Of a stretch of DNA of 64,000 bases, positions 1-64,000 are shown in pieces; the first letter of the stretch is position 1; each line of letters starts with the position of its first letter. The translations under genes were made by a program, and so were the position numbers. Origin of the DNA: Lysobacter sp. FW306-1B-D06B (GTDB lineage Bacteria; Pseudomonadota; Gammaproteobacteria; Xanthomonadales; Xanthomonadaceae); the NCBI RefSeq assembly GCF_038446665.1, contig NZ_CP151802.1, forward strand, positions 1,488,001 through 1,552,000, given 5' to 3'. The notes under the pieces are model-generated. The model was not told where the DNA came from, ran no database searches, and was given only the letters and a program-made list of their open reading frames with translations.

Positions 1-1
1 T

Positions 2-508
2 CTGCTCCAGCACAGCGCCACGCACGACGCGCTGACGGGCCTGCTCAACCGTGCCGCACTGGCGCAACTGCGCGAGAATCCCGACGCGATGCGCCAGCTG
101 CAGCAGGCGCCGTACACGTTGATGCTGCTCGACGTCGATCACTTCAAGGACGTCAACGATCGCCACGGCCACCTGCTCGGCGATCGCGCATTGCGCGCGG
201 TGGCGGACGCCGTCGCCGCGTCGATACGCGAGGGCGACATCGCCGTGCGGTACGGCGGCGAGGAGTTCCTGATCCTGTTGCCCGACACGCGCCTGGCGCA
301 GGCGGTGCAGGTGGCCGAACGGATTCGCCAGCGCATCGCGGCTGCACCGTTGCCCTTTGCGCTTACGGTGTCGATCGGGCTTGCGGCGGGCGAGCCGACA
401 CGCGACTGGTCGGAGCAGGTATTCGACCGCGCCGACCAGGCGCTCTACAAGGCGAAAGCGAACGGACGCGATCGCGTGGTGGTGGACGACACGCCGATGT
501 TGGGGTGA
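2..508 (+). CDS. GGDEF diguanylate cyclase domain (5' truncated)
   Basis: The reading frame is open from base 2, so the true start lies upstream of the window. The first visible residues include HDALTGLLNR, the usual entry into a GGDEF domain. The signature loop reads RYGGEEF, an active-type GGEEF motif for making cyclic di-GMP from two GTP. I see no RxxD inhibitory-site motif five residues before it. The C-terminal DRADQALYKAKANGRDRV block is the standard end of the domain, so the catalytic domain looks complete. Any sensory or membrane region would be upstream and cannot be judged. Confidence 0.93.
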   Translation: MLQHSATHDALTGLLNRAALAQLRENPDAMRQLQQAPYTLMLLDVDHFKDVNDRHGHLLGDRALRAVADAVAASIREGDIAVRYGGEEFLILLPDTRLAQAVQVAERIRQRIAAAPLPFALTVSIGLAAGEPTRDWSEQVFDRADQALYKAKANGRDRVVVDDTPMLG

Positions 509-544
509 GGCAGGCGGCGCGGCAGTGCAGCGCAAGCGGCCTGC

Positions 545-931
545 CTACGCCCACTCGTTCGGCGTCGAGCGAATCTCCGGCTGCTTCATCCGCACCACGC
601 AGAAGCGCTGTCCCGTCGGCGCTTCCATCACCCACCAGCGCTTCACGAACGCGACCTTCTTCGCGCCGAGCTTCACCAGGCGCTCGGCTTCCGCGTCGAT
701 GTCATCGGACTCGATGTCCAGATGCACGCGCGAAGGGTGGTCGACCTTCTGCACCTCGATGTACAGATCGCCCGGCGTGTCGCCGAACTGCTGGTATTCG
801 CAGGTTTCGTCGCCCGCATTGCGATCGGCGATGGTGACGCCCAGCGCCTGCGCCCAGAAATCCGCCGCGGCGTCGAGGTTGTCCGTGTTGCAGTCGATGA
901 TGAAACCGGCAAGACGGCTGCGATGGGCCAT
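545..931 (-). CDS. VOC family (glyoxalase-like) protein
   Basis: A 128-aa protein with the beta-alpha-beta-beta-beta layout of the vicinal oxygen chelate superfamily. It opens with RLAGFIIDCNTDNLDAAADF, continues with a hydrophobic strand around residues 55-62 (GDLYIEV), and ends with a VMEAPTGQRFCVVR strand. GGAGTC lies about 7 bases before the ATG at 931. It is a single-domain protein convergent with the GGDEF gene, with its own promoter region toward 1040. The family includes glyoxalases, dioxygenases and antibiotic-binding proteins, and the substrate cannot be inferred here. Confidence 0.85.
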   Translation of the reverse strand: MAHRSRLAGFIIDCNTDNLDAAADFWAQALGVTIADRNAGDETCEYQQFGDTPGDLYIEVQKVDHPSRVHLDIESDDIDAEAERLVKLGAKKVAFVKRWWVMEAPTGQRFCVVRMKQPEIRSTPNEWA

Positions 932-1045
932 GGCGAGACTCCTGTGGAAGGACGTACTGCACCTTGTAACGCAGCTGCTGACAGGGTCATGTCAGCAGTG
1001 GCGCAAGCCGTTCTTCTCCCGACTACACGCAGCCACGCGACTCAT

Positions 1046-1130
1046 GTAGCCCGGGTAAGGCGAAGCCGCACCCGGGGCGTTGCGCGCCTTCCGGCGAGAG
1101 ACCCGGGTGCGCTGCGCTTCCCCGGGCTAC
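1046..1130. repeat. REP-like palindromic repeat
   Basis: GTAGCCCGGG at 1046-1055 is the exact reverse complement of CCCGGGCTAC at 1121-1130. Inside these arms GCACCCGGG and CCCGGGTGC pair again, so the 85-base unit can fold into a long imperfect hairpin. It lies between the VOC gene promoter region and the 3' end of the E2 gene. Elements of this look are dispersed in Xanthomonas and Lysobacter genomes (established knowledge); I see one copy in this window. Confidence 0.7.
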
Positions 1131-1137
1131 GTGTGTA

Positions 1138-2529
1138 TCAGTTCGGCGATGCCATGTCGTCCAGCAGCGCCTTCAGGAAGCGTGCCGCTTCGCCGCCCGT
1201 GCAGGCGCGGTGGTCGAAGGTGAGCGAGATCGGCATGCGGCGATGCACTTCGATACCGCCCATCACGGCGACGACGTCGTGGCTGAGTTTGCCCGCGCCG
1301 ATGATCGCCACGCACGGCGGCACCACCACCGGCGTCGCGTAGCGGCCGGCGAACATGCCGAAGTTCGACAGCGAGATCGTGTAACCGCTGAGTTCCGACG
1401 CCGGGATCGTGCGGTCCTCCACCTGCGCGCGCAGGCGCTGGATCGCGCCGCGCACGCCGGCGCCGTCGAGCATGTCGGCATTGCGCAGCGCCGGGACGAA
1501 CAGGCCGTCCTCGGTGTCCACCGCGATGCCGATGTCCACCTGCGGATGCAGGGTGCGGGTCAGCGTGTCGCCGTCGAACCACGCGTTGAGCGCCGGCACG
1601 GTCTTGCATGCGGCGACGATCGCGCGAACCAGGCGCGCGGTGATGTCCTGCTTGCCGATCCATGCGTGCAGGTCGGCGTCGTCGCACAGCGTGGTCGGCA
1701 CGACCTTCGCGTGCGCGTCTGCCATCACGCGCGCCATGTTGCGGCGCACGCCCTTGAGCTGCTCCGGCTGGCCGCTGGCGGCCACGCCCGGCGGCTGCGT
1801 GCGCATCGGCTTGCCGGCCTGCGACAGCGTGCTGCGCGCGGCCTGCGGTGCGGGAGCGGGTGTCGGTGCAGCGGCCACGGCGCGATCGGCGGCGCGTACG
1901 ACCGGCGCGGCGCCGGCCTTGGCCGAACCGTCGGCGGCGGCGCGCTTCACATCGTCCATCGTCACCACGCCGTCGCTGCCGGTGGCGCGCACGCGCGAGA
2001 GGTCCACGCCCATCTTGCGCGCCAGTGCGCGCACGGCGGGCATCGCCTTGACGCCGCCCACCGCGACCGCCTGTTCGCTGCGCACCGCATCGGAGCTCTG
2101 CATCGCGCCGACCACCGTGCCCGAATCCGCGCGCGCCTCGCCCTTGGGCGCCGGCTCGCCTGCGTCGCTGATCGTGCCGCCTTCGTCGGAGGCGACGACC
2201 TTGTCGCCGTCGTCAGGCGCATGGCTTCCGGCGCCGTGGTGATGACCGGTGTCCTGGCCTTCGGCGCGCTGCGGCATGGACGGATCGATCTCGAACTCCG
2301 CCAGCATCTTGCCGGTGACGATGATGTCGCCCGAACCGCCGGCCAGCTTGACCACCTTGCCCGACACGGGCGAGGGCACGTCGACCACGGCCTTGGCGGT
2401 CTCCATCGACACCAGGTTGTCGTCAAGACGGATCGTGTCGCCTTCCTTCACGTACCACTCGACGATCGTCGCGTCGGGCAGGCCCTCGCCGAGGTCGGGG
2501 AGGAAGAAGGTCTTCTTTGCGTTCGCCAT
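1138..2529 (-). CDS. 2-oxoacid dehydrogenase E2 (dihydrolipoamide acyltransferase)
   Basis: A 463-aa E2 core subunit that transfers an acyl group from lipoyl-lysine to CoA. Residues 5-80 form one lipoyl domain with the lipoylated Lys46 in METAKAVVD. A long Ala/Pro linker follows, then a peripheral subunit-binding domain (MPAVRALARKMGVDLSRVRATG region), a second linker and the catalytic domain. The catalytic motif reads FDHRACTGGEAARF: the active-site His is present, but the usual Asp of HxxxDG is Thr. I chose the ATG at 2529, which directly precedes the lipoyl domain, over the upstream ATG at 2574. It is the last gene of the E1 alpha-E1 beta-SH3-E2 operon. Branched-chain or pyruvate specificity is not settled, and no E3 gene is nearby. 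Confidence 0.9.
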   Translation of the reverse strand: MANAKKTFFLPDLGEGLPDATIVEWYVKEGDTIRLDDNLVSMETAKAVVDVPSPVSGKVVKLAGGSGDIIVTGKMLAEFEIDPSMPQRAEGQDTGHHHGAGSHAPDDGDKVVASDEGGTISDAGEPAPKGEARADSGTVVGAMQSSDAVRSEQAVAVGGVKAMPAVRALARKMGVDLSRVRATGSDGVVTMDDVKRAAADGSAKAGAAPVVRAADRAVAAAPTPAPAPQAARSTLSQAGKPMRTQPPGVAASGQPEQLKGVRRNMARVMADAHAKVVPTTLCDDADLHAWIGKQDITARLVRAIVAACKTVPALNAWFDGDTLTRTLHPQVDIGIAVDTEDGLFVPALRNADMLDGAGVRGAIQRLRAQVEDRTIPASELSGYTISLSNFGMFAGRYATPVVVPPCVAIIGAGKLSHDVVAVMGGIEVHRRMPISLTFDHRACTGGEAARFLKALLDDMASPN

Positions 2530-2628
2530 ACGGGTCGTGTCTCGTTGGAGTGCGGTGAAGGGCCGTCGCGCCACGCGCGCCGCGCCCGGGTTTTCAGGTC
2601 TTGAACGTAAGCCGCAGGCGCCGGACGG

Positions 2629-2991
2629 TCATGCGTCCTCGCCGTCGTCGTCGTCGAGCAGGTCGAGCGCGCGCGCCGGAATCCAGCCCTGGTGGCCGAG
2701 GGCATTCTGCGCCCACCACCAGCCGGCGAGTTCGTAATGCAGGGTCAGCACTTCGTCGGCCTGGGCGTCGAGTTCGCGCGCGTCGTAGTCGTCCAGCGCG
2801 GTTGCGGGCCCTTGTTCGCGGTTGAACAGCTTTGCCGGCACCCAGCCTTCATGGCCTTCGGCGATGGTCGTCCACACGAACTCCGGCCAATCCTTGTCGC
2901 GTTCGCCCAGGTGCACGGCATCGCCGCGCGCGACCCGGACCGGCGTGCGGTCCGGGGCGTGGTGCGATACGACGACGCGTGCGTGGCGCAT
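2629..2991 (-). CDS. SH3-like domain protein within the dehydrogenase operon
   Basis: A 120-aa protein with two tandem SH3-like segments. Residues about 1-55 contain DAVHLGERDKDWPEFVWTTI and GHEGWVPAKLF; residues 62-112 contain DEVLTLHYELAGWWWAQNA and GHQGWIPARAL. The two halves share the pattern of a charged hydrophobic strand followed by G-x-x-GW-[IV]-P-A. There is no signal peptide or membrane segment, so it is probably cytoplasmic. It starts 12 bases after the E1 beta stop, between E1 beta and E2, and so is probably co-transcribed. A role in holding the complex together is only a guess. The acidic tail DLLDDDDGEDA is notable. Confidence 0.75.
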   Translation of the reverse strand: MRHARVVVSHHAPDRTPVRVARGDAVHLGERDKDWPEFVWTTIAEGHEGWVPAKLFNREQGPATALDDYDARELDAQADEVLTLHYELAGWWWAQNALGHQGWIPARALDLLDDDDGEDA

Positions 2992-3003
2992 GCGCGGCGC
3001 GCC

Positions 3004-4032
3004 TCAGCTCGCCGCCAGAGTGCGCTTGGCCGCCGCGACGATGCGTTCGACGCTGGGCAGGTACTTCATTTCCAGGCGGAACAGCGGGATGTGCGTGTCG
3101 TAGCCGGTCACGCGCTCCACCGGCGCGAGCAGGTCGAACATCGATTCCTCGGCCAGGCGTGCGGCGATTTCGGCGCCGAAACCGGCGGTCTTCGGCGCCT
3201 CGTGCACGATCACGCAACGGCCGGTGCGGCTGACCGATTCGGCGATGGTGGCGAAGTCGAGCGGGCGCAGCGTGGCGACGTCGATGACCTCGGCGCTGAT
3301 GCCTTCGCCCGCCAGCTTCTCGGCGGCTTCCAGCGATTCCTTGACCTGCGCGCCCCACGTCACCAGCGTCACGTCGGTGCCGTCGCGCAGCACGTAACAC
3401 ACGTCCAGCGGCAGCGCTTCGCCGTCGTCGGGCACCACTTCCTTGTACTGGCGATAGATGCGCTTGGGCTCCATGAAGATCACCGGATCCGGATCGCGGA
3501 TCGCGGCAAGCAGCAGGCCGTACGCGCGCGCCGGCGAAGACGGCATCACCACGCGCAAACCGGGCACGTTGGTGAAGATCGCTTCGTTGGCTTCGCTGTG
3601 ATGCTCCGGCGCGCGGATGCCGCCGCCCCACGGCACGCGCAGCACCATCGGGCAGGTGAGGCGGCCGCGCGTGCGGTAACGGAAGCGCGCGGCATGGCAG
3701 ATGATGTGGTCCACCATCGGGTAGACGAAGCCGTCGAACTGCGACTCAGCGACCGGCTTCATGCCCTGCGATGCAAGACCGACGGTGAGGCCGGCGATGG
3801 TGGTTTCGTCCAGCGGCGTGTCGAGCACGCGTTCGGAACCGAACTGCTGCTGCAGGCCGGCGGTGGCGCGGAACACGCCGCCGTTGACGCCCACGTCCTC
3901 ACCCAGCACCAGCACCTTGTCGTCGACGCGCATCTCGTAGGCCAGCGCCTGCGTGATTGCTTCGATCAGTGTGATGGCGGTCGGTGTCGCTGCTTTGGCC
4001 GCTTCGACCTTCTTCTTGTCTTCGGCGTTCAT
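3004..4032 (-). CDS. 2-oxoacid dehydrogenase E1 component, beta subunit
   Basis: A 342-aa protein of the transketolase-like pyrimidine-binding/C-terminal family. It pairs with E1 alpha to decarboxylate 2-oxoacids with thiamine diphosphate and reductively acylate E2. Visible motifs are LGEDVGVNGGVFRAT near the N-terminus, TPLDETTIAGLTVGLA, and the HSEANEAIFTNVPGLRVV region. The ATG overlaps the E1 alpha stop as TGATG (4034-4030), which indicates translational coupling. A longer open frame extends upstream to 4716, but it lies entirely under E1 alpha and is a shadow. Branched-chain 2-oxoacid dehydrogenase is the most likely identity by subunit type. Confidence 0.92.
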   Translation of the reverse strand: MNAEDKKKVEAAKAATPTAITLIEAITQALAYEMRVDDKVLVLGEDVGVNGGVFRATAGLQQQFGSERVLDTPLDETTIAGLTVGLASQGMKPVAESQFDGFVYPMVDHIICHAARFRYRTRGRLTCPMVLRVPWGGGIRAPEHHSEANEAIFTNVPGLRVVMPSSPARAYGLLLAAIRDPDPVIFMEPKRIYRQYKEVVPDDGEALPLDVCYVLRDGTDVTLVTWGAQVKESLEAAEKLAGEGISAEVIDVATLRPLDFATIAESVSRTGRCVIVHEAPKTAGFGAEIAARLAEESMFDLLAPVERVTGYDTHIPLFRLEMKYLPSVERIVAAAKRTLAAS

Positions 4033-5102
4033 CAGCGGCCCTCCTGCGCGAGCGCGAAGGCGCGTTGCGCCAGCAGGTCCGGCGGCGGATCGGCGTAGAG
4101 GTAATCGAACATTGCTTCTACCGGCTGCACGGGCGTTTCGAGGTAGGCGTTGATCTCGACGTCGACCTTCTTGGCGCATTCCTCGGCCCAGGCCTTCTCT
4201 TCCTCCTCGCTCCACACGCCCTGTGCGGTGAGGTAGGTGCGCAGGCGCGCGATGGGTTCGCGCGTCCAGGCGTCCTTCACTTCGCTCTCGTCGCGATAGC
4301 GGCGTGCATCGTCGGCGGTGGTGTGGTCGTGCAGGCGATAGGTCATGAACTCGATCACGCTGCCGCCTTCGCCGTTGCGCGCGCGTTCGCTGGCGCGACG
4401 CATGCCTTCCAGCACGGCGATCAGGTCGTTGCCGTCCACCTGCAGGCAGTGCAGGCCGCCGGCCAGGCCCTTCTGCGCCAGCGTCTTGGCGCCGGTCTGC
4501 GCCGAACGCGGAACCGAGATCGCCCAGCCGTTGTTGACCACGCACAGGATCAGCGGCAGCTGGTAGGCGCCGGCGGAATTGAGCGCGGCGTAGAAGTCCG
4601 TCTTCGACGAACCGCCGTCGCCGCAGCACGCCACGGCCAACTGCTTCTGCTTCATCAGCTTGAATTTCAGCGCGGCGCCGGCGGCATGCAGGCACTGCGT
4701 GGAGATCGGCACGCACCAGGCGTAATCCTGCTTCGGGCCGGAGAAGTCGTTGCCGCGTTCGTCGCCGCCCCAGTACAGCAGCACTTCTCGCGGCAGCACG
4801 CCGCGCATGAACTGCGCGCCGTACTCGCGGTAGCTGGGCGCGAACACGTCGTCGGGCTGCATCGAGGCGCCGATACCGACATGCGTGGCTTCGTGGCCCA
4901 AGCAGCTGGCGTACGTTCCCAGCTTGCCGGTGCGCTGCAGCGCGATGGCCTTGCTGTCGAAGGTGCGCACGAACAGCATCTGCTTGAACGCAGGCAGCAG
5001 CGCCTTCGGGTCGCGGAACGCGGCGGGGAGCTCGGCGACGGGCGTGCCGTCCTGGCCGAGGTATTGCAGGTATTCGATTTCGAAGGTCGCGGCGACCGTC
5101 AT
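4032..5102 (-). CDS. 2-oxoacid dehydrogenase E1 component, alpha subunit
   Basis: A 356-aa thiamine-diphosphate-binding subunit. The cofactor motif starts at CCGDGGSSKTDFYAAL and closes with CVVNNGWAISVP, the GDG...NN pattern of the family. The phosphorylation-loop region YRLHDHTTADDARRYR matches E1 alpha proteins, and GHEATHVGIGASM lies in the N-terminal half. It is the first gene of the leftward operon. The upstream intergenic stretch contains a TATGAT hexamer in the right orientation (5294-5289) but no good -35. It overlaps the downstream beta subunit by one base. Confidence 0.93.
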   Translation of the reverse strand: MTVAATFEIEYLQYLGQDGTPVAELPAAFRDPKALLPAFKQMLFVRTFDSKAIALQRTGKLGTYASCLGHEATHVGIGASMQPDDVFAPSYREYGAQFMRGVLPREVLLYWGGDERGNDFSGPKQDYAWCVPISTQCLHAAGAALKFKLMKQKQLAVACCGDGGSSKTDFYAALNSAGAYQLPLILCVVNNGWAISVPRSAQTGAKTLAQKGLAGGLHCLQVDGNDLIAVLEGMRRASERARNGEGGSVIEFMTYRLHDHTTADDARRYRDESEVKDAWTREPIARLRTYLTAQGVWSEEEEKAWAEECAKKVDVEINAYLETPVQPVEAMFDYLYADPPPDLLAQRAFALAQEGR

Positions 5103-5419
5103 CGCGGGAGTCCTGACTGAGATGCCTGGAAAGTGCCTGTTTTAAGCAGGGGGAGCCCGAAGCGGCCGCATCCCGGATCCAGTGCCGGCAGGGACCGTTC
5201 GGAAGGCTGGGTCGGGCATGCGCCCGGCCTGGCTCCGAGGTGTCGGCAGACGGCCAATCAAGGGCCGCGCCGACACGCTGGTGCGCGAATCATAACCAAG
5301 CTCGCGTTAAGGGCCGTTGCGCGGTGCGGCATGCAACTTTGCGGGAAAGACGGTAGACGCCGCCCGACGCAGCGGTATGGACGCGGCCGCGAATCGCCTG
5401 AATGCGCGGGGCCTGCAAC
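5103..5419. other. Intergenic region upstream of the dehydrogenase operon
   Basis: No gene is supported here. The stretch should hold the promoter of the leftward E1 alpha operon. On the minus strand a TATGAT hexamer (5294-5289) sits about 190 bases upstream of the E1 alpha start, inside an AT-richer patch, without a recognisable -35 box. The rest is GC-rich without clear repeats. Confidence 0.35.
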
Positions 5420-5453
5420 GAAGAAGGGCGCGGTTCGCACCGCGCCCTCTTCG
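5420..5453 (-). terminator. Probable intrinsic terminator of the nuclease gene
   Basis: A near-perfect inverted repeat (CGAAGAGGGCGCGG pairing with CCGCGCCCTTCTTCG on the minus strand, one bulged base) lies 14 bases downstream of the nuclease stop codon. It is followed by a short T-containing tract (TTCTTCGTT). The position fits transcription termination for the leftward nuclease gene. Confidence 0.6.
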
Positions 5454-5466
5454 TCATGCCGGTACC

Positions 5467-8400
5467 TCAGCGACGGATCGCGACGCTCAGGCTGTCGGCG
5501 TTGTTGGACGCATCCGGATCCGGCGTGTCGGCGTCGACGTTCGCGTTGAATTCCAGCGCCGTGCCGGTGCGCGGACGCTCCGGAACCACGATGGCGAAGG
5601 CGAACCATTGCACGCCCTTGCCGATACTGCCGCTGCGTGCGCATTGCGCCCGGAAGCCGGTGCTCGTCGCCACGCGCGTGCAGCTCCAGCCCGACGGTGC
5701 GGCGACCGCCGCGGCGGACACCGCGACGTTGCCGTCGATCGTCAGCGTCGGCGCCTGTGCGCTGTCGGGGCCGTCGTTGCGAACCGGCACGAGGAAGGTC
5801 GCGATCGCGCCCTTGCGCACCGGCAACACCGCGCCTTCGATGCGCACCGACAGATCGGCGGCGGTGACCACCGTGACGTGCGCCGTGGCGTCGTTGTCGG
5901 CGTTGGCCGGATCGCGCGTCTGCGAACGCACGGCCACGGCCATGCGCACTGCGGTGCCGTTGGCCAGCGCCGGCATCGGCGTGCGCAGGGTGAACGACGC
6001 GCCTGCCTGTGTCGCGAGCGTGGCGATGGTGCAGGCGACGGTCGTGGTCGCGCCGTCGTGCGTCGGCGCCGAGCAGGTCCAACCTGGCGGCACGTCGACC
6101 GATGGCGCCACATTGGCGTCGAAGGCGAACGCCACGGCGGTGGCGTCGGCGGCGCTGGGGCCGGCGTTGTGCACGGTCGCCGTCCAGGTGGCGATTTCCC
6201 CCGCGCGCAGCGTCGAAGGCGTGGCCGACGCGACCACCGACAGGTCCGCGCTGCGGAACGCCGGCACGCGGATGCTGATGCGCACCGGATCGTGGTCGGA
6301 CACACGCAGCGGCACGGTGGTGTCGCCGAAGTTGTCCACGCCGAAGCCCGCGTTGATGCGCGCATGCTCCACGGTGACGGCGGAGGCGTCGAGCACGACC
6401 GCTTCGTTCACCAGCACATGGTCGAGCGTCTGCGCACTGCCGTTGAACACGTAGGAGTAGCGCTGCGACGCGTCGGCGATCAGCTCCGAGCCGTCGATCA
6501 GCGGCGTCGTCAGCGGGCTGTCGACGTAGGTCAGCACCTGGTCTTCGGCCGCTTCGGTGCCCTTGATGACGCCGAGCACGTCCACGTAACCGTCGTTGAA
6601 CTCGAACGCGTTGAAGTCGCCGACCAGCACGATCTTCTCGCCCGGGTTCGCCTGCTGCCATTGCTGCACGAGCGTGGCCAGGTACGCGGCCTGTGCCGCG
6701 CGCTTGCCGCGCACGCGCGCGCCTTCGCTGCTCCAGCCGCCGCTGCCCGGCGCGACCGAGTCGATGTCGCTCAGCGAGCGCAGATGATTGACGACCACCG
6801 TGACCGGATAGCTCGCGCCGTTGCCCTGGTGCACGCGGGCACGCAGGCGCAGCGGCGGGCGATCGTTGAGCAGGCTGGTGCTGCCGTCGGGGTTGGCGAG
6901 CGTAGCGTCCTTGCCGAACTGCACCACGTCGAGCACTTCCACCCGCGCCACGCCGGCGCCGCTGTCGCGCGTGGCGACCAGGAAGCCGACGTTGATGCCG
7001 CCCACGTCGTTGCCCTGCGACAGGTACGGCACGTAGTCCGGCGAGTTCGCGCAGGTGGCGTTGATGCGATCGGCGAGCAGGCCGAGTACGCGCAGGTTCT
7101 CCACTTCCACCACGCCGAGGATGTCAGGCGTCTTGAGGTAGTCGCAGATCGCGCCGGCCGTCTTGCCCAGGCGCTTGTCGACCGCTTCGGGCTTGATCGT
7201 CGGCGCGCCGTTGTTGTCGGCGACTTCATCGAAGAAGCGCAGCAGGTTGAAGCCGCCGAGGGTGACCGCGTCGTAATCGGCGTCGTTGACGGCCTGCGGC
7301 AGTCGGCCGCCGCTGGCGGTCGGTGGCGTCGCCGTGTCGGGCAGCAGGGCCCAGGTGCCGCCGAAGTAGTCGAGCACGCCCAACAGGCCGGCGATGTCGG
7401 CGCCGGTGTCCACCGACAGCGGGAACGCGCCGACCTGGCCGCGGCTGCGCACCATCAGGCGTTCGGGGTTGGTGTCGAACAGCGGCGGGTTCTTGCCCGG
7501 CGGCAGCGACGCCAGCGCGGCGTCCATCACGCCGATGCCCGGCTCGCGGAACGGCGTGGCGACGTCAGGCAGCGTCACGTAGAACACGCCGTCGCTGGTG
7601 GCGGTGGCGTCGTCTTCGTCGATGCGGCCTTCCGACGGGCCGACCACGATCGCGTTCGCCACGCTCACGCGCATGCCTTCCAGGCGCTCGAGCGTGCCCG
7701 GCGTTGTGGAAGGCGAGAGATCGGCGGCGCTCAGTTCGACCGGCGCGGGCAGGGCAACGCCGCTTTCCAGCAGCTCCACCGTCGGCCCGGTGATCTCGGT
7801 GATGGTGAGCTGGTTGACGTTGGAGGCCGGTACGAATTCCTCGACCTTGCCCGTGACGCGCACGCGGTTGCCCACCGCGGCGGAGGCCGGCGGCGCGCTG
7901 CTGGTGAACACGAAGATGCCGTCGGACGTGGACGGATCGCCGTCGTCGTTCGCAGCCTGCAGGAAGAAACCGTTGTTGAACTTCAAGGCGGTGACGATAC
8001 CTTCGGTCACCACGCGTTCGCCTTCATGCGCCGAGCGAAGCGCGCTGCCCTGGATCTGCGCGATCGTCAGCGGCGTGGCGGGTTCGGGTTCCGGTGTCGT
8101 GGAGCCGCTGTTGCGCGGGGTCGGGGCGCCGGCGGTGAAGTCGGCGTTGTTGTGGTCGGTGTCGGTCGCGCCGTTGTTGTTGCGAAGCGCGGCGGTGGCG
8201 GCGCTCAGCGTGGGCGCGGCGCCGGCGCCTTCGAAGAAGTTGGCGTTGCCGTAGCCGACCAGGTCGGCGATCAACGCGCGCTGTTCGGCCGTGCACGGCG
8301 TGCTGCCGCCGTTGCAGGCGAGCACGCCGGTCTGGCGCACCAGGGCGACCTTGCCTGCGCCGGCGGCCATCGCGGCCGGCCCGGTGGCGTCGGGCGTCGG

Positions 8401-8721
8401 CAACGGCGCGCCGGCCGAGCCGCCGCTCATCGCGACCAGGAAGTATTTGCCCGGCTGGACAGTCGCCGCCGGCAGGACGGCCACGCCGCTGAAATTGCCG
8501 GTGCCGGTCGCGCTGGCGTATTGCACCGACAGCCCGGCCAGCGAGGCCGGTGCGGTGCCGCGGTTGTAGAGCTCGACGTAATCGTTGGCGTAGACCGCCG
8601 TACCTCCGCCGCCGCCGCCGTAGACCTGGCTGATGACCACCTGCGCCTGGGCGGCGTTCGCCCCGGCCAGCAATGCGAGAGAGAACAACGCAGCCGCGCA
8701 GCGGCCCCCGAACCTGTCCAT
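5467..8721 (-). CDS. ExeM/NucH-type secreted endonuclease with lamin-tail domain
   Basis: A 1084-aa exported nuclease. It has a signal peptide (CAAALFSLALLAGANAAQA, then QVVISQ), a lamin-tail-like domain (residues about 27-150, NDYVELYNRG), an OB-fold segment (LTIAQIQGSALRSAHEGERV) and an endonuclease/exonuclease/phosphatase domain. The last carries VVEVENLRVL, VVVNHLRS, LVGDFNAFE, LDHVLVNEAVV and the terminal SDHDPVRI. Two DUF11-like beta modules follow (each starting ADLSV). I use the ATG at 8721, preceded by GGGGAAG, rather than 8757. Homologues degrade extracellular DNA and are often type II secretion substrates (established). This protein could be a client of a secretion system such as the one at 44.7-54.2 kb (inference). 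Confidence 0.9.
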   Translation of the reverse strand: MDRFGGRCAAALFSLALLAGANAAQAQVVISQVYGGGGGGTAVYANDYVELYNRGTAPASLAGLSVQYASATGTGNFSGVAVLPAATVQPGKYFLVAMSGGSAGAPLPTPDATGPAAMAAGAGKVALVRQTGVLACNGGSTPCTAEQRALIADLVGYGNANFFEGAGAAPTLSAATAALRNNNGATDTDHNNADFTAGAPTPRNSGSTTPEPEPATPLTIAQIQGSALRSAHEGERVVTEGIVTALKFNNGFFLQAANDDGDPSTSDGIFVFTSSAPPASAAVGNRVRVTGKVEEFVPASNVNQLTITEITGPTVELLESGVALPAPVELSAADLSPSTTPGTLERLEGMRVSVANAIVVGPSEGRIDEDDATATSDGVFYVTLPDVATPFREPGIGVMDAALASLPPGKNPPLFDTNPERLMVRSRGQVGAFPLSVDTGADIAGLLGVLDYFGGTWALLPDTATPPTASGGRLPQAVNDADYDAVTLGGFNLLRFFDEVADNNGAPTIKPEAVDKRLGKTAGAICDYLKTPDILGVVEVENLRVLGLLADRINATCANSPDYVPYLSQGNDVGGINVGFLVATRDSGAGVARVEVLDVVQFGKDATLANPDGSTSLLNDRPPLRLRARVHQGNGASYPVTVVVNHLRSLSDIDSVAPGSGGWSSEGARVRGKRAAQAAYLATLVQQWQQANPGEKIVLVGDFNAFEFNDGYVDVLGVIKGTEAAEDQVLTYVDSPLTTPLIDGSELIADASQRYSYVFNGSAQTLDHVLVNEAVVLDASAVTVEHARINAGFGVDNFGDTTVPLRVSDHDPVRISIRVPAFRSADLSVVASATPSTLRAGEIATWTATVHNAGPSAADATAVAFAFDANVAPSVDVPPGWTCSAPTHDGATTTVACTIATLATQAGASFTLRTPMPALANGTAVRMAVAVRSQTRDPANADNDATAHVTVVTAADLSVRIEGAVLPVRKGAIATFLVPVRNDGPDSAQAPTLTIDGNVAVSAAAVAAPSGWSCTRVATSTGFRAQCARSGSIGKGVQWFAFAIVVPERPRTGTALEFNANVDADTPDPDASNNADSLSVAIRR

Positions 8722-8886
8722 AGTCTTCCCCGTTGTTTGAGCGTCCTCGCCCGCCAACGCCCCTGTCGCGGACCGGCCGAGTGTGCCGGATGCTGCGTTG
8801 CGGGTATTTCACGCGAGTGACCGCCCCCCGATGCGCTACCCTTTGGGCCCCCTGGCCGGCCCGATCCGGCGCCCCACGAGCCTGAA

Positions 8887-9771
8887 ATGACGGTCGAGAA
8901 GAACGAGCGCGAACTGGAATCGAGCATCCACACCGATTTCGAAGGGCGGATGAGCTATTCCGGCTACCTGCAGCTCGACACGCTGCTGTCGGCCCAGCAG
9001 CGCCTGTCCAACCCGCCCCAGCACGACGAACTGCTGTTCATCGTCCAGCACCAGGTCGCCGAGCTGTGGATGAAGCTGATGATCCACGAGCTGAAGGCGG
9101 CCATCGCCAACCTGCGCGAGGACCGCCTGGGCGAGTGCCAGAAGATCTTCGCGCGCTGCAAGAACATCCTGCGCCAGCTCACCGAGATGTGGTCCGTGCT
9201 GGAGACGATGACGCCGTCGGACTACATGAAGTTCCGCGAGATCCTGGGCCCGTCCTCGGGCTTCCAGTCGCTGCAGTACCGCACCATCGAATTCCTGCTG
9301 GGCAACAAGAACGCGGCGATGTTGAAGGTGTTCGCGCACGACGCGAAGGCCGAAGGCGCACTGCGCGACGTACTCGAAGCCCCCAGCCTGTACGACGAGG
9401 CGCTGCGCTACCTGGCGCGCCACGGCTACGCGGTGCCGCAGCGCCATGTGGAGCGCGACTGGTCGCACGCGCATGTCGCCGATCCGGAGCTGCTGCCGGT
9501 GTTCGAGCGCATCTACGAGGACACGAACGCGCACTGGGCCGCGTACCACCTGTGCGAAGACCTGGTCGATCTGGAAAGCCAGTTCCAGCTGTGGCGCTTC
9601 CGCCACATGCGCACGGTGATGCGCATCATCGGTTTCAAGCGCGGCACCGGCGGCTCCAGCGGCGTGGGCTTCCTGCGCCAGGCGCTGGACCTGACCTTCT
9701 TCCCCGAGTTGTTCGACGTGCGCACGATGATCGGCGCCGACGCCGGCTACGGGGCGCCGCCGGCGAATTAG
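8887..9771 (+). CDS. kynA: Tryptophan 2,3-dioxygenase
   Basis: A 294-aa haem enzyme that opens the indole ring of L-tryptophan to N-formylkynurenine, the first step of the kynurenine route. Family landmarks are [34 protein letters not shown], the haem-ligand region [15 protein letters not shown], and the substrate loop [13 protein letters not shown]. Length matches the bacterial family. The ATG follows a region without a strong Shine-Dalgarno. A Nudix gene starts 5 bases after its stop and is probably co-transcribed. Confidence 0.95.
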
Positions 9772-9775
9772 GGCG

Positions 9776-10192
9776 ATGGACCGGCGCGTGCACGACTGCG
9801 TGGGCGCGCTGCTGGTACGCCAGGACCGCATCCTGCTGGGACGGCGCAGCGACGATTGCGACTGGCTCGCCGGCGCGTGGGACGTGTTCGGCGGACACGT
9901 GGAGGCGGGCGAGAGCGGCGAGCAGGCCATCGCGCGCGAGCTCGCCGAGGAACTCGGCATCGCCCCCCTTGGCCTGTCCTATCTGGATGTCATCGAAGGC
10001 GCGGCGCCGGAGCCGTGGCGCCTGCGGCTGTACCTGGTGCCGGGCTGGAACGGCACGCCGGCCCCGCTGGCCGAGCACGCGGAGCTGCGCTGGTGCGCGC
10101 TGGAGGAGGCGCAGGCGCGACTCGTGGACGCCCACCCGGATTTCCCGCGTTTGCTCGCCTTGGCGGTCAGGGCCGCCGCTTTGTCCCGTTGA
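9776..10192 (+). CDS. Nudix hydrolase
   Basis: A 138-aa single-domain protein with a perfect Nudix box: GHVEAGE, seven residues, then RELAEELGI (about residues 43-65). This fits GX5EX7REUXEEXGU, the metal-binding helix that hydrolyses nucleoside diphosphate-X substrates. The start lies 5 bases after the tryptophan dioxygenase stop, which suggests one transcript. The specific substrate cannot be read from the sequence. A mutT-like housecleaning role or hydrolysis of a nucleotide-linked cofactor are both possible. Confidence 0.9.
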   Translation: MDRRVHDCVGALLVRQDRILLGRRSDDCDWLAGAWDVFGGHVEAGESGEQAIARELAEELGIAPLGLSYLDVIEGAAPEPWRLRLYLVPGWNGTPAPLAEHAELRWCALEEAQARLVDAHPDFPRLLALAVRAAALSR

Positions 10193-10258
10193 GTGCGCGG
10201 AGCGCCTGTTCAGGCGGAATGCTGCGTCGCAGCACGGCCTTTTCGCCTTCACGCGGGT

Positions 10259-10287
10259 TTGACGTGATGGACGTCACCCGGTAAATC
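10259..10287 (+). promoter_or_regulatory. Candidate sigma70 promoter with overlapping palindrome
   Basis: TTGACG (10259-10264) and TAAATC (10282-10287) are separated by exactly 17 bases, upstream of the peptide transporter. The perfect inverted repeat TGACGT-GATGG-ACGTCA (10260-10276) covers the -35 box and most of the spacer, where a repressor could bind. No dedicated regulator gene adjoins it. Confidence 0.45.
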
Positions 10288-10358
10288 TCCCCGGTCCCGT
10301 GCCGCCCGGCGTGGGTTTTCCTTTCTTGTCAGTACTTGATCCACACAGGGGATACCGC

Positions 10359-11900
10359 ATGAGCGGAACCGCTACACCCGCGACCGGCACGGCCGCGATT
10401 CCTGCATTCGAGCAGCGCCTGGGCCACCCCAAGCCGCTGTGGATGCTCTTCATGACGGAATTCTGGGAGCGCTTCGCGTTCTACGGCATCCGCTGGGCGC
10501 TGGTGCTCTATATCGTCGCGCAGTTCTACGGCGGCGACGCCTCGGGCGAGGCGGAGGCCAACCGCGTCTACGGCGCCTACCTGGCGCTGGTGTACGCCGC
10601 GGCGATCTTCGGCGGTTATGTCGCGGACCGGATCCTGGGGTACCAGCGTTCGATCCTGCTGGGCGCGGTGATCATGGCCTCGGGCCTTTTCATGATCGCG
10701 CTGCCCAACGAGCACCTGTTCAAGCTGGGCCTGGCGACGATCGTCGTCGGCAACGGCCTGTTCAAGCCGAACATCTCCACGATGGTGGGCAAGCTCTACG
10801 CCGTGGGCGATGAACGCCGCGACTCGGGCTTCACCATCTTCTACATGGGCATCAACCTGGGCGCGATGCTGGCCCCGCTGCTGACCCAGTACCTGGCCCG
10901 CAAGGTCTTCGGCGAAGAAACGATGCCGGCCTACAAGGTGGTCTTCATGGCCGCCGGCGTGGGCATGCTGATCAGCCTGGTGTGGTTCTGGTTCGGCCGT
11001 CGCCAGCTGGAAGGCATCGGCCGTCCGCCGGTCAACAGCACGGACAAGCGCAAGGTGCTGTACGTGTTCGCCGGCGCGCTGGTGTCGATCCCGGTGGTGT
11101 ACTTCCTGCTGGCCATGGGCGCCGGCGCGCTGCAGGGCGTGCTGACGGTGATGTTCCTGGGCCTGTGCGCGATGCTGCTGGTGGAGGGTTTCCGCGAAGG
11201 TCCGAAGCAGCGCGACATGACCATCGCGATGCTGATCATCTTCACCTTCAACATCCTGTTCTGGATGTTCTTCGAGCAGGCGGGCAGCTCCTTCACCTTC
11301 CTCGCCGACAAGATCGTCGACCGCGACATCTTCAGCGGCGGCCTGGCCGACCTGGTCTACACGCTCAGCGGCGAGCGCGTGTTCCCGACCGCGTGGTTCC
11401 AGAGCATCAACTCGATCGCCATCATCACCATGGCCCCGCTGATCGCGTGGGGCTGGGTGAAGATGGGCAAGGCCAACCCGTCGATCCCGCGCAAGTTCTC
11501 GCTCGGCCTGATCTTCAACGGCCTGGCCTTCCTGCTGCTGATGTTCGCCCTGTCCAAGCTGGTCACGGCCGCCGGCCTGATCCCGTTCTGGACGCTGTTC
11601 GCGGTGTACTGGATCCAGTCCATCGGCGAGCTGTGCCTGTCGCCGATCGGCCTGTCGATGGTGACCAAGCTGGCGCCGGTGCGCCTGGTCGGCTTCGGCA
11701 TGGGCGGCTGGTTCCTGTCCACGGGCATCGGCAACAACCTGTCGGGCATCTTCGCGGGTGCCGTGAGCGGCGAGAGCGGCATGACCACGGCGTCGGCGCT
11801 GGCGGGCTACACCTTCGGCTTCTGGGCGCTGGTCGGCGCGGGCGTGCTGCTGTTCCTGGTCGCCCCCCTGGTGCAGAAGTTGATGCATGGCGTGAAGTGA
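10359..11900 (+). CDS. POT-family proton-coupled di-/tripeptide transporter
   Basis: A 513-aa polytopic membrane protein of the proton-dependent oligopeptide transporter family (MFS fold, 12-14 predicted segments). The signature EFWERFAFYGIRWALVLYIV in helix 1 carries the ExxERFxYG proton/substrate motif. A second family motif is near residues 140-175 (GNGLFKPNISTMVGKLY, then GFTIFYMGINLGA). I chose ATG 10359, preceded by CAGGGG, over 10299, whose extra 20 residues lack family character. It imports small peptides using the proton gradient. Two hairpins follow the stop. Confidence 0.93.
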   Translation: MSGTATPATGTAAIPAFEQRLGHPKPLWMLFMTEFWERFAFYGIRWALVLYIVAQFYGGDASGEAEANRVYGAYLALVYAAAIFGGYVADRILGYQRSILLGAVIMASGLFMIALPNEHLFKLGLATIVVGNGLFKPNISTMVGKLYAVGDERRDSGFTIFYMGINLGAMLAPLLTQYLARKVFGEETMPAYKVVFMAAGVGMLISLVWFWFGRRQLEGIGRPPVNSTDKRKVLYVFAGALVSIPVVYFLLAMGAGALQGVLTVMFLGLCAMLLVEGFREGPKQRDMTIAMLIIFTFNILFWMFFEQAGSSFTFLADKIVDRDIFSGGLADLVYTLSGERVFPTAWFQSINSIAIITMAPLIAWGWVKMGKANPSIPRKFSLGLIFNGLAFLLLMFALSKLVTAAGLIPFWTLFAVYWIQSIGELCLSPIGLSMVTKLAPVRLVGFGMGGWFLSTGIGNNLSGIFAGAVSGESGMTTASALAGYTFGFWALVGAGVLLFLVAPLVQKLMHGVK

Positions 11901-11910
11901 CGATCCGGCC

Positions 11911-11968
11911 CGCTTCCGCCTGGCGGAAGCGGCCTTGCTGGAGCGACGGCGACCTTCGGGTCGCCGTC
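11911..11968 (+). terminator. Double hairpin terminator after the peptide transporter
   Basis: Two consecutive hairpins follow the transporter stop: CGCTTCCG/CGGAAGCG (11911-11931), then GACGGCGACC-TTCG-GGTCGCCGTC (11945-11968), a 10-bp perfect stem with a stable TTCG tetraloop. The downstream sequence TCGTTTG is only weakly T-rich. Confidence 0.65.
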
Positions 11969-12064
11969 GTCGTTTGCGGCGCCGCCGGGGCGCGGACAAG
12001 CGGTGAGGCCCGCCGCGAAGCCCTCGGGTTACCGTAGTCGCCTACGCCCGTCGGACGCCGCCGC

Positions 12065-13573
12065 ATGTCCCAGCCCCCGCTGCTCACCCGCGCCGAAAGC
12101 ACCCAGTACGCGGAGACCTCGCGCCACGCCGACGTGATGGCGTTCATCCACGGGTTGAAGGAACTGGGCGACCACCGCCTGCACGTCGCGGACTTCGGCG
12201 CGACGCCGGAAGGCCGCGAGCTTCCGCTGCTCGTGCTCTCCGCGAACGGTGCGCGTTCCCCGCAGGAAGCGCACGGCCGCGGCCTGCCGGTGGTGCTGGT
12301 GCTGTGCGGTATCCATGCCGGCGAAGTAGAGGGCAAGGAGGCCGGGCTCATGCTCGTGCGCGACATCCTGCACGGCGCGCACGGCGACCTGCTCGATCGC
12401 ATGACGCTGCTGCTGGTGCCGCTGTTCAACGCCGACGGCAACGATCGCATCGACCCGGCGAACCGCGCGCTCGACATCGCGCACTTCACCGGCCAGCTCG
12501 GTCCCGACAGCGGCGTGGGCACGCGCGTGAATGCCGCCGGCATCAACCTCAACCGCGACTACATGCGTCAGGACGCGGAGGAGATGCGCCTGCTGCAGAC
12601 GCACGTGATGCACGCCTGGAACCCGCACCTCACCATCGACTGCCACGCCACCAACGGTTCCATCCACCGCTTCGACCTGACATACGACATCCCGCACACG
12701 GTGCACAGCGGTCGCATCGAGCCGATCGACTTCATGCGCGAGCACCTGCTGCCCGCGGTGACGGACGCGGTGAAGCGCGAGGACGGGCGCGATACGTTCT
12801 GGTACGGCAACTTCCTGCGCGACGAAGGCGGGCAGGGCACGGGCTGGATCACCTACACGCACCATCCGCGCTTCGGCGGCAACTACCGCGGCCTGGCGAA
12901 CCGCCTCGACCTGCTGCTGGAAACCTACGCCTACATCGACTTCTACGACCGGGTGCACACCACCTACGCCTTCCTGCGTCACACGCTGGCTTACGTGGGC
13001 GAGCACGCGGAAGAGATCGTCGAACTGCTCGCCGTTTGCGAGATGCCGCCCGACGATATCGCCGTGCGTTACCGGCTCGACGCCTTCCCCGACCGGGAAG
13101 TGGAGATCCTCACGCGCGATCCGTACACGCTCGAAGGCGAAGCGGTGAGCGTGCGCGTGCCTTACATCGGCCGTTTCGTCGGCGAGCACATCGTGCGCCG
13201 CCCGTTGGCGTACGCGGTACCGGAGGCGATCGCGGCACGGCTGGAAGGCCATGGGCTCGTGATCGAACGCCCGCCGGTGCCGCCGCAGTTGCACGCGGAA
13301 ATCGCGACGGTGACCGCGCTGGCGTCATCGGCCGGACGCGAGATCCTGGAGGCGAACGCAACCCCGTACGTGGAAGCGGAGTACCTGCGCGACGAACGCA
13401 CGCTGCCCGCCGGCTGGGCGTTGGTGCGCACCGAACAGCAGCGCGGCGCAGTCGCGGTCTATCTGTGCGAGGCCGGCAGCGACGACGGCCTGGTGGCGTG
13501 CGGCTGGATCGATCCGCCGACGGTCGGCTCCGAATTCCCCGCATGGCGCGTGAACGCCATCGTGCACGCCTGA
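12065..13573 (+). CDS. M14-family zinc carboxypeptidase-like protein
   Basis: A 502-aa protein with a metallocarboxypeptidase fold in its N-terminal half. CGIHAGEVEGKEAGL supplies the HxxE zinc pair (about residues 82-96). NLNRDYMRQDAEE carries the substrate-binding Asn-Arg pair, and LTIDCHATNGS supplies the third zinc ligand His. I see no signal peptide, so it is probably cytoplasmic. The C-terminal 170 residues are a beta-rich extension. Relatives cleave C-terminal residues from peptides or modified amino acids; the substrate here is unknown. It is transcribed toward the MarR gene and shares a terminator hairpin with it. Confidence 0.85.
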   Translation: MSQPPLLTRAESTQYAETSRHADVMAFIHGLKELGDHRLHVADFGATPEGRELPLLVLSANGARSPQEAHGRGLPVVLVLCGIHAGEVEGKEAGLMLVRDILHGAHGDLLDRMTLLLVPLFNADGNDRIDPANRALDIAHFTGQLGPDSGVGTRVNAAGINLNRDYMRQDAEEMRLLQTHVMHAWNPHLTIDCHATNGSIHRFDLTYDIPHTVHSGRIEPIDFMREHLLPAVTDAVKREDGRDTFWYGNFLRDEGGQGTGWITYTHHPRFGGNYRGLANRLDLLLETYAYIDFYDRVHTTYAFLRHTLAYVGEHAEEIVELLAVCEMPPDDIAVRYRLDAFPDREVEILTRDPYTLEGEAVSVRVPYIGRFVGEHIVRRPLAYAVPEAIAARLEGHGLVIERPPVPPQLHAEIATVTALASSAGREILEANATPYVEAEYLRDERTLPAGWALVRTEQQRGAVAVYLCEAGSDDGLVACGWIDPPTVGSEFPAWRVNAIVHA

Positions 13574-13602
13574 GGCGGCGCGACGCGTCAGTCGCGCGCC
13601 TC
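13572..13602. terminator. Bidirectional hairpin between convergent genes
   Basis: GAGGCGGCGCGAC pairs with GTCGCGCGCCTC with one bulge. It sits exactly between the stop codon of the rightward M14 peptidase and that of the leftward MarR gene, so it could terminate both. There is no T-run on either side. Confidence 0.5.
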
Positions 13603-14105
13603 TAGCCCGACTGGGTTTCCGCCTGCAGCTCCAGCTCATCCAGCCGGTCCAGCAGGCGGAACAGCGCGGCGCGCTCGGCGTCGTCGATGCCCTCCAGCAG
13701 CCTGCGCTCGAAGGCCAGCGCCAGCGGCGCGACCTCGTCGTAGATCCTGTAGCCGCCCTCGGACAGCTTCAGCACCGACCGGCGCCGGTCGTCGCCGTGG
13801 ATTTCGCGATCCAGCCGACCGGCTTCGAGCAGGCGCGCGACGGCGCGGCTAACCGCCACCTTGTCCATGGCCGTGCGCTGGGCCACCTCGTTGGCCGACA
13901 GGCCCGGGTAGCGCCCCAGCACCGCCATGACCCGCCATTCGGTGATGCTGAGCTGGAAGCGCTCGGTGTAGATGCGCGCGATCGTGCCGCTGACGCGGTT
14001 GCTGAGCACCGACAGCCGGTAGGGCAGGAAGTGCTCCAGGTCCAGCTGGGCGTGGGCGGGCAGGGTCTGGCCCAGCCTGGGAAATCCGGGGTCGCGCGCA
14101 TTCAT
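13602..14105 (-). CDS. MarR-family repressor, likely of hppD/hmgA
   Basis: A 167-aa winged-helix regulator. The DNA-binding region (residues about 50-110) contains ITEWRVMAVLGRYPGLSANE, the recognition helix MDKVAVSRAVARLLEAG, and the wing DREIHGDDRRRSVL. Terminal helices would form the dimer. I placed the start at ATG 14105 because the family domain begins soon after; a longer frame to 14204 would run through the operator region. It is divergent from hppD. The 22-bp palindrome between them is a natural site for autorepression and repression of hppD. The ligand may be an aromatic intermediate of tyrosine breakdown (inference). Confidence 0.88.
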   Translation of the reverse strand: MNARDPGFPRLGQTLPAHAQLDLEHFLPYRLSVLSNRVSGTIARIYTERFQLSITEWRVMAVLGRYPGLSANEVAQRTAMDKVAVSRAVARLLEAGRLDREIHGDDRRRSVLKLSEGGYRIYDEVAPLALAFERRLLEGIDDAERAALFRLLDRLDELELQAETQSG

Positions 14106-14118
14106 GGTGCGGTATGCC

Positions 14119-14147
14119 TTGATTATGGTTTCAGGTGAAACTATAAA
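14119..14147 (+). promoter_or_regulatory. hppD promoter
   Basis: TTGATT (14119-14124) and TATAAA (14142-14147) are spaced by exactly 17 bases, a good sigma70 promoter reading toward hppD about 70 bases downstream. The spacer is filled by an inverted repeat (separate entry), so repressor and polymerase would compete. Confidence 0.7.
14124..14145. promoter_or_regulatory. Probable MarR operator between marR and hppD
   Basis: A 22-bp palindrome with arms TATgGTTTCA and TGAAACtATA around a GG centre, and one mismatched pair. Length and symmetry fit MarR-dimer sites. It overlaps the hppD promoter spacer and lies 19 bases from the marR start codon, so it could control both directions. Confidence 0.65.
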
Positions 14148-14218
14148 AGTCGTTTCCGAATTGGCCCGGGCCGGAAGTCCGTCCCCCATCAGCCGGGCCG
14201 CCATCAGAGAACAATGCC

Positions 14219-15313
14219 ATGAATGCGCAGCCCAACCTCGGCATGCAGGTCACCACGTTCGAGAACCCGCTCGGCATCGACGGCTTCGAGTTCGTCGAGT
14301 TTGCCGCCCCGGCGGGTCAGGGCGAGGCCCTGCACGACTATTTCCGCAAGCTCGGCTTCACCGCCGTGCTGCGCCACAAGACCCGGCCGATCACGGTCTA
14401 CCGCCAGGGTGGCGTGAACTTCCTGGTCAACGAAGACCCGGACAGCTTCGCGGCCGACTTCGCCGCCAAGCACGGCCCCAGCGCCTGCGGCTTCGCGATC
14501 CGCTTCAAGGAATCCGCGCAGAAGGTGTTCGACACCGTGGTCGGCAACGGCGGCGAAGCCATCACCGACAAGGCCGCCAGCCGCGCGGTCGCCGCGCCCG
14601 TGGTGAAGGGCATCGGCGACTGCATGCTGTACCTGGTCGACCGCTACGGCGACAACGGCTCCATCTACGAAGGCGACTACCTGCCGGTGCAGGGCGCCGA
14701 GGCGGATCCGAAGGGCTTCGGCCTGACCTTCATCGACCACCTCACGCACAACCTGTACTTCGGCAACATGCAGAAGTGGTCGGACTACTACGAGCGTCTG
14801 TTCAACTTCCGCGAGATCCGCTACTTCGACATCAAGGGCGTGAAGACGGGTCTGGTGTCCAAGGCGATGACCGCGCCGGACGGCATCGTGCGCATCCCGC
14901 TCAACGAGTCGAACGATCCCAAGTCGCAGATCAACGAATACCTCGACGCCTACAAGGGCGAGGGCATCCAGCACATCGCCTGTTTCACCGACAACATCTA
15001 CGACACCGTCGAGGCGATGCGCGAGCAGGGCGTGGCGTTCCTTGACACGCCGGACACGTACTTTGACGTGGTCGACCAGCGCGTGCCCAACCACGGCGAG
15101 GACGTGCCGCGCCTGCAGAAGAACAAGATCCTGATCGACGCCGATCCGGAAACCCACCAGCGCAAGCTGCTGCAGATCTTCACCCAGAACGCGATCGGCC
15201 CGATCTTCTTCGAGATCATCCAGCGCAAGGGCAACGAAGGCTTCGGCGAGGGCAACTTCCAGGCGCTGTTCGAGAGCATCGAGCGCGATCAGATGCGGCG
15301 CGGCGTGCTGTAA
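14219..15313 (+). CDS. hppD: 4-hydroxyphenylpyruvate dioxygenase
   Basis: A 364-aa non-haem iron enzyme converting 4-hydroxyphenylpyruvate to homogentisate. It has two VOC-type halves. The iron ligands are recognisable as the His in IDHLTHNLYFGNM, the His in IQHIACFTDNIYD, and the Glu in GPIFFEIIQRKGNEGFGEGN near the C-terminus. Homogentisate is the substrate of the next metabolic gene, hmgA, 468 bases downstream; a DUF559 element lies between the two. Regulation by the divergent MarR protein is likely from the operator and promoter geometry. Confidence 0.96.
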   Translation: MNAQPNLGMQVTTFENPLGIDGFEFVEFAAPAGQGEALHDYFRKLGFTAVLRHKTRPITVYRQGGVNFLVNEDPDSFAADFAAKHGPSACGFAIRFKESAQKVFDTVVGNGGEAITDKAASRAVAAPVVKGIGDCMLYLVDRYGDNGSIYEGDYLPVQGAEADPKGFGLTFIDHLTHNLYFGNMQKWSDYYERLFNFREIRYFDIKGVKTGLVSKAMTAPDGIVRIPLNESNDPKSQINEYLDAYKGEGIQHIACFTDNIYDTVEAMREQGVAFLDTPDTYFDVVDQRVPNHGEDVPRLQKNKILIDADPETHQRKLLQIFTQNAIGPIFFEIIQRKGNEGFGEGNFQALFESIERDQMRRGVL

Positions 15314-15325
15314 GTAAGTGCTTTG

Positions 15326-15364
15326 AAGCCCCTCTCCCGACGGGAGAGGGGTTGGGGTGAGGGG
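15326..15364 (+). repeat. Left 39-bp inverted repeat flanking the DUF559 gene
   Basis: The unit contains a 9-bp stem (CCCCTCTCC/GGAGAGGGG) with a short loop, followed by TTGGGGTGAGGGG. It is the reverse complement of the copy at 15729-15767 with only two mismatches in 39 bases, both in the loop. Confidence 0.85.
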
Positions 15365-15370
15365 TGGAGC

Positions 15371-15769
15371 ATGGAAGACCGTCAGAGGGCGAAATTGCCG
15401 ACGGACACGTTGCGCAGGGCGCGATCCCTCCGAGCGTCGGCCACGGATGCCGAGCGCGTGATCTGGCGAGGGCTGCGAAACAACCAGCTTCCCGGTTTCA
15501 AGTTCCGGCGCCAGTATCCGATTCCTCCCTATGTCGTGGACTTCGTCTGCTTGACCGCGATGCTTGTCATCGAGCTTGACGGCTCGCAGCATTCGTACCA
15601 GACAGATTTGACCCGCACCCGTTTCATCGAATCGCAAGGCTTCACGGTGTTTCGCTTCTGGGACAACGAAGTGCTGCAGCAGACCGACGCTGTCATCGAA
15701 GCGATCTGGAACGCATGCCGCTCCGCCGCCCCTCACCCCAACCCCTCTCCCGATGGGAGAGGGGCTTAA
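15371..15769 (+). CDS. DUF559 (Vsr/restriction-endonuclease-like) protein
   Basis: A 132-aa protein of the DUF559 family, which has the fold of very-short-patch-repair and PD-(D/E)XK nucleases. Family blocks are [38 protein letters not shown] (the Asp is the first catalytic acid), [12 protein letters not shown] (the ExD strand), and [14 protein letters not shown] take ATG 15371; an upstream frame to 15323 only translates the left repeat. The last residues ([11 protein letters not shown]) are encoded by the right repeat. It probably acts on DNA, but its partner and substrate are unknown. Confidence 0.85.
15729..15767 (-). repeat. Right 39-bp inverted repeat flanking the DUF559 gene
   Basis: This is the reverse complement of the unit at 15326-15364 with two loop mismatches. 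It overlaps the 3' end of the DUF559 ORF, ends 13 bases before hmgA, and its hairpin could act as an RNA processing or stability site. Confidence 0.85.
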
Positions 15770-15780
15770 AAGGCTCCGAC

Positions 15781-17082
15781 ATGACCATCACCAGCAACGG
15801 CTACCAATCCGGTTTCGGCAACGAGTTCGCGACGGAGGCGGTGGCCGGCGCGCTGCCGGTCGGGCGCAACTCGCCACAGCGCGTAGCGCACGGGCTCTAT
15901 GCGGAACAGGTCTCGGGCACCGCGTTCACCGCGCCGCGCCATGCGAACCGCCGCAGCTGGTTGTATCGCATCCGCCCCGCCGCGATGCACGGCGCATTTG
16001 AAGCCTACGCGCAGGCGCATTTCCACAATGACTTCGGCGACGCGCCGGTCTCGCCCGACCAGCTGCGCTGGAGCCCGATGCCGATGCCCGCTGGCGGCGC
16101 GGATTTCGTCGACGGTCTGTTCACCATGGCCGGCAACGGTTCGCCCGCTGCGCAGGGCGGCGTGGGCATCCACCTGTATGCCGCCAATCGCGACATGCAG
16201 GGCCGCTGGTTCTACGACGCCGACGGCGAGCTGCTGATCGTGCCGCAGCAGGGCCGCCTGCACATCGAGACCGAACTGGGCGTGCTCGACGTGGAGCCGC
16301 AGGAAATCGCGGTGATCCCGCGCGGCATCCGCTTCGCGGTGACGCTGCCCGACGGCGAGGCGCGCGGCTACGTGTGCGAGAACTTCGGCGCGATGCTTCG
16401 CCTGCCGGACCTGGGGCCGATCGGCTCCAACGGGCTGGCGAACCCGCGTGATTTCCTCACGCCGAACGCGGCCTACGAAGATGTCGAAGGCGACTTCGAG
16501 CTGATCGCCAAATTCCAGGGCCACCTGTGGCGCGCGCACATCGGTCACTCGCCGATCGACGTGGTCGCCTGGCACGGTAACTACGCGCCGTCCAAGTACG
16601 ACCTGCGCCACTTCAACACCATCGGATCGATCAGCTACGACCACCCCGATCCGTCGATCTTCCTCGTGCTGCATTCGCCCAGCGACACGGCGGGCACGAG
16701 CAACCTGGATTTCGTGATCTTCCCGCCGCGCTGGCTGGTCGCGCAGGACACGTTCCGCCCGCCGTGGTTCCACCGCAACATCGCCAGCGAGTTCATGGGC
16801 CTGGTGCACGGCGCCTATGACGCCAAGGCCGAAGGCTTCGTGCCGGGCGGTGCGTCGCTGCACAACTCCATGACCGGCCACGGTCCGGACGCGGCGACGT
16901 TCGAGAAGGCCAGTGCGGCCGATCTGTCCAAGCCGGACGTGGTCCAGGACACGATGGCCTTCATGTTCGAGACGCGCGCGGTGATCCGTCCGACGAAGCA
17001 GGCCCTCGATGCCGCGCATCGCCAGCGCGATTACCAGGCGTGCTGGGCCGGGCTGAAGAAGCACTTCGACGCGAAGGCCTGA
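15781..17082 (+). CDS. hmgA: Homogentisate 1,2-dioxygenase
   Basis: A 433-aa iron enzyme that opens homogentisate to maleylacetoacetate, directly after HppD in tyrosine degradation. It has the characteristic cupin-like core and the active-site regions [16 protein letters not shown] (His and Glu ligands) and [17 protein letters not shown]. The N-terminus [20 protein letters not shown] is typical. I place the start at ATG 15781, after AAAAGG; the open frame to 15715 only translates the repeat. The fumarylacetoacetase gene is not in the window. Confidence 0.96.
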
Positions 17083-17162
17083 GCGGGCGCGTTTGCGTTG
17101 CGTTAACGCGGTGCGGAGCTAGGCTGCCCGACCGGCCCGGTGCCGTGCATGGAGCGTGCGTG

Positions 17163-17792
17163 ATGAGGGTGGCGACTGCGACGGCCTTGCTCCTGGTGCT
17201 GTCGGCCTGCGGTGAGCGCGGGCCTGCACGCACGCCGGACGTCGCCACGCCCGCACCGGCGGTGGAGCCGGCCTCGCAACCGTCCAGCGGAACGCCGCCG
17301 CCGCCGCCCGGCGCCGCCAACGGCGCCATGCCGGCCCCCGGTGTGATCGGCTTCGCGGGCTTCGGCCCCGCGCCGTTCGGCTCGACCGAAGAACAACTGC
17401 GCATGGCCTGGCGCCGTGAACTGGGCGGCATGAAGCCCGACACGCCGCAGGGCTGCTACTACCTCATGCCGCAACCGCGCACGCAACGCGGCTACCGCAT
17501 CGCCTTCATGTTCGAAGACCAGCGCTTCGTGCGCATGGACGTCAACGCCGAGGACATCGAGGCGCCCGGCGGCGGGCGCGTGGGCATGAGCACGCAGCAG
17601 ATCGAGCAACTGTACGCAGGGCACGTGCAGGTGCAGAACCACAAATACGTCGAGGGCGGGAAGTACCTGCGCGTTCCCAATCCGGACGGAGGCGCGGGCG
17701 TGGTGCTGTTCGAGACCGATGCGTCGGGCCGCGTCACCACGTGGCGAATCGGCGAGCCGCCGCAGGTGGACTATGTGGAAGGTTGCTCCTGA
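17163..17792 (+). CDS. Hypothetical lipoprotein
   Basis: A 209-aa protein starting MRVATATALLLVLSAC, a short lipoprotein signal with lipobox LSAC. A Pro/Ala/Thr-rich linker (residues about 20-60) precedes a beta-rich domain. That domain begins VIGFAGFGPAPFGSTEEQLR and contains GCYYLMPQPRTQRGYRIAFMFE and MSTQQIEQLYAG, a layout seen in small periplasmic lectin- or BamE-like domains. The start at 17163 is chosen because the signal begins there; an open frame to 17040 lies under hmgA. No function is assigned. Confidence 0.75.
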   Translation: MRVATATALLLVLSACGERGPARTPDVATPAPAVEPASQPSSGTPPPPPGAANGAMPAPGVIGFAGFGPAPFGSTEEQLRMAWRRELGGMKPDTPQGCYYLMPQPRTQRGYRIAFMFEDQRFVRMDVNAEDIEAPGGGRVGMSTQQIEQLYAGHVQVQNHKYVEGGKYLRVPNPDGGAGVVLFETDASGRVTTWRIGEPPQVDYVEGCS

Positions 17793-17862
17793 GACACGGT
17801 GCTGGGCGCGGCTGGGCGGCCCGGGCTTAGAATCGAGGGACTGAGACGTGGAGGGGGACACG

Positions 17863-18816
17863 ATGCTCGAGGCCATTGGCTGGTTCGTACTGGGGCTGGT
17901 GCTGCTGGCACTGGGTGGCGACTCGATCGTGAAGGGCGCGTCGGGGCTGGCCCAGCGCCTGGGGGCCTCGCCCTTCGTTGCCGGATTGGTGCTGGTCGCC
18001 TTCGGCACGTCGCTGCCGGAGCTGGCGGTCAACCTGCAGGCAGTCGTGCGCCATCAGCCCGCGCTGGCGCTGGGCAACGCGGTGGGCAGCAACGTCGCCA
18101 ACTTCGGCCTGACGCTCGGCGCGGCCGCGCTGGTCGCGCCGCTGACCGTGCGCTGGCGCGCACTCTCGCCGCTGCTGCTGGTGTTGCTGCTCGGCACGCT
18201 GCTGACCATCGTGCTGGGTTTCGACGGCAGGCTGTCGCGGATCGAGGGCATGCTCCTGCTCGTGGCCTTCGTGGCGGTGGTGATGTTCGCCGCAGCGCGC
18301 ACGCGTCGTGAATCGCCCGAATTGCAAGATGCGATCGCCGCCTTCGCACGCACCAGCACCGACCTGTGGCTCAACATCATCCGCTTCGCGATCGCGGCGG
18401 TGCTGCTCTACTTCGGCTCGCGCATGATCGTGCGCAGTGCACCGACGATCGGCGAGGGCATCGGCATGGCGCCACTGCTCACCGGCCTGCTGCCGGTGGC
18501 CATCGGCACCGCGCTGCCGGAAATGGCCGCCGCCATCTCCGCCGCGCGCAAGGGGCATGGCGACATCGTGGTGGGCCATGTGATCGGTTCGAGCCTGTTC
18601 AACCTGCTCGTGGTGATCGGCGGCATGGCGGCGATCGGAGGCTCCATGGCGCTGCCCGAATCGTTCGTGATGTTCGAACTGCCCGCGGCCGGCGTGTTCG
18701 CGCTGATGCTCTACCCGATGCTGCGCGGCGACCTGCACATCAGCAAGGGCGAGGGCGCGGGCCTGTTGATCGCGTTCTTCGCGTGGGTCGCGTTCGAACT
18801 GCTGACCATGTACTGA
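17863..18816 (+). CDS. CaCA-family Ca2+/Na+ exchanger (YrbG-like)
   Basis: A 317-aa inner-membrane protein with about ten hydrophobic segments in two inverted halves. Each half carries an alpha-repeat: AFGTSLPELAVNLQAV (residues about 42-57) and IGTALPEMAAAISAARKG, followed by GHVIGSSLFNLLVVIGG. These provide the acidic ion-binding residues of the family. ATG 17863 follows GGAGGGGG by 5 bases and is preferred to the GTG at 17848. It probably exports calcium in exchange for sodium or protons. NhaA lies next, which gives a small cation-homeostasis pair. Confidence 0.9.
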   Translation: MLEAIGWFVLGLVLLALGGDSIVKGASGLAQRLGASPFVAGLVLVAFGTSLPELAVNLQAVVRHQPALALGNAVGSNVANFGLTLGAAALVAPLTVRWRALSPLLLVLLLGTLLTIVLGFDGRLSRIEGMLLLVAFVAVVMFAAARTRRESPELQDAIAAFARTSTDLWLNIIRFAIAAVLLYFGSRMIVRSAPTIGEGIGMAPLLTGLLPVAIGTALPEMAAAISAARKGHGDIVVGHVIGSSLFNLLVVIGGMAAIGGSMALPESFVMFELPAAGVFALMLYPMLRGDLHISKGEGAGLLIAFFAWVAFELLTMY

Positions 18817-18850
18817 CGGGGCCGCGCATCGCGGCCGATATACTGGGCCG

Positions 18851-20080
18851 ATGACGCAGACCCTTCCTCCTTCCGCCTCCGGGCCGATCACACCGTCTCC
18901 GCGCGGCGTGCGCGCGCTGCGGGAGTTCTTCCGCCTGGAGGCGGCCGGCGGCATCGTCCTGATCGCCGCCGCGGTGTTGGCGATGGCCGCGGCCAACTCG
19001 CCGCTGTCGCCGGCGTACGAGGCGTTCCGGCAACTGCCCGTGGAAGTGCGCATCGGCGCGTTCGACATCGCCAAGCCGCTGTTGCTGTGGATCAACGACG
19101 GCCTGATGGCCGTGTTCTTCCTGCTGGTCGCGCTGGAGATCAAGCGCGAGGCGCTCAGCGGACAGCTCGCCAGTCGCTCGCAGCTGGTGTTGCCGATGGT
19201 GTGCGCGACCGCCGGTGTCGTCGTTCCGGCGTTGCTGTTCTTCGCGTTGAACCGCGGCGATGCGCAGGCGCTGCGCGGCTGGGGCGTGCCCACGGCGACG
19301 GACATCGCCTTCGCGCTCGGCGTGCTCGCGCTGCTCGGCTCGCGCGTGCCAACGGGCATGAAGCTGTTGCTGTCGACGATCGCGGTGGTCGACGATCTCA
19401 TCGCCATCGTCATCATCGCGCTGTTCTATTCGCACGGATTGTCGACGACGGCGCTGGTGTGGGCGGCCGCGGCGATCGCCGGCATGTGGCTGCTCAATCG
19501 GCGTGGCGTCAGGCGCCTGGCGCCGTACCTGATGCTGGGCACGGTGCTGTGGGTGTGCGTGCTCAAGTCCGGAGTGCACGCGACGCTGGCCGGCGTAGTG
19601 ACCGGGTTGATGGTGCCGCACGGTTCGCGCGAAGGCGTCGCGCGTTCACCGCTGGAGTCGCTAGAGCACGCGCTGCATCCGTGGGTCGCGTACGCGATCC
19701 TGCCGTTGTTCGCCTTCGTCAACGCAGGGCTCGTGCTGGAAGGCATGGCACTGGACGACGTGTTCGCACCGTTGCCGATGGGCGTACTGCTTGGCCTGGT
19801 GGTCGGCAAGCCGGTGGGCATCGTCGGCGCGGCGATGCTGATGCGCGCGCTGGGCTGGGCGCGGTTCCCGGACGGCATGGGCTTGCGCGCGATGCTCGGC
19901 CTCGGGCTGATGTGCGGCATCGGTTTCACGATGAGCCTGTTCATCGCTTCGCTCGCCTATCGCGATCCGCACCTCTACGACGCGGCCGTGCTGGGCGTGT
20001 TGCTGGCCTCGCTCGTGTCGGCGCTCGCCGGCTGGATATGGTTGCGCATGACGCTGCCCCCGATGACAAGAGTGGACTGA
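18851..20080 (+). CDS. nhaA: Na+/H+ antiporter NhaA
   Basis: A 409-aa antiporter with a 12-segment pattern. Key motifs are PTATDIAFALGVLALLG (Asp of the unwound helix IV) and STIAVVDDLIAIVIIALFY (the paired Asp residues of helix V that bind Na+ and protons). It expels Na+ in exchange for protons at alkaline pH. The ATG is 34 bases after the Ca/Na exchanger stop, so the two may be co-transcribed. The N-terminus has a longer Pro/Ser-rich extension than the E. coli protein. Confidence 0.95.
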   Translation: MTQTLPPSASGPITPSPRGVRALREFFRLEAAGGIVLIAAAVLAMAAANSPLSPAYEAFRQLPVEVRIGAFDIAKPLLLWINDGLMAVFFLLVALEIKREALSGQLASRSQLVLPMVCATAGVVVPALLFFALNRGDAQALRGWGVPTATDIAFALGVLALLGSRVPTGMKLLLSTIAVVDDLIAIVIIALFYSHGLSTTALVWAAAAIAGMWLLNRRGVRRLAPYLMLGTVLWVCVLKSGVHATLAGVVTGLMVPHGSREGVARSPLESLEHALHPWVAYAILPLFAFVNAGLVLEGMALDDVFAPLPMGVLLGLVVGKPVGIVGAAMLMRALGWARFPDGMGLRAMLGLGLMCGIGFTMSLFIASLAYRDPHLYDAAVLGVLLASLVSALAGWIWLRMTLPPMTRVD

Positions 20081-20083
20081 ACG

Positions 20084-20956
20084 ATGCGGCATGCACTGGT
20101 GTTCGGCGCGACCGGACAGATCGGCTTTCCACTGCTGGGCATGCTCCTGGGCGATGGCTGGCGCGTCACGGCGCTCTCGCGCGGCATGCACACCGACGAG
20201 CCCGGCCTGCACTGGTTGCGCGGCGAACTCGACGCGATGCCGGCCGTGCCCGCACGCGTGGACGCCATCTTCAGTTGCGGGCCGCTGGACGGCTTCGCAC
20301 AGTGGTTCGCGGGCAGCGCGATCGAGTGCCCGCGCGTGATCGCCTTCGGTTCCACCAGCGTGGAAGTGAAGCGCGGTTCGGCGGATGCGGCCGAGCGCGA
20401 TGTCGCGCGTCGCCTGCGCGAAGGCGAGGAGCTCGTCCTGTCCACCGCGCACAAGCGCGATGCGGCGGCGACATTGCTTCGGCCCACGCTCATTTACGGA
20501 GCCGGTCGCGATGCCACGCTCACACGCATCGCACAGCTTGCGCAGCGCTGGGGTTATTTCCCGCTGCCGCGCGGTGCGAACGGCCTGCGTCAGCCGGTGC
20601 ACGCGGACGATCTTGCATCGGCGGCCTTTGCCTGCGCATCGCAGGCGGCCACACATGGACGGACCTACGCATTGCCGGGCGGCGAGACGCTGAGCTACCG
20701 CGACATGGTGGCGCGCGTGCTCGCCTCGCTGACGTCGCCGCCGAAGCTGATCGAATTGCCTTCGCCGTTGTTCAGTGCCGCGCTGTTCGCCGCGCAGCTG
20801 AGCGGACGCGGCACCGGGCTCGGCGAAGCCGCGGTGCGCCGCATGCGCAGCGATCTCACGTTCGACATCGCACCGGCGCAGCGCGATTTCGGTTACGCGC
20901 CGCGCAGCTTCCATCCGCGTGCGCAGATGTTCCAGCCGCGACCCGAAGAAAGCTGA
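20084..20956 (+). CDS. NAD(P)-binding epimerase/dehydratase-like protein
   Basis: A 290-aa short-chain dehydrogenase relative. The N-terminal ALVFGATGQIGFPLLG is the GxxGxxG dinucleotide-binding motif of atypical/extended SDRs. The usual YxxxK catalytic pair is not obvious: the region LRPTLIYGAGRDATLTRIAQ corresponds to the post-catalytic sugar-epimerase block. It may therefore be a regulatory or reductase-type atypical SDR. It starts 3 bases after the nhaA stop, so is probably in the same transcript. Substrate unknown. Confidence 0.8.
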   Translation: MRHALVFGATGQIGFPLLGMLLGDGWRVTALSRGMHTDEPGLHWLRGELDAMPAVPARVDAIFSCGPLDGFAQWFAGSAIECPRVIAFGSTSVEVKRGSADAAERDVARRLREGEELVLSTAHKRDAAATLLRPTLIYGAGRDATLTRIAQLAQRWGYFPLPRGANGLRQPVHADDLASAAFACASQAATHGRTYALPGGETLSYRDMVARVLASLTSPPKLIELPSPLFSAALFAAQLSGRGTGLGEAAVRRMRSDLTFDIAPAQRDFGYAPRSFHPRAQMFQPRPEES

Positions 20957-21189
20957 CGGATCTGCGCCGCGTGCGTGTGCAAGCGCCCGCTGCCTCACAG
21001 GAATTGAAGGCCGAACGCGTTGCGATCTCGCACGCGTTGCTCGTTCGCATGCCGCCAGTGGCTGCTTCTTGGCGATGTCGGGAACGCGTACTGCATCGCC
21101 GCTGGCGGATGCAGTCCGTCGCGCGAGCGCGGCCGGATGGCTCGCGTTCCGAATTTGTGACGAGGATCATCCTGATCGTTTGCAGTGGA
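20957..21189. other. Intergenic region, no gene supported
   Basis: About 230 bases between the SDR gene and the promoter of the surface-protein cluster. Codon use in its open frames is incoherent and I see no repeat, hairpin terminator or RNA gene. Confidence 0.4.
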
Positions 21190-21219
21190 TTGCAAAACCG
21201 ATCGAGCCCTGTTTATGAT
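21190..21219 (+). promoter_or_regulatory. Candidate promoter of the surface-protein cluster
   Basis: TTGCAA (21190-21195) and TATGAT (21214-21219) are separated by 18 bases in a locally AT-rich stretch. Transcription would start near 21226, about 60 bases before a Shine-Dalgarno-preceded small ORF. It is the best sigma70 match upstream of the cluster. Confidence 0.55.
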
Positions 21220-21286
21220 CGGACCCGCAACGCCAGGGAAGGGGTTTCCGGGCGCATGCCGGAATAAACGGATTTAGGGGGAATGA

Positions 21287-21439
21287 ATGGATTTTCAGCA
21301 GTCCGGCGCCCTCGGCGCCTGGTGTAGTGCGGCCTTGCGCTGGTCCCAGCGCCTCGATCAGGCCCGTATCGTCGCTTCCGAATACCACAGCATTCCGCTC
21401 GGCAACGAAGCGTCGCGTTCGCGCGCGCCTCGTCGCTGA
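21287..21439 (+). CDS. Small hypothetical ORF (50 aa) leading the cluster
   Basis: The ATG at 21287 follows AGGGGG (21276-21281) with 5-base spacing, an almost ideal ribosome-binding site, just downstream of a good promoter. The product begins MDFQQSGALGAWCSAAL and ends with the basic SRSRAPRR. It has no signal peptide and no family I recognise. An overlapping ATG at 21283 would give only 14 residues. It could be a leader peptide that sets translation of the large gene 94 bases later, or a chance ORF. Confidence 0.35.
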   Translation: MDFQQSGALGAWCSAALRWSQRLDQARIVASEYHSIPLGNEASRSRAPRR

Positions 21440-21532
21440 TCGCGCACTCGAGCCCAATCCACCATGCCGCTCTGTCCTGAGAGGCCAGGCTGCGCGCGTG
21501 CGCGTGCGTCCGGAACCCGTGACTTCGTCGAG

Positions 21533-24500
21533 ATGACGCAAGGCGCGGGGCCGGCGCGTGCCGTTCCGCTCTGGCGACTGCTTGTGCTGCTCATGATGGC
21601 GACGCTGTCGCTCGCCTTCGCTCCGAACTCCCGCGCCGAGACGGCGGTGAGCGGTTCCATCGCCACCGATGCGCGCTGGACGCTTGCCAACAGTCCGTAC
21701 GTGGTGTCGGGCAACCTGCTGGTGCAGAGCGCCGCGACGCTCACCATCGACGCGGGCGTAACGGTGTACATGGAAGCCGGTGCGAGCGTGAACGTGCAGG
21801 CGGGCAGCCTCCGCGCGCTCGGCACCGTGACGCAGCCGATCCGCGTGCTTTCCGTCAAGACACTGCGCGGACAGGCGCCGGCCGCCGGCGACTACGGCAC
21901 CTGGACGTTCGGACCGGGCGCCACCGCCACCACGCGTCTTGAGCATGTGCGTTTCGAGCACGGACGCGGCCTGGTGGTGAACGGTGCTTCGCCGGTGCTG
22001 AACTACCTGGACATCCGCAACAGCCAGGGCCCTGCGATCAGCATCGACCTGGCGGCTTCGCCCTCCGGTGTCGGCAACAAGGCCAGCGGAAACGATGTCA
22101 ACGGCATCGAAGTGCCGGCCGGTGACATCGTCGGCAGCGTCAAGTGGAACCTGTCGGGCATTCCGTACGTGGTGCGTAGCGGCACCGTTTCGGTGGGCCG
22201 CTCGCCTGCGGTATCGCAGATCACGCCGGCCACCATCGAACAGGGACAGACCGTGTCCGTGGCGGTCGATGGCGTGCGCCTGGATGGCTTTGCGGCAGGG
22301 GCGGTCGACAACAGCGGCCTGACGGTGACGCCGATCAGCGGCGGCTCCTCGTCGCGCTTGAGCTTCCAGCTCAAGGCCAATGCCGATGCGGCGCTGGGGC
22401 CCGCCGCGCTGTCGCTGCGCGTGGACGCCGGCGAACTCGTGTTGCCCAATGCACTCACCGTGACGCCGCCGATCCCGGCGGTGACGCAGATCGTGCCCGC
22501 GACCGTGATCGCGGGCGTGGGCGTTTCGGAAATCGTCGTCACCGGGCGCAACTTCAGCGCGCAGTCGGAAGTGCTGGTCAACTCGGCCGGACTTCCGACG
22601 CAGTACGTAAGTGGCGGCGAACTGCGCGCCACGCTCCCGAACCAGAGCGCCGCCGCGGTGCTGCCGCTGCAGGTGCGCAATCCGCATCCGGCCGGCGGCA
22701 GTCCGCCGCTGCTGTCGAACTCGGTGAACCTCACCGTGCAGATGCCGGTGCCGCCGACGGTGAGTTTCGAACCGACGCCGATCGCGATGCCGCCGGACAA
22801 CAAGGCGCACGACATCACGCTGCGTCTGTCCAAGGCGGATATCCGCGACCACACCATCAACTTCTCGGTGTCCGATCCGGCCAAGGCCACGGTCACTCCG
22901 GCATCGCTCACCATCGCCGCGGGCCAGCTCACCGCGCGCGTGACGATCACGCCGCTGGTGCAGGGTTCGGTCACGCTGATCGCGCAGTCGGCCACGCTGG
23001 GCAACAGCTCGACGCCGATCTTCATCACGCCTGATTTCCGTGGCATCAACACCAGTTACGCCCCGCCGGTGGGTGTCACCGTCGCCGGTGGTCCGGTGGG
23101 CGGCGAAACACGCGAGACCAAGCCCAACAGCCTCGTTGGCGTGGGCGTCGGTGCGGTGCTGGGCGACGTCGTTCCCAATGGCTGGACCGCGGGCACGACG
23201 CAGAACCTGCAGATCCTCGGCGCCGCGATCCCCGCAGGCTCGCTGGTTTCGATCGTGCCTGCGGACGGACTCACGCTGGGCGCCGCAACGGTGTCGCCGG
23301 ATGGAACGTCCCTGAGCGTGCCGGTGACGACGACCGGCGATGCCGAGAGCGGCCCGAGGCGTGTGGTCGTGCGCGACAACAATGGTTCGCTGCTCGCGTT
23401 CGCCAACGCGGCCAGCGGGACCGTGTACCTGGCGGCGGGCCTGCCCAGGATCGACTCGATCTCGCCGATCACCGTCACCCGCAACTCGACGGTGTCCATG
23501 GTCGTGCACGGTCGCAACCTGCGTGACGCGAAGCTGAGCGTCACGCCGGGCAGCGACATCGAGATCGATGCGCAGCCGGTGATCAATGCCGACGGCACGG
23601 AGCTGACGGCCATGGTGCATGTCGGTTCCACTGCCGCGCTGGGTTCGCGGGTCATGCAGGTGTCCAGCGTCACCGGCACCAGTCCGGCCGACGCCACCAG
23701 CGCCAACACGCTGCACGTGGTGGGCGCCATCGAGTCCACGTATGCGTGGACCGCGCCGCTGGTCGGCGTGAGCGTGGGCGAACGCGCACCGGATCCGCAG
23801 CAGATCGTGCCGGTGCTGATGCAGCACCTAGGCGTGGTCGTGGGCGCCAGCGCCACCGGCGTGACGCCGCGCACCGGCATCGTCGGTTCGACCGTCACGG
23901 TGAAGGTGCAGGGACAGGGATTGCAGGACGTCAACGCGGTGTCGTTCGTACCGGCGACGGGACTCACGGTGGGCGCGCCGACCGTCGCGGGCGATGGCAG
24001 CGAGCTGACCTTCCCGGTGACCGTGGCCGCCGACGCGGTGCTCGGCCTGCGCCGCCTGGTGCTCGCCACGCCGGCAGGCCCGATGGCCTTTGCCAACGTC
24101 AACGACGGTGCGTTCCTCGTGTCCACGCCGCTGCCGATGGTCGAATCCATCGCGCCGCAGGTGCTGACGCTGGGCGGCACGGCGCAGACGCTGACCGTGC
24201 GTGGCCGTTACCTCGACAACGTGGTCGACGTGCGCTTCGTGCCGGCCGCGGGCATCACCGTGATCCGTCCGTTCACCGCGAGCGACGGCGGCAACACGCT
24301 GGCCTTCGCCGTGCAGGTGGACGCTGCGGCCACCACGGGCCCGCGCAAGTTGATCGTGACGACGGCCGCCGGCGATTCCGCTGCCGAAGCATCGCCTGCG
24401 AACACGGTGGTGCTGGCCGCGCAGACCGGTCCTGCCTACCCGGCGATCATGTCGCCGGCGGTCGGAGTGCGCGTCGGCGCGGGCCAGAGCCAGACCTACG

Positions 24501-25195
24501 ACGGTGCGTTGATCGCACCGACCGTGGGCGTGATGGTGATCGAAGAGCCGTTGCCGCCGCAGCCGGTCGACCTGATGCCGACCGCGAACACCGTCGGCCT
24601 GCTGGTGGGCAGTGTGGCGCGCGGCAAGTCGGCCGATGGCTGGCTGCAGGGCGTCTCCGACACGCTGCGCATCCATGGCGTCGATCTGGGACAGGTGACG
24701 TCGGTGGAAGCCGTGCCGAGCGCCGGCATCCTGTTCGGCACGGTGTCGGCCAATGCGTCGGGCACCGAACTCGATGTTCCGGTCAGCGTCGCGCAGGACG
24801 CGGCCCTGGGCTCGCGCCGCCTGCGCCTGCGCACGAGCAGCGGTGAGGTCGTCTGGCAGTCCGGCGCGTTGGCCTCGTTCGGCATCGGACGCGTGCCGTC
24901 GATGGATTCGGTTTCGCCGATCGTGCTCAACACGGGCGAGACCGTGACGTTGACCGTGCGTGGCCGCGACCTCGCCGGCGTCACTGGTGCGGTCTTCACT
25001 CCGGCCGACGGATTCACGCAGGTCGGCGCGCCGGTGTGGTCGCAGGACGCAACGGGCGAACAGTTGAAGGTCACCGTGCACATCGCCGCGGGCGCGACGA
25101 CGGGGCAGCGCGTGCTGCAGCTGAAGGTGCCCGGTGGCGCGACGTCCGCGACACCGAGCGTGGCCAACACCCTCACCGTGGTGGCCGGCCCATGA
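21533..25195 (+). CDS. Large secreted protein with TIG-like repeats
   Basis: A 1220-aa exported protein. A signal peptide (WRLLVLLMMATLSLAFA, then NSRA) precedes a beta-helix-like segment (residues about 40-190: NLLVQSAATLTIDAGVTVYM, LEHVRFEHGRG). IPT/TIG-like Ig domains follow (SQITPATIEQGQTVSVAVDG; TQIVPATVIAGVGVSEIVVT). The C-terminal half is three tandem modules of about 230-250 residues starting near 23049, 23732 and 24433. Each has VGVxVG strands, a VPAxGLT domain and a SIxP...LTVRGR TIG domain. I use ATG 21533; the ATG at 21464 would add 23 residues before the signal. Probably surface-exposed or extracellular; no enzymatic motif seen. Confidence 0.8.
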   Translation: MTQGAGPARAVPLWRLLVLLMMATLSLAFAPNSRAETAVSGSIATDARWTLANSPYVVSGNLLVQSAATLTIDAGVTVYMEAGASVNVQAGSLRALGTVTQPIRVLSVKTLRGQAPAAGDYGTWTFGPGATATTRLEHVRFEHGRGLVVNGASPVLNYLDIRNSQGPAISIDLAASPSGVGNKASGNDVNGIEVPAGDIVGSVKWNLSGIPYVVRSGTVSVGRSPAVSQITPATIEQGQTVSVAVDGVRLDGFAAGAVDNSGLTVTPISGGSSSRLSFQLKANADAALGPAALSLRVDAGELVLPNALTVTPPIPAVTQIVPATVIAGVGVSEIVVTGRNFSAQSEVLVNSAGLPTQYVSGGELRATLPNQSAAAVLPLQVRNPHPAGGSPPLLSNSVNLTVQMPVPPTVSFEPTPIAMPPDNKAHDITLRLSKADIRDHTINFSVSDPAKATVTPASLTIAAGQLTARVTITPLVQGSVTLIAQSATLGNSSTPIFITPDFRGINTSYAPPVGVTVAGGPVGGETRETKPNSLVGVGVGAVLGDVVPNGWTAGTTQNLQILGAAIPAGSLVSIVPADGLTLGAATVSPDGTSLSVPVTTTGDAESGPRRVVVRDNNGSLLAFANAASGTVYLAAGLPRIDSISPITVTRNSTVSMVVHGRNLRDAKLSVTPGSDIEIDAQPVINADGTELTAMVHVGSTAALGSRVMQVSSVTGTSPADATSANTLHVVGAIESTYAWTAPLVGVSVGERAPDPQQIVPVLMQHLGVVVGASATGVTPRTGIVGSTVTVKVQGQGLQDVNAVSFVPATGLTVGAPTVAGDGSELTFPVTVAADAVLGLRRLVLATPAGPMAFANVNDGAFLVSTPLPMVESIAPQVLTLGGTAQTLTVRGRYLDNVVDVRFVPAAGITVIRPFTASDGGNTLAFAVQVDAAATTGPRKLIVTTAAGDSAAEASPANTVVLAAQTGPAYPAIMSPAVGVRVGAGQSQTYDGALIAPTVGVMVIEEPLPPQPVDLMPTANTVGLLVGSVARGKSADGWLQGVSDTLRIHGVDLGQVTSVEAVPSAGILFGTVSANASGTELDVPVSVAQDAALGSRRLRLRTSSGEVVWQSGALASFGIGRVPSMDSVSPIVLNTGETVTLTVRGRDLAGVTGAVFTPADGFTQVGAPVWSQDATGEQLKVTVHIAAGATTGQRVLQLKVPGGATSATPSVANTLTVVAGP
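23049..25195 (+). repeat. Three tandem ~230-250-residue TIG modules (coding)
   Basis: The three modules share, in order, VGVxVG, a Q..LxIxG strand, VPAxGLTxG, DGxxLxVPV, a GxRRLxL strand and SIxPxVLxxGxTxxLTVRGRxL. They are clear at protein level, while DNA identity is only moderate, so the duplications are probably old. Confidence 0.7.
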
Positions 25196-25341
25196 CCCTG
25201 CACCGTTCAAGCGCCCACGAATCCGGCGGCCCATGCGGCATGCGCGACGCGCATGGCCGCGATGCCCGGTCCGCGCCGCATGCCGCGGGCGACATCTCCT
25301 CCCAGCACGACGCAACGCATACCCGTTCAAGGAGCTACACC

Positions 25342-26886
25342 ATGAATCAGCCTCTCCGACTGCCGACGCGCGCATCGTTGGCGACTGCGCTCGTCGTGGC
25401 GCTCTTCGCGCCGACGTCCTGGGCCGCCTTCAACAGCGGCAGCACCGGCGCCGACGGAGTCCTGAATCCGACGGTCAACACCGAGATCGAGTTGCCGCCG
25501 TCGGGCATCCTCAACTACACGACGGTCAACATCCCGACCGGTGTCACCGTCAAGTTCAAGCGCAATGCCGCGAACACGCCGGTGTACATCCTGGCGTCGG
25601 GTGACGTGACCATCGCCGGCACGATCGACGTCCGCGGCGCGGATGCGAAGCACGCGGGCACCTACGGCGACGGCGCGCAGGGCGACGACGGCATTCCCGG
25701 CGAAGGCGGTCCCGGCGGCTTCGAAGGCGGACGCGGTGGACGCGACGACACGCAGCAGCGTGCGGCGATCATCCGCGGCGGTGGTGGCCTGGGGCCGGGT
25801 GGTGGTGCGGGTGGTGTCGAAGGCAGCGACGGCTGCAATGCCACGACGGGCTACTACAAGCACGCCGGTATGGGCGGTGCCTACGCAAGCAAGGCGGTGA
25901 AGGTCTACGTCGCCAACTGTTCGATGACCACGCCCGCGACCGAGCCATATGGCTCGGCCCTCCTGCAGCCGCTCGTGGGCGGCTCGGGCGGCGGTGGCGG
26001 GCGCGGTGGCACCAACTATCCGGGCTCCGGTGGTGGCGGCGGCGGTGGCGCGGTTCTGATCGCCGCTTCGGGAACGCTGCGAGTCAACGGCAGCGTCGAT
26101 GCGACCGGCGGCGACGGTGGCGGCATTTCAGGTACCGGCGCCGGTGGTCAGGGCGTGGGCGGTTCGGGCGGTGGCATCCGACTCATCGCTACGACCGTCA
26201 CCGGAACCGGTTCGCTACTCGCGCCGGGGGGTTGCATCAACTACGACAACGCGCGTCGTCAGCGCTGTGGGTCGACCGGTGGCTCAAGCCATTACGGCGG
26301 CTCCGAAGGCCGCATCCGCATCGAAGGCGAGGCCATCACGTACACCGGTTCGTCCTCGCCCGCCTATGTTCGCGGCGAGATCGGCTCGGTGTTCCTCACC
26401 AACTCGCCGTCGTTGCGCATCTCGTCGGTGGCCGGCCAGGCCGTGCCTGCGGTGCCGACCGGCACCAACGACGTGACGCTGCCGGCGTCCACGACAGGCC
26501 CGGTGGTGGTGGCGTTCGAAACCACCAACGTGCCGCTGGGCAACACGATCCAGTTGCGCGTCGTGCCCGCTTACGGCACGCCCAGCGCGGCGGTCAGTGG
26601 CGCGCTTGTCGGAAGCACCGCGGCGGCCACGGCCGATGCGTCGGTGACGCTGCCGCAGGGGCCCAGCGCATTGCAGGCCACGACGACCTACACAGTCACC
26701 GTCGCCTCGCTGCAGGACGAAGCGCTCAGCGAACGGTTGTCGCGCCTGGCGCAGAACGAACGCGTCGAGAAGGTCGAAGTGACCGTCGCGCTGGAAGGCG
26801 GCGCGCGCGCGAAGTTGATCACCGGCAGCGGACAGACGTTCGAGATGCCGTACGCCGCGCTGAGCGCGATCGGGTTCAAGGGCTGA
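25342..26886 (+). CDS. Glycine-rich secreted protein, paralogue 1
   Basis: A 514-aa exported protein. A signal peptide (LATALVVALFAPTSWA, then AFNSG) precedes a beta-helix-like domain (PSGILNYTTVNIPTGVTVKF, VYILASGDVTIAGTIDVRGA). A long Gly-rich region follows (residues about 105-300, with GGSGGGGGRGGTNYPGSG and GGGAVLIAASGTLRVNGSVD), then a C-terminal beta/Ig-like domain ending with RLSRLAQNERVEKVEVTVAL. Four Cys in the Gly-rich part could form disulfides. AAGGAG lies 8 bases before ATG 25342. The neighbouring gene is a close paralogue. A role as a surface or matrix protein is likely but unproven. Confidence 0.82.
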   Translation: MNQPLRLPTRASLATALVVALFAPTSWAAFNSGSTGADGVLNPTVNTEIELPPSGILNYTTVNIPTGVTVKFKRNAANTPVYILASGDVTIAGTIDVRGADAKHAGTYGDGAQGDDGIPGEGGPGGFEGGRGGRDDTQQRAAIIRGGGGLGPGGGAGGVEGSDGCNATTGYYKHAGMGGAYASKAVKVYVANCSMTTPATEPYGSALLQPLVGGSGGGGGRGGTNYPGSGGGGGGGAVLIAASGTLRVNGSVDATGGDGGGISGTGAGGQGVGGSGGGIRLIATTVTGTGSLLAPGGCINYDNARRQRCGSTGGSSHYGGSEGRIRIEGEAITYTGSSSPAYVRGEIGSVFLTNSPSLRISSVAGQAVPAVPTGTNDVTLPASTTGPVVVAFETTNVPLGNTIQLRVVPAYGTPSAAVSGALVGSTAAATADASVTLPQGPSALQATTTYTVTVASLQDEALSERLSRLAQNERVEKVEVTVALEGGARAKLITGSGQTFEMPYAALSAIGFKG

Positions 26887-26959
26887 GCAGACCATGGCCG
26901 AGATCACCACCCGACACCCGCAAGCCGCCGCATCGCATGCGCGTAACAGGAGCTACCCC

Positions 26960-28507
26960 ATGAATCAGCAGTTCCGCGCGCCGACGCAGGCGTCGTTGGC
27001 GATGGCGCTCGTCGCGGCGCTCTTCGCGCCGACGGCATGGGCCGCGTTCGACAGCGGCAGCACCGGTGCCGACGGCGTGCTCAATCCGACGGCCAGCACC
27101 GAGATCCAGCTGCCGCCGTCGGGCATCCTCAACTACACCACCATCAACATTCCCGTCGGCGTCAGCGTCAAGTTCAAGCGCAATGCCGCCAACACGCCGG
27201 TGTACATCCTGGCCAGTGGCGACGTGACCATCGCCGGCACGATCGACGTGCGTGGCGAGGATGGAAAGCCGACCGGCACTTACGGCAATGGCGCCCAGGC
27301 CGATGACGCCTTGCCGGGCGAGGGTGGCCCGGGCGGCTTCCGCGGCGGTCGCGGCGGCGGCGGCGATGCGCAGCAACGCGTGGAGATCATCCGCGGTGGT
27401 GCCGGACTCGGGCCGGGCGGTGGTCCGGGCGGTATCGAAGGCGGCGACGGCTGCACGCCCGCGGGTGGCTACTACAAGTACGTCGGCACGGGCGGCGGCT
27501 ACGCCAACAACGCCTACAAGTACTACACCACGCACCAGTGCGCCGCGAACTACGGTCCCGCGGGCCTCTCATACGGCTCGACGCTGCTGCAGCCGCTGGT
27601 GGGCGGTTCCGGCGGCGGTGGTGGCCGGGGCGGCACCAACTATCCCGGTTCCGGCGGCGGCGGCGGCGGTGGCGCGATCCTGATCGCGTCGTCGGGCACG
27701 CTGAGGATTACCGGCAGCGTCGACGCGACGGGCGGCGATGGTGCAGGACATGGAGGCACCGGTGCCGGCGGTCAGGGCGCGGGCGGTTCCGGCGGCGCGA
27801 TCCGACTGGTCGCAACCACCGTCGCAGGCAACGGCACGGTCTATGCGTCCGGCGGCTGCATCAACTACAACGGCAACCGGCGCCAGTACTGCGGCTACGA
27901 CGGCAGGAGCGTCTACGGCGGCTCCGAAGGTCGCATCCGCATCGAAGGCGAATCGGTCACCTACAACGGCACGTCGCAGCCCACCTACGTGCGCGGCGAC
28001 ATCGGCCCGGTGTTCATCGCCAATGCGCCGGCGTTGCGTATTTCCTCCGTCGCCGGCCAGGCCGTCGCGGCGGTTCCCACGGGCACCAACGACGTGAACC
28101 TGCCGGACACCACGACCGGTCCGGTGGTGGTCGGATTCGAGACCACCAACGTGCCCGTCGGCAACACGGTGCAGTTGCGCATCGTGCCGGCGTCCGGAAC
28201 GCCCAGCGAGGCGATCAGCCCCGCCATCACCGGAACCACGGCAGCGGGAACCGCGCAGGTCTCCGTGACGCTGCCACGTGGATCGAGCACGTTGCAGGCC
28301 ACCACCACCTACACCGTCGTCATCGCCGCGCTGGAAGACGAAGCGCTGCGCGAGAAGCTCTCGCGACTTGCGCAGAACGAGCGCGTGGAAAAGGTGGAGG
28401 TGACCGTGGCGCTGCACGGCGGCGCGCGCGCGAGGCTCATCACCGACAGCGGCAAATCGTTCGACCTGCCTTACGAGGCATTGAGCGAGATCGGCTTCAA
28501 GGGTTGA
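26960..28507 (+). CDS. Glycine-rich secreted protein, paralogue 2
   Basis: A 515-aa tandem duplicate of the preceding gene, with the same order of signal peptide (LAMALVAALFAPTAWA), beta-helix-like strands, Gly-rich core (GGSGGGGGRGGTNYPGSG is identical in both) and C-terminal domain. Even the leader (AGGAGCTAC-CATGAATCAG) is conserved, so duplication included the ribosome-binding site. Divergence is concentrated in the middle insert (YKYVGTGGGYANNAYKYYTT here), which suggests a variable exposed loop. No catalytic motif is visible. Confidence 0.82.
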   Translation: MNQQFRAPTQASLAMALVAALFAPTAWAAFDSGSTGADGVLNPTASTEIQLPPSGILNYTTINIPVGVSVKFKRNAANTPVYILASGDVTIAGTIDVRGEDGKPTGTYGNGAQADDALPGEGGPGGFRGGRGGGGDAQQRVEIIRGGAGLGPGGGPGGIEGGDGCTPAGGYYKYVGTGGGYANNAYKYYTTHQCAANYGPAGLSYGSTLLQPLVGGSGGGGGRGGTNYPGSGGGGGGGAILIASSGTLRITGSVDATGGDGAGHGGTGAGGQGAGGSGGAIRLVATTVAGNGTVYASGGCINYNGNRRQYCGYDGRSVYGGSEGRIRIEGESVTYNGTSQPTYVRGDIGPVFIANAPALRISSVAGQAVAAVPTGTNDVNLPDTTTGPVVVGFETTNVPVGNTVQLRIVPASGTPSEAISPAITGTTAAGTAQVSVTLPRGSSTLQATTTYTVVIAALEDEALREKLSRLAQNERVEKVEVTVALHGGARARLITDSGKSFDLPYEALSEIGFKG

Positions 28508-28559
28508 AGCAACCGGCATCGGCAGCTGGAAACAACGCAGGCAGGGACGTGCGGTCACC

Positions 28560-31500
28560 ATGAGTCAATCCGAACACACCAGCAGGAAGTTGCGTCGTGG
28601 TTCGCGGCGCGCCATCGGCACCGTGTGCATGGCCTTGTTGGCCTGCATGCCGTGGACGACCGGCGCCGCGGACCTCACGCTGGGCGACGGCGTGGTGGTG
28701 AAGTTCGGTGACGACGCGCAACTGGTCGTGCGCGACAAGCTTGCGGCCGGCAAGGGCGTGGCGCTGACCAGCGACAAGGACGACAGCGTCGGCGGACAGG
28801 CCGGCACCGGCCAGGGCGTTCCGGCCGCGGGCGACTGGCAGGGCGTGCGCATCGAGAAATCGGCGCAGGCCTTTGGCGCGCTCACGTTCGAGGACCTGCG
28901 CATCCGCTACGCCGGTGGCGACGAGGGCCGCGCCGCGTTCACGCTGCGCGGTGTGAGTCCGACGCTGAAATACCTGCAGGTGACGGACAACACGAACGGC
29001 CTGCGCCTGCTCGAAGGTGCGTCGCCCGCGATCACCGGCTCCAGCTTCTTGCGTAACGGCGTTGGCCTGGATGTGGAACGCAACAGCGCGCCCACGATCG
29101 GGTCCACGCAGTTCGCCGGCAATCGCGAACAGGCCGTCGTCAATCGCTGGCCGACGACGCCGGTCCAGGCAACCGGCAACTGGTGGGGACATTCGACCGG
29201 GCCGCGCGACGCCGCCGGCAATCCCGCCGGACAGGGCGACGCCGTTTCGGCCGGCGTGAACTACGCCAGCTTCCTCACGGCCGTGCCGCTCATCAATCCG
29301 ACCGTGCGGCTTGCCGCGCCGGCGACGTACTTCGAACAGCGCCGCATCGCGCTGGAACTGTCGTGCGTGAATGCCACCGAGTTCCGCCTCGCCGAGAACA
29401 ACGCGTTCACCGGCGTGGCCTTCCAGCCGCTCACCGACGGCCGCGCGAACGTGGAGTTCGACGTTTCCGCCGGCGACGGTCGCAAGACGCTGCACGCGCA
29501 GTTCCGCGATCCTACCGGCGCCGTCGTCACGGCGACGCTCGCCGGCGGCGTGCTCATCGACACGCAGCCGCCGCAGGTGGCCATCGCCAATCCCGCCGCG
29601 GGCAGCCTGATCCGCGAATCGGTCGACATCGAAGTCAACGCAAGCGACGTCTCCGGCGTTCGCCAGGTGCAGATCCTGCGCGACACGACGGTGCTCGCCA
29701 CCGACACCACCGCGCCGTATGCGTACGCCTGGAACACCGACAGCGTGTCCGACGGCAACTACGTGCTCAAGGCGATCGCCACCGACGAAGCCGGCCGCGT
29801 GGCCGAACACAGCATCACCGTGACCGTCTCGCACGGCGCGCCGGTGCCGGACGTCGAAGGCCCGCAGCTGGGCAACATCAAGGCCAACGGCATCGCACTG
29901 GCCGATGGCATGACCTTCACTGGCAACAGCACGCTCGCCTTCACCGCGAGCGACCGCAGCGCGATTTCGCGCATCGAGTTGCTGCTCGACGGCGTGGTCG
30001 TCGCCACCGCGACGGGCACCAGCCAGTACACCGCGCTGCTCGACCTTGCCAATGTCGCCAACGGCGTGCATGCGCTGGCGCTGCGCGCGTTCGACTCGCT
30101 GGCCAACCAGAACACGGTGACGTATTCGATCACCGTCGCGCATGCGCCGCCTGCGGCGCCGACGCTGACGCAGCCCGCCAACGGCCTGGTCACGCGCAAC
30201 GCGGCCCTGACCGTGTCCGGCAATGCGAAGGCGGGCAGCAGCGTGCAGGTGCTGATCAACGACGTCGCCGCGGGCGACGCCGTGACCGCCGGCAGCGATG
30301 GCCGCTTCGCCGCGCCGGTGACCCTGGTCCCGGGCGAGAACCAGCTGCGCGCCACCGCGACTGACCAGCACGGCACCAGCGCGCTGTCCGCAGTGGTGAG
30401 GGTGACGCTGGACGTGACCGTCCCGTCGGCGCCATCGGGCCTTGCGGCCGCGCCGATGACGGGCGGAAAGATCCGCCTGACCTGGGCCGCGGCCAGCGAC
30501 ACCAACGTCGTCGCGCACGAGATCTACCGCGCAGGCAACGAGTTCGCCGCCATCGGCGAAGCGCAGAAGCTGGTTCGACTCACCGCCTCGGCCATCGCCT
30601 ACGAGGACGCACCGGCGGCGGACGGCCAGTACTTCTACCGCGTGGTCGCGGTGAATGCGGCCGGCACGCCGAGCGCGCCGACCAACATCGCCAACGCCAC
30701 CATCGACCGCACGCCGCCGGCCGCCGAGCGCGTGGAATACACGCCGCAAGGTGCCTACGACGCCAACACCCAGACCTACGGCCAGGGCCGCGTGGACTTG
30801 CGCGTCACCGTGAGCGAGCCGCTCGTCGGCACGCCGTACTTCAGCATCGTGCCCGAAGGCGGCCTGCCGGTTCCGGTGGACCTGATCAAGCGCGACGACA
30901 CGCATTACGAAGGCACGCTGACGCTGGCCTCCGGTGCGGGCAGCGGCGTGGCCAACGTGCTGTTCTCGGCGCGCGACCTGGTCGGCAACCGTGGCGTGGA
31001 CGTGCGCGAGGGCGGTTCGCTGCGCATCGACACCGTCGGGCCGGAGCTGGTGCAGATCGCGCTGGATCCGCAGGCGCCGATCAAGGCCGATGCCGATCGC
31101 GAGATCACCGCGACGCTGAACTTCAGCGAGGCGCTGCCTGCCGGCAAGACACCGGTGGTGCGCTACCAGCTTTCCGGCAATGGCCGCACGCCGGTCGCGA
31201 CCGGTGCGCCGGAGCGCATCGATGCACAGACCTGGCGCGTGCGCTTCGAGCTGCCGGCCGACGCCGGTCAGGCTTCGCCGGAACTGCTGAGCCTGAGCCA
31301 ACAGTCCGAGGACGCACTGGGCAATACGTCCAGCCGCGTCACCGCCGCCAACGAAGCCCAGGTCTATCAGGGCGAGTTGCCGGCGCTGAACGTGCCGCTC
31401 GGTGTCACCGCATCGGCGCTGCCGGCGGGCCAGGTGCGCCTGCAGTGGCAGGCGGTCGAAGGCGCGACGGCTTACCAGATCTACCGCCAGGCACCGGGCG

Positions 31501-34500
31501 AACCGGCGCTGGTCGAGCGCGTCCGCGCCACGCAGGCGCAGACGACCGACAGCACGGCGGTCGATGGCCTGTATCGCTACACCGTCGCATCGGTGCGCAC
31601 CTCCAACGGCCAGGAAACGCTGAGCGGCCAGTCGTCCGTCGCGCAGGTCACCACCAGCCGCACCGCACCGGGCGCACCGCAGAACCTCGCGCTGAGCCTG
31701 ATTCCGCAGGGCGTGCTGGCGACGTGGCAGCCGCCGGTCGGCACCGCGCCGGCAAGCTATCGCCTGTACCGCGCGGCGACGGCGACGATCACCTCGGTCG
31801 CCGGCCTGACGCCGCTCAAGCAGAACATCAAGACCACGCAGGTGGTGGATGCGGTGCCGTCGCAGGACGAACACGCCTACGTCGTGACCGCGCTCGACGC
31901 GGCCGGCAACGAATCGGCGATCTCCAACTCGGTCTACCTCAACTTCAGCCTGCTGCCGGTCAAGACGCTGCACGTCGATCAGCTCGGCACCGCATTGCCG
32001 GTGCTGGCCTGGACGCCGAACGGCAGCGGCGCGACGGGCTACGACGTCTACGTCGGTGAAGGCGAAGCGCGCTTCAAGCTCACGACGCAGCCGATCACCG
32101 CGACCACGCTCACCGACACCGGCTACACCGGCGGCGAGCGCCGCTACACGGTGGAAGCCGTCGACGCCAACGGCGTGCGCATGGCGCGCGAGATCCTCCT
32201 GCCGAACGCCTCGCTGCAGGTGGTCGGTGGCCTGCCGCTCAAGCGCAACGTGATGAACCGCCTCAACGTGCAGGTGACCAACCTGTCGTCGGCGGCGCTC
32301 AACGTGGCCAAGGTCGTGGCGAAGGTCGGTGCGCGCGAGTTCCGCTCGGAAGCCTTCGCCCTGGGCGGCAACGCCACCAAGGTGGTGCCGCTGGTGGTGG
32401 GCGGTTATCCGGACCTGCCGAATCCGGCCGCACTGACGCTGCTGCTGGAGAACGAAGCCAGCGAAGGCGAGCGCATGCGCATCGGCCGCGATCAGCAGGC
32501 GTCGGTGGTCGACAGCGCGCTCGTCGTCGGACTGGATGCGGAAGGCTTCACGCGCGGCGCCACCGGCAAGGTGCGCCTGACGGTGGAGAACACCTCCGAC
32601 GTCGAAGTCGAACTGCTCACCGCGCGCAACTCCGGTCGCGACGCCTCCAACGAGCTTCGCCTGAAGCTGATGGACAACGACGGCAACCTGCTCAGCACAG
32701 TGCCGTACCGCCAGGCCACCGGCGCGGGCGTGATCACGCTGGCGCAGGGTCAGACGGTGGCGCGCATCGCACCGGGCCAGCGCTACGTGTCCGACGTGTT
32801 CCAGATGCCCGTGCCCGCAAGCGCGCCCGATCGCGTGCGCCTGAAGCTGGAGGTCGACAAGCTGCGTTACAGCACCGGCCAGGCCGAAGAAGTGGCGATC
32901 CCGGGCATGGGCAGCGAACGCGCGGTGGATCTGGTGGAAACGCCGTACTCCGGCGAGATCACCTCCGTCGATCCGGTGGTCTCCTTCGGCACCGGCGATA
33001 TCACGATCCGCGGCCGCGCCGTCGATCGCGCCTCGCAGGCGCCGGTGCCCAACGCACCGTTGAAGATCGCGTTGAACCAGGAAGGCTTCGAGCGCCTGAC
33101 CGACGTGATGACCGACGCGGAAGGCGGCTTCCGCTACGTCTTCAAGCCGACGCTGACCGACGCCGGTCGCTACCGCGTGGGCGCGATCCATCCGGACATG
33201 ACCGACCGTCCGGAGCACGCCAGCTTCACGATCAACCGCATCCAGATCACGCCGACGCCGTTCAAGCTGACGGTGCCGCGCAACTACGCCTATCGCATCG
33301 ACTTCCGCGCGCGTTCGGGCACCGGTTCGCAGGCCAGCAACCTGCGCGTGATCTACGCGCCGGAATACCAGCCCAGTGGCACGCTGGCGGCGGGCATCAA
33401 GGTGCTGCTGCCGGATCCGATCAGCATCGCGCCCAAGCAGGACCTTTCCCTGCCGGTGAGCGTGTCGGGCGACAACACGGCCGCGCCGAGCGGGCGCGTG
33501 GTGCTGGCGGTGGTGAGCGATGGCTCCGGCGCGACGCCGCTGGCGCTGCTCAACGTCGACTACACGCTGACCGAGGCCAAGCCGGCGCTGTACGCCACGC
33601 CGAACTACGTCGAAGCGGGCCTTGCGCGCGGACAGACGGCGCTCGAGCAGGTCGTGTTCGAGAACAAGGGCTTCGTTGCGATGAGTGAGGTGGTCGTGGA
33701 CCTGCTCGACAAGAGCGGCAACGCGGCGCCGGCCTGGATCACGCTGGCCTCGGGCCGCGCGCTGGGCAGTATCGGCGTCGGCGAGAAGCGCACGGTCGAC
33801 GTCAACGTCGCACCGGACGCCAACGTCGCCGAAGGCATCCACGAGTTCGTGCTGCGAGTCTCCGGCGCCAACCTGCCGGCCGAGACCGTCAACGTGTTCG
33901 TCTCGGTCACGCAGTCGGGCATCGGCAGCCTGCTGTTCAAGGCGTCCGACATCTACACCGCCACGCGCGACAAGAACGGCAACCTGATCCCGGGCCTGGC
34001 GGGCGCGCGCATCTTCCTGCAGAACGAGGCGGTGGTCAGCCAGAGCTTCGAACTGCGGACGGACGCCTACGGCGAGGCCTATTTCCAGAACCTGCCGGCC
34101 GGCAGCTACCGCTTCAAGGCCAGCGCGCAGAACCACCAGGAAGCCGGCGGCCGCGTCTCGGTCAAGCCGGGCCTGACGGTGAACCAGTCGGTGTTCCTGG
34201 AATACAGCCTGATCCAGGTCGAATGGTCGGTGCGCGAAATCACCATCGAGGACCGTTACGAGATCACGCTCAACGCGACGTTTGAAACCGACGTTCCCGC
34301 GCCGGTGGTGGTCATGCAGCCCACCAGCATCAACCTGCCGAAGATGGCGCCGGGCGAAGTGTTCCAGGGCGAGCTGGTGCTGACCAACTATGGCCTGATT
34401 CGCGCCGACAACGTGGTGGCTCGCCCGCCGGGCGCCGATCAGTACTACCGCTTCGAGTTCCTGGTGCAGCCGCCGACGAGCCTGGAAGCCAAGCAGCGCG

Positions 34501-35000
34501 TGCGTCTGCCGTATCGCGTGATCGCGCTGCGTCCGTATGGCTACTACGGTGGCGGTGCCGGCGGTGGTGGCGACGGCGGTGGTGGAGACGACGGCGGCGA
34601 CGATGGCGGCTCTGGTGGTGGCGACGGCCCCGGCGGCATCGATGCTGGAACCGGCACCGGCGGCAACGGCTCGAGCACCGCCCCGGGCGGCAGCGTCAGC
34701 GGCACACCGGGTTGCTACACCTACACAGTCCGCTATCCGGTGAGCTGTCGCTACGTCTGCGCCAACGGCGTGATGAGTGAGAACTGCGGTTCCGCCGCCA
34801 ACTGGTTCTACGTCGACCGCAGCGCATGCCCGGTGGGAACGCCTGCGCCAAGCCCGGGCGGCGGCGGTGTGGGCGGCGGTGGTTGGGGTGGCTCCGGTGG
34901 CCCGGGTTACGGCGGCATGCCGGGCGTACCGCTGTGCGCCAAGGGCTCCGGCGATTGCGACAACCCCGGTGGCAACGACGACAAGGAGGGCGGCGAATGA
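28560..35000 (+). CDS. Giant secreted beta-helix/Ig/FN3 protein upstream of Rhs
   Basis: A 2146-aa protein with a signal peptide (RRAIGTVCMALLACMPWTTGA). Residues about 40-240 form a right-handed beta-helix-like region (DNTNGLRLLEGASPAITGSS). Several Ig-like domains follow (DTQPPQVAIANPAAGS; AAPTLTQPANGLVTRNAALT), then FN3 domains near residues 620-720 and 940-1140 (TVPSAPSGLAA; RTAPGAPQNLALSL). Later come two carboxypeptidase-regulatory-like segments (DAEGGFRYVFKPTLTDAG; TDAYGEAYFQNLPAGSYRF). The tail is Gly/Asp-rich with a Cys cluster (CYTYTVRYPVSCRYVC). The stop overlaps an ATG in the Rhs frame (GAATGATG), so the two are probably coupled. Likely a surface scaffold or carrier for the Rhs protein (inference). 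Confidence 0.82.
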   Translation: MSQSEHTSRKLRRGSRRAIGTVCMALLACMPWTTGAADLTLGDGVVVKFGDDAQLVVRDKLAAGKGVALTSDKDDSVGGQAGTGQGVPAAGDWQGVRIEKSAQAFGALTFEDLRIRYAGGDEGRAAFTLRGVSPTLKYLQVTDNTNGLRLLEGASPAITGSSFLRNGVGLDVERNSAPTIGSTQFAGNREQAVVNRWPTTPVQATGNWWGHSTGPRDAAGNPAGQGDAVSAGVNYASFLTAVPLINPTVRLAAPATYFEQRRIALELSCVNATEFRLAENNAFTGVAFQPLTDGRANVEFDVSAGDGRKTLHAQFRDPTGAVVTATLAGGVLIDTQPPQVAIANPAAGSLIRESVDIEVNASDVSGVRQVQILRDTTVLATDTTAPYAYAWNTDSVSDGNYVLKAIATDEAGRVAEHSITVTVSHGAPVPDVEGPQLGNIKANGIALADGMTFTGNSTLAFTASDRSAISRIELLLDGVVVATATGTSQYTALLDLANVANGVHALALRAFDSLANQNTVTYSITVAHAPPAAPTLTQPANGLVTRNAALTVSGNAKAGSSVQVLINDVAAGDAVTAGSDGRFAAPVTLVPGENQLRATATDQHGTSALSAVVRVTLDVTVPSAPSGLAAAPMTGGKIRLTWAAASDTNVVAHEIYRAGNEFAAIGEAQKLVRLTASAIAYEDAPAADGQYFYRVVAVNAAGTPSAPTNIANATIDRTPPAAERVEYTPQGAYDANTQTYGQGRVDLRVTVSEPLVGTPYFSIVPEGGLPVPVDLIKRDDTHYEGTLTLASGAGSGVANVLFSARDLVGNRGVDVREGGSLRIDTVGPELVQIALDPQAPIKADADREITATLNFSEALPAGKTPVVRYQLSGNGRTPVATGAPERIDAQTWRVRFELPADAGQASPELLSLSQQSEDALGNTSSRVTAANEAQVYQGELPALNVPLGVTASALPAGQVRLQWQAVEGATAYQIYRQAPGEPALVERVRATQAQTTDSTAVDGLYRYTVASVRTSNGQETLSGQSSVAQVTTSRTAPGAPQNLALSLIPQGVLATWQPPVGTAPASYRLYRAATATITSVAGLTPLKQNIKTTQVVDAVPSQDEHAYVVTALDAAGNESAISNSVYLNFSLLPVKTLHVDQLGTALPVLAWTPNGSGATGYDVYVGEGEARFKLTTQPITATTLTDTGYTGGERRYTVEAVDANGVRMAREILLPNASLQVVGGLPLKRNVMNRLNVQVTNLSSAALNVAKVVAKVGAREFRSEAFALGGNATKVVPLVVGGYPDLPNPAALTLLLENEASEGERMRIGRDQQASVVDSALVVGLDAEGFTRGATGKVRLTVENTSDVEVELLTARNSGRDASNELRLKLMDNDGNLLSTVPYRQATGAGVITLAQGQTVARIAPGQRYVSDVFQMPVPASAPDRVRLKLEVDKLRYSTGQAEEVAIPGMGSERAVDLVETPYSGEITSVDPVVSFGTGDITIRGRAVDRASQAPVPNAPLKIALNQEGFERLTDVMTDAEGGFRYVFKPTLTDAGRYRVGAIHPDMTDRPEHASFTINRIQITPTPFKLTVPRNYAYRIDFRARSGTGSQASNLRVIYAPEYQPSGTLAAGIKVLLPDPISIAPKQDLSLPVSVSGDNTAAPSGRVVLAVVSDGSGATPLALLNVDYTLTEAKPALYATPNYVEAGLARGQTALEQVVFENKGFVAMSEVVVDLLDKSGNAAPAWITLASGRALGSIGVGEKRTVDVNVAPDANVAEGIHEFVLRVSGANLPAETVNVFVSVTQSGIGSLLFKASDIYTATRDKNGNLIPGLAGARIFLQNEAVVSQSFELRTDAYGEAYFQNLPAGSYRFKASAQNHQEAGGRVSVKPGLTVNQSVFLEYSLIQVEWSVREITIEDRYEITLNATFETDVPAPVVVMQPTSINLPKMAPGEVFQGELVLTNYGLIRADNVVARPPGADQYYRFEFLVQPPTSLEAKQRVRLPYRVIALRPYGYYGGGAGGGGDGGGGDDGGDDGGSGGGDGPGGIDAGTGTGGNGSSTAPGGSVSGTPGCYTYTVRYPVSCRYVCANGVMSENCGSAANWFYVDRSACPVGTPAPSPGGGGVGGGGWGGSGGPGYGGMPGVPLCAKGSGDCDNPGGNDDKEGGE

Positions 35001-35065
35001 TGCCGCCCCGCTGGATGCAGACGCCCGCGCGTGGGCGCGAACGAACGATGGAAGGGAAAGAAGGG

Positions 35066-38000
35066 ATGCTCACGAATCTGGGCCGCAAGTTGCTGGCGAC
35101 GCTGGTGTTGTTTGTCGCGACGTTCAGCGCTCATGCGCAGACGCAGTTCCCGCTTGGCAGCAATGGCTGGATGGGGCTTGGCAATCGCAACGGCGATTTC
35201 TTCATTGAGCAGGACGACCTGAGCGTGAAGGTGCCCGGCGGCTACGTGCGCATCAACCGCGACTACGACGGCAAGCAGTGGGTGTTCAATCGCCAATGGT
35301 CGGGCCTGGGGCGTCCTTCGTACAACAAGGCGATGTACCCCTCGATGGGCGCCTTCTTCAGTTGCACGGTGGTCGACGGCGTCAGCAGTTGCGATAACAC
35401 CGCCAGTTCAGGCAGTGCCATCGCCATCGGCAATCCGGAGAACGAAGTCCAGCAGACGCGCATTCCGAACGATCCGTTCTTCGGGCGCGATCTGGAGGGA
35501 CGGCCGGTGCCCGACCCCCACGCCGCCGAGTTCGTTGCACGCAATGGTGTGGGTTTCAGCCGCAGTACCGACGGCACTTCGTGGGTGAGCAGCAAGCATC
35601 CGCGCTTCGTCGTGCGTCCGCAGTCGGTGCCGGTGTTGCCGGCGAGCAATGGTGCCGACGCGCATCCTGCGCCCGGAAAGCCCGGGGCCGGCGGTACGCC
35701 CACCACCCTGGTCAACGGTTTCCGGTGGATCGACCGCAGCGGATCCTGGATCGAATACGACAACATCGGCCGCATCACCAGCTACGGCGATCGAAACAAC
35801 GTCAGGGTGTGGTTCCAGTACGGCAGCCACGGACAGGTCGAACGGATCCTGGACGACAACGGTCGTACCGTCTTCACGTTGCTGTACTCCAACGGCAGCG
35901 CGGACTTCATTACCGAAGTGCGCGACCACACGCCGCTGGACGGCAGCATCCGTCGCGTGAAGTACCAGTACGACGGCGACGGCCGCCTTCGTAATGTCGT
36001 CGACGCGCGCGGCAACACGACGTCGTTCGACTACGGCTCGCTCGATTCGCCGGCCTACGACTACAACGGATCGTTCGGTGCGCCAGATAGCGGCGGGTCC
36101 GGCGCGCCCATCGGTGCACGCGCCTCAAGCGCGGCGATGCTGCTCGTCGACACGCGCCGCAAGGTCACCAAGGTGACCGACGCAGAAGGTCGCGTCACCG
36201 AGATCGGATATGGGGTCACCGCGCGCGTGGGCCGAGTCAAGGCGCCCGACGGAGGCCTCACGGAGTTCGACTACGGCTACGACAAGCTGAAGAAAGAGTT
36301 CAGCATCACGGTCAGGTACCCCCAGACTGAGGGCGGCCGCAAGATCGAGACCTTCCGTTTCGACCAGGAAGGTCGCCCTGTCACTCGCGAGGCCAATGGC
36401 AAAGCGCTGATGACCTCGACGGGAAGCGGCCGCTCGATAACCTACATCGATGAGCGCAACGGCAGTACGCAGATCCAGCGGGACAACTTCGACGAAGTTA
36501 CCCGGATCGCGTACGCCGACGGGACTTCGAAGAGCTACGCCTATGAGGCGGGCTCCACCGACGTCCGTGAATTCACCGACGAAGCCGGCACGATCTGGCG
36601 CAACCGCTGGGACGGCCGCGGCAATCTGCTCGACGTCAAGGCAGCCGCAGGTCGACCGGAAGAGCAGGTCACAGAGTACGTCTACAACGCGCGAGGCGAA
36701 GCCGAGCTGATCCGGCGCAAGGGCGGATCGAATCCTGACGGGTCTACCGACGTCGACACCGAAGTGCGCATGACGCGCGACGATAACGGCAATGTCAGCG
36801 AAGTGCTCGATGGTGAGGGAAAGCGGTGGACGTATGAGTACGACAGCCAAGGCAACCTGACCAAGGCGACGAATCCGCTTAATCATCAGTGGGCGTATAC
36901 CTACGACGTCCACGGCAACCTGTTGACGGAGACGGACCCGAACCAACACACGGTCACCTACACATATGACCGAACGGACCTTCCGCTGACCATCACCGAC
37001 GCGCGGGGAAAGATCACGCGAATCGGTTATGACGCCGCCGGGCGCGAATCCAGCATCGCCAACCACTATGGCGAGACATACAGCGATCGCTTCGATGTTG
37101 CGGGTCGCCTCTCCGCATCGAGCGACCCGATCGGGCAGACCGCGGGGTTCTCATATGACGCGTTCGGGCGGCTGACAAAGCTCAAAGATGGCGAGAACTA
37201 CGAGACGCTGCTCGATTATGTCGAGGGCGATGGCGCCGATCGGGGTGGACGGCAACCGGGAAAGATCACGTATCCCACCTTTCAGCGGCTGTTTCGATAC
37301 GACGACCGGAAGCGACCCTCGCTGCAGACCGAGGTGCTTCCAGACGACTCTCTGACCATCGGTTGGACCTATGACGCTGTTGGTCGCGTCCGGACGCAAA
37401 CCGACCCCAATGGGCACACCCGGTCGTTCGAGTATGACGGGCTCGGTCGAATGGTGTCGGCGATCAGTGAAATCGGCGCGACGGTTAAGTTCGGGTATGA
37501 CCATCGCAACAACTTGGTGAGCTTCACTAACCCGAGGCAGAAGGTCACACGGATGGCCTACGACGGCCGTGGCCTTCTGGTTAGCGAAACCAACGCGCTC
37601 GACCAGACGACTCGCTACGTCTACGACGATGCCGGAAACCTGGTCGAGATGCATCGCCCCAACGGTGTCACGGTCAAGTATCAGCATGATGCAGCACAAC
37701 GTCTTGAGCAAAGCCAAGCGTTTGGCACTGACGGTTCATTGCAAGGGGCGCACTCCTATCAATGGGATGCAGCCGGAAACCTGAGCGGCTGGACGACGGG
37801 CCGTGCCAGCAGCGTTCTGGAATATGACGACGCGGACCGCCTGCTCGGCGAGACAGTTCAGGTCGATGGGGTAAGCCTTAGCCGTCGTTACACCTACTAC
37901 GCGAACGACCAGGTAAAGACCTACACAGGCCCGGACGGGATCACGCTGACGTACTCGTACGACAAGAACGACCAGCTGAGCCGGGTCGAGATTCCGGGCG

Positions 38001-40000
38001 AGGGGTCGATCAGTGTCACCGAGTGGAGCTGGCTCGCGCCGAAGAAAGTAGTGCTGCCCGGTGGCACGGTTCAAGAGATGGAGCGGGATGGGCTTCTCGG
38101 TCTCACGCGGCTGCGCGTGAAGAGTCCGAGTCAGGCCACTTTGTTCGAGCTGGAAAATCGATTCGGAAAGCTGCGTGAGCTGGGCAGTCGAGAGACAGAC
38201 GGCAAGATCACGCAGTTCGAGTACGACGAGGCCGTTCGCCTGGTCAAGACTGATGCGCAGTTCATCGGGGGGGGCAGCGAGACGTATGTCATAGACAAGG
38301 CCGGTAATCGTGAGCAACAAAGCACGATATCGGGCACTTGGGAGTACGACGACGCCAATCGTCTCCAGCGCCGCGGTGATGTCAGCTATGACTACGACAG
38401 CGCCGGCAATCTCATCCGGAAGGTCGAGGCGCGGCTGAGTGAGCCATTCCGGACAACCCGCTATGTCTACGATGGCTTCAACCGCCTGGTCGAAGTTCGC
38501 GACGGCGCCAATGCACTGGTCGCCACTTACGCGTACGACCCCTTCGACAATCGCCTGGCAAAGGAGGTGTTTGTCGATCGAGCCGGCTCGATCCCGGGTA
38601 AGACGCTTTTCCTTCAGGCAGAGGAAGGCCTGCTTGCCGAAGTGGCTGCAGATGGCAGCGTCATTCGCGGCTACGGATGGGATCCGAGTGGCACTTATTC
38701 GACCTATCCGCTGTTTCAGCGGGCCGACGGCAACTACTACTACTACCATAACGACCACCTTGGCACGCCCTGGCGCGTCACCAACCGTGAAGGCGGAATC
38801 GTATGGTCCGCCAACGACTACACCGCATTCGGTACGGCGAAGATCGCGGCAGGAGCCCAGATCACGCAGCCGTGGCGTTTTCCGGGGCAATACTTCGATG
38901 CCGAGACTTCGCTGCATTACAACCAGCGACGCTATTACGAGGCTGAGGTTGGTCGTTACATCACTGAGGATCCCATCGGGTTCGATGGCGGTCCGAACTT
39001 CTATGCATACACAGGGCACTCGCCAACCAATCGGATCGACCCGACGGGCGAGGCGTTCATGCTGGTGCCGATTGGCTGGAACGCGGCAAGGGCCGCGGCC
39101 GGGCGGTACGCTACCTGCCTGGTCGAATGTGCCGTCGTGGATGGCGTTTCGGACCTGATCAACAACCCCTGCGACATCGATGTAACGGACTGCCTCAAGG
39201 ATTGCCTCTGGAGCCTGGTTCCGATTCCGTGCAAGAAGCTCGCTGCGCTTTGGGGTGGTGTGCAGGGTCTATGGAACAGTCTGTTCAACAGTTTCCCCGG
39301 CGCCACCGAAGTCGCGACGCCCGGAGGGCTGAGGCGGATCGAGGACCTGCGGCCAGGGGACAAAGTCCTGGCCTACTCGGAATGGGCGGAAGAGACACAG
39401 GTTGAGGAAGTCACCAACCTGATCCTGTCGCATCACGAGCAGACGATCGTGACGCTGTGGTTGAGCTCGGGTAAGCAACTTGAAGTGACGGGCGGTCACC
39501 CGTTGCATACTCCCGACGGCTGGCGCGCAGCTCAGCTGCTGCTGGCGGGAGGGCAGCTTGATGTGAAGGGGCCAGACGGCAAGCTGGCCACTGTCGGGAT
39601 ACTGCGCGTAGAGCAGCGGAAAGAGACGGTTGCGGTCTACAACCTGGAAGTAGCCGATTCCCACACGTTCTACGTTGGCGAAGATGGAGTCCTTGCACAT
39701 AACGTAATGTGCAAGGGCAAGGGCTCGCGGAATCCGAAGGTTCGGGATGCCGCGGCAAACGGTCGGCAGAAGCACCGCGAGTTCGCCGACAAGGTTAAAG
39801 CCAAGGAAGGATGGCAGTCTGAGCCGCAGCATTTGGTCGATCCGAAGACCGGAAAGAAGGTTGTTCCCGATGCACTGGACAGGTCCGGTCGGCCTATCGA
39901 ACTCAAGCCGAACACGCCTAGTGGCCGTCGAGCTGGACGGCAGCAACTTGACGCATACGAACGTGCGACCGGCAAGCGTGGACGAGTTGTTTACTACTGA
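35066..40000 (+). CDS. Secreted Rhs/YD-repeat polymorphic toxin with Hint and nuclease tip
   Basis: A 1644-aa protein. A signal peptide (LLATLVLFVATFSAHA) is followed by an N-terminal domain and many YD repeats from about residue 240 (YDSQGNLTK, YDVHGNLLTE, YDAAGRESS). The Rhs core ends YYEAEVGRYITEDPIGFDGG (about 1290-1310). Next is a pretoxin Hint domain (TEVATPGGLRRIEDLRPGDK; GGHPLHTPDGW; ending VLAHN, about 1413-1546). The last ~98 residues contain PDALD, PIELKPN and QQLDAYERATGK, a PD-(D/E)XK-like pattern. I chose ATG 35066 for the signal peptide. ATG 34997, with AAGGAGG 6-7 bases upstream and overlapping the previous stop, is a credible alternative. G+C falls toward the 3' end. There is no PAAR domain, so T6SS loading is not implied. 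Confidence 0.88.
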   Translation: MLTNLGRKLLATLVLFVATFSAHAQTQFPLGSNGWMGLGNRNGDFFIEQDDLSVKVPGGYVRINRDYDGKQWVFNRQWSGLGRPSYNKAMYPSMGAFFSCTVVDGVSSCDNTASSGSAIAIGNPENEVQQTRIPNDPFFGRDLEGRPVPDPHAAEFVARNGVGFSRSTDGTSWVSSKHPRFVVRPQSVPVLPASNGADAHPAPGKPGAGGTPTTLVNGFRWIDRSGSWIEYDNIGRITSYGDRNNVRVWFQYGSHGQVERILDDNGRTVFTLLYSNGSADFITEVRDHTPLDGSIRRVKYQYDGDGRLRNVVDARGNTTSFDYGSLDSPAYDYNGSFGAPDSGGSGAPIGARASSAAMLLVDTRRKVTKVTDAEGRVTEIGYGVTARVGRVKAPDGGLTEFDYGYDKLKKEFSITVRYPQTEGGRKIETFRFDQEGRPVTREANGKALMTSTGSGRSITYIDERNGSTQIQRDNFDEVTRIAYADGTSKSYAYEAGSTDVREFTDEAGTIWRNRWDGRGNLLDVKAAAGRPEEQVTEYVYNARGEAELIRRKGGSNPDGSTDVDTEVRMTRDDNGNVSEVLDGEGKRWTYEYDSQGNLTKATNPLNHQWAYTYDVHGNLLTETDPNQHTVTYTYDRTDLPLTITDARGKITRIGYDAAGRESSIANHYGETYSDRFDVAGRLSASSDPIGQTAGFSYDAFGRLTKLKDGENYETLLDYVEGDGADRGGRQPGKITYPTFQRLFRYDDRKRPSLQTEVLPDDSLTIGWTYDAVGRVRTQTDPNGHTRSFEYDGLGRMVSAISEIGATVKFGYDHRNNLVSFTNPRQKVTRMAYDGRGLLVSETNALDQTTRYVYDDAGNLVEMHRPNGVTVKYQHDAAQRLEQSQAFGTDGSLQGAHSYQWDAAGNLSGWTTGRASSVLEYDDADRLLGETVQVDGVSLSRRYTYYANDQVKTYTGPDGITLTYSYDKNDQLSRVEIPGEGSISVTEWSWLAPKKVVLPGGTVQEMERDGLLGLTRLRVKSPSQATLFELENRFGKLRELGSRETDGKITQFEYDEAVRLVKTDAQFIGGGSETYVIDKAGNREQQSTISGTWEYDDANRLQRRGDVSYDYDSAGNLIRKVEARLSEPFRTTRYVYDGFNRLVEVRDGANALVATYAYDPFDNRLAKEVFVDRAGSIPGKTLFLQAEEGLLAEVAADGSVIRGYGWDPSGTYSTYPLFQRADGNYYYYHNDHLGTPWRVTNREGGIVWSANDYTAFGTAKIAAGAQITQPWRFPGQYFDAETSLHYNQRRYYEAEVGRYITEDPIGFDGGPNFYAYTGHSPTNRIDPTGEAFMLVPIGWNAARAAAGRYATCLVECAVVDGVSDLINNPCDIDVTDCLKDCLWSLVPIPCKKLAALWGGVQGLWNSLFNSFPGATEVATPGGLRRIEDLRPGDKVLAYSEWAEETQVEEVTNLILSHHEQTIVTLWLSSGKQLEVTGGHPLHTPDGWRAAQLLLAGGQLDVKGPDGKLATVGILRVEQRKETVAVYNLEVADSHTFYVGEDGVLAHNVMCKGKGSRNPKVRDAAANGRQKHREFADKVKAKEGWQSEPQHLVDPKTGKKVVPDALDRSGRPIELKPNTPSGRRAGRQQLDAYERATGKRGRVVYY

Positions 40001-40001
40001 T

Positions 40002-40652
40002 ATGAATCTCGATACCAGGTTTGATCAAATTATTAAGGCCGGAATCACTCCGGCCCTGGCTGTGCATGGTTTCAAGAAGCGGCGCTATGTGTATGAGCGG
40101 AAGGAAGGCTGCATTTCGTACATAGTCGACTTACAGCGCAGTCAATGGAGCAATGCGTCCGCCCTGGATTTCACGATGAACTGTGGAGTCCATATCCCGG
40201 GTGTGATCTCCTTGTTCGCCAACCGCCCAGACCCAAAGAATCCGAAGATCGTTGACTGCTGCGTAGGAAGCCGTCTGGGCATGTTGAGCCCGGACCACAA
40301 GGACAAGTGGTGGAGCGTGACCGCCGAGGATTCGGGCCATGCGCCCGATGACCGCTTGAGCGAGGACCTGCGCGCTGCTATCGAGGGCCTGGCTCTTCCG
40401 TTCCTTCGCCTGTTTCCCTCGCAGTTGGCGGTCGCGGAGTTCCTCTCGGACGTTCCTCGCGAATACCGCCAGGTGTTTCCCATGCATGAGGCTCAGCGAC
40501 TCGCTTACGCAGCGATCATTTTCAGAATGGTCGGCGACTCCAAGGCTGGGTCGGCATTGGAGTCGGCCGTTGCGCTTGCGGCGGGGTCTCCGCTCGAGTC
40601 CACGTTAGCCACATTGGAAGAGTCAATGAGATCCGGACGTTCAGGGGGATAG
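40002..40652 (+). CDS. DUF4304-type immunity protein candidate
   Basis: A 216-aa protein starting one base after the Rhs stop, the classical position of a cognate immunity gene. The N-terminus (FDQIIKAGITPALAVHGFKK) and YVYERKEGCISYIVDLQRSQ match DUF4304 proteins, common immunity partners in polymorphic toxin loci (family knowledge). There is no signal peptide, so it would act in the cytoplasm against the nuclease tip. G+C is close to 50% at its start, well below the flanks, which indicates recent exchange together with the toxin tip. A longer frame to 39747 overlaps the toxin and is not the gene. Confidence 0.85.
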   Translation: MNLDTRFDQIIKAGITPALAVHGFKKRRYVYERKEGCISYIVDLQRSQWSNASALDFTMNCGVHIPGVISLFANRPDPKNPKIVDCCVGSRLGMLSPDHKDKWWSVTAEDSGHAPDDRLSEDLRAAIEGLALPFLRLFPSQLAVAEFLSDVPREYRQVFPMHEAQRLAYAAIIFRMVGDSKAGSALESAVALAAGSPLESTLATLEESMRSGRSGG

Positions 40653-40837
40653 CCGGCTTTTTGGGGCGACTTCACCAAGACGCTGACAGGCACAGGGACT
40701 CGGCGGGGATGAGGTGTGTCGCCGGTGAAGACGGTGTCAGAGGCAACTCGGCGGGATGGAAGCCGAGCAGGGGGAAGGTGGTCTTGGCAAGGCTGCCCTA
40801 TGCAATCACGGAAGTAGCTGTTCAGGGGAAGGAACAC

Positions 40838-43800
40838 GTGCAGACAACACGGATGGGCGCCTGGGGCGCGTTGGCGTTGTGGCTTGGCCTGCTTGCATGC
40901 GCACCCGCGCACGCACAGGAGACCGTATGCGCGCGCGTCAAGATCGAGATCAAGCAGGAGCTGACGCTGGAGCGGCAGGCGTTCGACGCCGAGCTTCGGA
41001 TCACCAACTCGCTGCCGGTCACGCCGCTGACGGAAGTGCTGGTGGAGGTGAAGGTCACCGAAGAGACCGGGCTTCCCGTGCCGATCACGCAGGACCCCAA
41101 CGACCTCAGTGCGAAGTTCTTCCTGCGCCAGACGCAGAAGCAGAACATCGACAACACCACCGGCAGCGGACAGGTCGCGGGCGGCACCACGGCGTCGGTG
41201 AACTGGATGCTGATCCCGGCGCCCGGTGCGGCCGGGACGACGCCGTTCGGCAAGCGCTACCTGGTGGGCGCGACGTTGCGCTACCGCTTCGGCACCGAGA
41301 CGCACGTGCTGGAGTTGAACCCGGACGCGATCACGGTCAAGCCGCTGCCGTCGCTGACGCTGGACTACTTCCTGACCCGCGACGTGATCGCGGACGATCC
41401 GATGACCGCCGAGATCGAGGCGCCGGAACCGTACACGCTGGGCGTGCGCGTGAAGAACTCGGGCATGGCCGCGGCGAAGGAACTGAAGATCAACTCGGCG
41501 CAGCCGCGCATCATCGAGAACGCGCAGGGCCTGCCGATCAGCTTCGTCATCATCGGCAGCTACGTGCAGGACCTGCCGGCAAGCAATTCGCTGCTGATCA
41601 ACTTCGGCGACATTGCGTCCAGCAGCAGCAAGATGGGCCGCTGGCAGATGGAGAGCAACATCGCCGGCAAGTTCGTCGACTTCACGGCGACTTTCACGCA
41701 TTCCGACGAACTGGGCGGCGCGCTGACCTCGCTGTTGCAGGCGACCAATGCGCACCTGCTGCTGCGCGACGTGCGCGTGGACCTGCCGGGGCGCGACTTC
41801 GTGCGCGACTTCCTGGCGCTCGACGGCACCGCGCTCAAGGTCTACGAGTCGGCCGGTCCGGATAGCGAAGTCACCGACCGTTCCAACGAGGCCGGCCTGG
41901 TCGCGGCCGGTGGCGGTTATCGACTGACGCTGCCGCCGACGCAGGGCTTCTTCTACGTGCGCAAGCCGGACCCGTACCGCGGGCAGAAGGCGCTGGGCCC
42001 GGTGATGCGCGCCGACGCCAAGGCGATGGCGGTCGAGAACGTGTGGCTGTCGAAGACCAAGAACGCCGATACGAAGCAGTGGGAGTACTGGTTCAACGTG
42101 TTCGACGTGAACTCGCCGGGCACCTATGAAGTCGCGTTCAACGAGCTGTCGAGCGATCCCAAGCCGCCGGTGCTGCAGTTCATCCCGGATCGCGTGGTGA
42201 AGGAAGGCGATCAGATCGGCTTCCTGGTGGAAGCCTCCAGCCCGATGGGCCGCTCGGTAACGTTGGCGGCCGAACCGTTGCCGACGGGCGCGACCTTCGT
42301 CGACCAGGGCGGTGGCCTCGGCATTTTCGACTGGGTTCCGGCCGTGGGGCAGGCGGGCGATTACCTCATCAACTACCTCGCCAGCGACGGCAGTCTGTCG
42401 GGCACGCGTTCGGCGAAGATCCGCGTGGAATCGAAAGAACCGCCGCCGGGCCCGGCGATTCCGGTGCTGTTCGCGCCGCTGGCCGGTGCCGAAGTGCCGG
42501 CGCTGCGTCCGCAGTTGCAGGTGGTGACGGGCGAGGCGAGCAACGATCCCACGCGCAACGTGCACTTCGAGCTGTACGCCGACGCGGCGATGACCGAGAA
42601 GCTCGGCGAAGGCACCGTGGTCGAGAACCCGGTCTCCGGTCAGCCGACCGGCTGGCAGCCGTCCGATGACCTGGACGACAACCGCCACTACTACTGGCGC
42701 GCGCGGGCGCTCGCCGAGGGCGACATCAACAGCGCCTGGGTGGAAGGCTCGTTCTTCGTCAATCTGTTCAACGATGCGCCGGACAGCTTCAACCTGACCG
42801 CGCCGGCGGCCGGTACGGAAGTCGATGCGCTGACGCCGATCCTGTCGTTGACCAATGCGCAGGACCGCGATGGTGATGCCATCACGTATGCGTTCGAAGT
42901 GTTCACCGACGCCACGCTGGCGCAGCGCCACGACGCCGTGGCCGGCCTGGCGCCGGATGCGAGCGGCACGACGTCCTGGACCGTGCAGGTGCCGTTGGCC
43001 AACCACGCGACGTACTACTGGCGTGCGATCGCCACCGACGAGCACGGCGCGCAGACGATGACGCCGCTGCGTCCGTTCACCGTGCACACCGGCAATGCGG
43101 CGCCGTCCGAGCCGTCGCCGGTCAGCCCGGTCAACGGCGTGGACGTCACCACCGCGGGCAACGCGATGCTGGTGGCCGCCAATGCGAACGACGTCGACGG
43201 TGATGCGCTGACCTACCGCTTCGAGATCGACACGGTCAGCACGTTCGATTCCTCCAACCGCCGCGCGTCCGATGCGATCGCCGCCGGCAGCGACGGCACG
43301 ACGCGCTGGACGGCGTCGGAACTGGTCGAGAACACGCGCTACTTCTGGCGCGTGAAGGCCAGCGACGGTCGCACGGAAAGCGCATGGGCCGGCGGCGAGT
43401 TCCGCATGAACGCGGTCAACGAAGCGCCGGGCACGCCGGTGCCGGCCAACCCGGGTGCCGGTGCATGGGTCTCGACCCTGCATCCGACCTTCGAGTCGCA
43501 TCCCGCGACCGATCCGGACGGCGACCTGCTGCGCTACCGCTTCGAGGTCTATCGCGACAGCGCGTTGCAGGCGCTGGTATCGAGCGGTCTGGTCACCGGC
43601 CTGAGCTGGCAGTCCAGCGGCGCGCTGGCGGACAAGGCCACGCATTACTGGCGTGTGCGCGCGGAAGACGCATCCGGTGCCGCGAGTGCGTGGTCGCCGA
43701 CGATGACGTTGTTCGTCAGCACCGGCACCTACGTCGCGCCGACCATCGCGCTGTCCAAGCCGGCGACGCTGGTCGATGCACGCGACGGCAGCCCGGTGAT

Positions 43801-44695
43801 CGCCTGGGAAGGCAGCGGTCCGGCGATCGAACCGACCGTGGCGTTGTATTACGACGCCGCCGGCTCGGGTTACGCCGGCACGCGGATCGTCGACGGCCTG
43901 CGCCAGGACGCAGGTACGCATTCGGGCACCTACGCCTGGAACACCGCGGGCGTGCCGCCGGGCGTGTACTCGATCTACGGCGTGATCTACGACGACAAGG
44001 GCATGGGCCGCGCCTATGCGCCGGGCAAGGTGGTGGTGCCGTCGCCGGCGCAGCAGGGCACGATCGTCGCCACGCCGCGAACGAGCATGAACCTGCGCGA
44101 AGGCAAGGACACCGGCAGCATCGCGGTGAGCCTGGGGCGTGCGCCGACGGCGGAAGTCACCGTGCCGGTGAGCGTCAACGACGCCAGCGAGGCCTACGTC
44201 ATGCCGCGCGAGCTGGTGTTCACGCCGGCCAACTGGTCCACGTCGCAGTCGGTGACGGTGGTGGCCGTGCACGACAAGGTGCGCGACGGCGACCAGCCCA
44301 TCACGGTGACCGTCGGCAAGGCGGTGAGCGTCGATCCGGACTACATCGGCGTCTCGGCCGCGCCCGTGAACGGCACCGTGGTCAACCAGGACTTCGACAT
44401 CAACATGGGCCTGGCGATCACCAGCTACCAGCTGGTGAGCAAGAAGCGTGACTGGTTGACCGGTTTGTGGACCTACCGCTACCGCCCCGTGTTGACTAAC
44501 ATCGGCCCACGCGTGGGGGGTGTGTTCGCGATCGTGGACAAGGCACCTGGCTTCACAGTGCTCTGGGGGGCACTGACCTACGGCGCGGTCGACCAGAACG
44601 AATCGGTGGTCAGCAGCCAGGACATCATCCTGGTCGGCCAGACCGATCTGGGCAGCCAGCAGCCGCCGTTGTCGTGGATCTTGAGGGGATGGTGA
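40838..44695 (+). CDS. Large exported Ig/FN3-repeat protein coupled to the secretion operon
   Basis: A 1285-aa protein. I take GTG 40838, preceded by GGGGAAGGA; ATG 40853 is the alternative. The signal peptide (ALALWLGLLACAPAHA) precedes a domain of paired conserved-repeat and Ig-like strands. Four tandem FN3-like modules of about 105 residues follow (42452-43729; each ends in H/R-YYWR-A or similar, such as THYWRVRAEDASG). A Calx-beta-like domain is next (LREGKDTGSIAVSLGRAPTA), then a final domain (QLVSKKRDWLTGLW). The stop overlaps the pseudopilin ATG as TGATG (44693-44697), tying it to the T2SS-like operon. It may be a substrate or a component. No anchor motif is seen. Confidence 0.82.
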   Translation: MQTTRMGAWGALALWLGLLACAPAHAQETVCARVKIEIKQELTLERQAFDAELRITNSLPVTPLTEVLVEVKVTEETGLPVPITQDPNDLSAKFFLRQTQKQNIDNTTGSGQVAGGTTASVNWMLIPAPGAAGTTPFGKRYLVGATLRYRFGTETHVLELNPDAITVKPLPSLTLDYFLTRDVIADDPMTAEIEAPEPYTLGVRVKNSGMAAAKELKINSAQPRIIENAQGLPISFVIIGSYVQDLPASNSLLINFGDIASSSSKMGRWQMESNIAGKFVDFTATFTHSDELGGALTSLLQATNAHLLLRDVRVDLPGRDFVRDFLALDGTALKVYESAGPDSEVTDRSNEAGLVAAGGGYRLTLPPTQGFFYVRKPDPYRGQKALGPVMRADAKAMAVENVWLSKTKNADTKQWEYWFNVFDVNSPGTYEVAFNELSSDPKPPVLQFIPDRVVKEGDQIGFLVEASSPMGRSVTLAAEPLPTGATFVDQGGGLGIFDWVPAVGQAGDYLINYLASDGSLSGTRSAKIRVESKEPPPGPAIPVLFAPLAGAEVPALRPQLQVVTGEASNDPTRNVHFELYADAAMTEKLGEGTVVENPVSGQPTGWQPSDDLDDNRHYYWRARALAEGDINSAWVEGSFFVNLFNDAPDSFNLTAPAAGTEVDALTPILSLTNAQDRDGDAITYAFEVFTDATLAQRHDAVAGLAPDASGTTSWTVQVPLANHATYYWRAIATDEHGAQTMTPLRPFTVHTGNAAPSEPSPVSPVNGVDVTTAGNAMLVAANANDVDGDALTYRFEIDTVSTFDSSNRRASDAIAAGSDGTTRWTASELVENTRYFWRVKASDGRTESAWAGGEFRMNAVNEAPGTPVPANPGAGAWVSTLHPTFESHPATDPDGDLLRYRFEVYRDSALQALVSSGLVTGLSWQSSGALADKATHYWRVRAEDASGAASAWSPTMTLFVSTGTYVAPTIALSKPATLVDARDGSPVIAWEGSGPAIEPTVALYYDAAGSGYAGTRIVDGLRQDAGTHSGTYAWNTAGVPPGVYSIYGVIYDDKGMGRAYAPGKVVVPSPAQQGTIVATPRTSMNLREGKDTGSIAVSLGRAPTAEVTVPVSVNDASEAYVMPRELVFTPANWSTSQSVTVVAVHDKVRDGDQPITVTVGKAVSVDPDYIGVSAAPVNGTVVNQDFDINMGLAITSYQLVSKKRDWLTGLWTYRYRPVLTNIGPRVGGVFAIVDKAPGFTVLWGALTYGAVDQNESVVSSQDIILVGQTDLGSQQPPLSWILRGW
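42452..43729 (+). repeat. Four tandem ~105-residue FN3-like modules (coding)
   Basis: Each module opens with a Pro-rich PxxGxxV strand, has [DN]xDGDxxxYxFE in three of four copies, and closes with a YYWR/YFWR/HYWR-A strand. The pattern is that of sugar-binding or adhesive FN3-type arrays. Confidence 0.7.
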
Positions 44696-45126
44696 TGGGC
44701 AAGGGAATGCGCCGTGCAGCGGCGGGCTTCACGCTGCTGGAACTGCTGGTAGTGGTGGTGATCATCGGCGTGCTGGTGGCCTATGTCGCGCCGCGCTACT
44801 TCCAGCAGATCGGCAAGTCCGAGCGCACCGCTGCGCTCGGGCAGATCGATGCGCTGCGCAAGGCGATCGACGCCTACTGGCTCGATACGGGCCACTTCCC
44901 ATCATCGGAGCTGGGCCTGTCGTCGCTGACGACGCGTCCGGAAGGCGAGAAGAAGTGGAACGGTCCTTACCTGCAAGGCCGCGTGCCGCCCGATCCGTGG
45001 GGGAATGCGTACGTGTACCGCGTGCCGGGCACGTCGGGGGACTACGACCTGTTTTCGTACGGCAAGGACGGACGACCGGGCGGCGAAGGCGATGACGCCG
45101 ACATCGGTGTCGATAGCGAAGGCTAA
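44695..45126 (+). CDS. gspG: Type II secretion major pseudopilin (GspG-like)
   Basis: A 143-aa pseudopilin. The prepilin-peptidase site G-FTLLELL, with Glu at +5, follows a short basic leader (MGKGMRRAAA) and precedes a hydrophobic helix (VVVVIIGVLVAYVAPRYF). The C-terminal half matches GspG (ALRKAIDAYWLDTGHFPSSE; PDPWGNAYVYRVPG; DLFSYGKDGRPGGEGDDADI), including the acidic Ca-binding loop. The ATG overlaps the stop of the preceding giant gene and follows GAGGGG by 6 bases. It is the expected main subunit of the pseudopilus. The closest hallmark is T2SS rather than type IV pilus. Confidence 0.92.
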   Translation: MGKGMRRAAAGFTLLELLVVVVIIGVLVAYVAPRYFQQIGKSERTAALGQIDALRKAIDAYWLDTGHFPSSELGLSSLTTRPEGEKKWNGPYLQGRVPPDPWGNAYVYRVPGTSGDYDLFSYGKDGRPGGEGDDADIGVDSEG

Positions 45127-45351
45127 GGGAAGGCCAACCACAACAAGAGCAAGGGGAAACGTGGGTCGCGACAACGGCGATGGGGATGCCGGACGCGGAT
45201 CACGGGAATGACGGAACGGGGGGAACCATCGTTGCGCGGGTACAGGCACGGCATCCGGCGGGCCCGCCGTGATGCGTGCCATGGCACGCGCGGCGGTGGT
45301 CGCCAGGCAGGGGCATAGGCGTCCGAAGGACGCGCCAATGAAGGTCGGTTC
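45127..45351. other. Gap between pseudopilin G and F genes
   Basis: 225 bases. Short open frames are present (longest about 36 codons from an ATG near 45209), but none has coherent codon use or a recognisable motif. No promoter or terminator stands out. The gap is unusual inside an otherwise tightly packed operon. Confidence 0.35.
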
Positions 45352-46533
45352 GTGAAGCATCGGGTGTTGGTTTCCATCGCTGGGCAGTCGCAGTGGCTGG
45401 ACGTGGAGGCGGATTCGATCGGCGCCGCCACCGCCAAGGCGCTGCGCATGGGCGGGCGCGTGTTGCGCATCGAGCCGGTGATGGAACGGCGTGCACCGGC
45501 GCGGGTGTCGTATTCCCCCACGGTCTTCCTGCAGGAACTGCTGACGCTGTTGCGCGCGGGCCTCAACGTGGTCGAGGCCATGGAGGCACTGGAACGCAAG
45601 GAAGCCAACGCCGGCTTCCGGCAGGTGCTGGGCCGTCTGCTCGGCGGCCTGCGCGAAGGCGTCCCGCTGTCGCAGGCGATGGCGCGCGAAGGCCTGTTGT
45701 TCCCGCCGGTGCTGATCGCCGGCGTCGCGGCCAGCGAAACCAGCGGCGGTCTGGCGGACACGCTGGACCGCTATCTCGCCTACGACGCCAAGATCAACCA
45801 GATCAAGCGCAAGGTCGCGGCCAGCGCCATCTATCCGCTGCTGCTGATGGGCGTCGGCGGCGCGGTGGTCCTGTTCCTGGTCGCCTACGTGCTGCCCAAG
45901 TTCAGCGTGATCCTGGAGGGCAGCGGGCGTCCGGCCGGCGGCGCGACGGCCGTGCTGCTGCGGGTGGGCGAGTTCATCCAGCAACACCCGGTGCTGTCGG
46001 GTGCATTGCTGGCCGCCGCCGCCGCGGGCTGCGCGTGGCTGGTGGCGACCGAGCGCGGACGTCGCGCGGCGCTGGCGCAGGCGACGCGCGTTCCGGTCCT
46101 GTCCGACATCTTCGTCACCATGGGCCTGTCGCGCCTGTACCGCACGCTGGCGCTGCTGCTCGACAGCGGCATCCCGCTCGTGCAGGCGATGGACATGGCG
46201 CGCGGCATCGTTACGCCTGCGCAGTCGGACGAACTCGCGCTGGCCATCACGCGACTGCGCGCGGGCCAGATGTTCACCGAATCCCTGGCCGGCACCAGCC
46301 TGATACCGCCGATCGCCGAAAGCCTGCTGCGCGTGGGCGAGCGCGGCGGCGCGCTGGCGGAGATGAGCGGCAAGCTCGCCAACTTCCTGGACATCGCGCT
46401 GGACCGCAAGGTCGATACCTTCTCGCGTCTGTTCGAACCGTTGCTGATGTCGGTCATCGGCCTGGTGATCGGCGCGATCGTGCTGATGATGTATTCGCCG
46501 ATCTTCGATCTGGTGGGGAGCGTGGGCCGGTGA
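45352..46533 (+). CDS. gspF: Type II secretion inner-membrane platform protein (GspF-like)
   Basis: A 393-aa GspF/PilC-family protein starting at GTG 45352. Two T2SSF domains are visible. The first (residues about 55-180) contains FLQELLTLLRAGLNVVEAME and REGVPLSQAMAREGLLFPPV; the second (260-390) contains LYRTLALLLDSGIPLVQAMD and LRVGERGGALAEMSGKLANF. Each is followed by membrane helices (LLMGVGGAVVLFLVAYVLP; SVIGLVIGAIVLMMYSPIF). It forms the inner-membrane platform with GspE and the L/M-type proteins. Its stop overlaps the GspE start as GTGA. Confidence 0.93.
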   Translation: MKHRVLVSIAGQSQWLDVEADSIGAATAKALRMGGRVLRIEPVMERRAPARVSYSPTVFLQELLTLLRAGLNVVEAMEALERKEANAGFRQVLGRLLGGLREGVPLSQAMAREGLLFPPVLIAGVAASETSGGLADTLDRYLAYDAKINQIKRKVAASAIYPLLLMGVGGAVVLFLVAYVLPKFSVILEGSGRPAGGATAVLLRVGEFIQQHPVLSGALLAAAAAGCAWLVATERGRRAALAQATRVPVLSDIFVTMGLSRLYRTLALLLDSGIPLVQAMDMARGIVTPAQSDELALAITRLRAGQMFTESLAGTSLIPPIAESLLRVGERGGALAEMSGKLANFLDIALDRKVDTFSRLFEPLLMSVIGLVIGAIVLMMYSPIFDLVGSVGR

Positions 46534-48221
46534 ACGTGGACGTCACTCCGCCGCGGCCGGAACTGCGCGTCGACCAGGTGCGCGACGTGCGCACGCGCGC
46601 GCTGACGGCCGGGCAGTCGTGGCTGCCGATGCTGCAGGACGAACTCGCGCTGGACGCTGCGATGTTCACCGTGCTGCTGGGCGAGTTGTCCGGCGTCGAG
46701 CCGATGCCGTCCGTGGAGTTGTACGCGGCCACGCCGGACTTCGACGTCGCCGCCTACGTGGAATGCGCGCGTCGCGATTGCGTGGTGCTGCGCGATCCGC
46801 AGCGCGGGCTGAGCCTGGTGCTGGCCGATCCGTTCGCGGAAGACACCGTGCAATGGGCGCAGTCCGCGATCCGCGAGCCTTGCGCCCTGCGGCTGGCGCA
46901 TCTGGACGAACTGCGCGCGTACTTGGCCCAGGCCGAGCAGACGGTGCGTGCGACCGAAGGCAGCGTCGGCGGCCTGGGCACCGTCGATGCCGTCGGCGAA
47001 GACGAGCTGCTGTCGCTGGAGAAGATCGAGGCCGACGCCAGCCCGGTCGTGCGCGTGGTCAGCTCCATCCTGTACGACGCGCTCAAACAGGAAGCTTCGG
47101 ACATCCACCTCAAGTCCACGCCCGTGGGCATGAGCGTGAAGTTCCGCATCGACGGCGTGCTGGTGCCGGTGTCGGACGTCAGCGGCGCGGACACCGCGCA
47201 GCGGATCATTTCGCGCATCAAGGTGATGTCCGAGCTCGACATCGCCGAGCGGCGCGTGCCGCAGGACGGCCGCTTCCGCGTCAAGGTGCGCGACGGGCAG
47301 GTGGACTTCCGTGTGTCGATCATGCCCAGCATCCACGGCGAGGACGCCGTGCTGCGTCTGCTCGACCGCAGCACGCTGACGGGCAGTCGCGACCAGATGC
47401 TGCAGCTGGCCGACCTGGACCTGGCGCCCGATGCGCTTTCGACGCTGCGCAGGCTGGTCGCCCAGCCCTACGGCATGGTGCTGGTGACCGGCCCGACCGG
47501 CTCGGGCAAGACCACCACGCTGTACGCCGCCATCGACGAGATCAACAGCGGCCACGAGAACATCATCACCATCGAAGACCCGGTGGAGTACCAGCTGCCG
47601 GGCGTGCTGCAGATTCCGGTCAACGAGAAGAAGGGACTGACGTTCGCGCGCGGTCTGCGTTCGATCCTGCGTCACGACCCGGACAAAATCATGGTGGGCG
47701 AGATCCGCGACGAGGACACGGCGCAGATCGCCGTGCAGGCGGCGCTGACCGGCCACCTGGTGCTCACCACCGTGCATGCGAACAACGTGTTCGACGTGGT
47801 CGGGCGACTGCTGCACATGGGCGTGGACCCGTACAGCATGGCGTCCGCGCTGGTGGGCGTGTGGGCGCAGCGCCTGCTGCGCGTGAACTGCACCGAGTGC
47901 GCGCACGCCTATCAGCCCGATGCGGAAACGCTGGCGATGTCCGGGCTGGACGCCGGCGAACTGGTCGGCAAGCCGTTGCGCTGCGGGCGCGGCTGCGGCC
48001 ATTGCCGTGGCACCGGTTACAAGGGCCGCCGCGTGGTCGCCGAGTACCTGGTGATGAACGACACGCTGCGCGAGCTGGTGGCCACCAAGGCGCCCGTGAC
48101 CGCATTGCGCGCGGCCGCAGCGCGACAAGGCGGCGGAAGTCTGCGTGCGGTCGCGCTGGATCTGTTCTTCCGGGGCGACACCACCCTGGCCGAAGTCAAC
48201 CGCGTCACCTTCGCGGAGTAA
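46530..48221 (+). CDS. gspE: Type II secretion ATPase (GspE-like)
   Basis: A 563-aa cytoplasmic ATPase of the GspE/PulE/PilB family that powers pseudopilus assembly. It starts at GTG 46530, overlapping the F stop. It has an N-terminal N1E/MshEN-like region, then LKQEASDIHLKSTPVGMSVK, Walker A GPTGSGKTTTL, the Asp-box IIITIEDPVEYQ-like strand, Walker B MVGEIRDEDTAQ and the His-box LTTVHANN. A CxxC/CxxC zinc motif (NCTEC and GCGHC) marks the GspE/PilB class. The order F-E-L-N-O-P-D resembles MSHA/type IV pilus clusters as much as canonical gsp operons. Confidence 0.93.
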   Translation: MNVDVTPPRPELRVDQVRDVRTRALTAGQSWLPMLQDELALDAAMFTVLLGELSGVEPMPSVELYAATPDFDVAAYVECARRDCVVLRDPQRGLSLVLADPFAEDTVQWAQSAIREPCALRLAHLDELRAYLAQAEQTVRATEGSVGGLGTVDAVGEDELLSLEKIEADASPVVRVVSSILYDALKQEASDIHLKSTPVGMSVKFRIDGVLVPVSDVSGADTAQRIISRIKVMSELDIAERRVPQDGRFRVKVRDGQVDFRVSIMPSIHGEDAVLRLLDRSTLTGSRDQMLQLADLDLAPDALSTLRRLVAQPYGMVLVTGPTGSGKTTTLYAAIDEINSGHENIITIEDPVEYQLPGVLQIPVNEKKGLTFARGLRSILRHDPDKIMVGEIRDEDTAQIAVQAALTGHLVLTTVHANNVFDVVGRLLHMGVDPYSMASALVGVWAQRLLRVNCTECAHAYQPDAETLAMSGLDAGELVGKPLRCGRGCGHCRGTGYKGRRVVAEYLVMNDTLRELVATKAPVTALRAAAARQGGGSLRAVALDLFFRGDTTLAEVNRVTFAE

Positions 48222-48226
48222 TCGTC

Positions 48227-48985
48227 GTGCCAAGCCCTCCCATCCACCTCTACGTCGCCAGCACCACGTGGGTCGCCCTGCGACCCGGCGACGCGGGCGG
48301 CGCGATCGCCGGCGAGCACGGCGGTGGCGAACCCGATGCGGCGGAGTGGGCGCGCATCGTGCAGACGCTGTCAACGCACTTCAAGGCGATCGGCACGGTG
48401 CGCCTGGTGCTGTCGGCGCGGCTGTGCCGCTTCCTCGTCGCGCCGTGGGTGTCGGACTGTTTCACCGGCGCGTCGATCCGCGCATCGGTGATGGCGATGT
48501 TCGCCGGACACGAAGTAAGCGACACCTCGCACCACGTCGAGATCGACTGGCCCGCTTACGGGCAGCCGGTGCCCGCGGTCGCCTATCCGCGCGCGCTGGT
48601 CGAAACCGTGCGCAACGCGCTGCAGACCGGCGGCGGCCGCGTGCAGTCCACGGTCGCCAGCGTGGTGCCGGTGCTGCGGCGCTACGGTGGCACGCTCGCA
48701 TCGACGGCGAGCGCGCTGCTCGCATATGCCGAGGACGACGGCATCACCGGCATCACCCTGGAGCGGGGCCGGCTGGTGCAGGTGGAAACCCTGTCCGCGC
48801 AGGGGCACGGGCTGGCTGATGCGACGCTGTGGCTGTCGCGCAAGCGTTTCGCGTTTGCCGACGACAACGCGTTGCATTGGCTGGGTTCGGCCGCGCCGCC
48901 GGACGCGTTCGCCGGCACGCTGTTGCCCGTTCAAGGCGATGCGCCGGCATCGGCCGGTCATGCACTGGTGGCCGCATGCGCATGA
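48227..48985 (+). CDS. Actin-fold GspL/PilM-like cytoplasmic platform protein
   Basis: A 252-aa protein starting at GTG 48227 (GGAG 8 bases upstream), directly after gspE. It lacks membrane segments and has the alternating strand/helix character of the PilM/GspL cytoplasmic domain: IHLYVASTTWVALRP, TVRLVLSARLCRFLVAPWVS, and AYAEDDGITGITLERGRLVQ. In this position a PilM-type protein would link the ATPase to the PilN/PilO-like proteins encoded next. Direct similarity is weak, so the assignment leans on position and fold pattern. Confidence 0.6.
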   Translation: MPSPPIHLYVASTTWVALRPGDAGGAIAGEHGGGEPDAAEWARIVQTLSTHFKAIGTVRLVLSARLCRFLVAPWVSDCFTGASIRASVMAMFAGHEVSDTSHHVEIDWPAYGQPVPAVAYPRALVETVRNALQTGGGRVQSTVASVVPVLRRYGGTLASTASALLAYAEDDGITGITLERGRLVQVETLSAQGHGLADATLWLSRKRFAFADDNALHWLGSAAPPDAFAGTLLPVQGDAPASAGHALVAACA

Positions 48986-49497
48986 GTCTTCTGCCGCGGA
49001 TCGAATGGCGCCTGGGGGCGCAGCGGCCGGGTGCCCTGGCGTGCGCTCTGCTCGCATGCGTCGTGCTGACAATCGGCGTGCTCGCTTATGCGCGCTCCGG
49101 CGTGGACGCACGATTGCAGCATCGCGAACGGCAACTGGACAAAGCGATGCAGCGCCGCCCGGCGGCGACTCCGCGTCGCGCTCCGCCGAGCGAACAGCGC
49201 AGTGCGACACAGGTGCGTCAGCTCCAGTCGCAGATCGCGCTGCTCAATCGCGACTGGGTGAAGCTGCTGCAGGAGATCGTTCCCGCCAAGGGCGCGGTGC
49301 GCCTGCTGGGCGTGGACGTCAACGCAACCACCGCCGCGATCCGCATCACCGGACATGCCGGCGATTCGGCCGAAGCGAACGCCTACGCGGAGGCATTGCA
49401 GGCGCGCGGGCACGGGCTGCACGACGTGCGGCTGCTGTTGCTGGAGCGCAAGAACGGCGGCATCCATTTCGAAGTGAGCGCGCGATGGGCGCAGTAG
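48976..49497 (+). CDS. PilN/GspL-C-like bitopic membrane protein
   Basis: A 173-aa protein: a short cytoplasmic start (MRMSLLPRIEWR), one membrane helix (ACALLACVVLTIGVLAY), a basic coiled segment, and a periplasmic ferredoxin-like half (RLLGVDVNATTAAIRITGHA; RLLLLERKNGGIHFEVSARW). This is the PilN layout. The ATG at 48982 overlaps the preceding stop as ATGA; ATG 48976 has the better spacing to GGTGG. It is expected to sit in the inner-membrane platform with the PilO-like protein. Confidence 0.7.
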   Translation: MRMSLLPRIEWRLGAQRPGALACALLACVVLTIGVLAYARSGVDARLQHRERQLDKAMQRRPAATPRRAPPSEQRSATQVRQLQSQIALLNRDWVKLLQEIVPAKGAVRLLGVDVNATTAAIRITGHAGDSAEANAYAEALQARGHGLHDVRLLLLERKNGGIHFEVSARWAQ

Positions 49498-50048
49498 ACC
49501 CGCGGAAACTGGTGTGGGCGCTCAACCGTGGCTACCTTCGCCAGGGTGCGGTGTTCGTGTTGGCGGTGGCCGGAGCCGTCGTCGCGCTGGGCCTGATGCT
49601 CTCGCTCGCGCTGGACGCCCTGCGTTTGCACCGTACCGAGCAGGCCCTGAGCGCACGCCTGGAAGCGCTTCGCGCCGCACCGCAAGCGATCGCCCAGCAG
49701 GCTCCCGACGATGCCCTGCCGTTGCCGGAGCTCTCGCAGCGTTTCCACATCAACCGCCGCATCCTCGATGCCCTCAGCTCGGCGGCAGTGGCGCCGGAGC
49801 AGATCCGCTTCAAGTTCGAGAACGTCGACGACGCGGGCTTCGTGCGGCAGACGGCGGTGTTCACGCTCAAGGCGCCGTGGAGCGAGATCGCCAAGGCGCT
49901 GGCGGCATTGCAGGCCTCGGACCGCTCGCTCTACATCGCCCGACTGCGCCTGGAACGCGAGCAGCCCGGCGATCCGCTGGTCACCGCGGAGCTGCAGGTC
50001 GCCGTCGCGCTGACCACGCCGGCAAGCGAGGGAGATCAGGCGCCGTGA
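49485..50048 (+). CDS. PilO/GspM-like bitopic membrane protein
   Basis: A 187-aa protein with a membrane helix near the N-terminus (GAVFVLAVAGAVVALGLML), a coiled-coil stretch (RTEQALSARLEALRAAPQAI) and a periplasmic alpha/beta domain (QIRFKFENVDDAGFVRQTAV; DRSLYIARLRLEREQPG). That is the architecture of PilO and GspM. It overlaps the upstream gene by 13 bases and the next by a GTGA junction. It probably pairs with the PilN-like protein. Confidence 0.7.
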   Translation: MGAVDPRKLVWALNRGYLRQGAVFVLAVAGAVVALGLMLSLALDALRLHRTEQALSARLEALRAAPQAIAQQAPDDALPLPELSQRFHINRRILDALSSAAVAPEQIRFKFENVDDAGFVRQTAVFTLKAPWSEIAKALAALQASDRSLYIARLRLEREQPGDPLVTAELQVAVALTTPASEGDQAP

Positions 50049-50539
50049 AGCGCTACTTCCGGCCAATGGCGTATTCGTCGATCGTCGTCCTGGCGGCGCT
50101 GGCGCTGTTCGGCGGCGAGTCGCCGGCCGACACCACGACGGTGGAAGCGGCGCCGGTGCGCACGACGACGGCCCCGATCGCGCGCGCGCAACGCAAGTCC
50201 GAACTGCCCACGGTGCAGGAGCGCGAGAGCGATGCGTTCCCCGCTGCGTTGTTCGCGGATGACGCCGCGCCGCCGACACCCGTTCCCGCGCCAGCTGCGC
50301 CTGCGGCCCCCGTTGCCGCCGCGCCGGCCGACCTGAAAGTGCTGGGCTGGATGCAGTCCGGGTCGGTGCCCCACGTGTTCGTGGAATGGAACGACACCAG
50401 CTACACGCTCAAGCGCACCGAGATGGTCGAAGACCTGTACCGCTTCGACGAGATCGGCGGCGGCTTCGCCAACTTCACCTATATGCCCACGGGGGAATCG
50501 CGGCGCTATGCCGTGAGCGACCCCGCGCTGCTGGAATGA
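50045..50539 (+). CDS. GspC/PilP-like periplasmic linker protein
   Basis: A 164-aa protein beginning at GTG 50045, overlapping the previous stop. One membrane helix (YSSIVVLAALALFGG) precedes a Pro/Ala linker (residues about 80-100) and a small beta domain (DLKVLGWMQSGSVPHVFVEW, MVEDLYRFDEIGGGFANFTY) that looks like the homology region of GspC or PilP. In both families this domain contacts the secretin. It is encoded directly before the secretin gene. Confidence 0.7.
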   Translation: MKRYFRPMAYSSIVVLAALALFGGESPADTTTVEAAPVRTTTAPIARAQRKSELPTVQERESDAFPAALFADDAAPPTPVPAPAAPAAPVAAAPADLKVLGWMQSGSVPHVFVEWNDTSYTLKRTEMVEDLYRFDEIGGGFANFTYMPTGESRRYAVSDPALLE

Positions 50540-50550
50540 TCGAGGTAAGG

Positions 50551-52854
50551 ATGCACACACGTTATGCGCGTCGCGCGCGGGGAATGCTGGTGCTGGCGGC
50601 CGCCGTGCTGCTGGCCGGCTGTGGCGCGGCGGGACAGTTCCGCAAGGCCGACCGCTTGTTCGAGGACGGCGACTACGTGCAGGCGGTCGCCCAGTACGAG
50701 GCCGTCTCCGCGGCCAGTCCCCACGATGTGCGCTACCGCCAGCAGTATCTGTTCAAGAAGCGCCTTGCCCTGGAGACCCTGTTCCGCGACGGCGAGCGCG
50801 CGCGCCAGCAGGGCAATTTCGCGCAGGCCGAGGGCGCGTATCAGACCATCCTGCAGATCGAGCCCGGCAACAGCGCGGCGCAGGAATGGCTGCGTCGCCT
50901 GGCGGCGATGCGTCGGCACAACGAAGAGTTGATGAAGATCGACGAGCTGATTGCCGCCGGTGAGCCGGACCAGGCCGAGGAGCGCGTGCGCGACGTGCTG
51001 GCCGAAGCGCCGGACAACCTGCGCGCGCAGAACAGCCTGGACCGCATCCGCACCGCGGTGGCGAGCAAGAAGGCCCGGGAGGACACCCTCGGCGAGCAGT
51101 TCCGCAAGCCCGTCACGCTCGAGTTCCGCGATGTGCCGGTGAAGACCGCGTTCGAAGTGCTGTCCAACGCGTCGGGCATCAACTTCGTCTACGACCAGGA
51201 CATCCGCCCGGACCTGAAAGTCACCGTGTTCCTGCGCAAGACGCCGCTGGACGAGGCCATCCGCATGATCGGCCTGTCGACGAACCTGGAAACGCGGCCG
51301 CTCAACAACAACTCGGTGATGGTCTTTCCGCGCACGCCGCAGAAGATCAGCGATTACCGCCAGCTCAACATCCGCACGTTCTACCTGGCCAACGCGCAGG
51401 CCAAGACCGTGGCGGAAACGCTCAAGACCATCCTCAAGAGCGAGAACCTCGTCGTCGACGAGAAGCTCAACATGCTGGTGATGCGCGACAGCCCGGACGC
51501 CATCCGCCTGGCCGAACGCCTGGTCGCACTGCAGGACATCGGCGAACCGGAGGTGGTGCTCGATGTGGAAGTGCTGGAGGTCAAGCGCTCCTCGCTGCTC
51601 GACATGGGCATCAGCCTGCCGGACGAGATCGCCTTCTCCGTGGTCGGGCCGGGGCAGACCAGCACCGCATTGCCGATCAGCCAGCTGCGCAACCTCAACT
51701 CCGATTCGATCTTCGCCACCGTGCCCAATGCCACGGTGAAGCTGCACGACGAGCGCTCGGACGCGAAGATCCTCGCCAATCCGAAGATCCGCGTGAAGAG
51801 CAAGGAGAAGGCGAGCATCCTCATCGGCGACAAGGTGCCGGTGATCACCTCCACGTCCACTTCGACGGGCTTCGTGTCGGAAACGGTCAACTACGTGGAC
51901 GTGGGCCTGAAGCTCGAAGTGGAGCCCGCCGTCTACGCAGGCGACGAGGTTTCGATCAAGGTGAGCCTGGAGGTCAGCAACCTGGTGCGCGAGATCGTGA
52001 CCAAGTCGGGCACGCTGTCCTATCAGATCGGTACGCGCAACGCGCAGACCGTGCTGCGCCTGAAGGACGGCGAGATGCAGATCCTCGCCGGCCTGATCAA
52101 CAAGGAGGATCGACAGGTCGCCAACGGCTGGCCGTTCATCTCGCGCTTCCCGATCCTTAACCGCATCTTCGGCACGCAGAAGGACGACGTCCAGAACACG
52201 GAGATCGTGCTGTCGATCCGGCCGCGCCTGGTCCGTGGCGTGCGTCATGCCGGGCTGGACGAGATGGAGTTCGAGAGCGGCACGGCTTCGTACCTGCGTG
52301 GCCGCAATGGCGCGCCGCCGGCCGAGCCGGAAGTCCAGGCGCCTGCCGCGACGGCGCCGACCGGCGCGGGCGCGGCGTCACCGGGCGCCGCCGTTCCGTC
52401 GGCGCTGCCGTCCGATGCGCCTGCGCAGGCGCAGCCCTTGCCGCCTTCGTCCAACGTCCTGCTGGACTGGGCCGTGCCCGGCGAGGTGCGCGCCGGCGAA
52501 CAGTTCACGGCGGTGCTCAACATCAGCGCGTTGAAGGCGATCGAGCAGCTCCCCGTGCTGATCGGTTTCGATCCCAAGGTGCTGCAGGTGGTCGGCATCG
52601 AGGAAGGCATGTTCATGTCGCAGGGCGGCGGCCAGAGCACGCTGACGCAGCAGGTGAACCTGTCGGACGGAAAGATCGTCGCCACCGCGACGCGCCAGGG
52701 CACGGCGGTGTCGGGCCAGGGCACGCTGCTGCAGATCAACTTCCGCGCGTTGGCCGCGGCCGACCGCACCGACGTGCGCGTGCTGTCGGCCACGCCCGCG
52801 CCGGAGCAGGTGGGGCCCGCGCGCACCGCCAGCGTCGCGATCAAGGTCCGATGA
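50551..52854 (+). CDS. gspD: Lipoprotein secretin with TPRs and C-terminal cohesin-like domain
   Basis: A 767-aa outer-membrane channel. The lipobox LLAGC follows the signal helix. Residues about 25-150 resemble TPRs (ADRLFEDGDYVQAVAQYEAV), replacing a GspD N-terminus. A secretin/STN domain follows (VTLEFRDVPVKTAFEVLSNA), then an N1 domain (NIRTFYLANAQAKTVAETL) and the secretin core (KASILIGDKVPVITSTSTST; GEMQILAGLINKEDRQVANG; GWPFISRFPILNRIFG). A Pro/Ala linker leads to residues 635-767, a cohesin-like beta-domain (FTAVLNISALKAIEQLPVLI). Start is ATG 50551 after GAGG; ATG 50536 is possible. The lipid anchor could remove the need for a separate pilotin (inference). Confidence 0.87.
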   Translation: MHTRYARRARGMLVLAAAVLLAGCGAAGQFRKADRLFEDGDYVQAVAQYEAVSAASPHDVRYRQQYLFKKRLALETLFRDGERARQQGNFAQAEGAYQTILQIEPGNSAAQEWLRRLAAMRRHNEELMKIDELIAAGEPDQAEERVRDVLAEAPDNLRAQNSLDRIRTAVASKKAREDTLGEQFRKPVTLEFRDVPVKTAFEVLSNASGINFVYDQDIRPDLKVTVFLRKTPLDEAIRMIGLSTNLETRPLNNNSVMVFPRTPQKISDYRQLNIRTFYLANAQAKTVAETLKTILKSENLVVDEKLNMLVMRDSPDAIRLAERLVALQDIGEPEVVLDVEVLEVKRSSLLDMGISLPDEIAFSVVGPGQTSTALPISQLRNLNSDSIFATVPNATVKLHDERSDAKILANPKIRVKSKEKASILIGDKVPVITSTSTSTGFVSETVNYVDVGLKLEVEPAVYAGDEVSIKVSLEVSNLVREIVTKSGTLSYQIGTRNAQTVLRLKDGEMQILAGLINKEDRQVANGWPFISRFPILNRIFGTQKDDVQNTEIVLSIRPRLVRGVRHAGLDEMEFESGTASYLRGRNGAPPAEPEVQAPAATAPTGAGAASPGAAVPSALPSDAPAQAQPLPPSSNVLLDWAVPGEVRAGEQFTAVLNISALKAIEQLPVLIGFDPKVLQVVGIEEGMFMSQGGGQSTLTQQVNLSDGKIVATATRQGTAVSGQGTLLQINFRALAAADRTDVRVLSATPAPEQVGPARTASVAIKVR

Positions 52855-53330
52855 GCCGGCGCCGCACCGCGGGTTTCAGCTTCATCGAACTGATGGCGTC
52901 GCTCGCCATCATGGCGGTGCTGCTGCTCATCGCGGTGCCGGCGGCGCGCATGGCGACGCAGCGCTACCGCGAGGCCGAGCTGCGCACCGCGCTGGCGCAG
53001 ATCCGCGGTGCGATCGATCGCTACAAGCGCGCGGCCGAGCAGGGCAGGGTCGAGGTCGAAAGCGGCGCCAGCGGCTATCCGCCGGACCTCACGGTGCTGG
53101 TGGAAGGCGTGGAGGACGTGAGCACGCCGGAGCGCAAACAGCTGTACTTCCTGCGGCGTTTGCCGCGCGACCCGTTCTACGCGGGAAGCGAAGCATCGCC
53201 GGAGGACACCTGGGGCCTGCGCAGTTACGACAGTCCTCCCGACGATCCGGCTCCCGGCGATGACGTGTTCGACGTGCACAGTCTTTCCGACGGCGTCGGT
53301 CTCAACGGTGTTGCCTACAAGGACTGGTGA
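52851..53330 (+). CDS. Type II secretion pseudopilin (second)
   Basis: A 159-aa pseudopilin whose ATG overlaps the secretin stop (ATGA). The cleavage site G-FSFIELM with Glu at +5 follows MSRRRTA and leads into a hydrophobic helix (ASLAIMAVLLLIAVPAARM). The C-terminal domain carries LYFLRRLPRDPFYAG, DTWGLRSYDSPPDDPAP and DVHSLSDGVGLNG, a GspG-like layout with an acidic loop. It is probably a minor or alternative G-type subunit, since the operon already encodes one G. Confidence 0.87.
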   Translation: MSRRRTAGFSFIELMASLAIMAVLLLIAVPAARMATQRYREAELRTALAQIRGAIDRYKRAAEQGRVEVESGASGYPPDLTVLVEGVEDVSTPERKQLYFLRRLPRDPFYAGSEASPEDTWGLRSYDSPPDDPAPGDDVFDVHSLSDGVGLNGVAYKDW

Positions 53331-53333
53331 GCG

Positions 53334-53714
53334 ATGGATGCTTCGCGTCGACGTGGATTCAGCCTGATCGAACTGCTGGTGGTGATGGCGATCATCGCCG
53401 CGCTGGTGACGATTGCCATGCCGCGCTACCAGGCGTCGGTGCAGACGGCCCGCCTGACCGCGCTCAAGGAAAACCTGCGCATCCTGCGCGCGAGCCTGGA
53501 CCGGTATTACGAGGACAAGGGCGTCTATCCCGAATCGCTGCAGGCGTTGGTGGAAGCCAATTACCTCAAGGGCGTGCCGATGGATCCGGTCAGCGAAAGC
53601 GCGCAGAGCTGGGTGCTGGTGGACGATCCCGAAGGCGAGGTCGATGGCATCGTCGACGTCCGCAGCGGTGCGCAGGGCGCAACGCCCGATGGCGTGGCTT
53701 ACGCGGAACTGTGA
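53334..53714 (+). CDS. Type II secretion pseudopilin (third)
   Basis: A 126-aa pseudopilin starting 3 bases after the previous stop. G-FSLIELL with Glu at +5 follows MDASRRR; the helix is VVMAIIAALVTIAMPRY. The compact C-terminal part (LRASLDRYYEDKGVYPESLQ; YLKGVPMDPVSESAQSWVLV) is shorter than classical GspG but of that type. The next gene begins on its stop (GTGA). Confidence 0.87.
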   Translation: MDASRRRGFSLIELLVVMAIIAALVTIAMPRYQASVQTARLTALKENLRILRASLDRYYEDKGVYPESLQALVEANYLKGVPMDPVSESAQSWVLVDDPEGEVDGIVDVRSGAQGATPDGVAYAEL

Positions 53715-54220
53715 CCGTGCGACGGCAGTCGGGATTCGCCTACCTGTTCCTGCTGTTCCTGCTGGCGTTGATGGCGGTCTCGGCGCTGGCGCTGGCAAGC
53801 ATCCAGCACATCGACCGGGTCCGTTCCAACGAGGCCGAGCTGCTGCGCATCGGCGACGAGTTCAGGCGCGCGATCATCCGCTATCGCGATGCCGGGATGC
53901 CGCGTGCTTATCCGCGCACGCTCGAAGAGTTGTTGCTCGACCGTCGCATGGGCCGCAACCAGCGCCACCTGCGCAAGATCTACGCCGACCCCCTGACCGG
54001 CAAGGCGGAGTGGGGCCTGGTGCTGGAGCAGGGGGCCATCGTGGGCGTCCACTCGTTGTCCGAACGCGTCCCGCTGAAGGTCTCCGGCTTCGATCCGGAT
54101 GACGCGGACTTCGAGAACGCGCTGCGTTACGCCGACTGGGTGTTCAGGGCGAGTCCCGTCCCGGCCGAAATGCGCCTGCCGGGCCGGCCGCCGTCATCAC
54201 AGCGCGCTGCAGGCGGTTGA
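53711..54220 (+). CDS. Atypical pseudopilin-like protein without Glu5
   Basis: A 169-aa protein starting at GTG 53711, overlapping the previous stop. It opens like a pseudopilin (VRRQSG-FAYLFLLFLLALMA), but the residue at +5 is Phe (F-A-Y-L-F), where pilins carry the Glu needed for assembly and N-methylation. The C-terminal domain (RRAIIRYRDAGMPRAYPRTL; RKIYADPLTGKAEWGLVLEQ; GVHSLSERVPLKVSG) retains the pseudopilin pattern. GspK-type tip subunits also lack Glu5, so it may cap the pseudopilus. Its last 24 bases overlap the 3' end of the convergent rhodanese gene. Confidence 0.8.
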   Translation: MTVRRQSGFAYLFLLFLLALMAVSALALASIQHIDRVRSNEAELLRIGDEFRRAIIRYRDAGMPRAYPRTLEELLLDRRMGRNQRHLRKIYADPLTGKAEWGLVLEQGAIVGVHSLSERVPLKVSGFDPDDADFENALRYADWVFRASPVPAEMRLPGRPPSSQRAAGG

Positions 54221-54991
54221 CTGCGCGGGACCGGCGGTCCGCTTCTGGTCCTGGCGCAGGTGCGTATGGATCAGGGCGACGAGTCGATCGCGGTCGCCGG
54301 TCCAGTACAGCACCGGCCCGCCTTTGCCATCCAGTGACGCTTCCAGCCGTGCGCTCGGGATGAAGGTGTCCGCGATCAGGACCTTCCTTCCGGTCGAGCC
54401 TTTGGTGGCCTGCCGGATCCGGTGTTCGGACAGCACCGGGGCATAGCCGTCGCTCAGCGCGACCGCGGAAACGTTGCGGTCCGACAGCGCGGCCGATACT
54501 TCCGCATCGGACAGGCGGCTCACTTCCAGTCGTTCCGCACGACGCTGCACCTGCGCCCACGCGGCGATGCCGCCGTCGATGATCCTGAAATTCTTCAGGC
54601 CTTCATCGCGCAGGCGCTTGCACAGCAGGAAGGCGTCGGAGCGGAACTTGCCGCCGTCGTAAAGCACGACCGCGCCGGGACGGTCGCGAAGCAGGCGGGA
54701 CACTTCGGCCACGCTGGCGTGTTGCGCGTCGGGGATGTGGAAGGACGCGTAGTCGCTCCGGCTGCGCAGGTCATAAAGCACCGGCTTCGCGCCAAGCGCG
54801 CGCGCATCGATCAGGCAGGTTCGGTCCTCGGGCGCCAGCGGTGCCTGCGATGGCGATGCAGGTGCCTGCGCGGCCGCCAGCGGGCAGGTGGTGGCCGCGA
54901 TTGCCGACGTCGGCAACGCGAGTGCGAAGGCGAGGGTGCACAGCGTGGCCGCAAGAAGCGGGCCTTTGCGGTGTCGAGCGGGTCCAGTCAT
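54197..54991 (-). CDS. Exported rhodanese-fold protein lacking the catalytic Cys
   Basis: A 264-aa protein. The signal peptide (LLAATLCTLAFALALPTSAIA) makes it periplasmic. A rhodanese domain covers residues about 65-150 (VLYDLRSRSDYASFHIPDAQ; LRDEGLKNFRIIDGGIAAWA). The active-site loop is VVLYDGGKFRSD: the nucleophilic Cys is replaced by Asp112, so sulfur transfer is unlikely. A beta-rich C-terminal domain follows (VLIADTFIPSARLEASL; GPVLYWTGDRDRLVALIHTH). It is convergent with the last pseudopilin gene and overlaps it by 24 bases. A binding or redox-scaffold role is possible. Confidence 0.82.
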   Translation of the reverse strand: MTGPARHRKGPLLAATLCTLAFALALPTSAIAATTCPLAAAQAPASPSQAPLAPEDRTCLIDARALGAKPVLYDLRSRSDYASFHIPDAQHASVAEVSRLLRDRPGAVVLYDGGKFRSDAFLLCKRLRDEGLKNFRIIDGGIAAWAQVQRRAERLEVSRLSDAEVSAALSDRNVSAVALSDGYAPVLSEHRIRQATKGSTGRKVLIADTFIPSARLEASLDGKGGPVLYWTGDRDRLVALIHTHLRQDQKRTAGPAQSTACSAL

Positions 54992-55082
54992 TGGCGTGCG
55001 ATATCGGTTCCGTCCTTGAAGCGGATTCTACGTGCCGTCGGTGCGGATGCGCGCTCGGCGCATCGCCGCTCCCGCAAGCGCG

Positions 55083-55970
55083 TTAGATCTCTTCCGCCGC
55101 CGGCGCGGGCCGCTGGCGGCGCAGTGCGCGCAGTGCGATCAGCAGCACGCCGCCCAGCACCATCACGCCGCCCAGCAACAGCCGCGGGCCGGGCCGGTCG
55201 CCCCAGAACGCGATGCCGAGCCCGATCGCCAGTACCGGCACCAGCAGCAGCCACGGCGTGACCTGTGCGACCGGGTAACGCTGCACCAGCACGTAGTACA
55301 GACCGTGCCCGAGCAGCGAGGACACGAACGCGGCGTAAGCCGCGCCCGTCCACGCGACCCAGCTCACCTCCGGCAATCGCGCCAGCGCGCCCGGCTCCAG
55401 CCAGGCACTGATCGCCAGCAACGGCAGCACGCTGAACACCGCCGTCCAGCCCTGCTGGCTGTAGACGTCCATGTCGCGCAGGCCCTTCATCAGCACCGTG
55501 CCGATGGCCAGGAACGCCGCCGACACCAGCATCAGCAGCAGCGACATCGGATGGTCGAGCACCATCGGATCGAACCCCAGCACCAGCACGCCGGCGAAGC
55601 TGATCGCGATCGCCAATCCCGTGCGCCATGCGAAGCGCTCGCCCAGCCACCACCACGCCAGCAGCGTGGTCATCGGCACGTAGCTCTGCATGACGATCGC
55701 GGGCGAGGAGAGGTCGCCGGCCAGCTTCAGCGCGGTGAAGCTCAACCCGAAATGCAGCACGCCGATGCACAGGCACACCGCCAGCAGGCGCGGCCACTGC
55801 CCCGGCGCCGGTCGCTTGACCAGCCACATGAGCGGCAGCGCGAGCAGCGCGAAACGCAGCGCGGTGAACAGGAACGGCGGGATCTCGCGCATCGCCAGCG
55901 CGGAGGTGAGGAAGTTCACCGCCCAGGACAGGACGACGATGAGGACCAGGATGAGATCGCGGGCGGGCAT
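55083..55970 (-). CDS. EamA/DMT-family exporter
   Basis: A 295-aa inner-membrane protein with ten predicted helices in two EamA repeats. It starts DLILVLIVVLSWAVNFLTSA. The second repeat includes AAYAAFVSSLLGHGLYYVLV and PVLAIGLGIAFWGDRPGPRL. The family exports amino acids and related metabolites (for example O-acetylserine, cysteine). The specific substrate cannot be told. It lies 91 bases upstream of the rhodanese gene on the same strand, and co-transcription is possible. Confidence 0.88.
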   Translation of the reverse strand: MPARDLILVLIVVLSWAVNFLTSALAMREIPPFLFTALRFALLALPLMWLVKRPAPGQWPRLLAVCLCIGVLHFGLSFTALKLAGDLSSPAIVMQSYVPMTTLLAWWWLGERFAWRTGLAIAISFAGVLVLGFDPMVLDHPMSLLLMLVSAAFLAIGTVLMKGLRDMDVYSQQGWTAVFSVLPLLAISAWLEPGALARLPEVSWVAWTGAAYAAFVSSLLGHGLYYVLVQRYPVAQVTPWLLLVPVLAIGLGIAFWGDRPGPRLLLGGVMVLGGVLLIALRALRRQRPAPAAEEI

Positions 55971-56178
55971 GGGGGGCTGGGGAGGTGCGCCGACGGAGGT
56001 TCGTGCGGCGGGGGAGAGCGCTTTCGCGCTGCGAGTATTTCAGCTTCGCATGCGGAATTTCCAGACGACTCTGATGGAGGGGCGGGGCGGGCACGCACAG
56101 CCTGTGAAGCGGGTCGTCTGCGCCGTCGTTCGACGCCACGCAGGCGGTCCTGCATTTCCATCACTCCCGGGAGAATGC

Positions 56179-56517
56179 ATGAAGCACCTGCTGATCACCT
56201 TGATGTGCGGCCTCGCGCTGACCGCCTGCGCGAAGAAGGAAGACACCAACGCCGCCAACCCCACCGCCACGCCTGCCCCCGCAGCCGCTGCACCCGCCAA
56301 CACCGGCCTGCCCGCCGAGTGCGAGGACTACATCAACCGCGTGAAGGCCTGCGTGGCCAAGTCGGGTGGCGAGGCGGCGGCGGCCCAGTTCCAGCAGATG
56401 CTGGACCAGTCGAAGGCGCAGTGGGAAGCCACGCCCGACAAGGCCAGCCTGGTCCCGTCGTGCAAGGCCGCGAACGACCAGTTCGCGCAAACCGCCGCGA
56501 TGCTCAAGTGCGAGTGA
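56179..56517 (+). CDS. Small hypothetical lipoprotein
   Basis: A 112-aa protein with lipoprotein signal MKHLLITLMCGLALTAC (lipobox LTAC), a Pro/Ala/Thr linker (residues 22-42), then a small helical domain with four Cys (CEDYINRVKACVAKSGG; SCKAANDQF; the penultimate residue is Cys) that can form two disulfides. CGGGAGAA precedes ATG 56179. It matches the DUF5339-like small helical Cys proteins in general look, but I assign no function. A perfect hairpin follows the stop. Confidence 0.8.
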   Translation: MKHLLITLMCGLALTACAKKEDTNAANPTATPAPAAAAPANTGLPAECEDYINRVKACVAKSGGEAAAAQFQQMLDQSKAQWEATPDKASLVPSCKAANDQFAQTAAMLKCE

Positions 56518-56530
56518 CCCGCTGACGGGC

Positions 56531-56560
56531 ATGCCGGAGCGGCGCCTGCTGCTCCGGCAT
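56531..56560 (+). terminator. Hairpin after the small lipoprotein gene
   Basis: ATGCCGGAGC (56531-56540) is the exact reverse complement of GCTCCGGCAT (56551-56560), with a 10-base loop, 13 bases after the stop codon. There is no T-run, so it may terminate or stabilise the transcript. Confidence 0.55.
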
Positions 56561-56642
56561 CGCACGCGTTTGGCGAGAATTGATCCACCTCAAACCTTCG
56601 GTTCCGGCCGTCATTAGAGTCCCGTTGTTTTTGGGGGGCGCG

Positions 56643-57410
56643 ATGGCGACCATTCTTTTCGACCAGCCCGGCCACCGTTGCATCGCCTTCAGCGATCTGG
56701 TGCGCGGCGACGACGGCGTACAGGCCAACCAGTTCCTGATCCAGCACGGCGCCCACAACGCGCTTCTGGATCCCGGCGGTGCGCTGCTCTACAACCCCCT
56801 GATCCTGGCGATGGGCGAGTTCGTCGCGCCGACCGATGTGACCTGGTTGCTGTGTTCCCATCAGGACCCGGACATCATCGGTTCGGTCGACAAGTGGCTG
56901 CTCTACACCAACACCACCGTGGTGTGCTCGAAGCTGTGGGGCCGTTTCGTGCCGCACGTGGTGCCGGGCTACCTTCGCAATACCGGAAGCGACCGCTACC
57001 TGCTGCTGCCCGACGAAGGCGGTCGCATCCCGATGGGCGACAGCTTCGTGCGCGCGTTGCCGGCGCACTTCATGCATTCGGTGGGGAATTTCAGCTTCTT
57101 CGATCCGATCAGCCGGATCCTGTTTTCAGGCGACGTCGGCGCCTCGATGGTGCCCAGCCGCACGCCGTATGCGTTCGTCACCGACTTCCACGCGCACGTG
57201 CCGCGCATGGAAGGCTTCCATCGGCGCTACATGGCGTCCAATCGCGTCACGCGCCTGTGGGCGCGGATGGTGCGCGAACTTGCGCCTGCGATGATCGTGC
57301 CGCAGCACGGGCTGCCGATGCGCGGCGAGGAAATGGCGAGCTTCCTCGACTGGCTCGAAGGCCTGGAGTGCGGCGTGGACCTCGTCGGGCCGGCGGACTA
57401 CCGGCTCTGA
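56643..57410 (+). CDS. MBL-fold oxygen-binding di-iron (ODP-type) protein
   Basis: A 255-aa metallo-beta-lactamase-fold protein of the kind found in flavodiiron proteins, but without a flavodoxin domain. The metal motif SHQDPDIIGS is H-x-D-x-D, matching the HxExD site of flavodiiron enzymes. Further ligands are in LPAHFMHSVGNFSFFDPI, the ILFSGDVGAS Asp and PQHG. ATG 56643, after GGGGGG, is chosen over 56580. Relatives bind or reduce O2 or act as sensors (family knowledge); partner and signal are unknown. It is flanked upstream by a terminator and is monocistronic. Confidence 0.85.
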   Translation: MATILFDQPGHRCIAFSDLVRGDDGVQANQFLIQHGAHNALLDPGGALLYNPLILAMGEFVAPTDVTWLLCSHQDPDIIGSVDKWLLYTNTTVVCSKLWGRFVPHVVPGYLRNTGSDRYLLLPDEGGRIPMGDSFVRALPAHFMHSVGNFSFFDPISRILFSGDVGASMVPSRTPYAFVTDFHAHVPRMEGFHRRYMASNRVTRLWARMVRELAPAMIVPQHGLPMRGEEMASFLDWLEGLECGVDLVGPADYRL

Positions 57411-57417
57411 CCTGGCC

Positions 57418-57921
57418 TCAGTAGCGGATGCCGGCCTTGCGCAGCAGCTTGGACAGCACCCACGCCGGACCGATGAGCAGATAGGTCAGGTCGGTGAGGA
57501 AGCTGGGGCGCTTGTTCTCGAAGCGCTTGCTGTGGCCGATGAACTGTCCGATCCACGCCACCACGAACACGCCGACGGCCAACCACAGCAGCGTCGCGGT
57601 GCCGAAGCTGTCGTGGATCCACTTGGTGAGCAGGCCCATCAGCACGTACATCACCAGCATGGCCAGGCCGAGCATGCGCGAGGCGCGGTAGTAGAACAGT
57701 ACGGTGGCCAGCATCGCCGCGCCGGCCCAGAAGCCGGCGCTGAACCACGTGCCCGGTGCGGGGATGCACCACAGCAGCGCGATCACGCTCCACAGGATCG
57801 CGGGCACGCAGATCACATGGATCATCTGGTTGGTGGCATTGCGATGGTCGGCCGAGTAGTGGGCGAACCAGCGGTCGATGGGGCGTTCGACGGACGAGTG
57901 CGATTCGGTGGCGGTGTTCAT
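57418..57921 (-). CDS. Mpo1/DUF962-family membrane protein
   Basis: A 167-aa protein with four hydrophobic segments (VICVPAILWSVIALLWCI; FWAGAAMLATVLFYY; MLGLAMLVMYVLMGLL; LWLAVGVFVVAWIGQFIG) and the family opener IDRWFAHYSADHRNATNQMI. GGAGGGG is 5-6 bases before ATG 57921. The yeast relative Mpo1 is an Fe-dependent dioxygenase for 2-hydroxy fatty acids (family knowledge); bacterial roles are less defined. His residues in HYSADHRN, QMIHVI and FIGHSK could bind metal. Confidence 0.88.
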   Translation of the reverse strand: MNTATESHSSVERPIDRWFAHYSADHRNATNQMIHVICVPAILWSVIALLWCIPAPGTWFSAGFWAGAAMLATVLFYYRASRMLGLAMLVMYVLMGLLTKWIHDSFGTATLLWLAVGVFVVAWIGQFIGHSKRFENKRPSFLTDLTYLLIGPAWVLSKLLRKAGIRY

Positions 57922-58021
57922 GGCGACCCCTCCCAAGGCCCATGGACGTCCGCGCTCAGTGCGCGGAGGACTTTGAGAATAACGGGATTCCGGCCGCTCC
58001 CGCCATCGAGGGGATCGGCGG

Positions 58022-58651
58022 TCAGTCCGGAGAGGTCGCGAAGCGTTCCAGCGTTTCCAGGACCTGGGGGAGCTGGGTGAAGCCGTCCCGGTCGAGGAAG
58101 TGGCCGCCGCCGGCCACCATCGCGACCGTTGTATCCAGCGCGACGGCCAGGTCGCGCGACGCTGCCGGCGCCACGATGGTGTCGTTGTCCGAGAAGATCG
58201 ACGCCCGATGCCCGGCACGGCGCCGGACTTGGAGATGATCCAGCGGGCTGTCGGTGAAAGCCGAGAGTTCCGGCAGCGTGTCCAGCGTGCGCTCGAAGCC
58301 CGACACCAGCACGATGCCGCCCGCCTGCGTGCGCTCGGGCAGCGCCAGCAGATGCCGCAGCACCGCGATGCACCCGAGGCTGTGGCCCACCAGGAAGGTG
58401 TCGTTGTCCACGATGGGCGCCACCGCGCGCAGTGCCGCCGTCCACGCGGTGGGCTCGGGCGCCAGCGGGGCCGGCATCGCCGGTACATCGACCCGCGCGC
58501 CCGCGGCGACCAAGGTATCGGCGAGCCAGGGGAACCAGTTGGCTGCAGGCGATGCGGTGTAGCCGTGAACGATCACGACGTGCTTGCCGGCAAAGGGATG
58601 CGAGGCGTGCATCCGTGAATCGCTCGGCGTAGACCTGTCAGGGTCCGCCAT
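58022..58651 (-). CDS. RBBP9/YdeN-type alpha/beta hydrolase
   Basis: A 209-aa single-domain serine hydrolase. The oxyanion/N-terminal strand is KHVVIVHGYTASPAANWFPW, the nucleophile elbow is VGHSLGC (Ser), and the later Asp/His are plausibly in FSDNDTIVAP and GGGHFLDRDGF. ATG 58651 overlaps the purC stop as TGATG, so translation is probably coupled; ATG 58612 is an alternative. Substrate unknown; the family includes esterases. Confidence 0.82.
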   Translation of the reverse strand: MADPDRSTPSDSRMHASHPFAGKHVVIVHGYTASPAANWFPWLADTLVAAGARVDVPAMPAPLAPEPTAWTAALRAVAPIVDNDTFLVGHSLGCIAVLRHLLALPERTQAGGIVLVSGFERTLDTLPELSAFTDSPLDHLQVRRRAGHRASIFSDNDTIVAPAASRDLAVALDTTVAMVAGGGHFLDRDGFTQLPQVLETLERFATSPD

Positions 58652-59595
58652 CAATCGACCGAAATCCCCGCCAGCTTCATCAACGCTTCGGCGTACTTCG
58701 CGCGCGTGCGATCGATGACCTCGGCCGGCAGGTTCGGGCCCGGCGGCGTCTTGTTCCACTCCAGCGTTTCCAGGTAGTCGCGCACGAACTGCTTGTCGTA
58801 GCTCGGCGGGCTGGTGCCGACTTCGTACTGATCGGCCGGCCAGTAGCGCGAGGAGTCCGGCGTGAGCATCTCGTCCATCACGTACAGGCGACCGTCGGCA
58901 TCCAGGCCGAACTCGAACTTGGTGTCGGCCAGGATGATCCCGCGCTCGGCCGCGAAATCGCGGGCGAACTTGTACAGGCGCAACGTCGCGTCGCGCACCT
59001 GTTCGGCCAGGTCTGCGCCGACCGTGCGCACGGCGGTGTCGAAGTCGATGTTCTCGTCATGGTCGCCGACGGCGGCCTTGGTCGACGGGGTGAAGATCGG
59101 CTCGGCGAGTTGCTCGGCCTGGCGCAGGCCGTCGGGCAGGGCGATGCCGCTGACGCGACCGGTGCGCTGGTAGTCCTTCCAGCCGCTGCCGATGAGGTAG
59201 CCGCGCGCGATGCATTCCACCGGCACGGGCTTCAGGCGCTTGGTCACCACCGCGCGCTTGCCGTACAGCGCGGCGTCCACGCCCTGCGGCAGGACCGAAG
59301 CGACGTCGATGCCGGTGAGGTGGTTGCGGATGATGTGCTCGGTCTTGCCGAACCAGAAGTTGCTGATCTGACAGAGCATCTCGCCCTTGCCGGGGATCGG
59401 GTCGGGCAGCACCACGTCGAAGGCCGAGAGCCGGTCGGTGGCGACCATCAACAGGCATTCGCCGGCGCCGGCGGGCAGTCGGTCGGCGGGCAGGTCGAAT
59501 ACGTCGCGGACCTTGCCGCGATGGCGCAGGTGGAGGCCGGGAAGGTCGGACTGGAGCAGGGTCGTGGACAACGCAGGAATCCCCGATGGGTGCAT
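58651..59595 (-). CDS. purC: Phosphoribosylaminoimidazole-succinocarboxamide synthase
   Basis: A 314-aa SAICAR synthetase of purine biosynthesis, joining CAIR and aspartate with ATP. Landmarks are [56 protein letters not shown], and [21 protein letters not shown] chose ATG 59595; the open frame to 59685 adds a low-quality extension. The length fits the longer fungal/gammaproteobacterial type. It ends on the start of the hydrolase gene. Confidence 0.96.
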
Positions 59596-59729
59596 GGAGT
59601 CCCCGCCTGACGCTCGCCTTGCCTCGCGCGCGTGCGCGACAGGGCCGGCCAGTGTACGCCGGCCGGCGGCGGCGTGCAGGTACACTGTCGATGGACCTAA
59701 ACAGGCGGCCGCGACCCCGCGGGAGGACG

Positions 59730-60065
59730 ATGAAACGCTGGTACGGCAAGCTGCTCGGCTTCTTCGCGGGCGCCGCCCTGTTCCGCACCAACCCGCTGTT
59801 CGGGGCCCTGGTCGGGCTGCTGATCGGCCATGCCTTCGACACCGACTGGTTCAAGCTGCGCCGGGACAACCCGTATGCCGCGCTGGGCCTGACGTCGGAT
59901 GCGACCGATGCCGAGGTCGACCAGGCCTACCGGCGCCTGATCGCCCAGTACCACCCCGACCGCATGGCCGGCGCCGCGGCCGAACTGCGCGAGCACGCCG
60001 AGCTCAAGGCGCGCGAGATCAACCAGGCCTACGACCGCATCAAGACGATGCGTCGTGGTCGATAG
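59730..60065 (+). CDS. Membrane-anchored DnaJ-domain protein
   Basis: A 111-aa protein with an N-terminal membrane segment with Gly zipper ([12 protein letters not shown]) and a C-terminal J domain (residues about 47-111: [28 protein letters not shown] with the HPD motif; [13 protein letters not shown]). The layout resembles DjlA lacking its TerB domain. It starts at ATG 59730 after GGGAGGA. It may recruit DnaK to the membrane (inference). Confidence 0.87.
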
Positions 60066-60105
60066 CGTCCGCTCCACCGTTCTCCCCGCTCCCGAGACTT
60101 CCCTC

Positions 60106-60780
60106 ATGCAATCCACGGTCATCGCCCCGTCCATCCTCTCGGCCAACTTCGCCAAGCTCGGCGAGGAGGTCGACAACGTCCTCAAGGCCGGTGCCGACTG
60201 GGTGCACTTCGACGTGATGGACAACCACTACGTCCCCAACCTGACCATCGGCCCGATGGTGTGCGAGGCGCTGCGCAAGCACGGCGTCACCGCGCCGATC
60301 GACGTGCACCTGATGGTCGAACCGGTGGACCGCATCGTGCCCGACTTCGCCAAGGCCGGCGCCACGCTGATCAGCTTCCACCCCGAAGCCAGCGCGCACG
60401 TGCACCGCACGATCCAGCTCATCAAGTCGCACGGCTGCCAGGCCGGGCTCGTGCTCAATCCCGCCACGCCGATCGACGTGCTGGACTGGGTGCTGGAGGA
60501 GCTGGACATGGTGCTGCTGATGTCGGTCAACCCCGGCTTCGGCGGCCAGAGCTTCATTCCCTCCGCGCTGGAGAAGCTGCGCCGCGTGCGCGAGAAGATC
60601 GACGCCACCGGCAAGCCGATCCGCCTGGAGATCGACGGCGGCGTGAAGGCCGACAACATCGCCGAAATCGCCGCGGCGGGCGCTGACACCTTCGTCGCCG
60701 GCTCGGCGATCTTCAATGCCTCCGACTATGCCGACGTCATCAAGCGAATGAAGGACGCCGTGACGAAGGTGCGCGGATGA
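60106..60780 (+). CDS. rpe: Ribulose-phosphate 3-epimerase
   Basis: A 224-aa TIM-barrel enzyme interconverting ribulose- and xylulose-5-phosphate. Motifs: [35 protein letters not shown] (metal Asp/His), [30 protein letters not shown] and [11 protein letters not shown]. Start at ATG 60106 (the frame extends upstream to 60055 but the family begins [11 protein letters not shown]). It lies 40 bases after the DnaJ gene and overlaps rraA by 4 bases. Confidence 0.96.
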
Positions 60781-61250
60781 AGACCTGCGACCTGTGCGAC
60801 CTGCACGACGCTCAGGTGCGCGTCGTCGATTTGCCGCTGATGGATTTCGGCGGTCGGATCGCGTTCAACGGCGTGGTCAGCACGGTCAAGGCATTCGAGG
60901 ACAACTCGCGTGTTCGCGAAGCCGTCGAGGAACCGGGGCAGGGCCGCGTGCTGGTGATCGACGGCGGCGGCTCCACGCGCCGCGCGATGCTCGGCGACCT
61001 GCTCGCCGCCAAGGCCGCGGAGAACAACTGGGCCGGCGTGGTGGTGTTCGGCGTGATCCGCGACAGCGACGCCATTGGCGTGATCGACCTGGGCGTGAAG
61101 GCGCTGGGCACCTGCCCGCGCAAGACCGACAAGCTCGGCGCGGGCGAGCGCGACGTGGACGTGGAATTCGGCGGCGTACGCATCCGCGCGGGCGACTGGC
61201 TGTGCGCGGACGAAGACGGCGTGGTCGTGGCCGATACCGATTTGCGCTGA
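60777..61250 (+). CDS. rraA: RNase E activity regulator RraA
   Basis: A 157-aa RraA-family protein ([80 protein letters not shown]). In enterobacteria RraA binds RNase E to dampen mRNA decay. Some family members instead are 4-hydroxy-4-methyl-2-oxoglutarate aldolases, which share this fold. The ATG overlaps the rpe stop (ATGA), and a hairpin follows the stop. Confidence 0.9.
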
Positions 61251-61266
61251 TCTTCGCAAAGCAAAA

Positions 61267-61290
61267 CGGCAGGCCATCGCTGGCCTGCCG
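61267..61290 (+). terminator. Hairpin downstream of rraA
   Basis: CGGCAGGCCA and TGGCCTGCCG pair perfectly around TCGC, 16 bases after the rraA stop. No T-run follows, so the termination role is moderate. A second small stem (GGAGGC/GCCTCC, 61301-61318) comes next. Confidence 0.55.
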
Positions 61291-61476
61291 CGGAATACTT
61301 GGAGGCAATCCCGCCTCCGCCCGTCGTCCTTGAAGATGGACTCTGATTCTCCCGATCTTCGATGACGGAGATGTGACGCGTCCCGGGATTTCGCACGCGT
61401 GCACGCAGATCGCATGTTCACGACCGCTCGCGCCCGCATTGCGTAGCCTGCGCGCTGGTCCCCGAACACAGACGCG

Positions 61477-62421
61477 ATGGCCGATCACTGGCGCTTGCTC
61501 CTCAACGGAAAATCCGCGGCCGACGACGCGTTGCGCGAGGCGGTCGCCTCGATGCGCGAAGCAGGCGTCGCGCTCGACGTGCGCGTGAGCTGGGAGCGGG
61601 GCGATGCGAAGCGCTACGTCGATGAAGCCCTGGCCGACGGCGCATCGTGCGTCATCGCCGCAGGCGGCGACGGCACGCTGGGCGAAGTGGCCGCGGCGCT
61701 CGCCGATCGCGATGAAGACGCCGACGCCTTGCCCGCCCTCGGCCTCGTGCCGTTGGGCACGGCGAACGATTTCGCCACTGCCGCGACGATCCCGCAGGAA
61801 CCGCTCGACGCCCTGCGACTGATACGCGGCACCACGCCCCACGCGATCGACCTGTTGCGTGTGGCGGCCGACGGCGAACGCCACTGGTGCGCCAACCTCG
61901 CCAGCGGCGGCTTCGGCACCGAAGTCACCGTGGAGACCGACGACGGCCTGAAGAAGCTGCTCGGCGGCCTGGCCTATCTGGTCACGGGCATCGCGCGCGT
62001 GGGCCGCATCGAACCGATCGTGGCGCACCTGCACGCGGACGGCTTCGACTGGCGCGGCGCACTGATCGCACTGGGCGTGGGCAACGGACGCCAGGCCGGC
62101 GGCGGGCAGGTCCTGTGCCCGGACGCGCGCATCGACGACGGCCTGCTCGACCTGACGGTGATTCCCGAACTCTCCGGCGAGCTGGCCACCACCGTCGGCA
62201 CGCTCGTGCGCGAAGGGCGCGGCGCGGCACTGGAGCGCGTGGGCGAGCGCGCCCGCATGCGCGCGCTCGTCATCGAAGCCGAAACGCCGATGGCCCTCAA
62301 CCTCGACGGCGAGCCCGTGCAGGCACGGCGTTTCGAGATCGCCTGCGTGCCGGCGCGGCTGCGCATGCATCTGCCCGAACACTGTCCGCTGCTGGCGACG
62401 GCTCGCCTGCCGCTGCGCTGA
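61477..62421 (+). CDS. yegS: YegS-like lipid kinase (diacylglycerol kinase fold)
   Basis: A 314-aa member of the diacylglycerol/lipid kinase family. The nucleotide-binding loop [15 protein letters not shown] (residues about 64-78), [12 protein letters not shown] and [18 protein letters not shown] are conserved, followed by the C-terminal beta-sandwich ([23 protein letters not shown] segment). It phosphorylates a membrane lipid with ATP. It is read in the same direction as rraA but separated by 226 bases and the hairpins. Confidence 0.9.
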
Positions 62422-62554
62422 GCCGGTACAGTACGGGTGATGAGCCGCGAGCCCGCACCCTCCAGGACGATCCCGCATTTCCGCGCCGGCGCGGGTTGGC
62501 GATGGCGACTGCCCGCCATTGCCCACCTCTCGTCGACTTCCAAGGAAATGCTGC

Positions 62555-64000
62555 GTGTCCAACGATCCCTTCCAGCCGCAGACCGCTGACGGCCACACCC
62601 TCGTTCCCGTCGTGCGCGAGGTCCTGAGCGACCTCGACACGCCGCTGTCGGTCTACCTCAAGCTTGCCGACGGCCCGCACACCTATCTGTTCGAGTCGGT
62701 CGAAGGCGGCGAGCGCTTCGGCCGCTATTCGATCATCGGCCTGCCGGCGCGGCGCGTGTACGCGTTCGCCGGGCACACGCTGTTCGTGACCGAGGACGGC
62801 GAGCTGATCGAAAGCCGCCTCGTCGACGATCCCTTCGCCGAAGTCGAACGCCTGCGCGCCATGCACAGCGTGCCCAACATCCCGGGGCTGCCGGGCTTCA
62901 CCGGCGGGCTGGTGGGCTGGTTCGGCTTCGAGTGCATCCAGTACATCGAGCCCCGGCTTGCCGGCAGCGACAAGCCCGACGAACTCGGCACGCCCGACAT
63001 CCTGCTGATGCAGAGCGATGAGCTGGCGGTGTTCGACAACCTCAAGGGCCGGCTGTACCTGATCGTCCACGCCGACCCGTCGGAGCCGCGGTCGATGGCG
63101 CGCGCGAACCGCCGCCTGGACGAACTCGTGCACCGACTGCGCCAGGGCGGGCCGGGCTATCCGGAAACGCTGGAAGGCCGCCTGCTGGACGAGGGCGATT
63201 TCGTGTCCGGCTTCACCCGCGAGGGCTTCATCGACGCGGTGGAGAAATCGAAGGAATACATCCGCGCCGGCGACATCTTCCAGGTCGTGTTGAGCCAGCG
63301 CCTGTCGGTGCCTTTCAAGGCGCGTCCGGTGGATGTCTACCGCGCGCTGCGTGCGCTGAATCCGTCGCCGTACATGTACTACCTCGATGTCGGCGGCACG
63401 CAGGTGGTGGGCTCTTCGCCGGAGATCCTGGTACGCCTGCAGGACGGCCATGTCACCGTGCGCCCCATCGCCGGCACCCGCCCGCGCGGCGAAACGCCCG
63501 AGCAGGACGCCGCGCTGGAAGCCGAGCTGCTGGCCGATCCGAAGGAACGCGCCGAGCACCTGATGCTGATCGACCTGGGCCGCAACGACGTCGGTCGTGT
63601 GTCCGAGGCCGGCACGGTGGAAGTGGGCGAGCAGTTCGTGATCGAACGCTACAGCCACGTCATGCACATCGTCAGCGAGGTCACCGGCACGTTGAAGCCG
63701 GGCCTGAGTTACGCCGACGTGCTGCGCGCGACGTTCCCGGCCGGCACCGTCAGCGGTGCGCCGAAGATCCGCGCGCTGGAAGTGATCCGCGAACTGGAGC
63801 CCATCAAGCGCAACGTCTACGCCGGTTCCATCGGTTACCTCGGCTGGGGCGAGCCCGGCCGCAGCGGCGATGCCGACACCGCCATCGCGATCCGCACCGC
63901 CGTCATCCAGGACGGGCGCCTGTACGTGCAGGCCGGCGCGGGCATCGTCTACGACTCCGATCCGGCGATGGAGTGGGAAGAAACGATGAACAAGGGCCGG
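62555..64000 (+). CDS. trpE: Anthranilate synthase component I (3' truncated)
   Basis: The frame starts at GTG 62555 (AAGGA 8 bases before) and is open for 482 codons to the window edge. The N-terminal domain ([24 protein letters not shown], [14 protein letters not shown]) and the chorismate-binding domain ([68 protein letters not shown]) are clear. It forms anthranilate from chorismate and glutamine, the first committed step to tryptophan. Only the extreme C-terminus is missing. An upstream ORF (62440-62588) contains a Trp-Arg-Trp stretch but is not a convincing attenuator. Confidence 0.94.

Follow-up and report, generated by a model that had tools for sequence, protein, structure and literature searches.

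A reduced type II secretion-like operon linked to an Rhs toxin and giant Ig-domain exoproteins in Lysobacter, and its possible role in their export

The window analysed here, a 64,000-nucleotide stretch of Lysobacter sp. FW306-1B-D06B (contig NZ_CP151802.1, positions 1,488,001 to 1,552,000), carries a reduced T2SS-like operon at 44695-54220 which makes up the 3′-terminal part of a 33-kb block encoding predicted Sec-exported giants (Table 1). ORF analysis places all operon genes on the plus strand in the order G-F-E-(M-N)-O-P-D-pilins, and the Pfam families matched among their products are T2SSG, T2SSF, T2SSE, Secretin and N_methyl. These results agree with a preliminary description of an operon with a G-type pseudopilin, F, E and a secretin, joined mostly by overlapping stops and starts, except for a gap of 225 bp between G and F. 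The span given there holds for the genes themselves and fails at the start, as the unit reaches further 5′: the gene for IgCalx, a 1280-aa Ig-domain exoprotein, has its last base at 44695, where a G start codon begins. The same junction is found in the nearly identical locus L034 (Lysobacter sp. MMG2), whose IgCalx is 100% identical.

Table 1. Genes of the exoprotein block and the secretion operon, in window coordinates
Feature	Position	Strand	Basis or remark
Ig_1243, 1220-aa exported protein, IPT/TIG-type Ig domain	21533..25195	+	Relatives, signal test
Two tandem paralogous glycine-rich proteins, signal-like N-termini	25342-26886, 26960-28507	+	
2146-aa protein, bacterial Ig repeats (Big_7, Big_13), signal-like N-terminus	28560..35000	+	
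Polymorphic toxin of Rhs type with YD repeats, PT-HINT and a signal-like N-terminus; tail resembles Tox-REase-9 (below cut-off)	35066..40000	+	
DUF4304 protein, candidate immunity gene	40002..40652	+	PF14137 61.4 bits vs cut-off 23.2 (frame from 39900)
IgCalx, 1280-aa Ig-domain exoprotein	40853..44695	+	Touches first operon gene G
GspG major pseudopilin	44695..45126	+	TIGR01710 157.9 bits > 88.85
GspF/PilC-like platform protein	45352..46533	+	PF00482
Assembly ATPase (E)	46530..48221	+	PF00437; separate clade in trees
Cytoplasmic partner (M position)	48227..48985	+	Fused with next gene in most betaproteobacterial loci
PilN/GspL-C-like membrane protein (weak)	48976..49497	+	Position, weak profile matches
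PilO/GspM-like	49485..50048	+	Profile comparison
PilP/GspC-HR-like	50045..50539	+	Position and length; profile match non-significant
Predicted lipoprotein secretin	50536..52854	+	TPR, STN, Secretin_N, Secretin, Cohesin; lipobox by eye
Pseudopilin 2	52851..53330	+	PF07963
Pseudopilin 3, G-like N-terminus	53334..53714	+	Profile matches
Pseudopilin 4, without Glu+5, tip candidate	53711..54220	+	Sequence
Rhodanese-domain protein, signal-like N-terminus	54197..54991	-	IgCalx neighbour in many loci

The operon is non-canonical, as had been proposed: among the equivalog cut-offs of the T2SS, T4P and MSHA models, that of GspG is the only one exceeded by a component. Scores fall below the cut-off for F (212.8 against 424 on the GspF model), for the ATPase (479.2 against 630.25 on GspE), for PilB among the operon proteins (446.3 against 675.65) and for the secretin (116.7 against 351.35 on GspD, 129.2 against 284.35 on PilQ and 81.9 against 250.2 on MshL). 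GspH, I, J and K likewise have no match above cut-off, in keeping with the earlier report that H, I and J are missing; that report also noted no prepilin peptidase, and the genome's sole Peptidase_A24 match lies outside the operon, at 1692 kb. The canonical T2SS expected elsewhere in the genome is present as an Xps-type system at about 1631-1643 kb. Its GspE scores 689.9 (cut-off 630.25) and is accompanied by a secretin and by N_methyl matches, three in number; the remaining Xps genes were recognised as ORFs only. PilT/U-type matches also occur in the genome outside the operon.

Some finer assignments of the preliminary description require revision. Comparison of profiles with hhalign gave no support for an actin fold or PilM in the M-position protein, whose gene forms a single frame with the next one in every betaproteobacterial locus covering them except one, a GspL-like layout. 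Profile comparison did not support the PilN label either: among 13 fused M-N relatives, PilN was matched weakly in 2 and GspL_C weakly in 1. The PilO-like protein was upheld by the same approach; for the PilP/C-like label the comparison was non-significant, and neither T2SSC nor PDZ was matched in the P gene or in 14 members of its family A4. The secretin, which that description set against a classical GspD with N0 domain, contains STN (PF07660), which we take to be the N0 fold, together with TPRs and a C-terminal cohesin domain. Glu+5 is present in 17 of 17 matched GspG relatives. GspK lacks this residue, and relatives of pseudopilin 4 show Glu at +5 in 0 of 18 regex matches, at least two of which are mis-registered.

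A GspE phylogeny, suggested in the preliminary description, places MshE nearest to the operon ATPase, as its sister with support of 96/87 in a careful tree from which 12 rows of the 45-row E tree were left out, the long branches L111, L143 and L150 among them; the AU test also tolerates a topology in which the operon ATPase groups with GspE (p-AU 0.102). The tree labels PilB, most GspE and one MSHA-like were assigned from size and neighbours, and the verified labels are L002 and L023, which exceed the GspE cut-off, and L136, identified by its operon and by a c-di-GMP motif related to that of MshE. The MSHA-like gene order once ascribed to the operon is rejected. The one MSHA-type operon compared, L193, reads I-J-K-L-M-N-E-G-pilins by position, and the Pfam scan found no second or retraction ATPase among the operon proteins. 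By ATPase phylogeny, the operon appears to fall in a separate clade of reduced T2SS-like machines whose secretin is of the cohesin type, with MSHA as the nearest neighbour. This clade lies outside the curated GspE, GspF, GspD, PilB, PilQ and MshL models tested.

The block upstream of the operon is rich in predicted exoproteins. Relatives of Ig_1243 scoring above 500 bits occur in L044, L050, L053, L054, L091 and L103, and relatives of the 2146-aa protein lie 5′ of RHS in many loci. The second glycine-rich paralogue, the copy that was scanned, has no Pfam match. Mature IgCalx, modelled with AF2 over its first 525 aa, is all beta in that part (pLDDT 88.8) and matches generic Ig-domain structures only, with low TM-scores. 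By a crude hydropathy test, N-termini are signal-like in 79 of 80 IgCalx and 38 of 38 RHS sequences. On the other side of the operon, the rhodanese profile gave 39 matches, 2 of them the window's own gene.

The Rhs protein scores 79.8 on the Rhs-associated core model (TIGR03696, cut-off 32.5) and contains YD repeats (PF05593). Compared with its counterpart in Lysobacter arvi, the first 350 aa are 82.6% identical and the core 55.7%, and the tail is unalignable. Against Tox-REase-9, this tail scores 21.6, below the cut-off of 27.3, and a relative in L053 reaches 73.7. Tails of other relatives match Tae4 (amidase), NucA/NucB (DNase) or Tox-REase-9 (REase), with 4 of the 10 scanned falling in no family. 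Across relatives, the body of the protein stays constant and the C-terminal toxin varies, though tail replacement is not universal: the tail encoded in the window can be aligned with 14 of 51 relatives, partly via HINT. SUKH or Imm26 frames adjoin Rhs in two relatives; in L062 the scanned candidate 'immunity' frame is a transposase. Small frames lie between RHS and IgCalx in 40 of 42 loci; GC-rich DNA also produces such frames by chance. A T6SS route for the Rhs protein is rejected, with no PAAR match in it at E up to 0.1 and no match to the sheath gene VipB in the genome.

Linkage between the machine and this cargo recurs in related loci. Among the best 80 of 116 loci by similarity to the IgCalx query, a set that favours near relatives and was classed with profiles made from those same loci, the machine lies 3′ of IgCalx in 27; where 4 kb or more of downstream sequence is available, this holds for 26 of 56. 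Of the machine loci with 3 kb or more of upstream sequence, 26 in all, 24 have RHS upstream, a downstream fragment in L044 being excluded; L050 and L044 carry machine genes and no upstream RHS. The IgCalx stop and G start are within 30 nt of each other, mostly overlapping, in 16 of 25 loci, and a second RHS is inserted between the two genes in L042, L049 and L086. The arrangement is kept in Lysobacterales, Burkholderiales, Rhodocyclales, Nitrosomonadales, Neisseriales and one Moraxellaceae MAG. Of the 53 loci without the reduced machine, 5 have canonical T2SS genes in the vicinity of IgCalx; the four of these compared on the IgCalx tree are scattered no differently from shuffled labels.

The linkage is not exclusive. 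Many loci have Ig-Rhs-IgCalx without the machine within the available sequence. Similar machines occur in other genomes (L109-L114, L122) without IgCalx or RHS matches in the stretches examined, and the machine type is thus not confined to this cargo. In a class sample of 143 genomes and an order sample of 250, both markers were found together in the window's own genome only, with scoring confined to the top 7 or 4 secretin candidates of each genome and too few positives for a co-occurrence statistic.

The preliminary description judged a different substrate likely, and we concur; the best clue to it, the upstream Ig, Rhs and immunity linkage, had been missed. The operon is somewhat more probably than otherwise a dedicated exporter that moves the linked Sec-exported giants, IgCalx and most likely the Rhs and 2146-aa proteins, across the outer membrane. 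The recurrent flanking by IgCalx and RHS, the tight IgCalx/G junction, the inserted RHS genes and the canonical T2SS genes found near IgCalx in five loci without the machine argue for this role. The signal-like N-termini, the varied Rhs tails beside immunity-type frames, the lack of a VipB match and the precedent of the Rhs bacteriocin Bcn-A point the same way. Against it stand the non-exclusive linkage, the two machine loci without upstream RHS, the random placement of canonical neighbours on the IgCalx tree, the alignable or unassigned Rhs tails, the L062 transposase and the resident Xps system, which could serve the Rhs protein. The layout of the block, with machine, Rhs, probable antidote and giants together, suggests a dedicated export line for an interbacterial toxin.

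In such a dedicated exporter, cargo with the signal-like sequences seen here would first be exported by Sec and would then fold in the periplasm, where, by analogy with known Rhs biology, the Rhs shell would enclose the toxin tail and HINT processing would occur. After cleavage of the pseudopilins by the genome's single prepilin peptidase, the ATPase and F would build a G polymer tipped by the three minor pseudopilins, and the pseudopilus would drive cargo through the lipid-anchored secretin. More speculatively, the secretin's cohesin domain and the Ig-chain protein might retain the cargo on the cell surface or display it there. Neighbouring bacteria without the matching immunity gene would be killed.

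It is less likely, though still worth weighing, that the machine exports the Ig-domain protein alone, perhaps with other adhesive giants, and that the Rhs gene is an exoprotein-island neighbour whose product leaves via an Xps-type T2SS. IgCalx is the nearest partner and touches G, L050 and L044 keep machine genes without upstream RHS, and the genome has an Xps-type system of the kind on which Bcn-A of Xanthomonas perforans depends, its activity being lost in an xpsD mutant (PMC7259588). The near-constant RHS upstream of the machine and the three RHS insertions between IgCalx and G speak against this separation. That the machine assembles a short surface pilus of MSHA type or a scaffold for adhesins, with the giants coating the surface independently, is improbable: the MshE affinity of the ATPase and the four pilin-like genes would fit, but the major subunit exceeds the GspG cut-off, no retraction ATPase was matched in the operon and the gene order is unlike MSHA. 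An ordinary second T2SS for general exoenzymes, its linkage due to hitch-hiking, is the least credible reading: similar machines without this cargo and the rare co-occurrence of markers speak for it, and an arrangement conserved across several orders and the overlapping IgCalx/G ends speak against it.

For the passage of Sec-exported Rhs toxins through the Gram-negative outer membrane, surveys such as Zhang 2012 mostly give a bare 'T2SS' label; a section of that survey (PMC3482391) lists T5SS, T6SS, T7SS, PVC and MuF as having linked secretion genes, and not T2SS. Open-licence titles and abstract beginnings yielded no description of a machine-Rhs-Ig linkage. A distinct T2SS-like operon genetically tied to an Rhs toxin in several orders makes the export question directly testable. 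Dedication of the exporter to the export and display of an Rhs toxin with Ig-rod partners could even constitute a new polymorphic-toxin delivery route, a tentative and rather doubtful proposal, in which a reduced T4-filament-family machine with a cohesin-tailed secretin would play a part likened to that of CdiB or the T6SS for their toxins.

With canonical T2SSs (Gsp/Xps/Xcp), the operon shares GspG above cut-off, F, E, a PilO/GspM-like subunit, a secretin, minor pseudopilins of which the last lacks Glu+5, and putative substrates with Sec signals. It differs in having no GspH/I/J/K above cut-off, PDZ-type GspC or peptidase of its own, and in its short secretin with TPRs and cohesin and an E in its own clade. 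The MSHA pilus resembles it through the sister relationship of E to MshE in the careful tree, and differs in gene order, gene content and secretin. The Geobacter Oxp system, which Mehta reportedly described in 2006 as an 'atypical type II secretion system', is likened here by title only: it too would pair such a machine with a secreted partner, in that case a putative multicopper protein. Rhs toxins and Bcn-A share with the Rhs protein of the window the YD repeats, the variable C-terminus and nearby immunity, and Bcn-A activity needs a T2SS (PMC7259588); what sets the present locus apart is that a reduced T2SS-like operon is physically linked to the Rhs gene.

The region encodes a T2SS-like machine of reduced composition, and genes for Ig-rod exoproteins and a Sec-exported Rhs toxin are linked to it in a single plus-strand block, delimited here as 21533-54220. 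The components, their linkage, the variation of Rhs tails and the machine clade are shown here; export, which proteins are cargo, and a role in killing are inferred. IgCalx, the Ig-domain exoprotein whose gene ends at the first machine gene, G, shares 52-54% identity across about 98% of its length with betaproteobacterial relatives among the matches listed. It is preceded by the DUF4304, Rhs and 2146-aa Ig-repeat proteins. The rhodanese family found downstream of the operon recurs near IgCalx in many loci (39 profile matches, two of them the window gene), and a transglutaminase-core family (33 matches) often adjoins the rhodanese gene in loci without a machine.

Features of the plus-strand block and of the gene that follows it
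Feature	Coordinates	Strand	Remarks
TIG protein	21533..25195	+	1220 aa
Glycine-rich paralogue, first of tandem	25342-26886	+	about 515 aa; signal-like start
Glycine-rich paralogue, second of tandem	26960-28507	+	about 515 aa; signal-like start; no match in Pfam scan
Ig-repeat protein	28560..35000	+	2146 aa
Rhs protein	35066..40000	+	signal-like start; PT-HINT 44.4 (cut-off 27.7); tail Tox-REase-9-like, 21.6, below cut-off 27.3
DUF4304 protein	40002..40652	+	61.4 bits (cut-off 23.2)
IgCalx	40853..44695	+	1280 aa; signal-like start
T2SS-like operon	44695-54220	+	eleven genes
Rhodanese-domain protein	54197-54991	-	signal-like start; overlaps end of pseudopilin 4

The preliminary description of an eleven-gene operon with mostly overlapping starts and stops was borne out by an ORF check; G and F are spaced by 225 bp. 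Pfam and NCBIfam recognise G, F, E, the secretin D and pilin-type N-termini, with G the sole component above an equivalog cut-off (GspG 157.9 vs 88.85). E scores below the cut-offs for GspE (479.2 < 630.25) and PilB (446.3 < 675.65), F below that for GspF (212.8 < 424), and D below that for every secretin model (PilQ 129.2, GspD 116.7, MshL 81.9); all three lie outside the curated classes scored. The secretin, a predicted lipoprotein from a lipobox read by eye, comprises TPR, STN, Secretin_N, Secretin and C-terminal cohesin domains. Among the middle genes, which are divergent, O resembles PilO (hhalign E 3.6e-5; PDB PilO E 0.0037), and profile comparison found no significant PilM or PilN homology for M and N. 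These two are fused as one frame (427-539 aa stop to stop) in betaproteobacterial loci covering M-N, except L038, and likewise in L051, a GspL-like layout; 13 fused relatives gave weak matches to PilN in two cases and to GspL_C in one. Glu+5 is missing from pseudopilin 4 and from all 18 regex matches among relatives, two or more of these matches being out of register; it is present in G of 17/17 relatives.

In both trees of the E ATPase, Rhs-linked and Rhs-free reduced machines share a clade (22 of 45 rows, SH-aLRT 99; 17 of 33 rows, 100/99) that is separate from the GspE, XpsE and PilB rows. MshE is sister to this clade (96/87), but a tree uniting it with GspE is not rejected (p-AU 0.102). 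The 11 Rhs-linked rows group together (91/92, not starred). Similar gene sets occur in other genomes without IgCalx or RHS-profile matches: those of L109, L110 and L113 are near-complete, and those of L111, L112, L114 and L122 are truncated, rearranged or incomplete, so the machine type extends beyond the Rhs link.

Linkage was followed in the best 80 of 116 confirmed IgCalx loci, annotated with profiles built in the present analysis. Machine genes lie downstream of IgCalx in 27 of these 80, and in 26 of the 56 having at least 4 kb of downstream sequence. Where at least 3 kb of upstream sequence is present, RHS lies upstream in 24/26 machine loci (the exceptions being L050 and L044, the latter with an RHS fragment downstream), and 18/35 non-machine loci contain an RHS match. 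Of the 25 machine loci in which G and IgCalx were both matched, 16 have a G start codon no more than 30 nt from the stop of IgCalx, and a second RHS separates the two genes in L042, L049 and L086. In the IgCalx tree (53 rows), all 18 machine-bearing rows sit with four others in a single clade of 22 rows (SH-aLRT 100). Those four, from Methylococcales and a betaproteobacterial MAG, have no machine in the fetched flank, which for L085 extends only 141 bases downstream. The pattern fits one machine recruitment with later loss or transfer. A Microbulbifer IgCalx homologue (L062:9971-17620) carries 14 stretches of RTX calcium repeats despite its signal-like start.

A signal-like hydrophobic segment, located by a hydropathy window rather than a dedicated predictor, precedes the conserved first domain in 38/38 placeable Rhs relatives. 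Against Lysobacter arvi, the window protein is 82.6% identical over its first 350 aa and 55.7% over the core, with an unalignable tail; the tail aligns in 14 of 51 relatives, partly through HINT. Among ten tails scanned, of the 24 located outside the window, Tae4, NucA/NucB and Tox-REase-9 each matched once above cut-off, three carried HINT (one together with the REase), one had a sub-threshold phospholipase A2 match and four had no family match. The RHS-IgCalx interval holds at least one plus-strand frame of at least 90 aa in 40/42 loci, weak evidence in GC-rich DNA; ten such frames yielded SUKH and Imm26 (one each, above cut-off), DUF4304 (one, below), one LRR, one transposase and otherwise nothing informative.

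The genome, a single 4.24-Mb contig, has three secretin and six T2SSE matches. A canonical T2SS elsewhere had been predicted and is present: the 1631-kb ATPase is GspE (689.9 > 630.25), and after it come three N_methyl matches and, at 1642 kb, a secretin. Nearby ORFs of fitting size are putative further Xps genes. The lone prepilin-peptidase match, at 1692 kb, adjoins an ATPase taken for PilB. A PilT/PilU-family ATPase (432 bits) lies at about 1567.5 kb (L026:5209-6372, minus strand), some 25 kb downstream of the operon, and two more PilT-sized matches lie at 3918-3920 kb. VipB has no match in this genome. Rhs repeats were detected only in the window gene and at 3384 kb; the latter site (about 3384.0-3385.3 kb) holds frames of 213 and 649 aa.

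The Rhs and Ig exoproteins are candidate cargo that may be exported through the adjoining machine. Canonical-type T2SS genes occur in the fetched flank of 5/53 loci without a reduced machine: GspD in L065 (463.2 > 351.35), GspF in L069 (420.9, slightly under the 424 cut-off), a partial GspE in L080 (464.4, clustering with XpsE), T2SSC in L101 (40.4 > 27) and, in L073, a frame that opens directly after the IgCalx stop and encodes the N-terminal portion of an E protein (164-171 bits to GspE-type ATPases vs 36 to the window type). Four of the five, placed in the IgCalx tree, represent four separate changes, the same as with shuffled labels; these neighbours reflect either separate events or chance, and lend modest support to IgCalx as a possible T2SS substrate. 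Secretin matches, two to six in each of 11 searched genomes having IgCalx without an adjoining machine, may serve the cargo there. Across 143 class-level and 250 order-level genomes, the two markers of the link were found together only in the Lysobacter genome itself; positives (5 and 5; 5 and 4) are few and the list of candidates scored per genome was capped, making these samples weak, yet they are not supportive of a link.

The portions consulted of PMC2864759 and PMC10470514 make no mention of a machine-Rhs link. Neighbourhoods of toxins are described, in the part of PMC3482391 consulted, as containing T5SS, T6SS, T7SS, PVC and MuF genes, and T2SS is given there as an export route for many Rhs toxins. 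According to an excerpt of PMC7259588, activity of the Rhs protein Bcn-A is found in the supernatant and is abolished in an xpsD mutant. The filament classes set out in the consulted section of PMC6668835 include T2SS and MSH, both with PilMNOP homologues.
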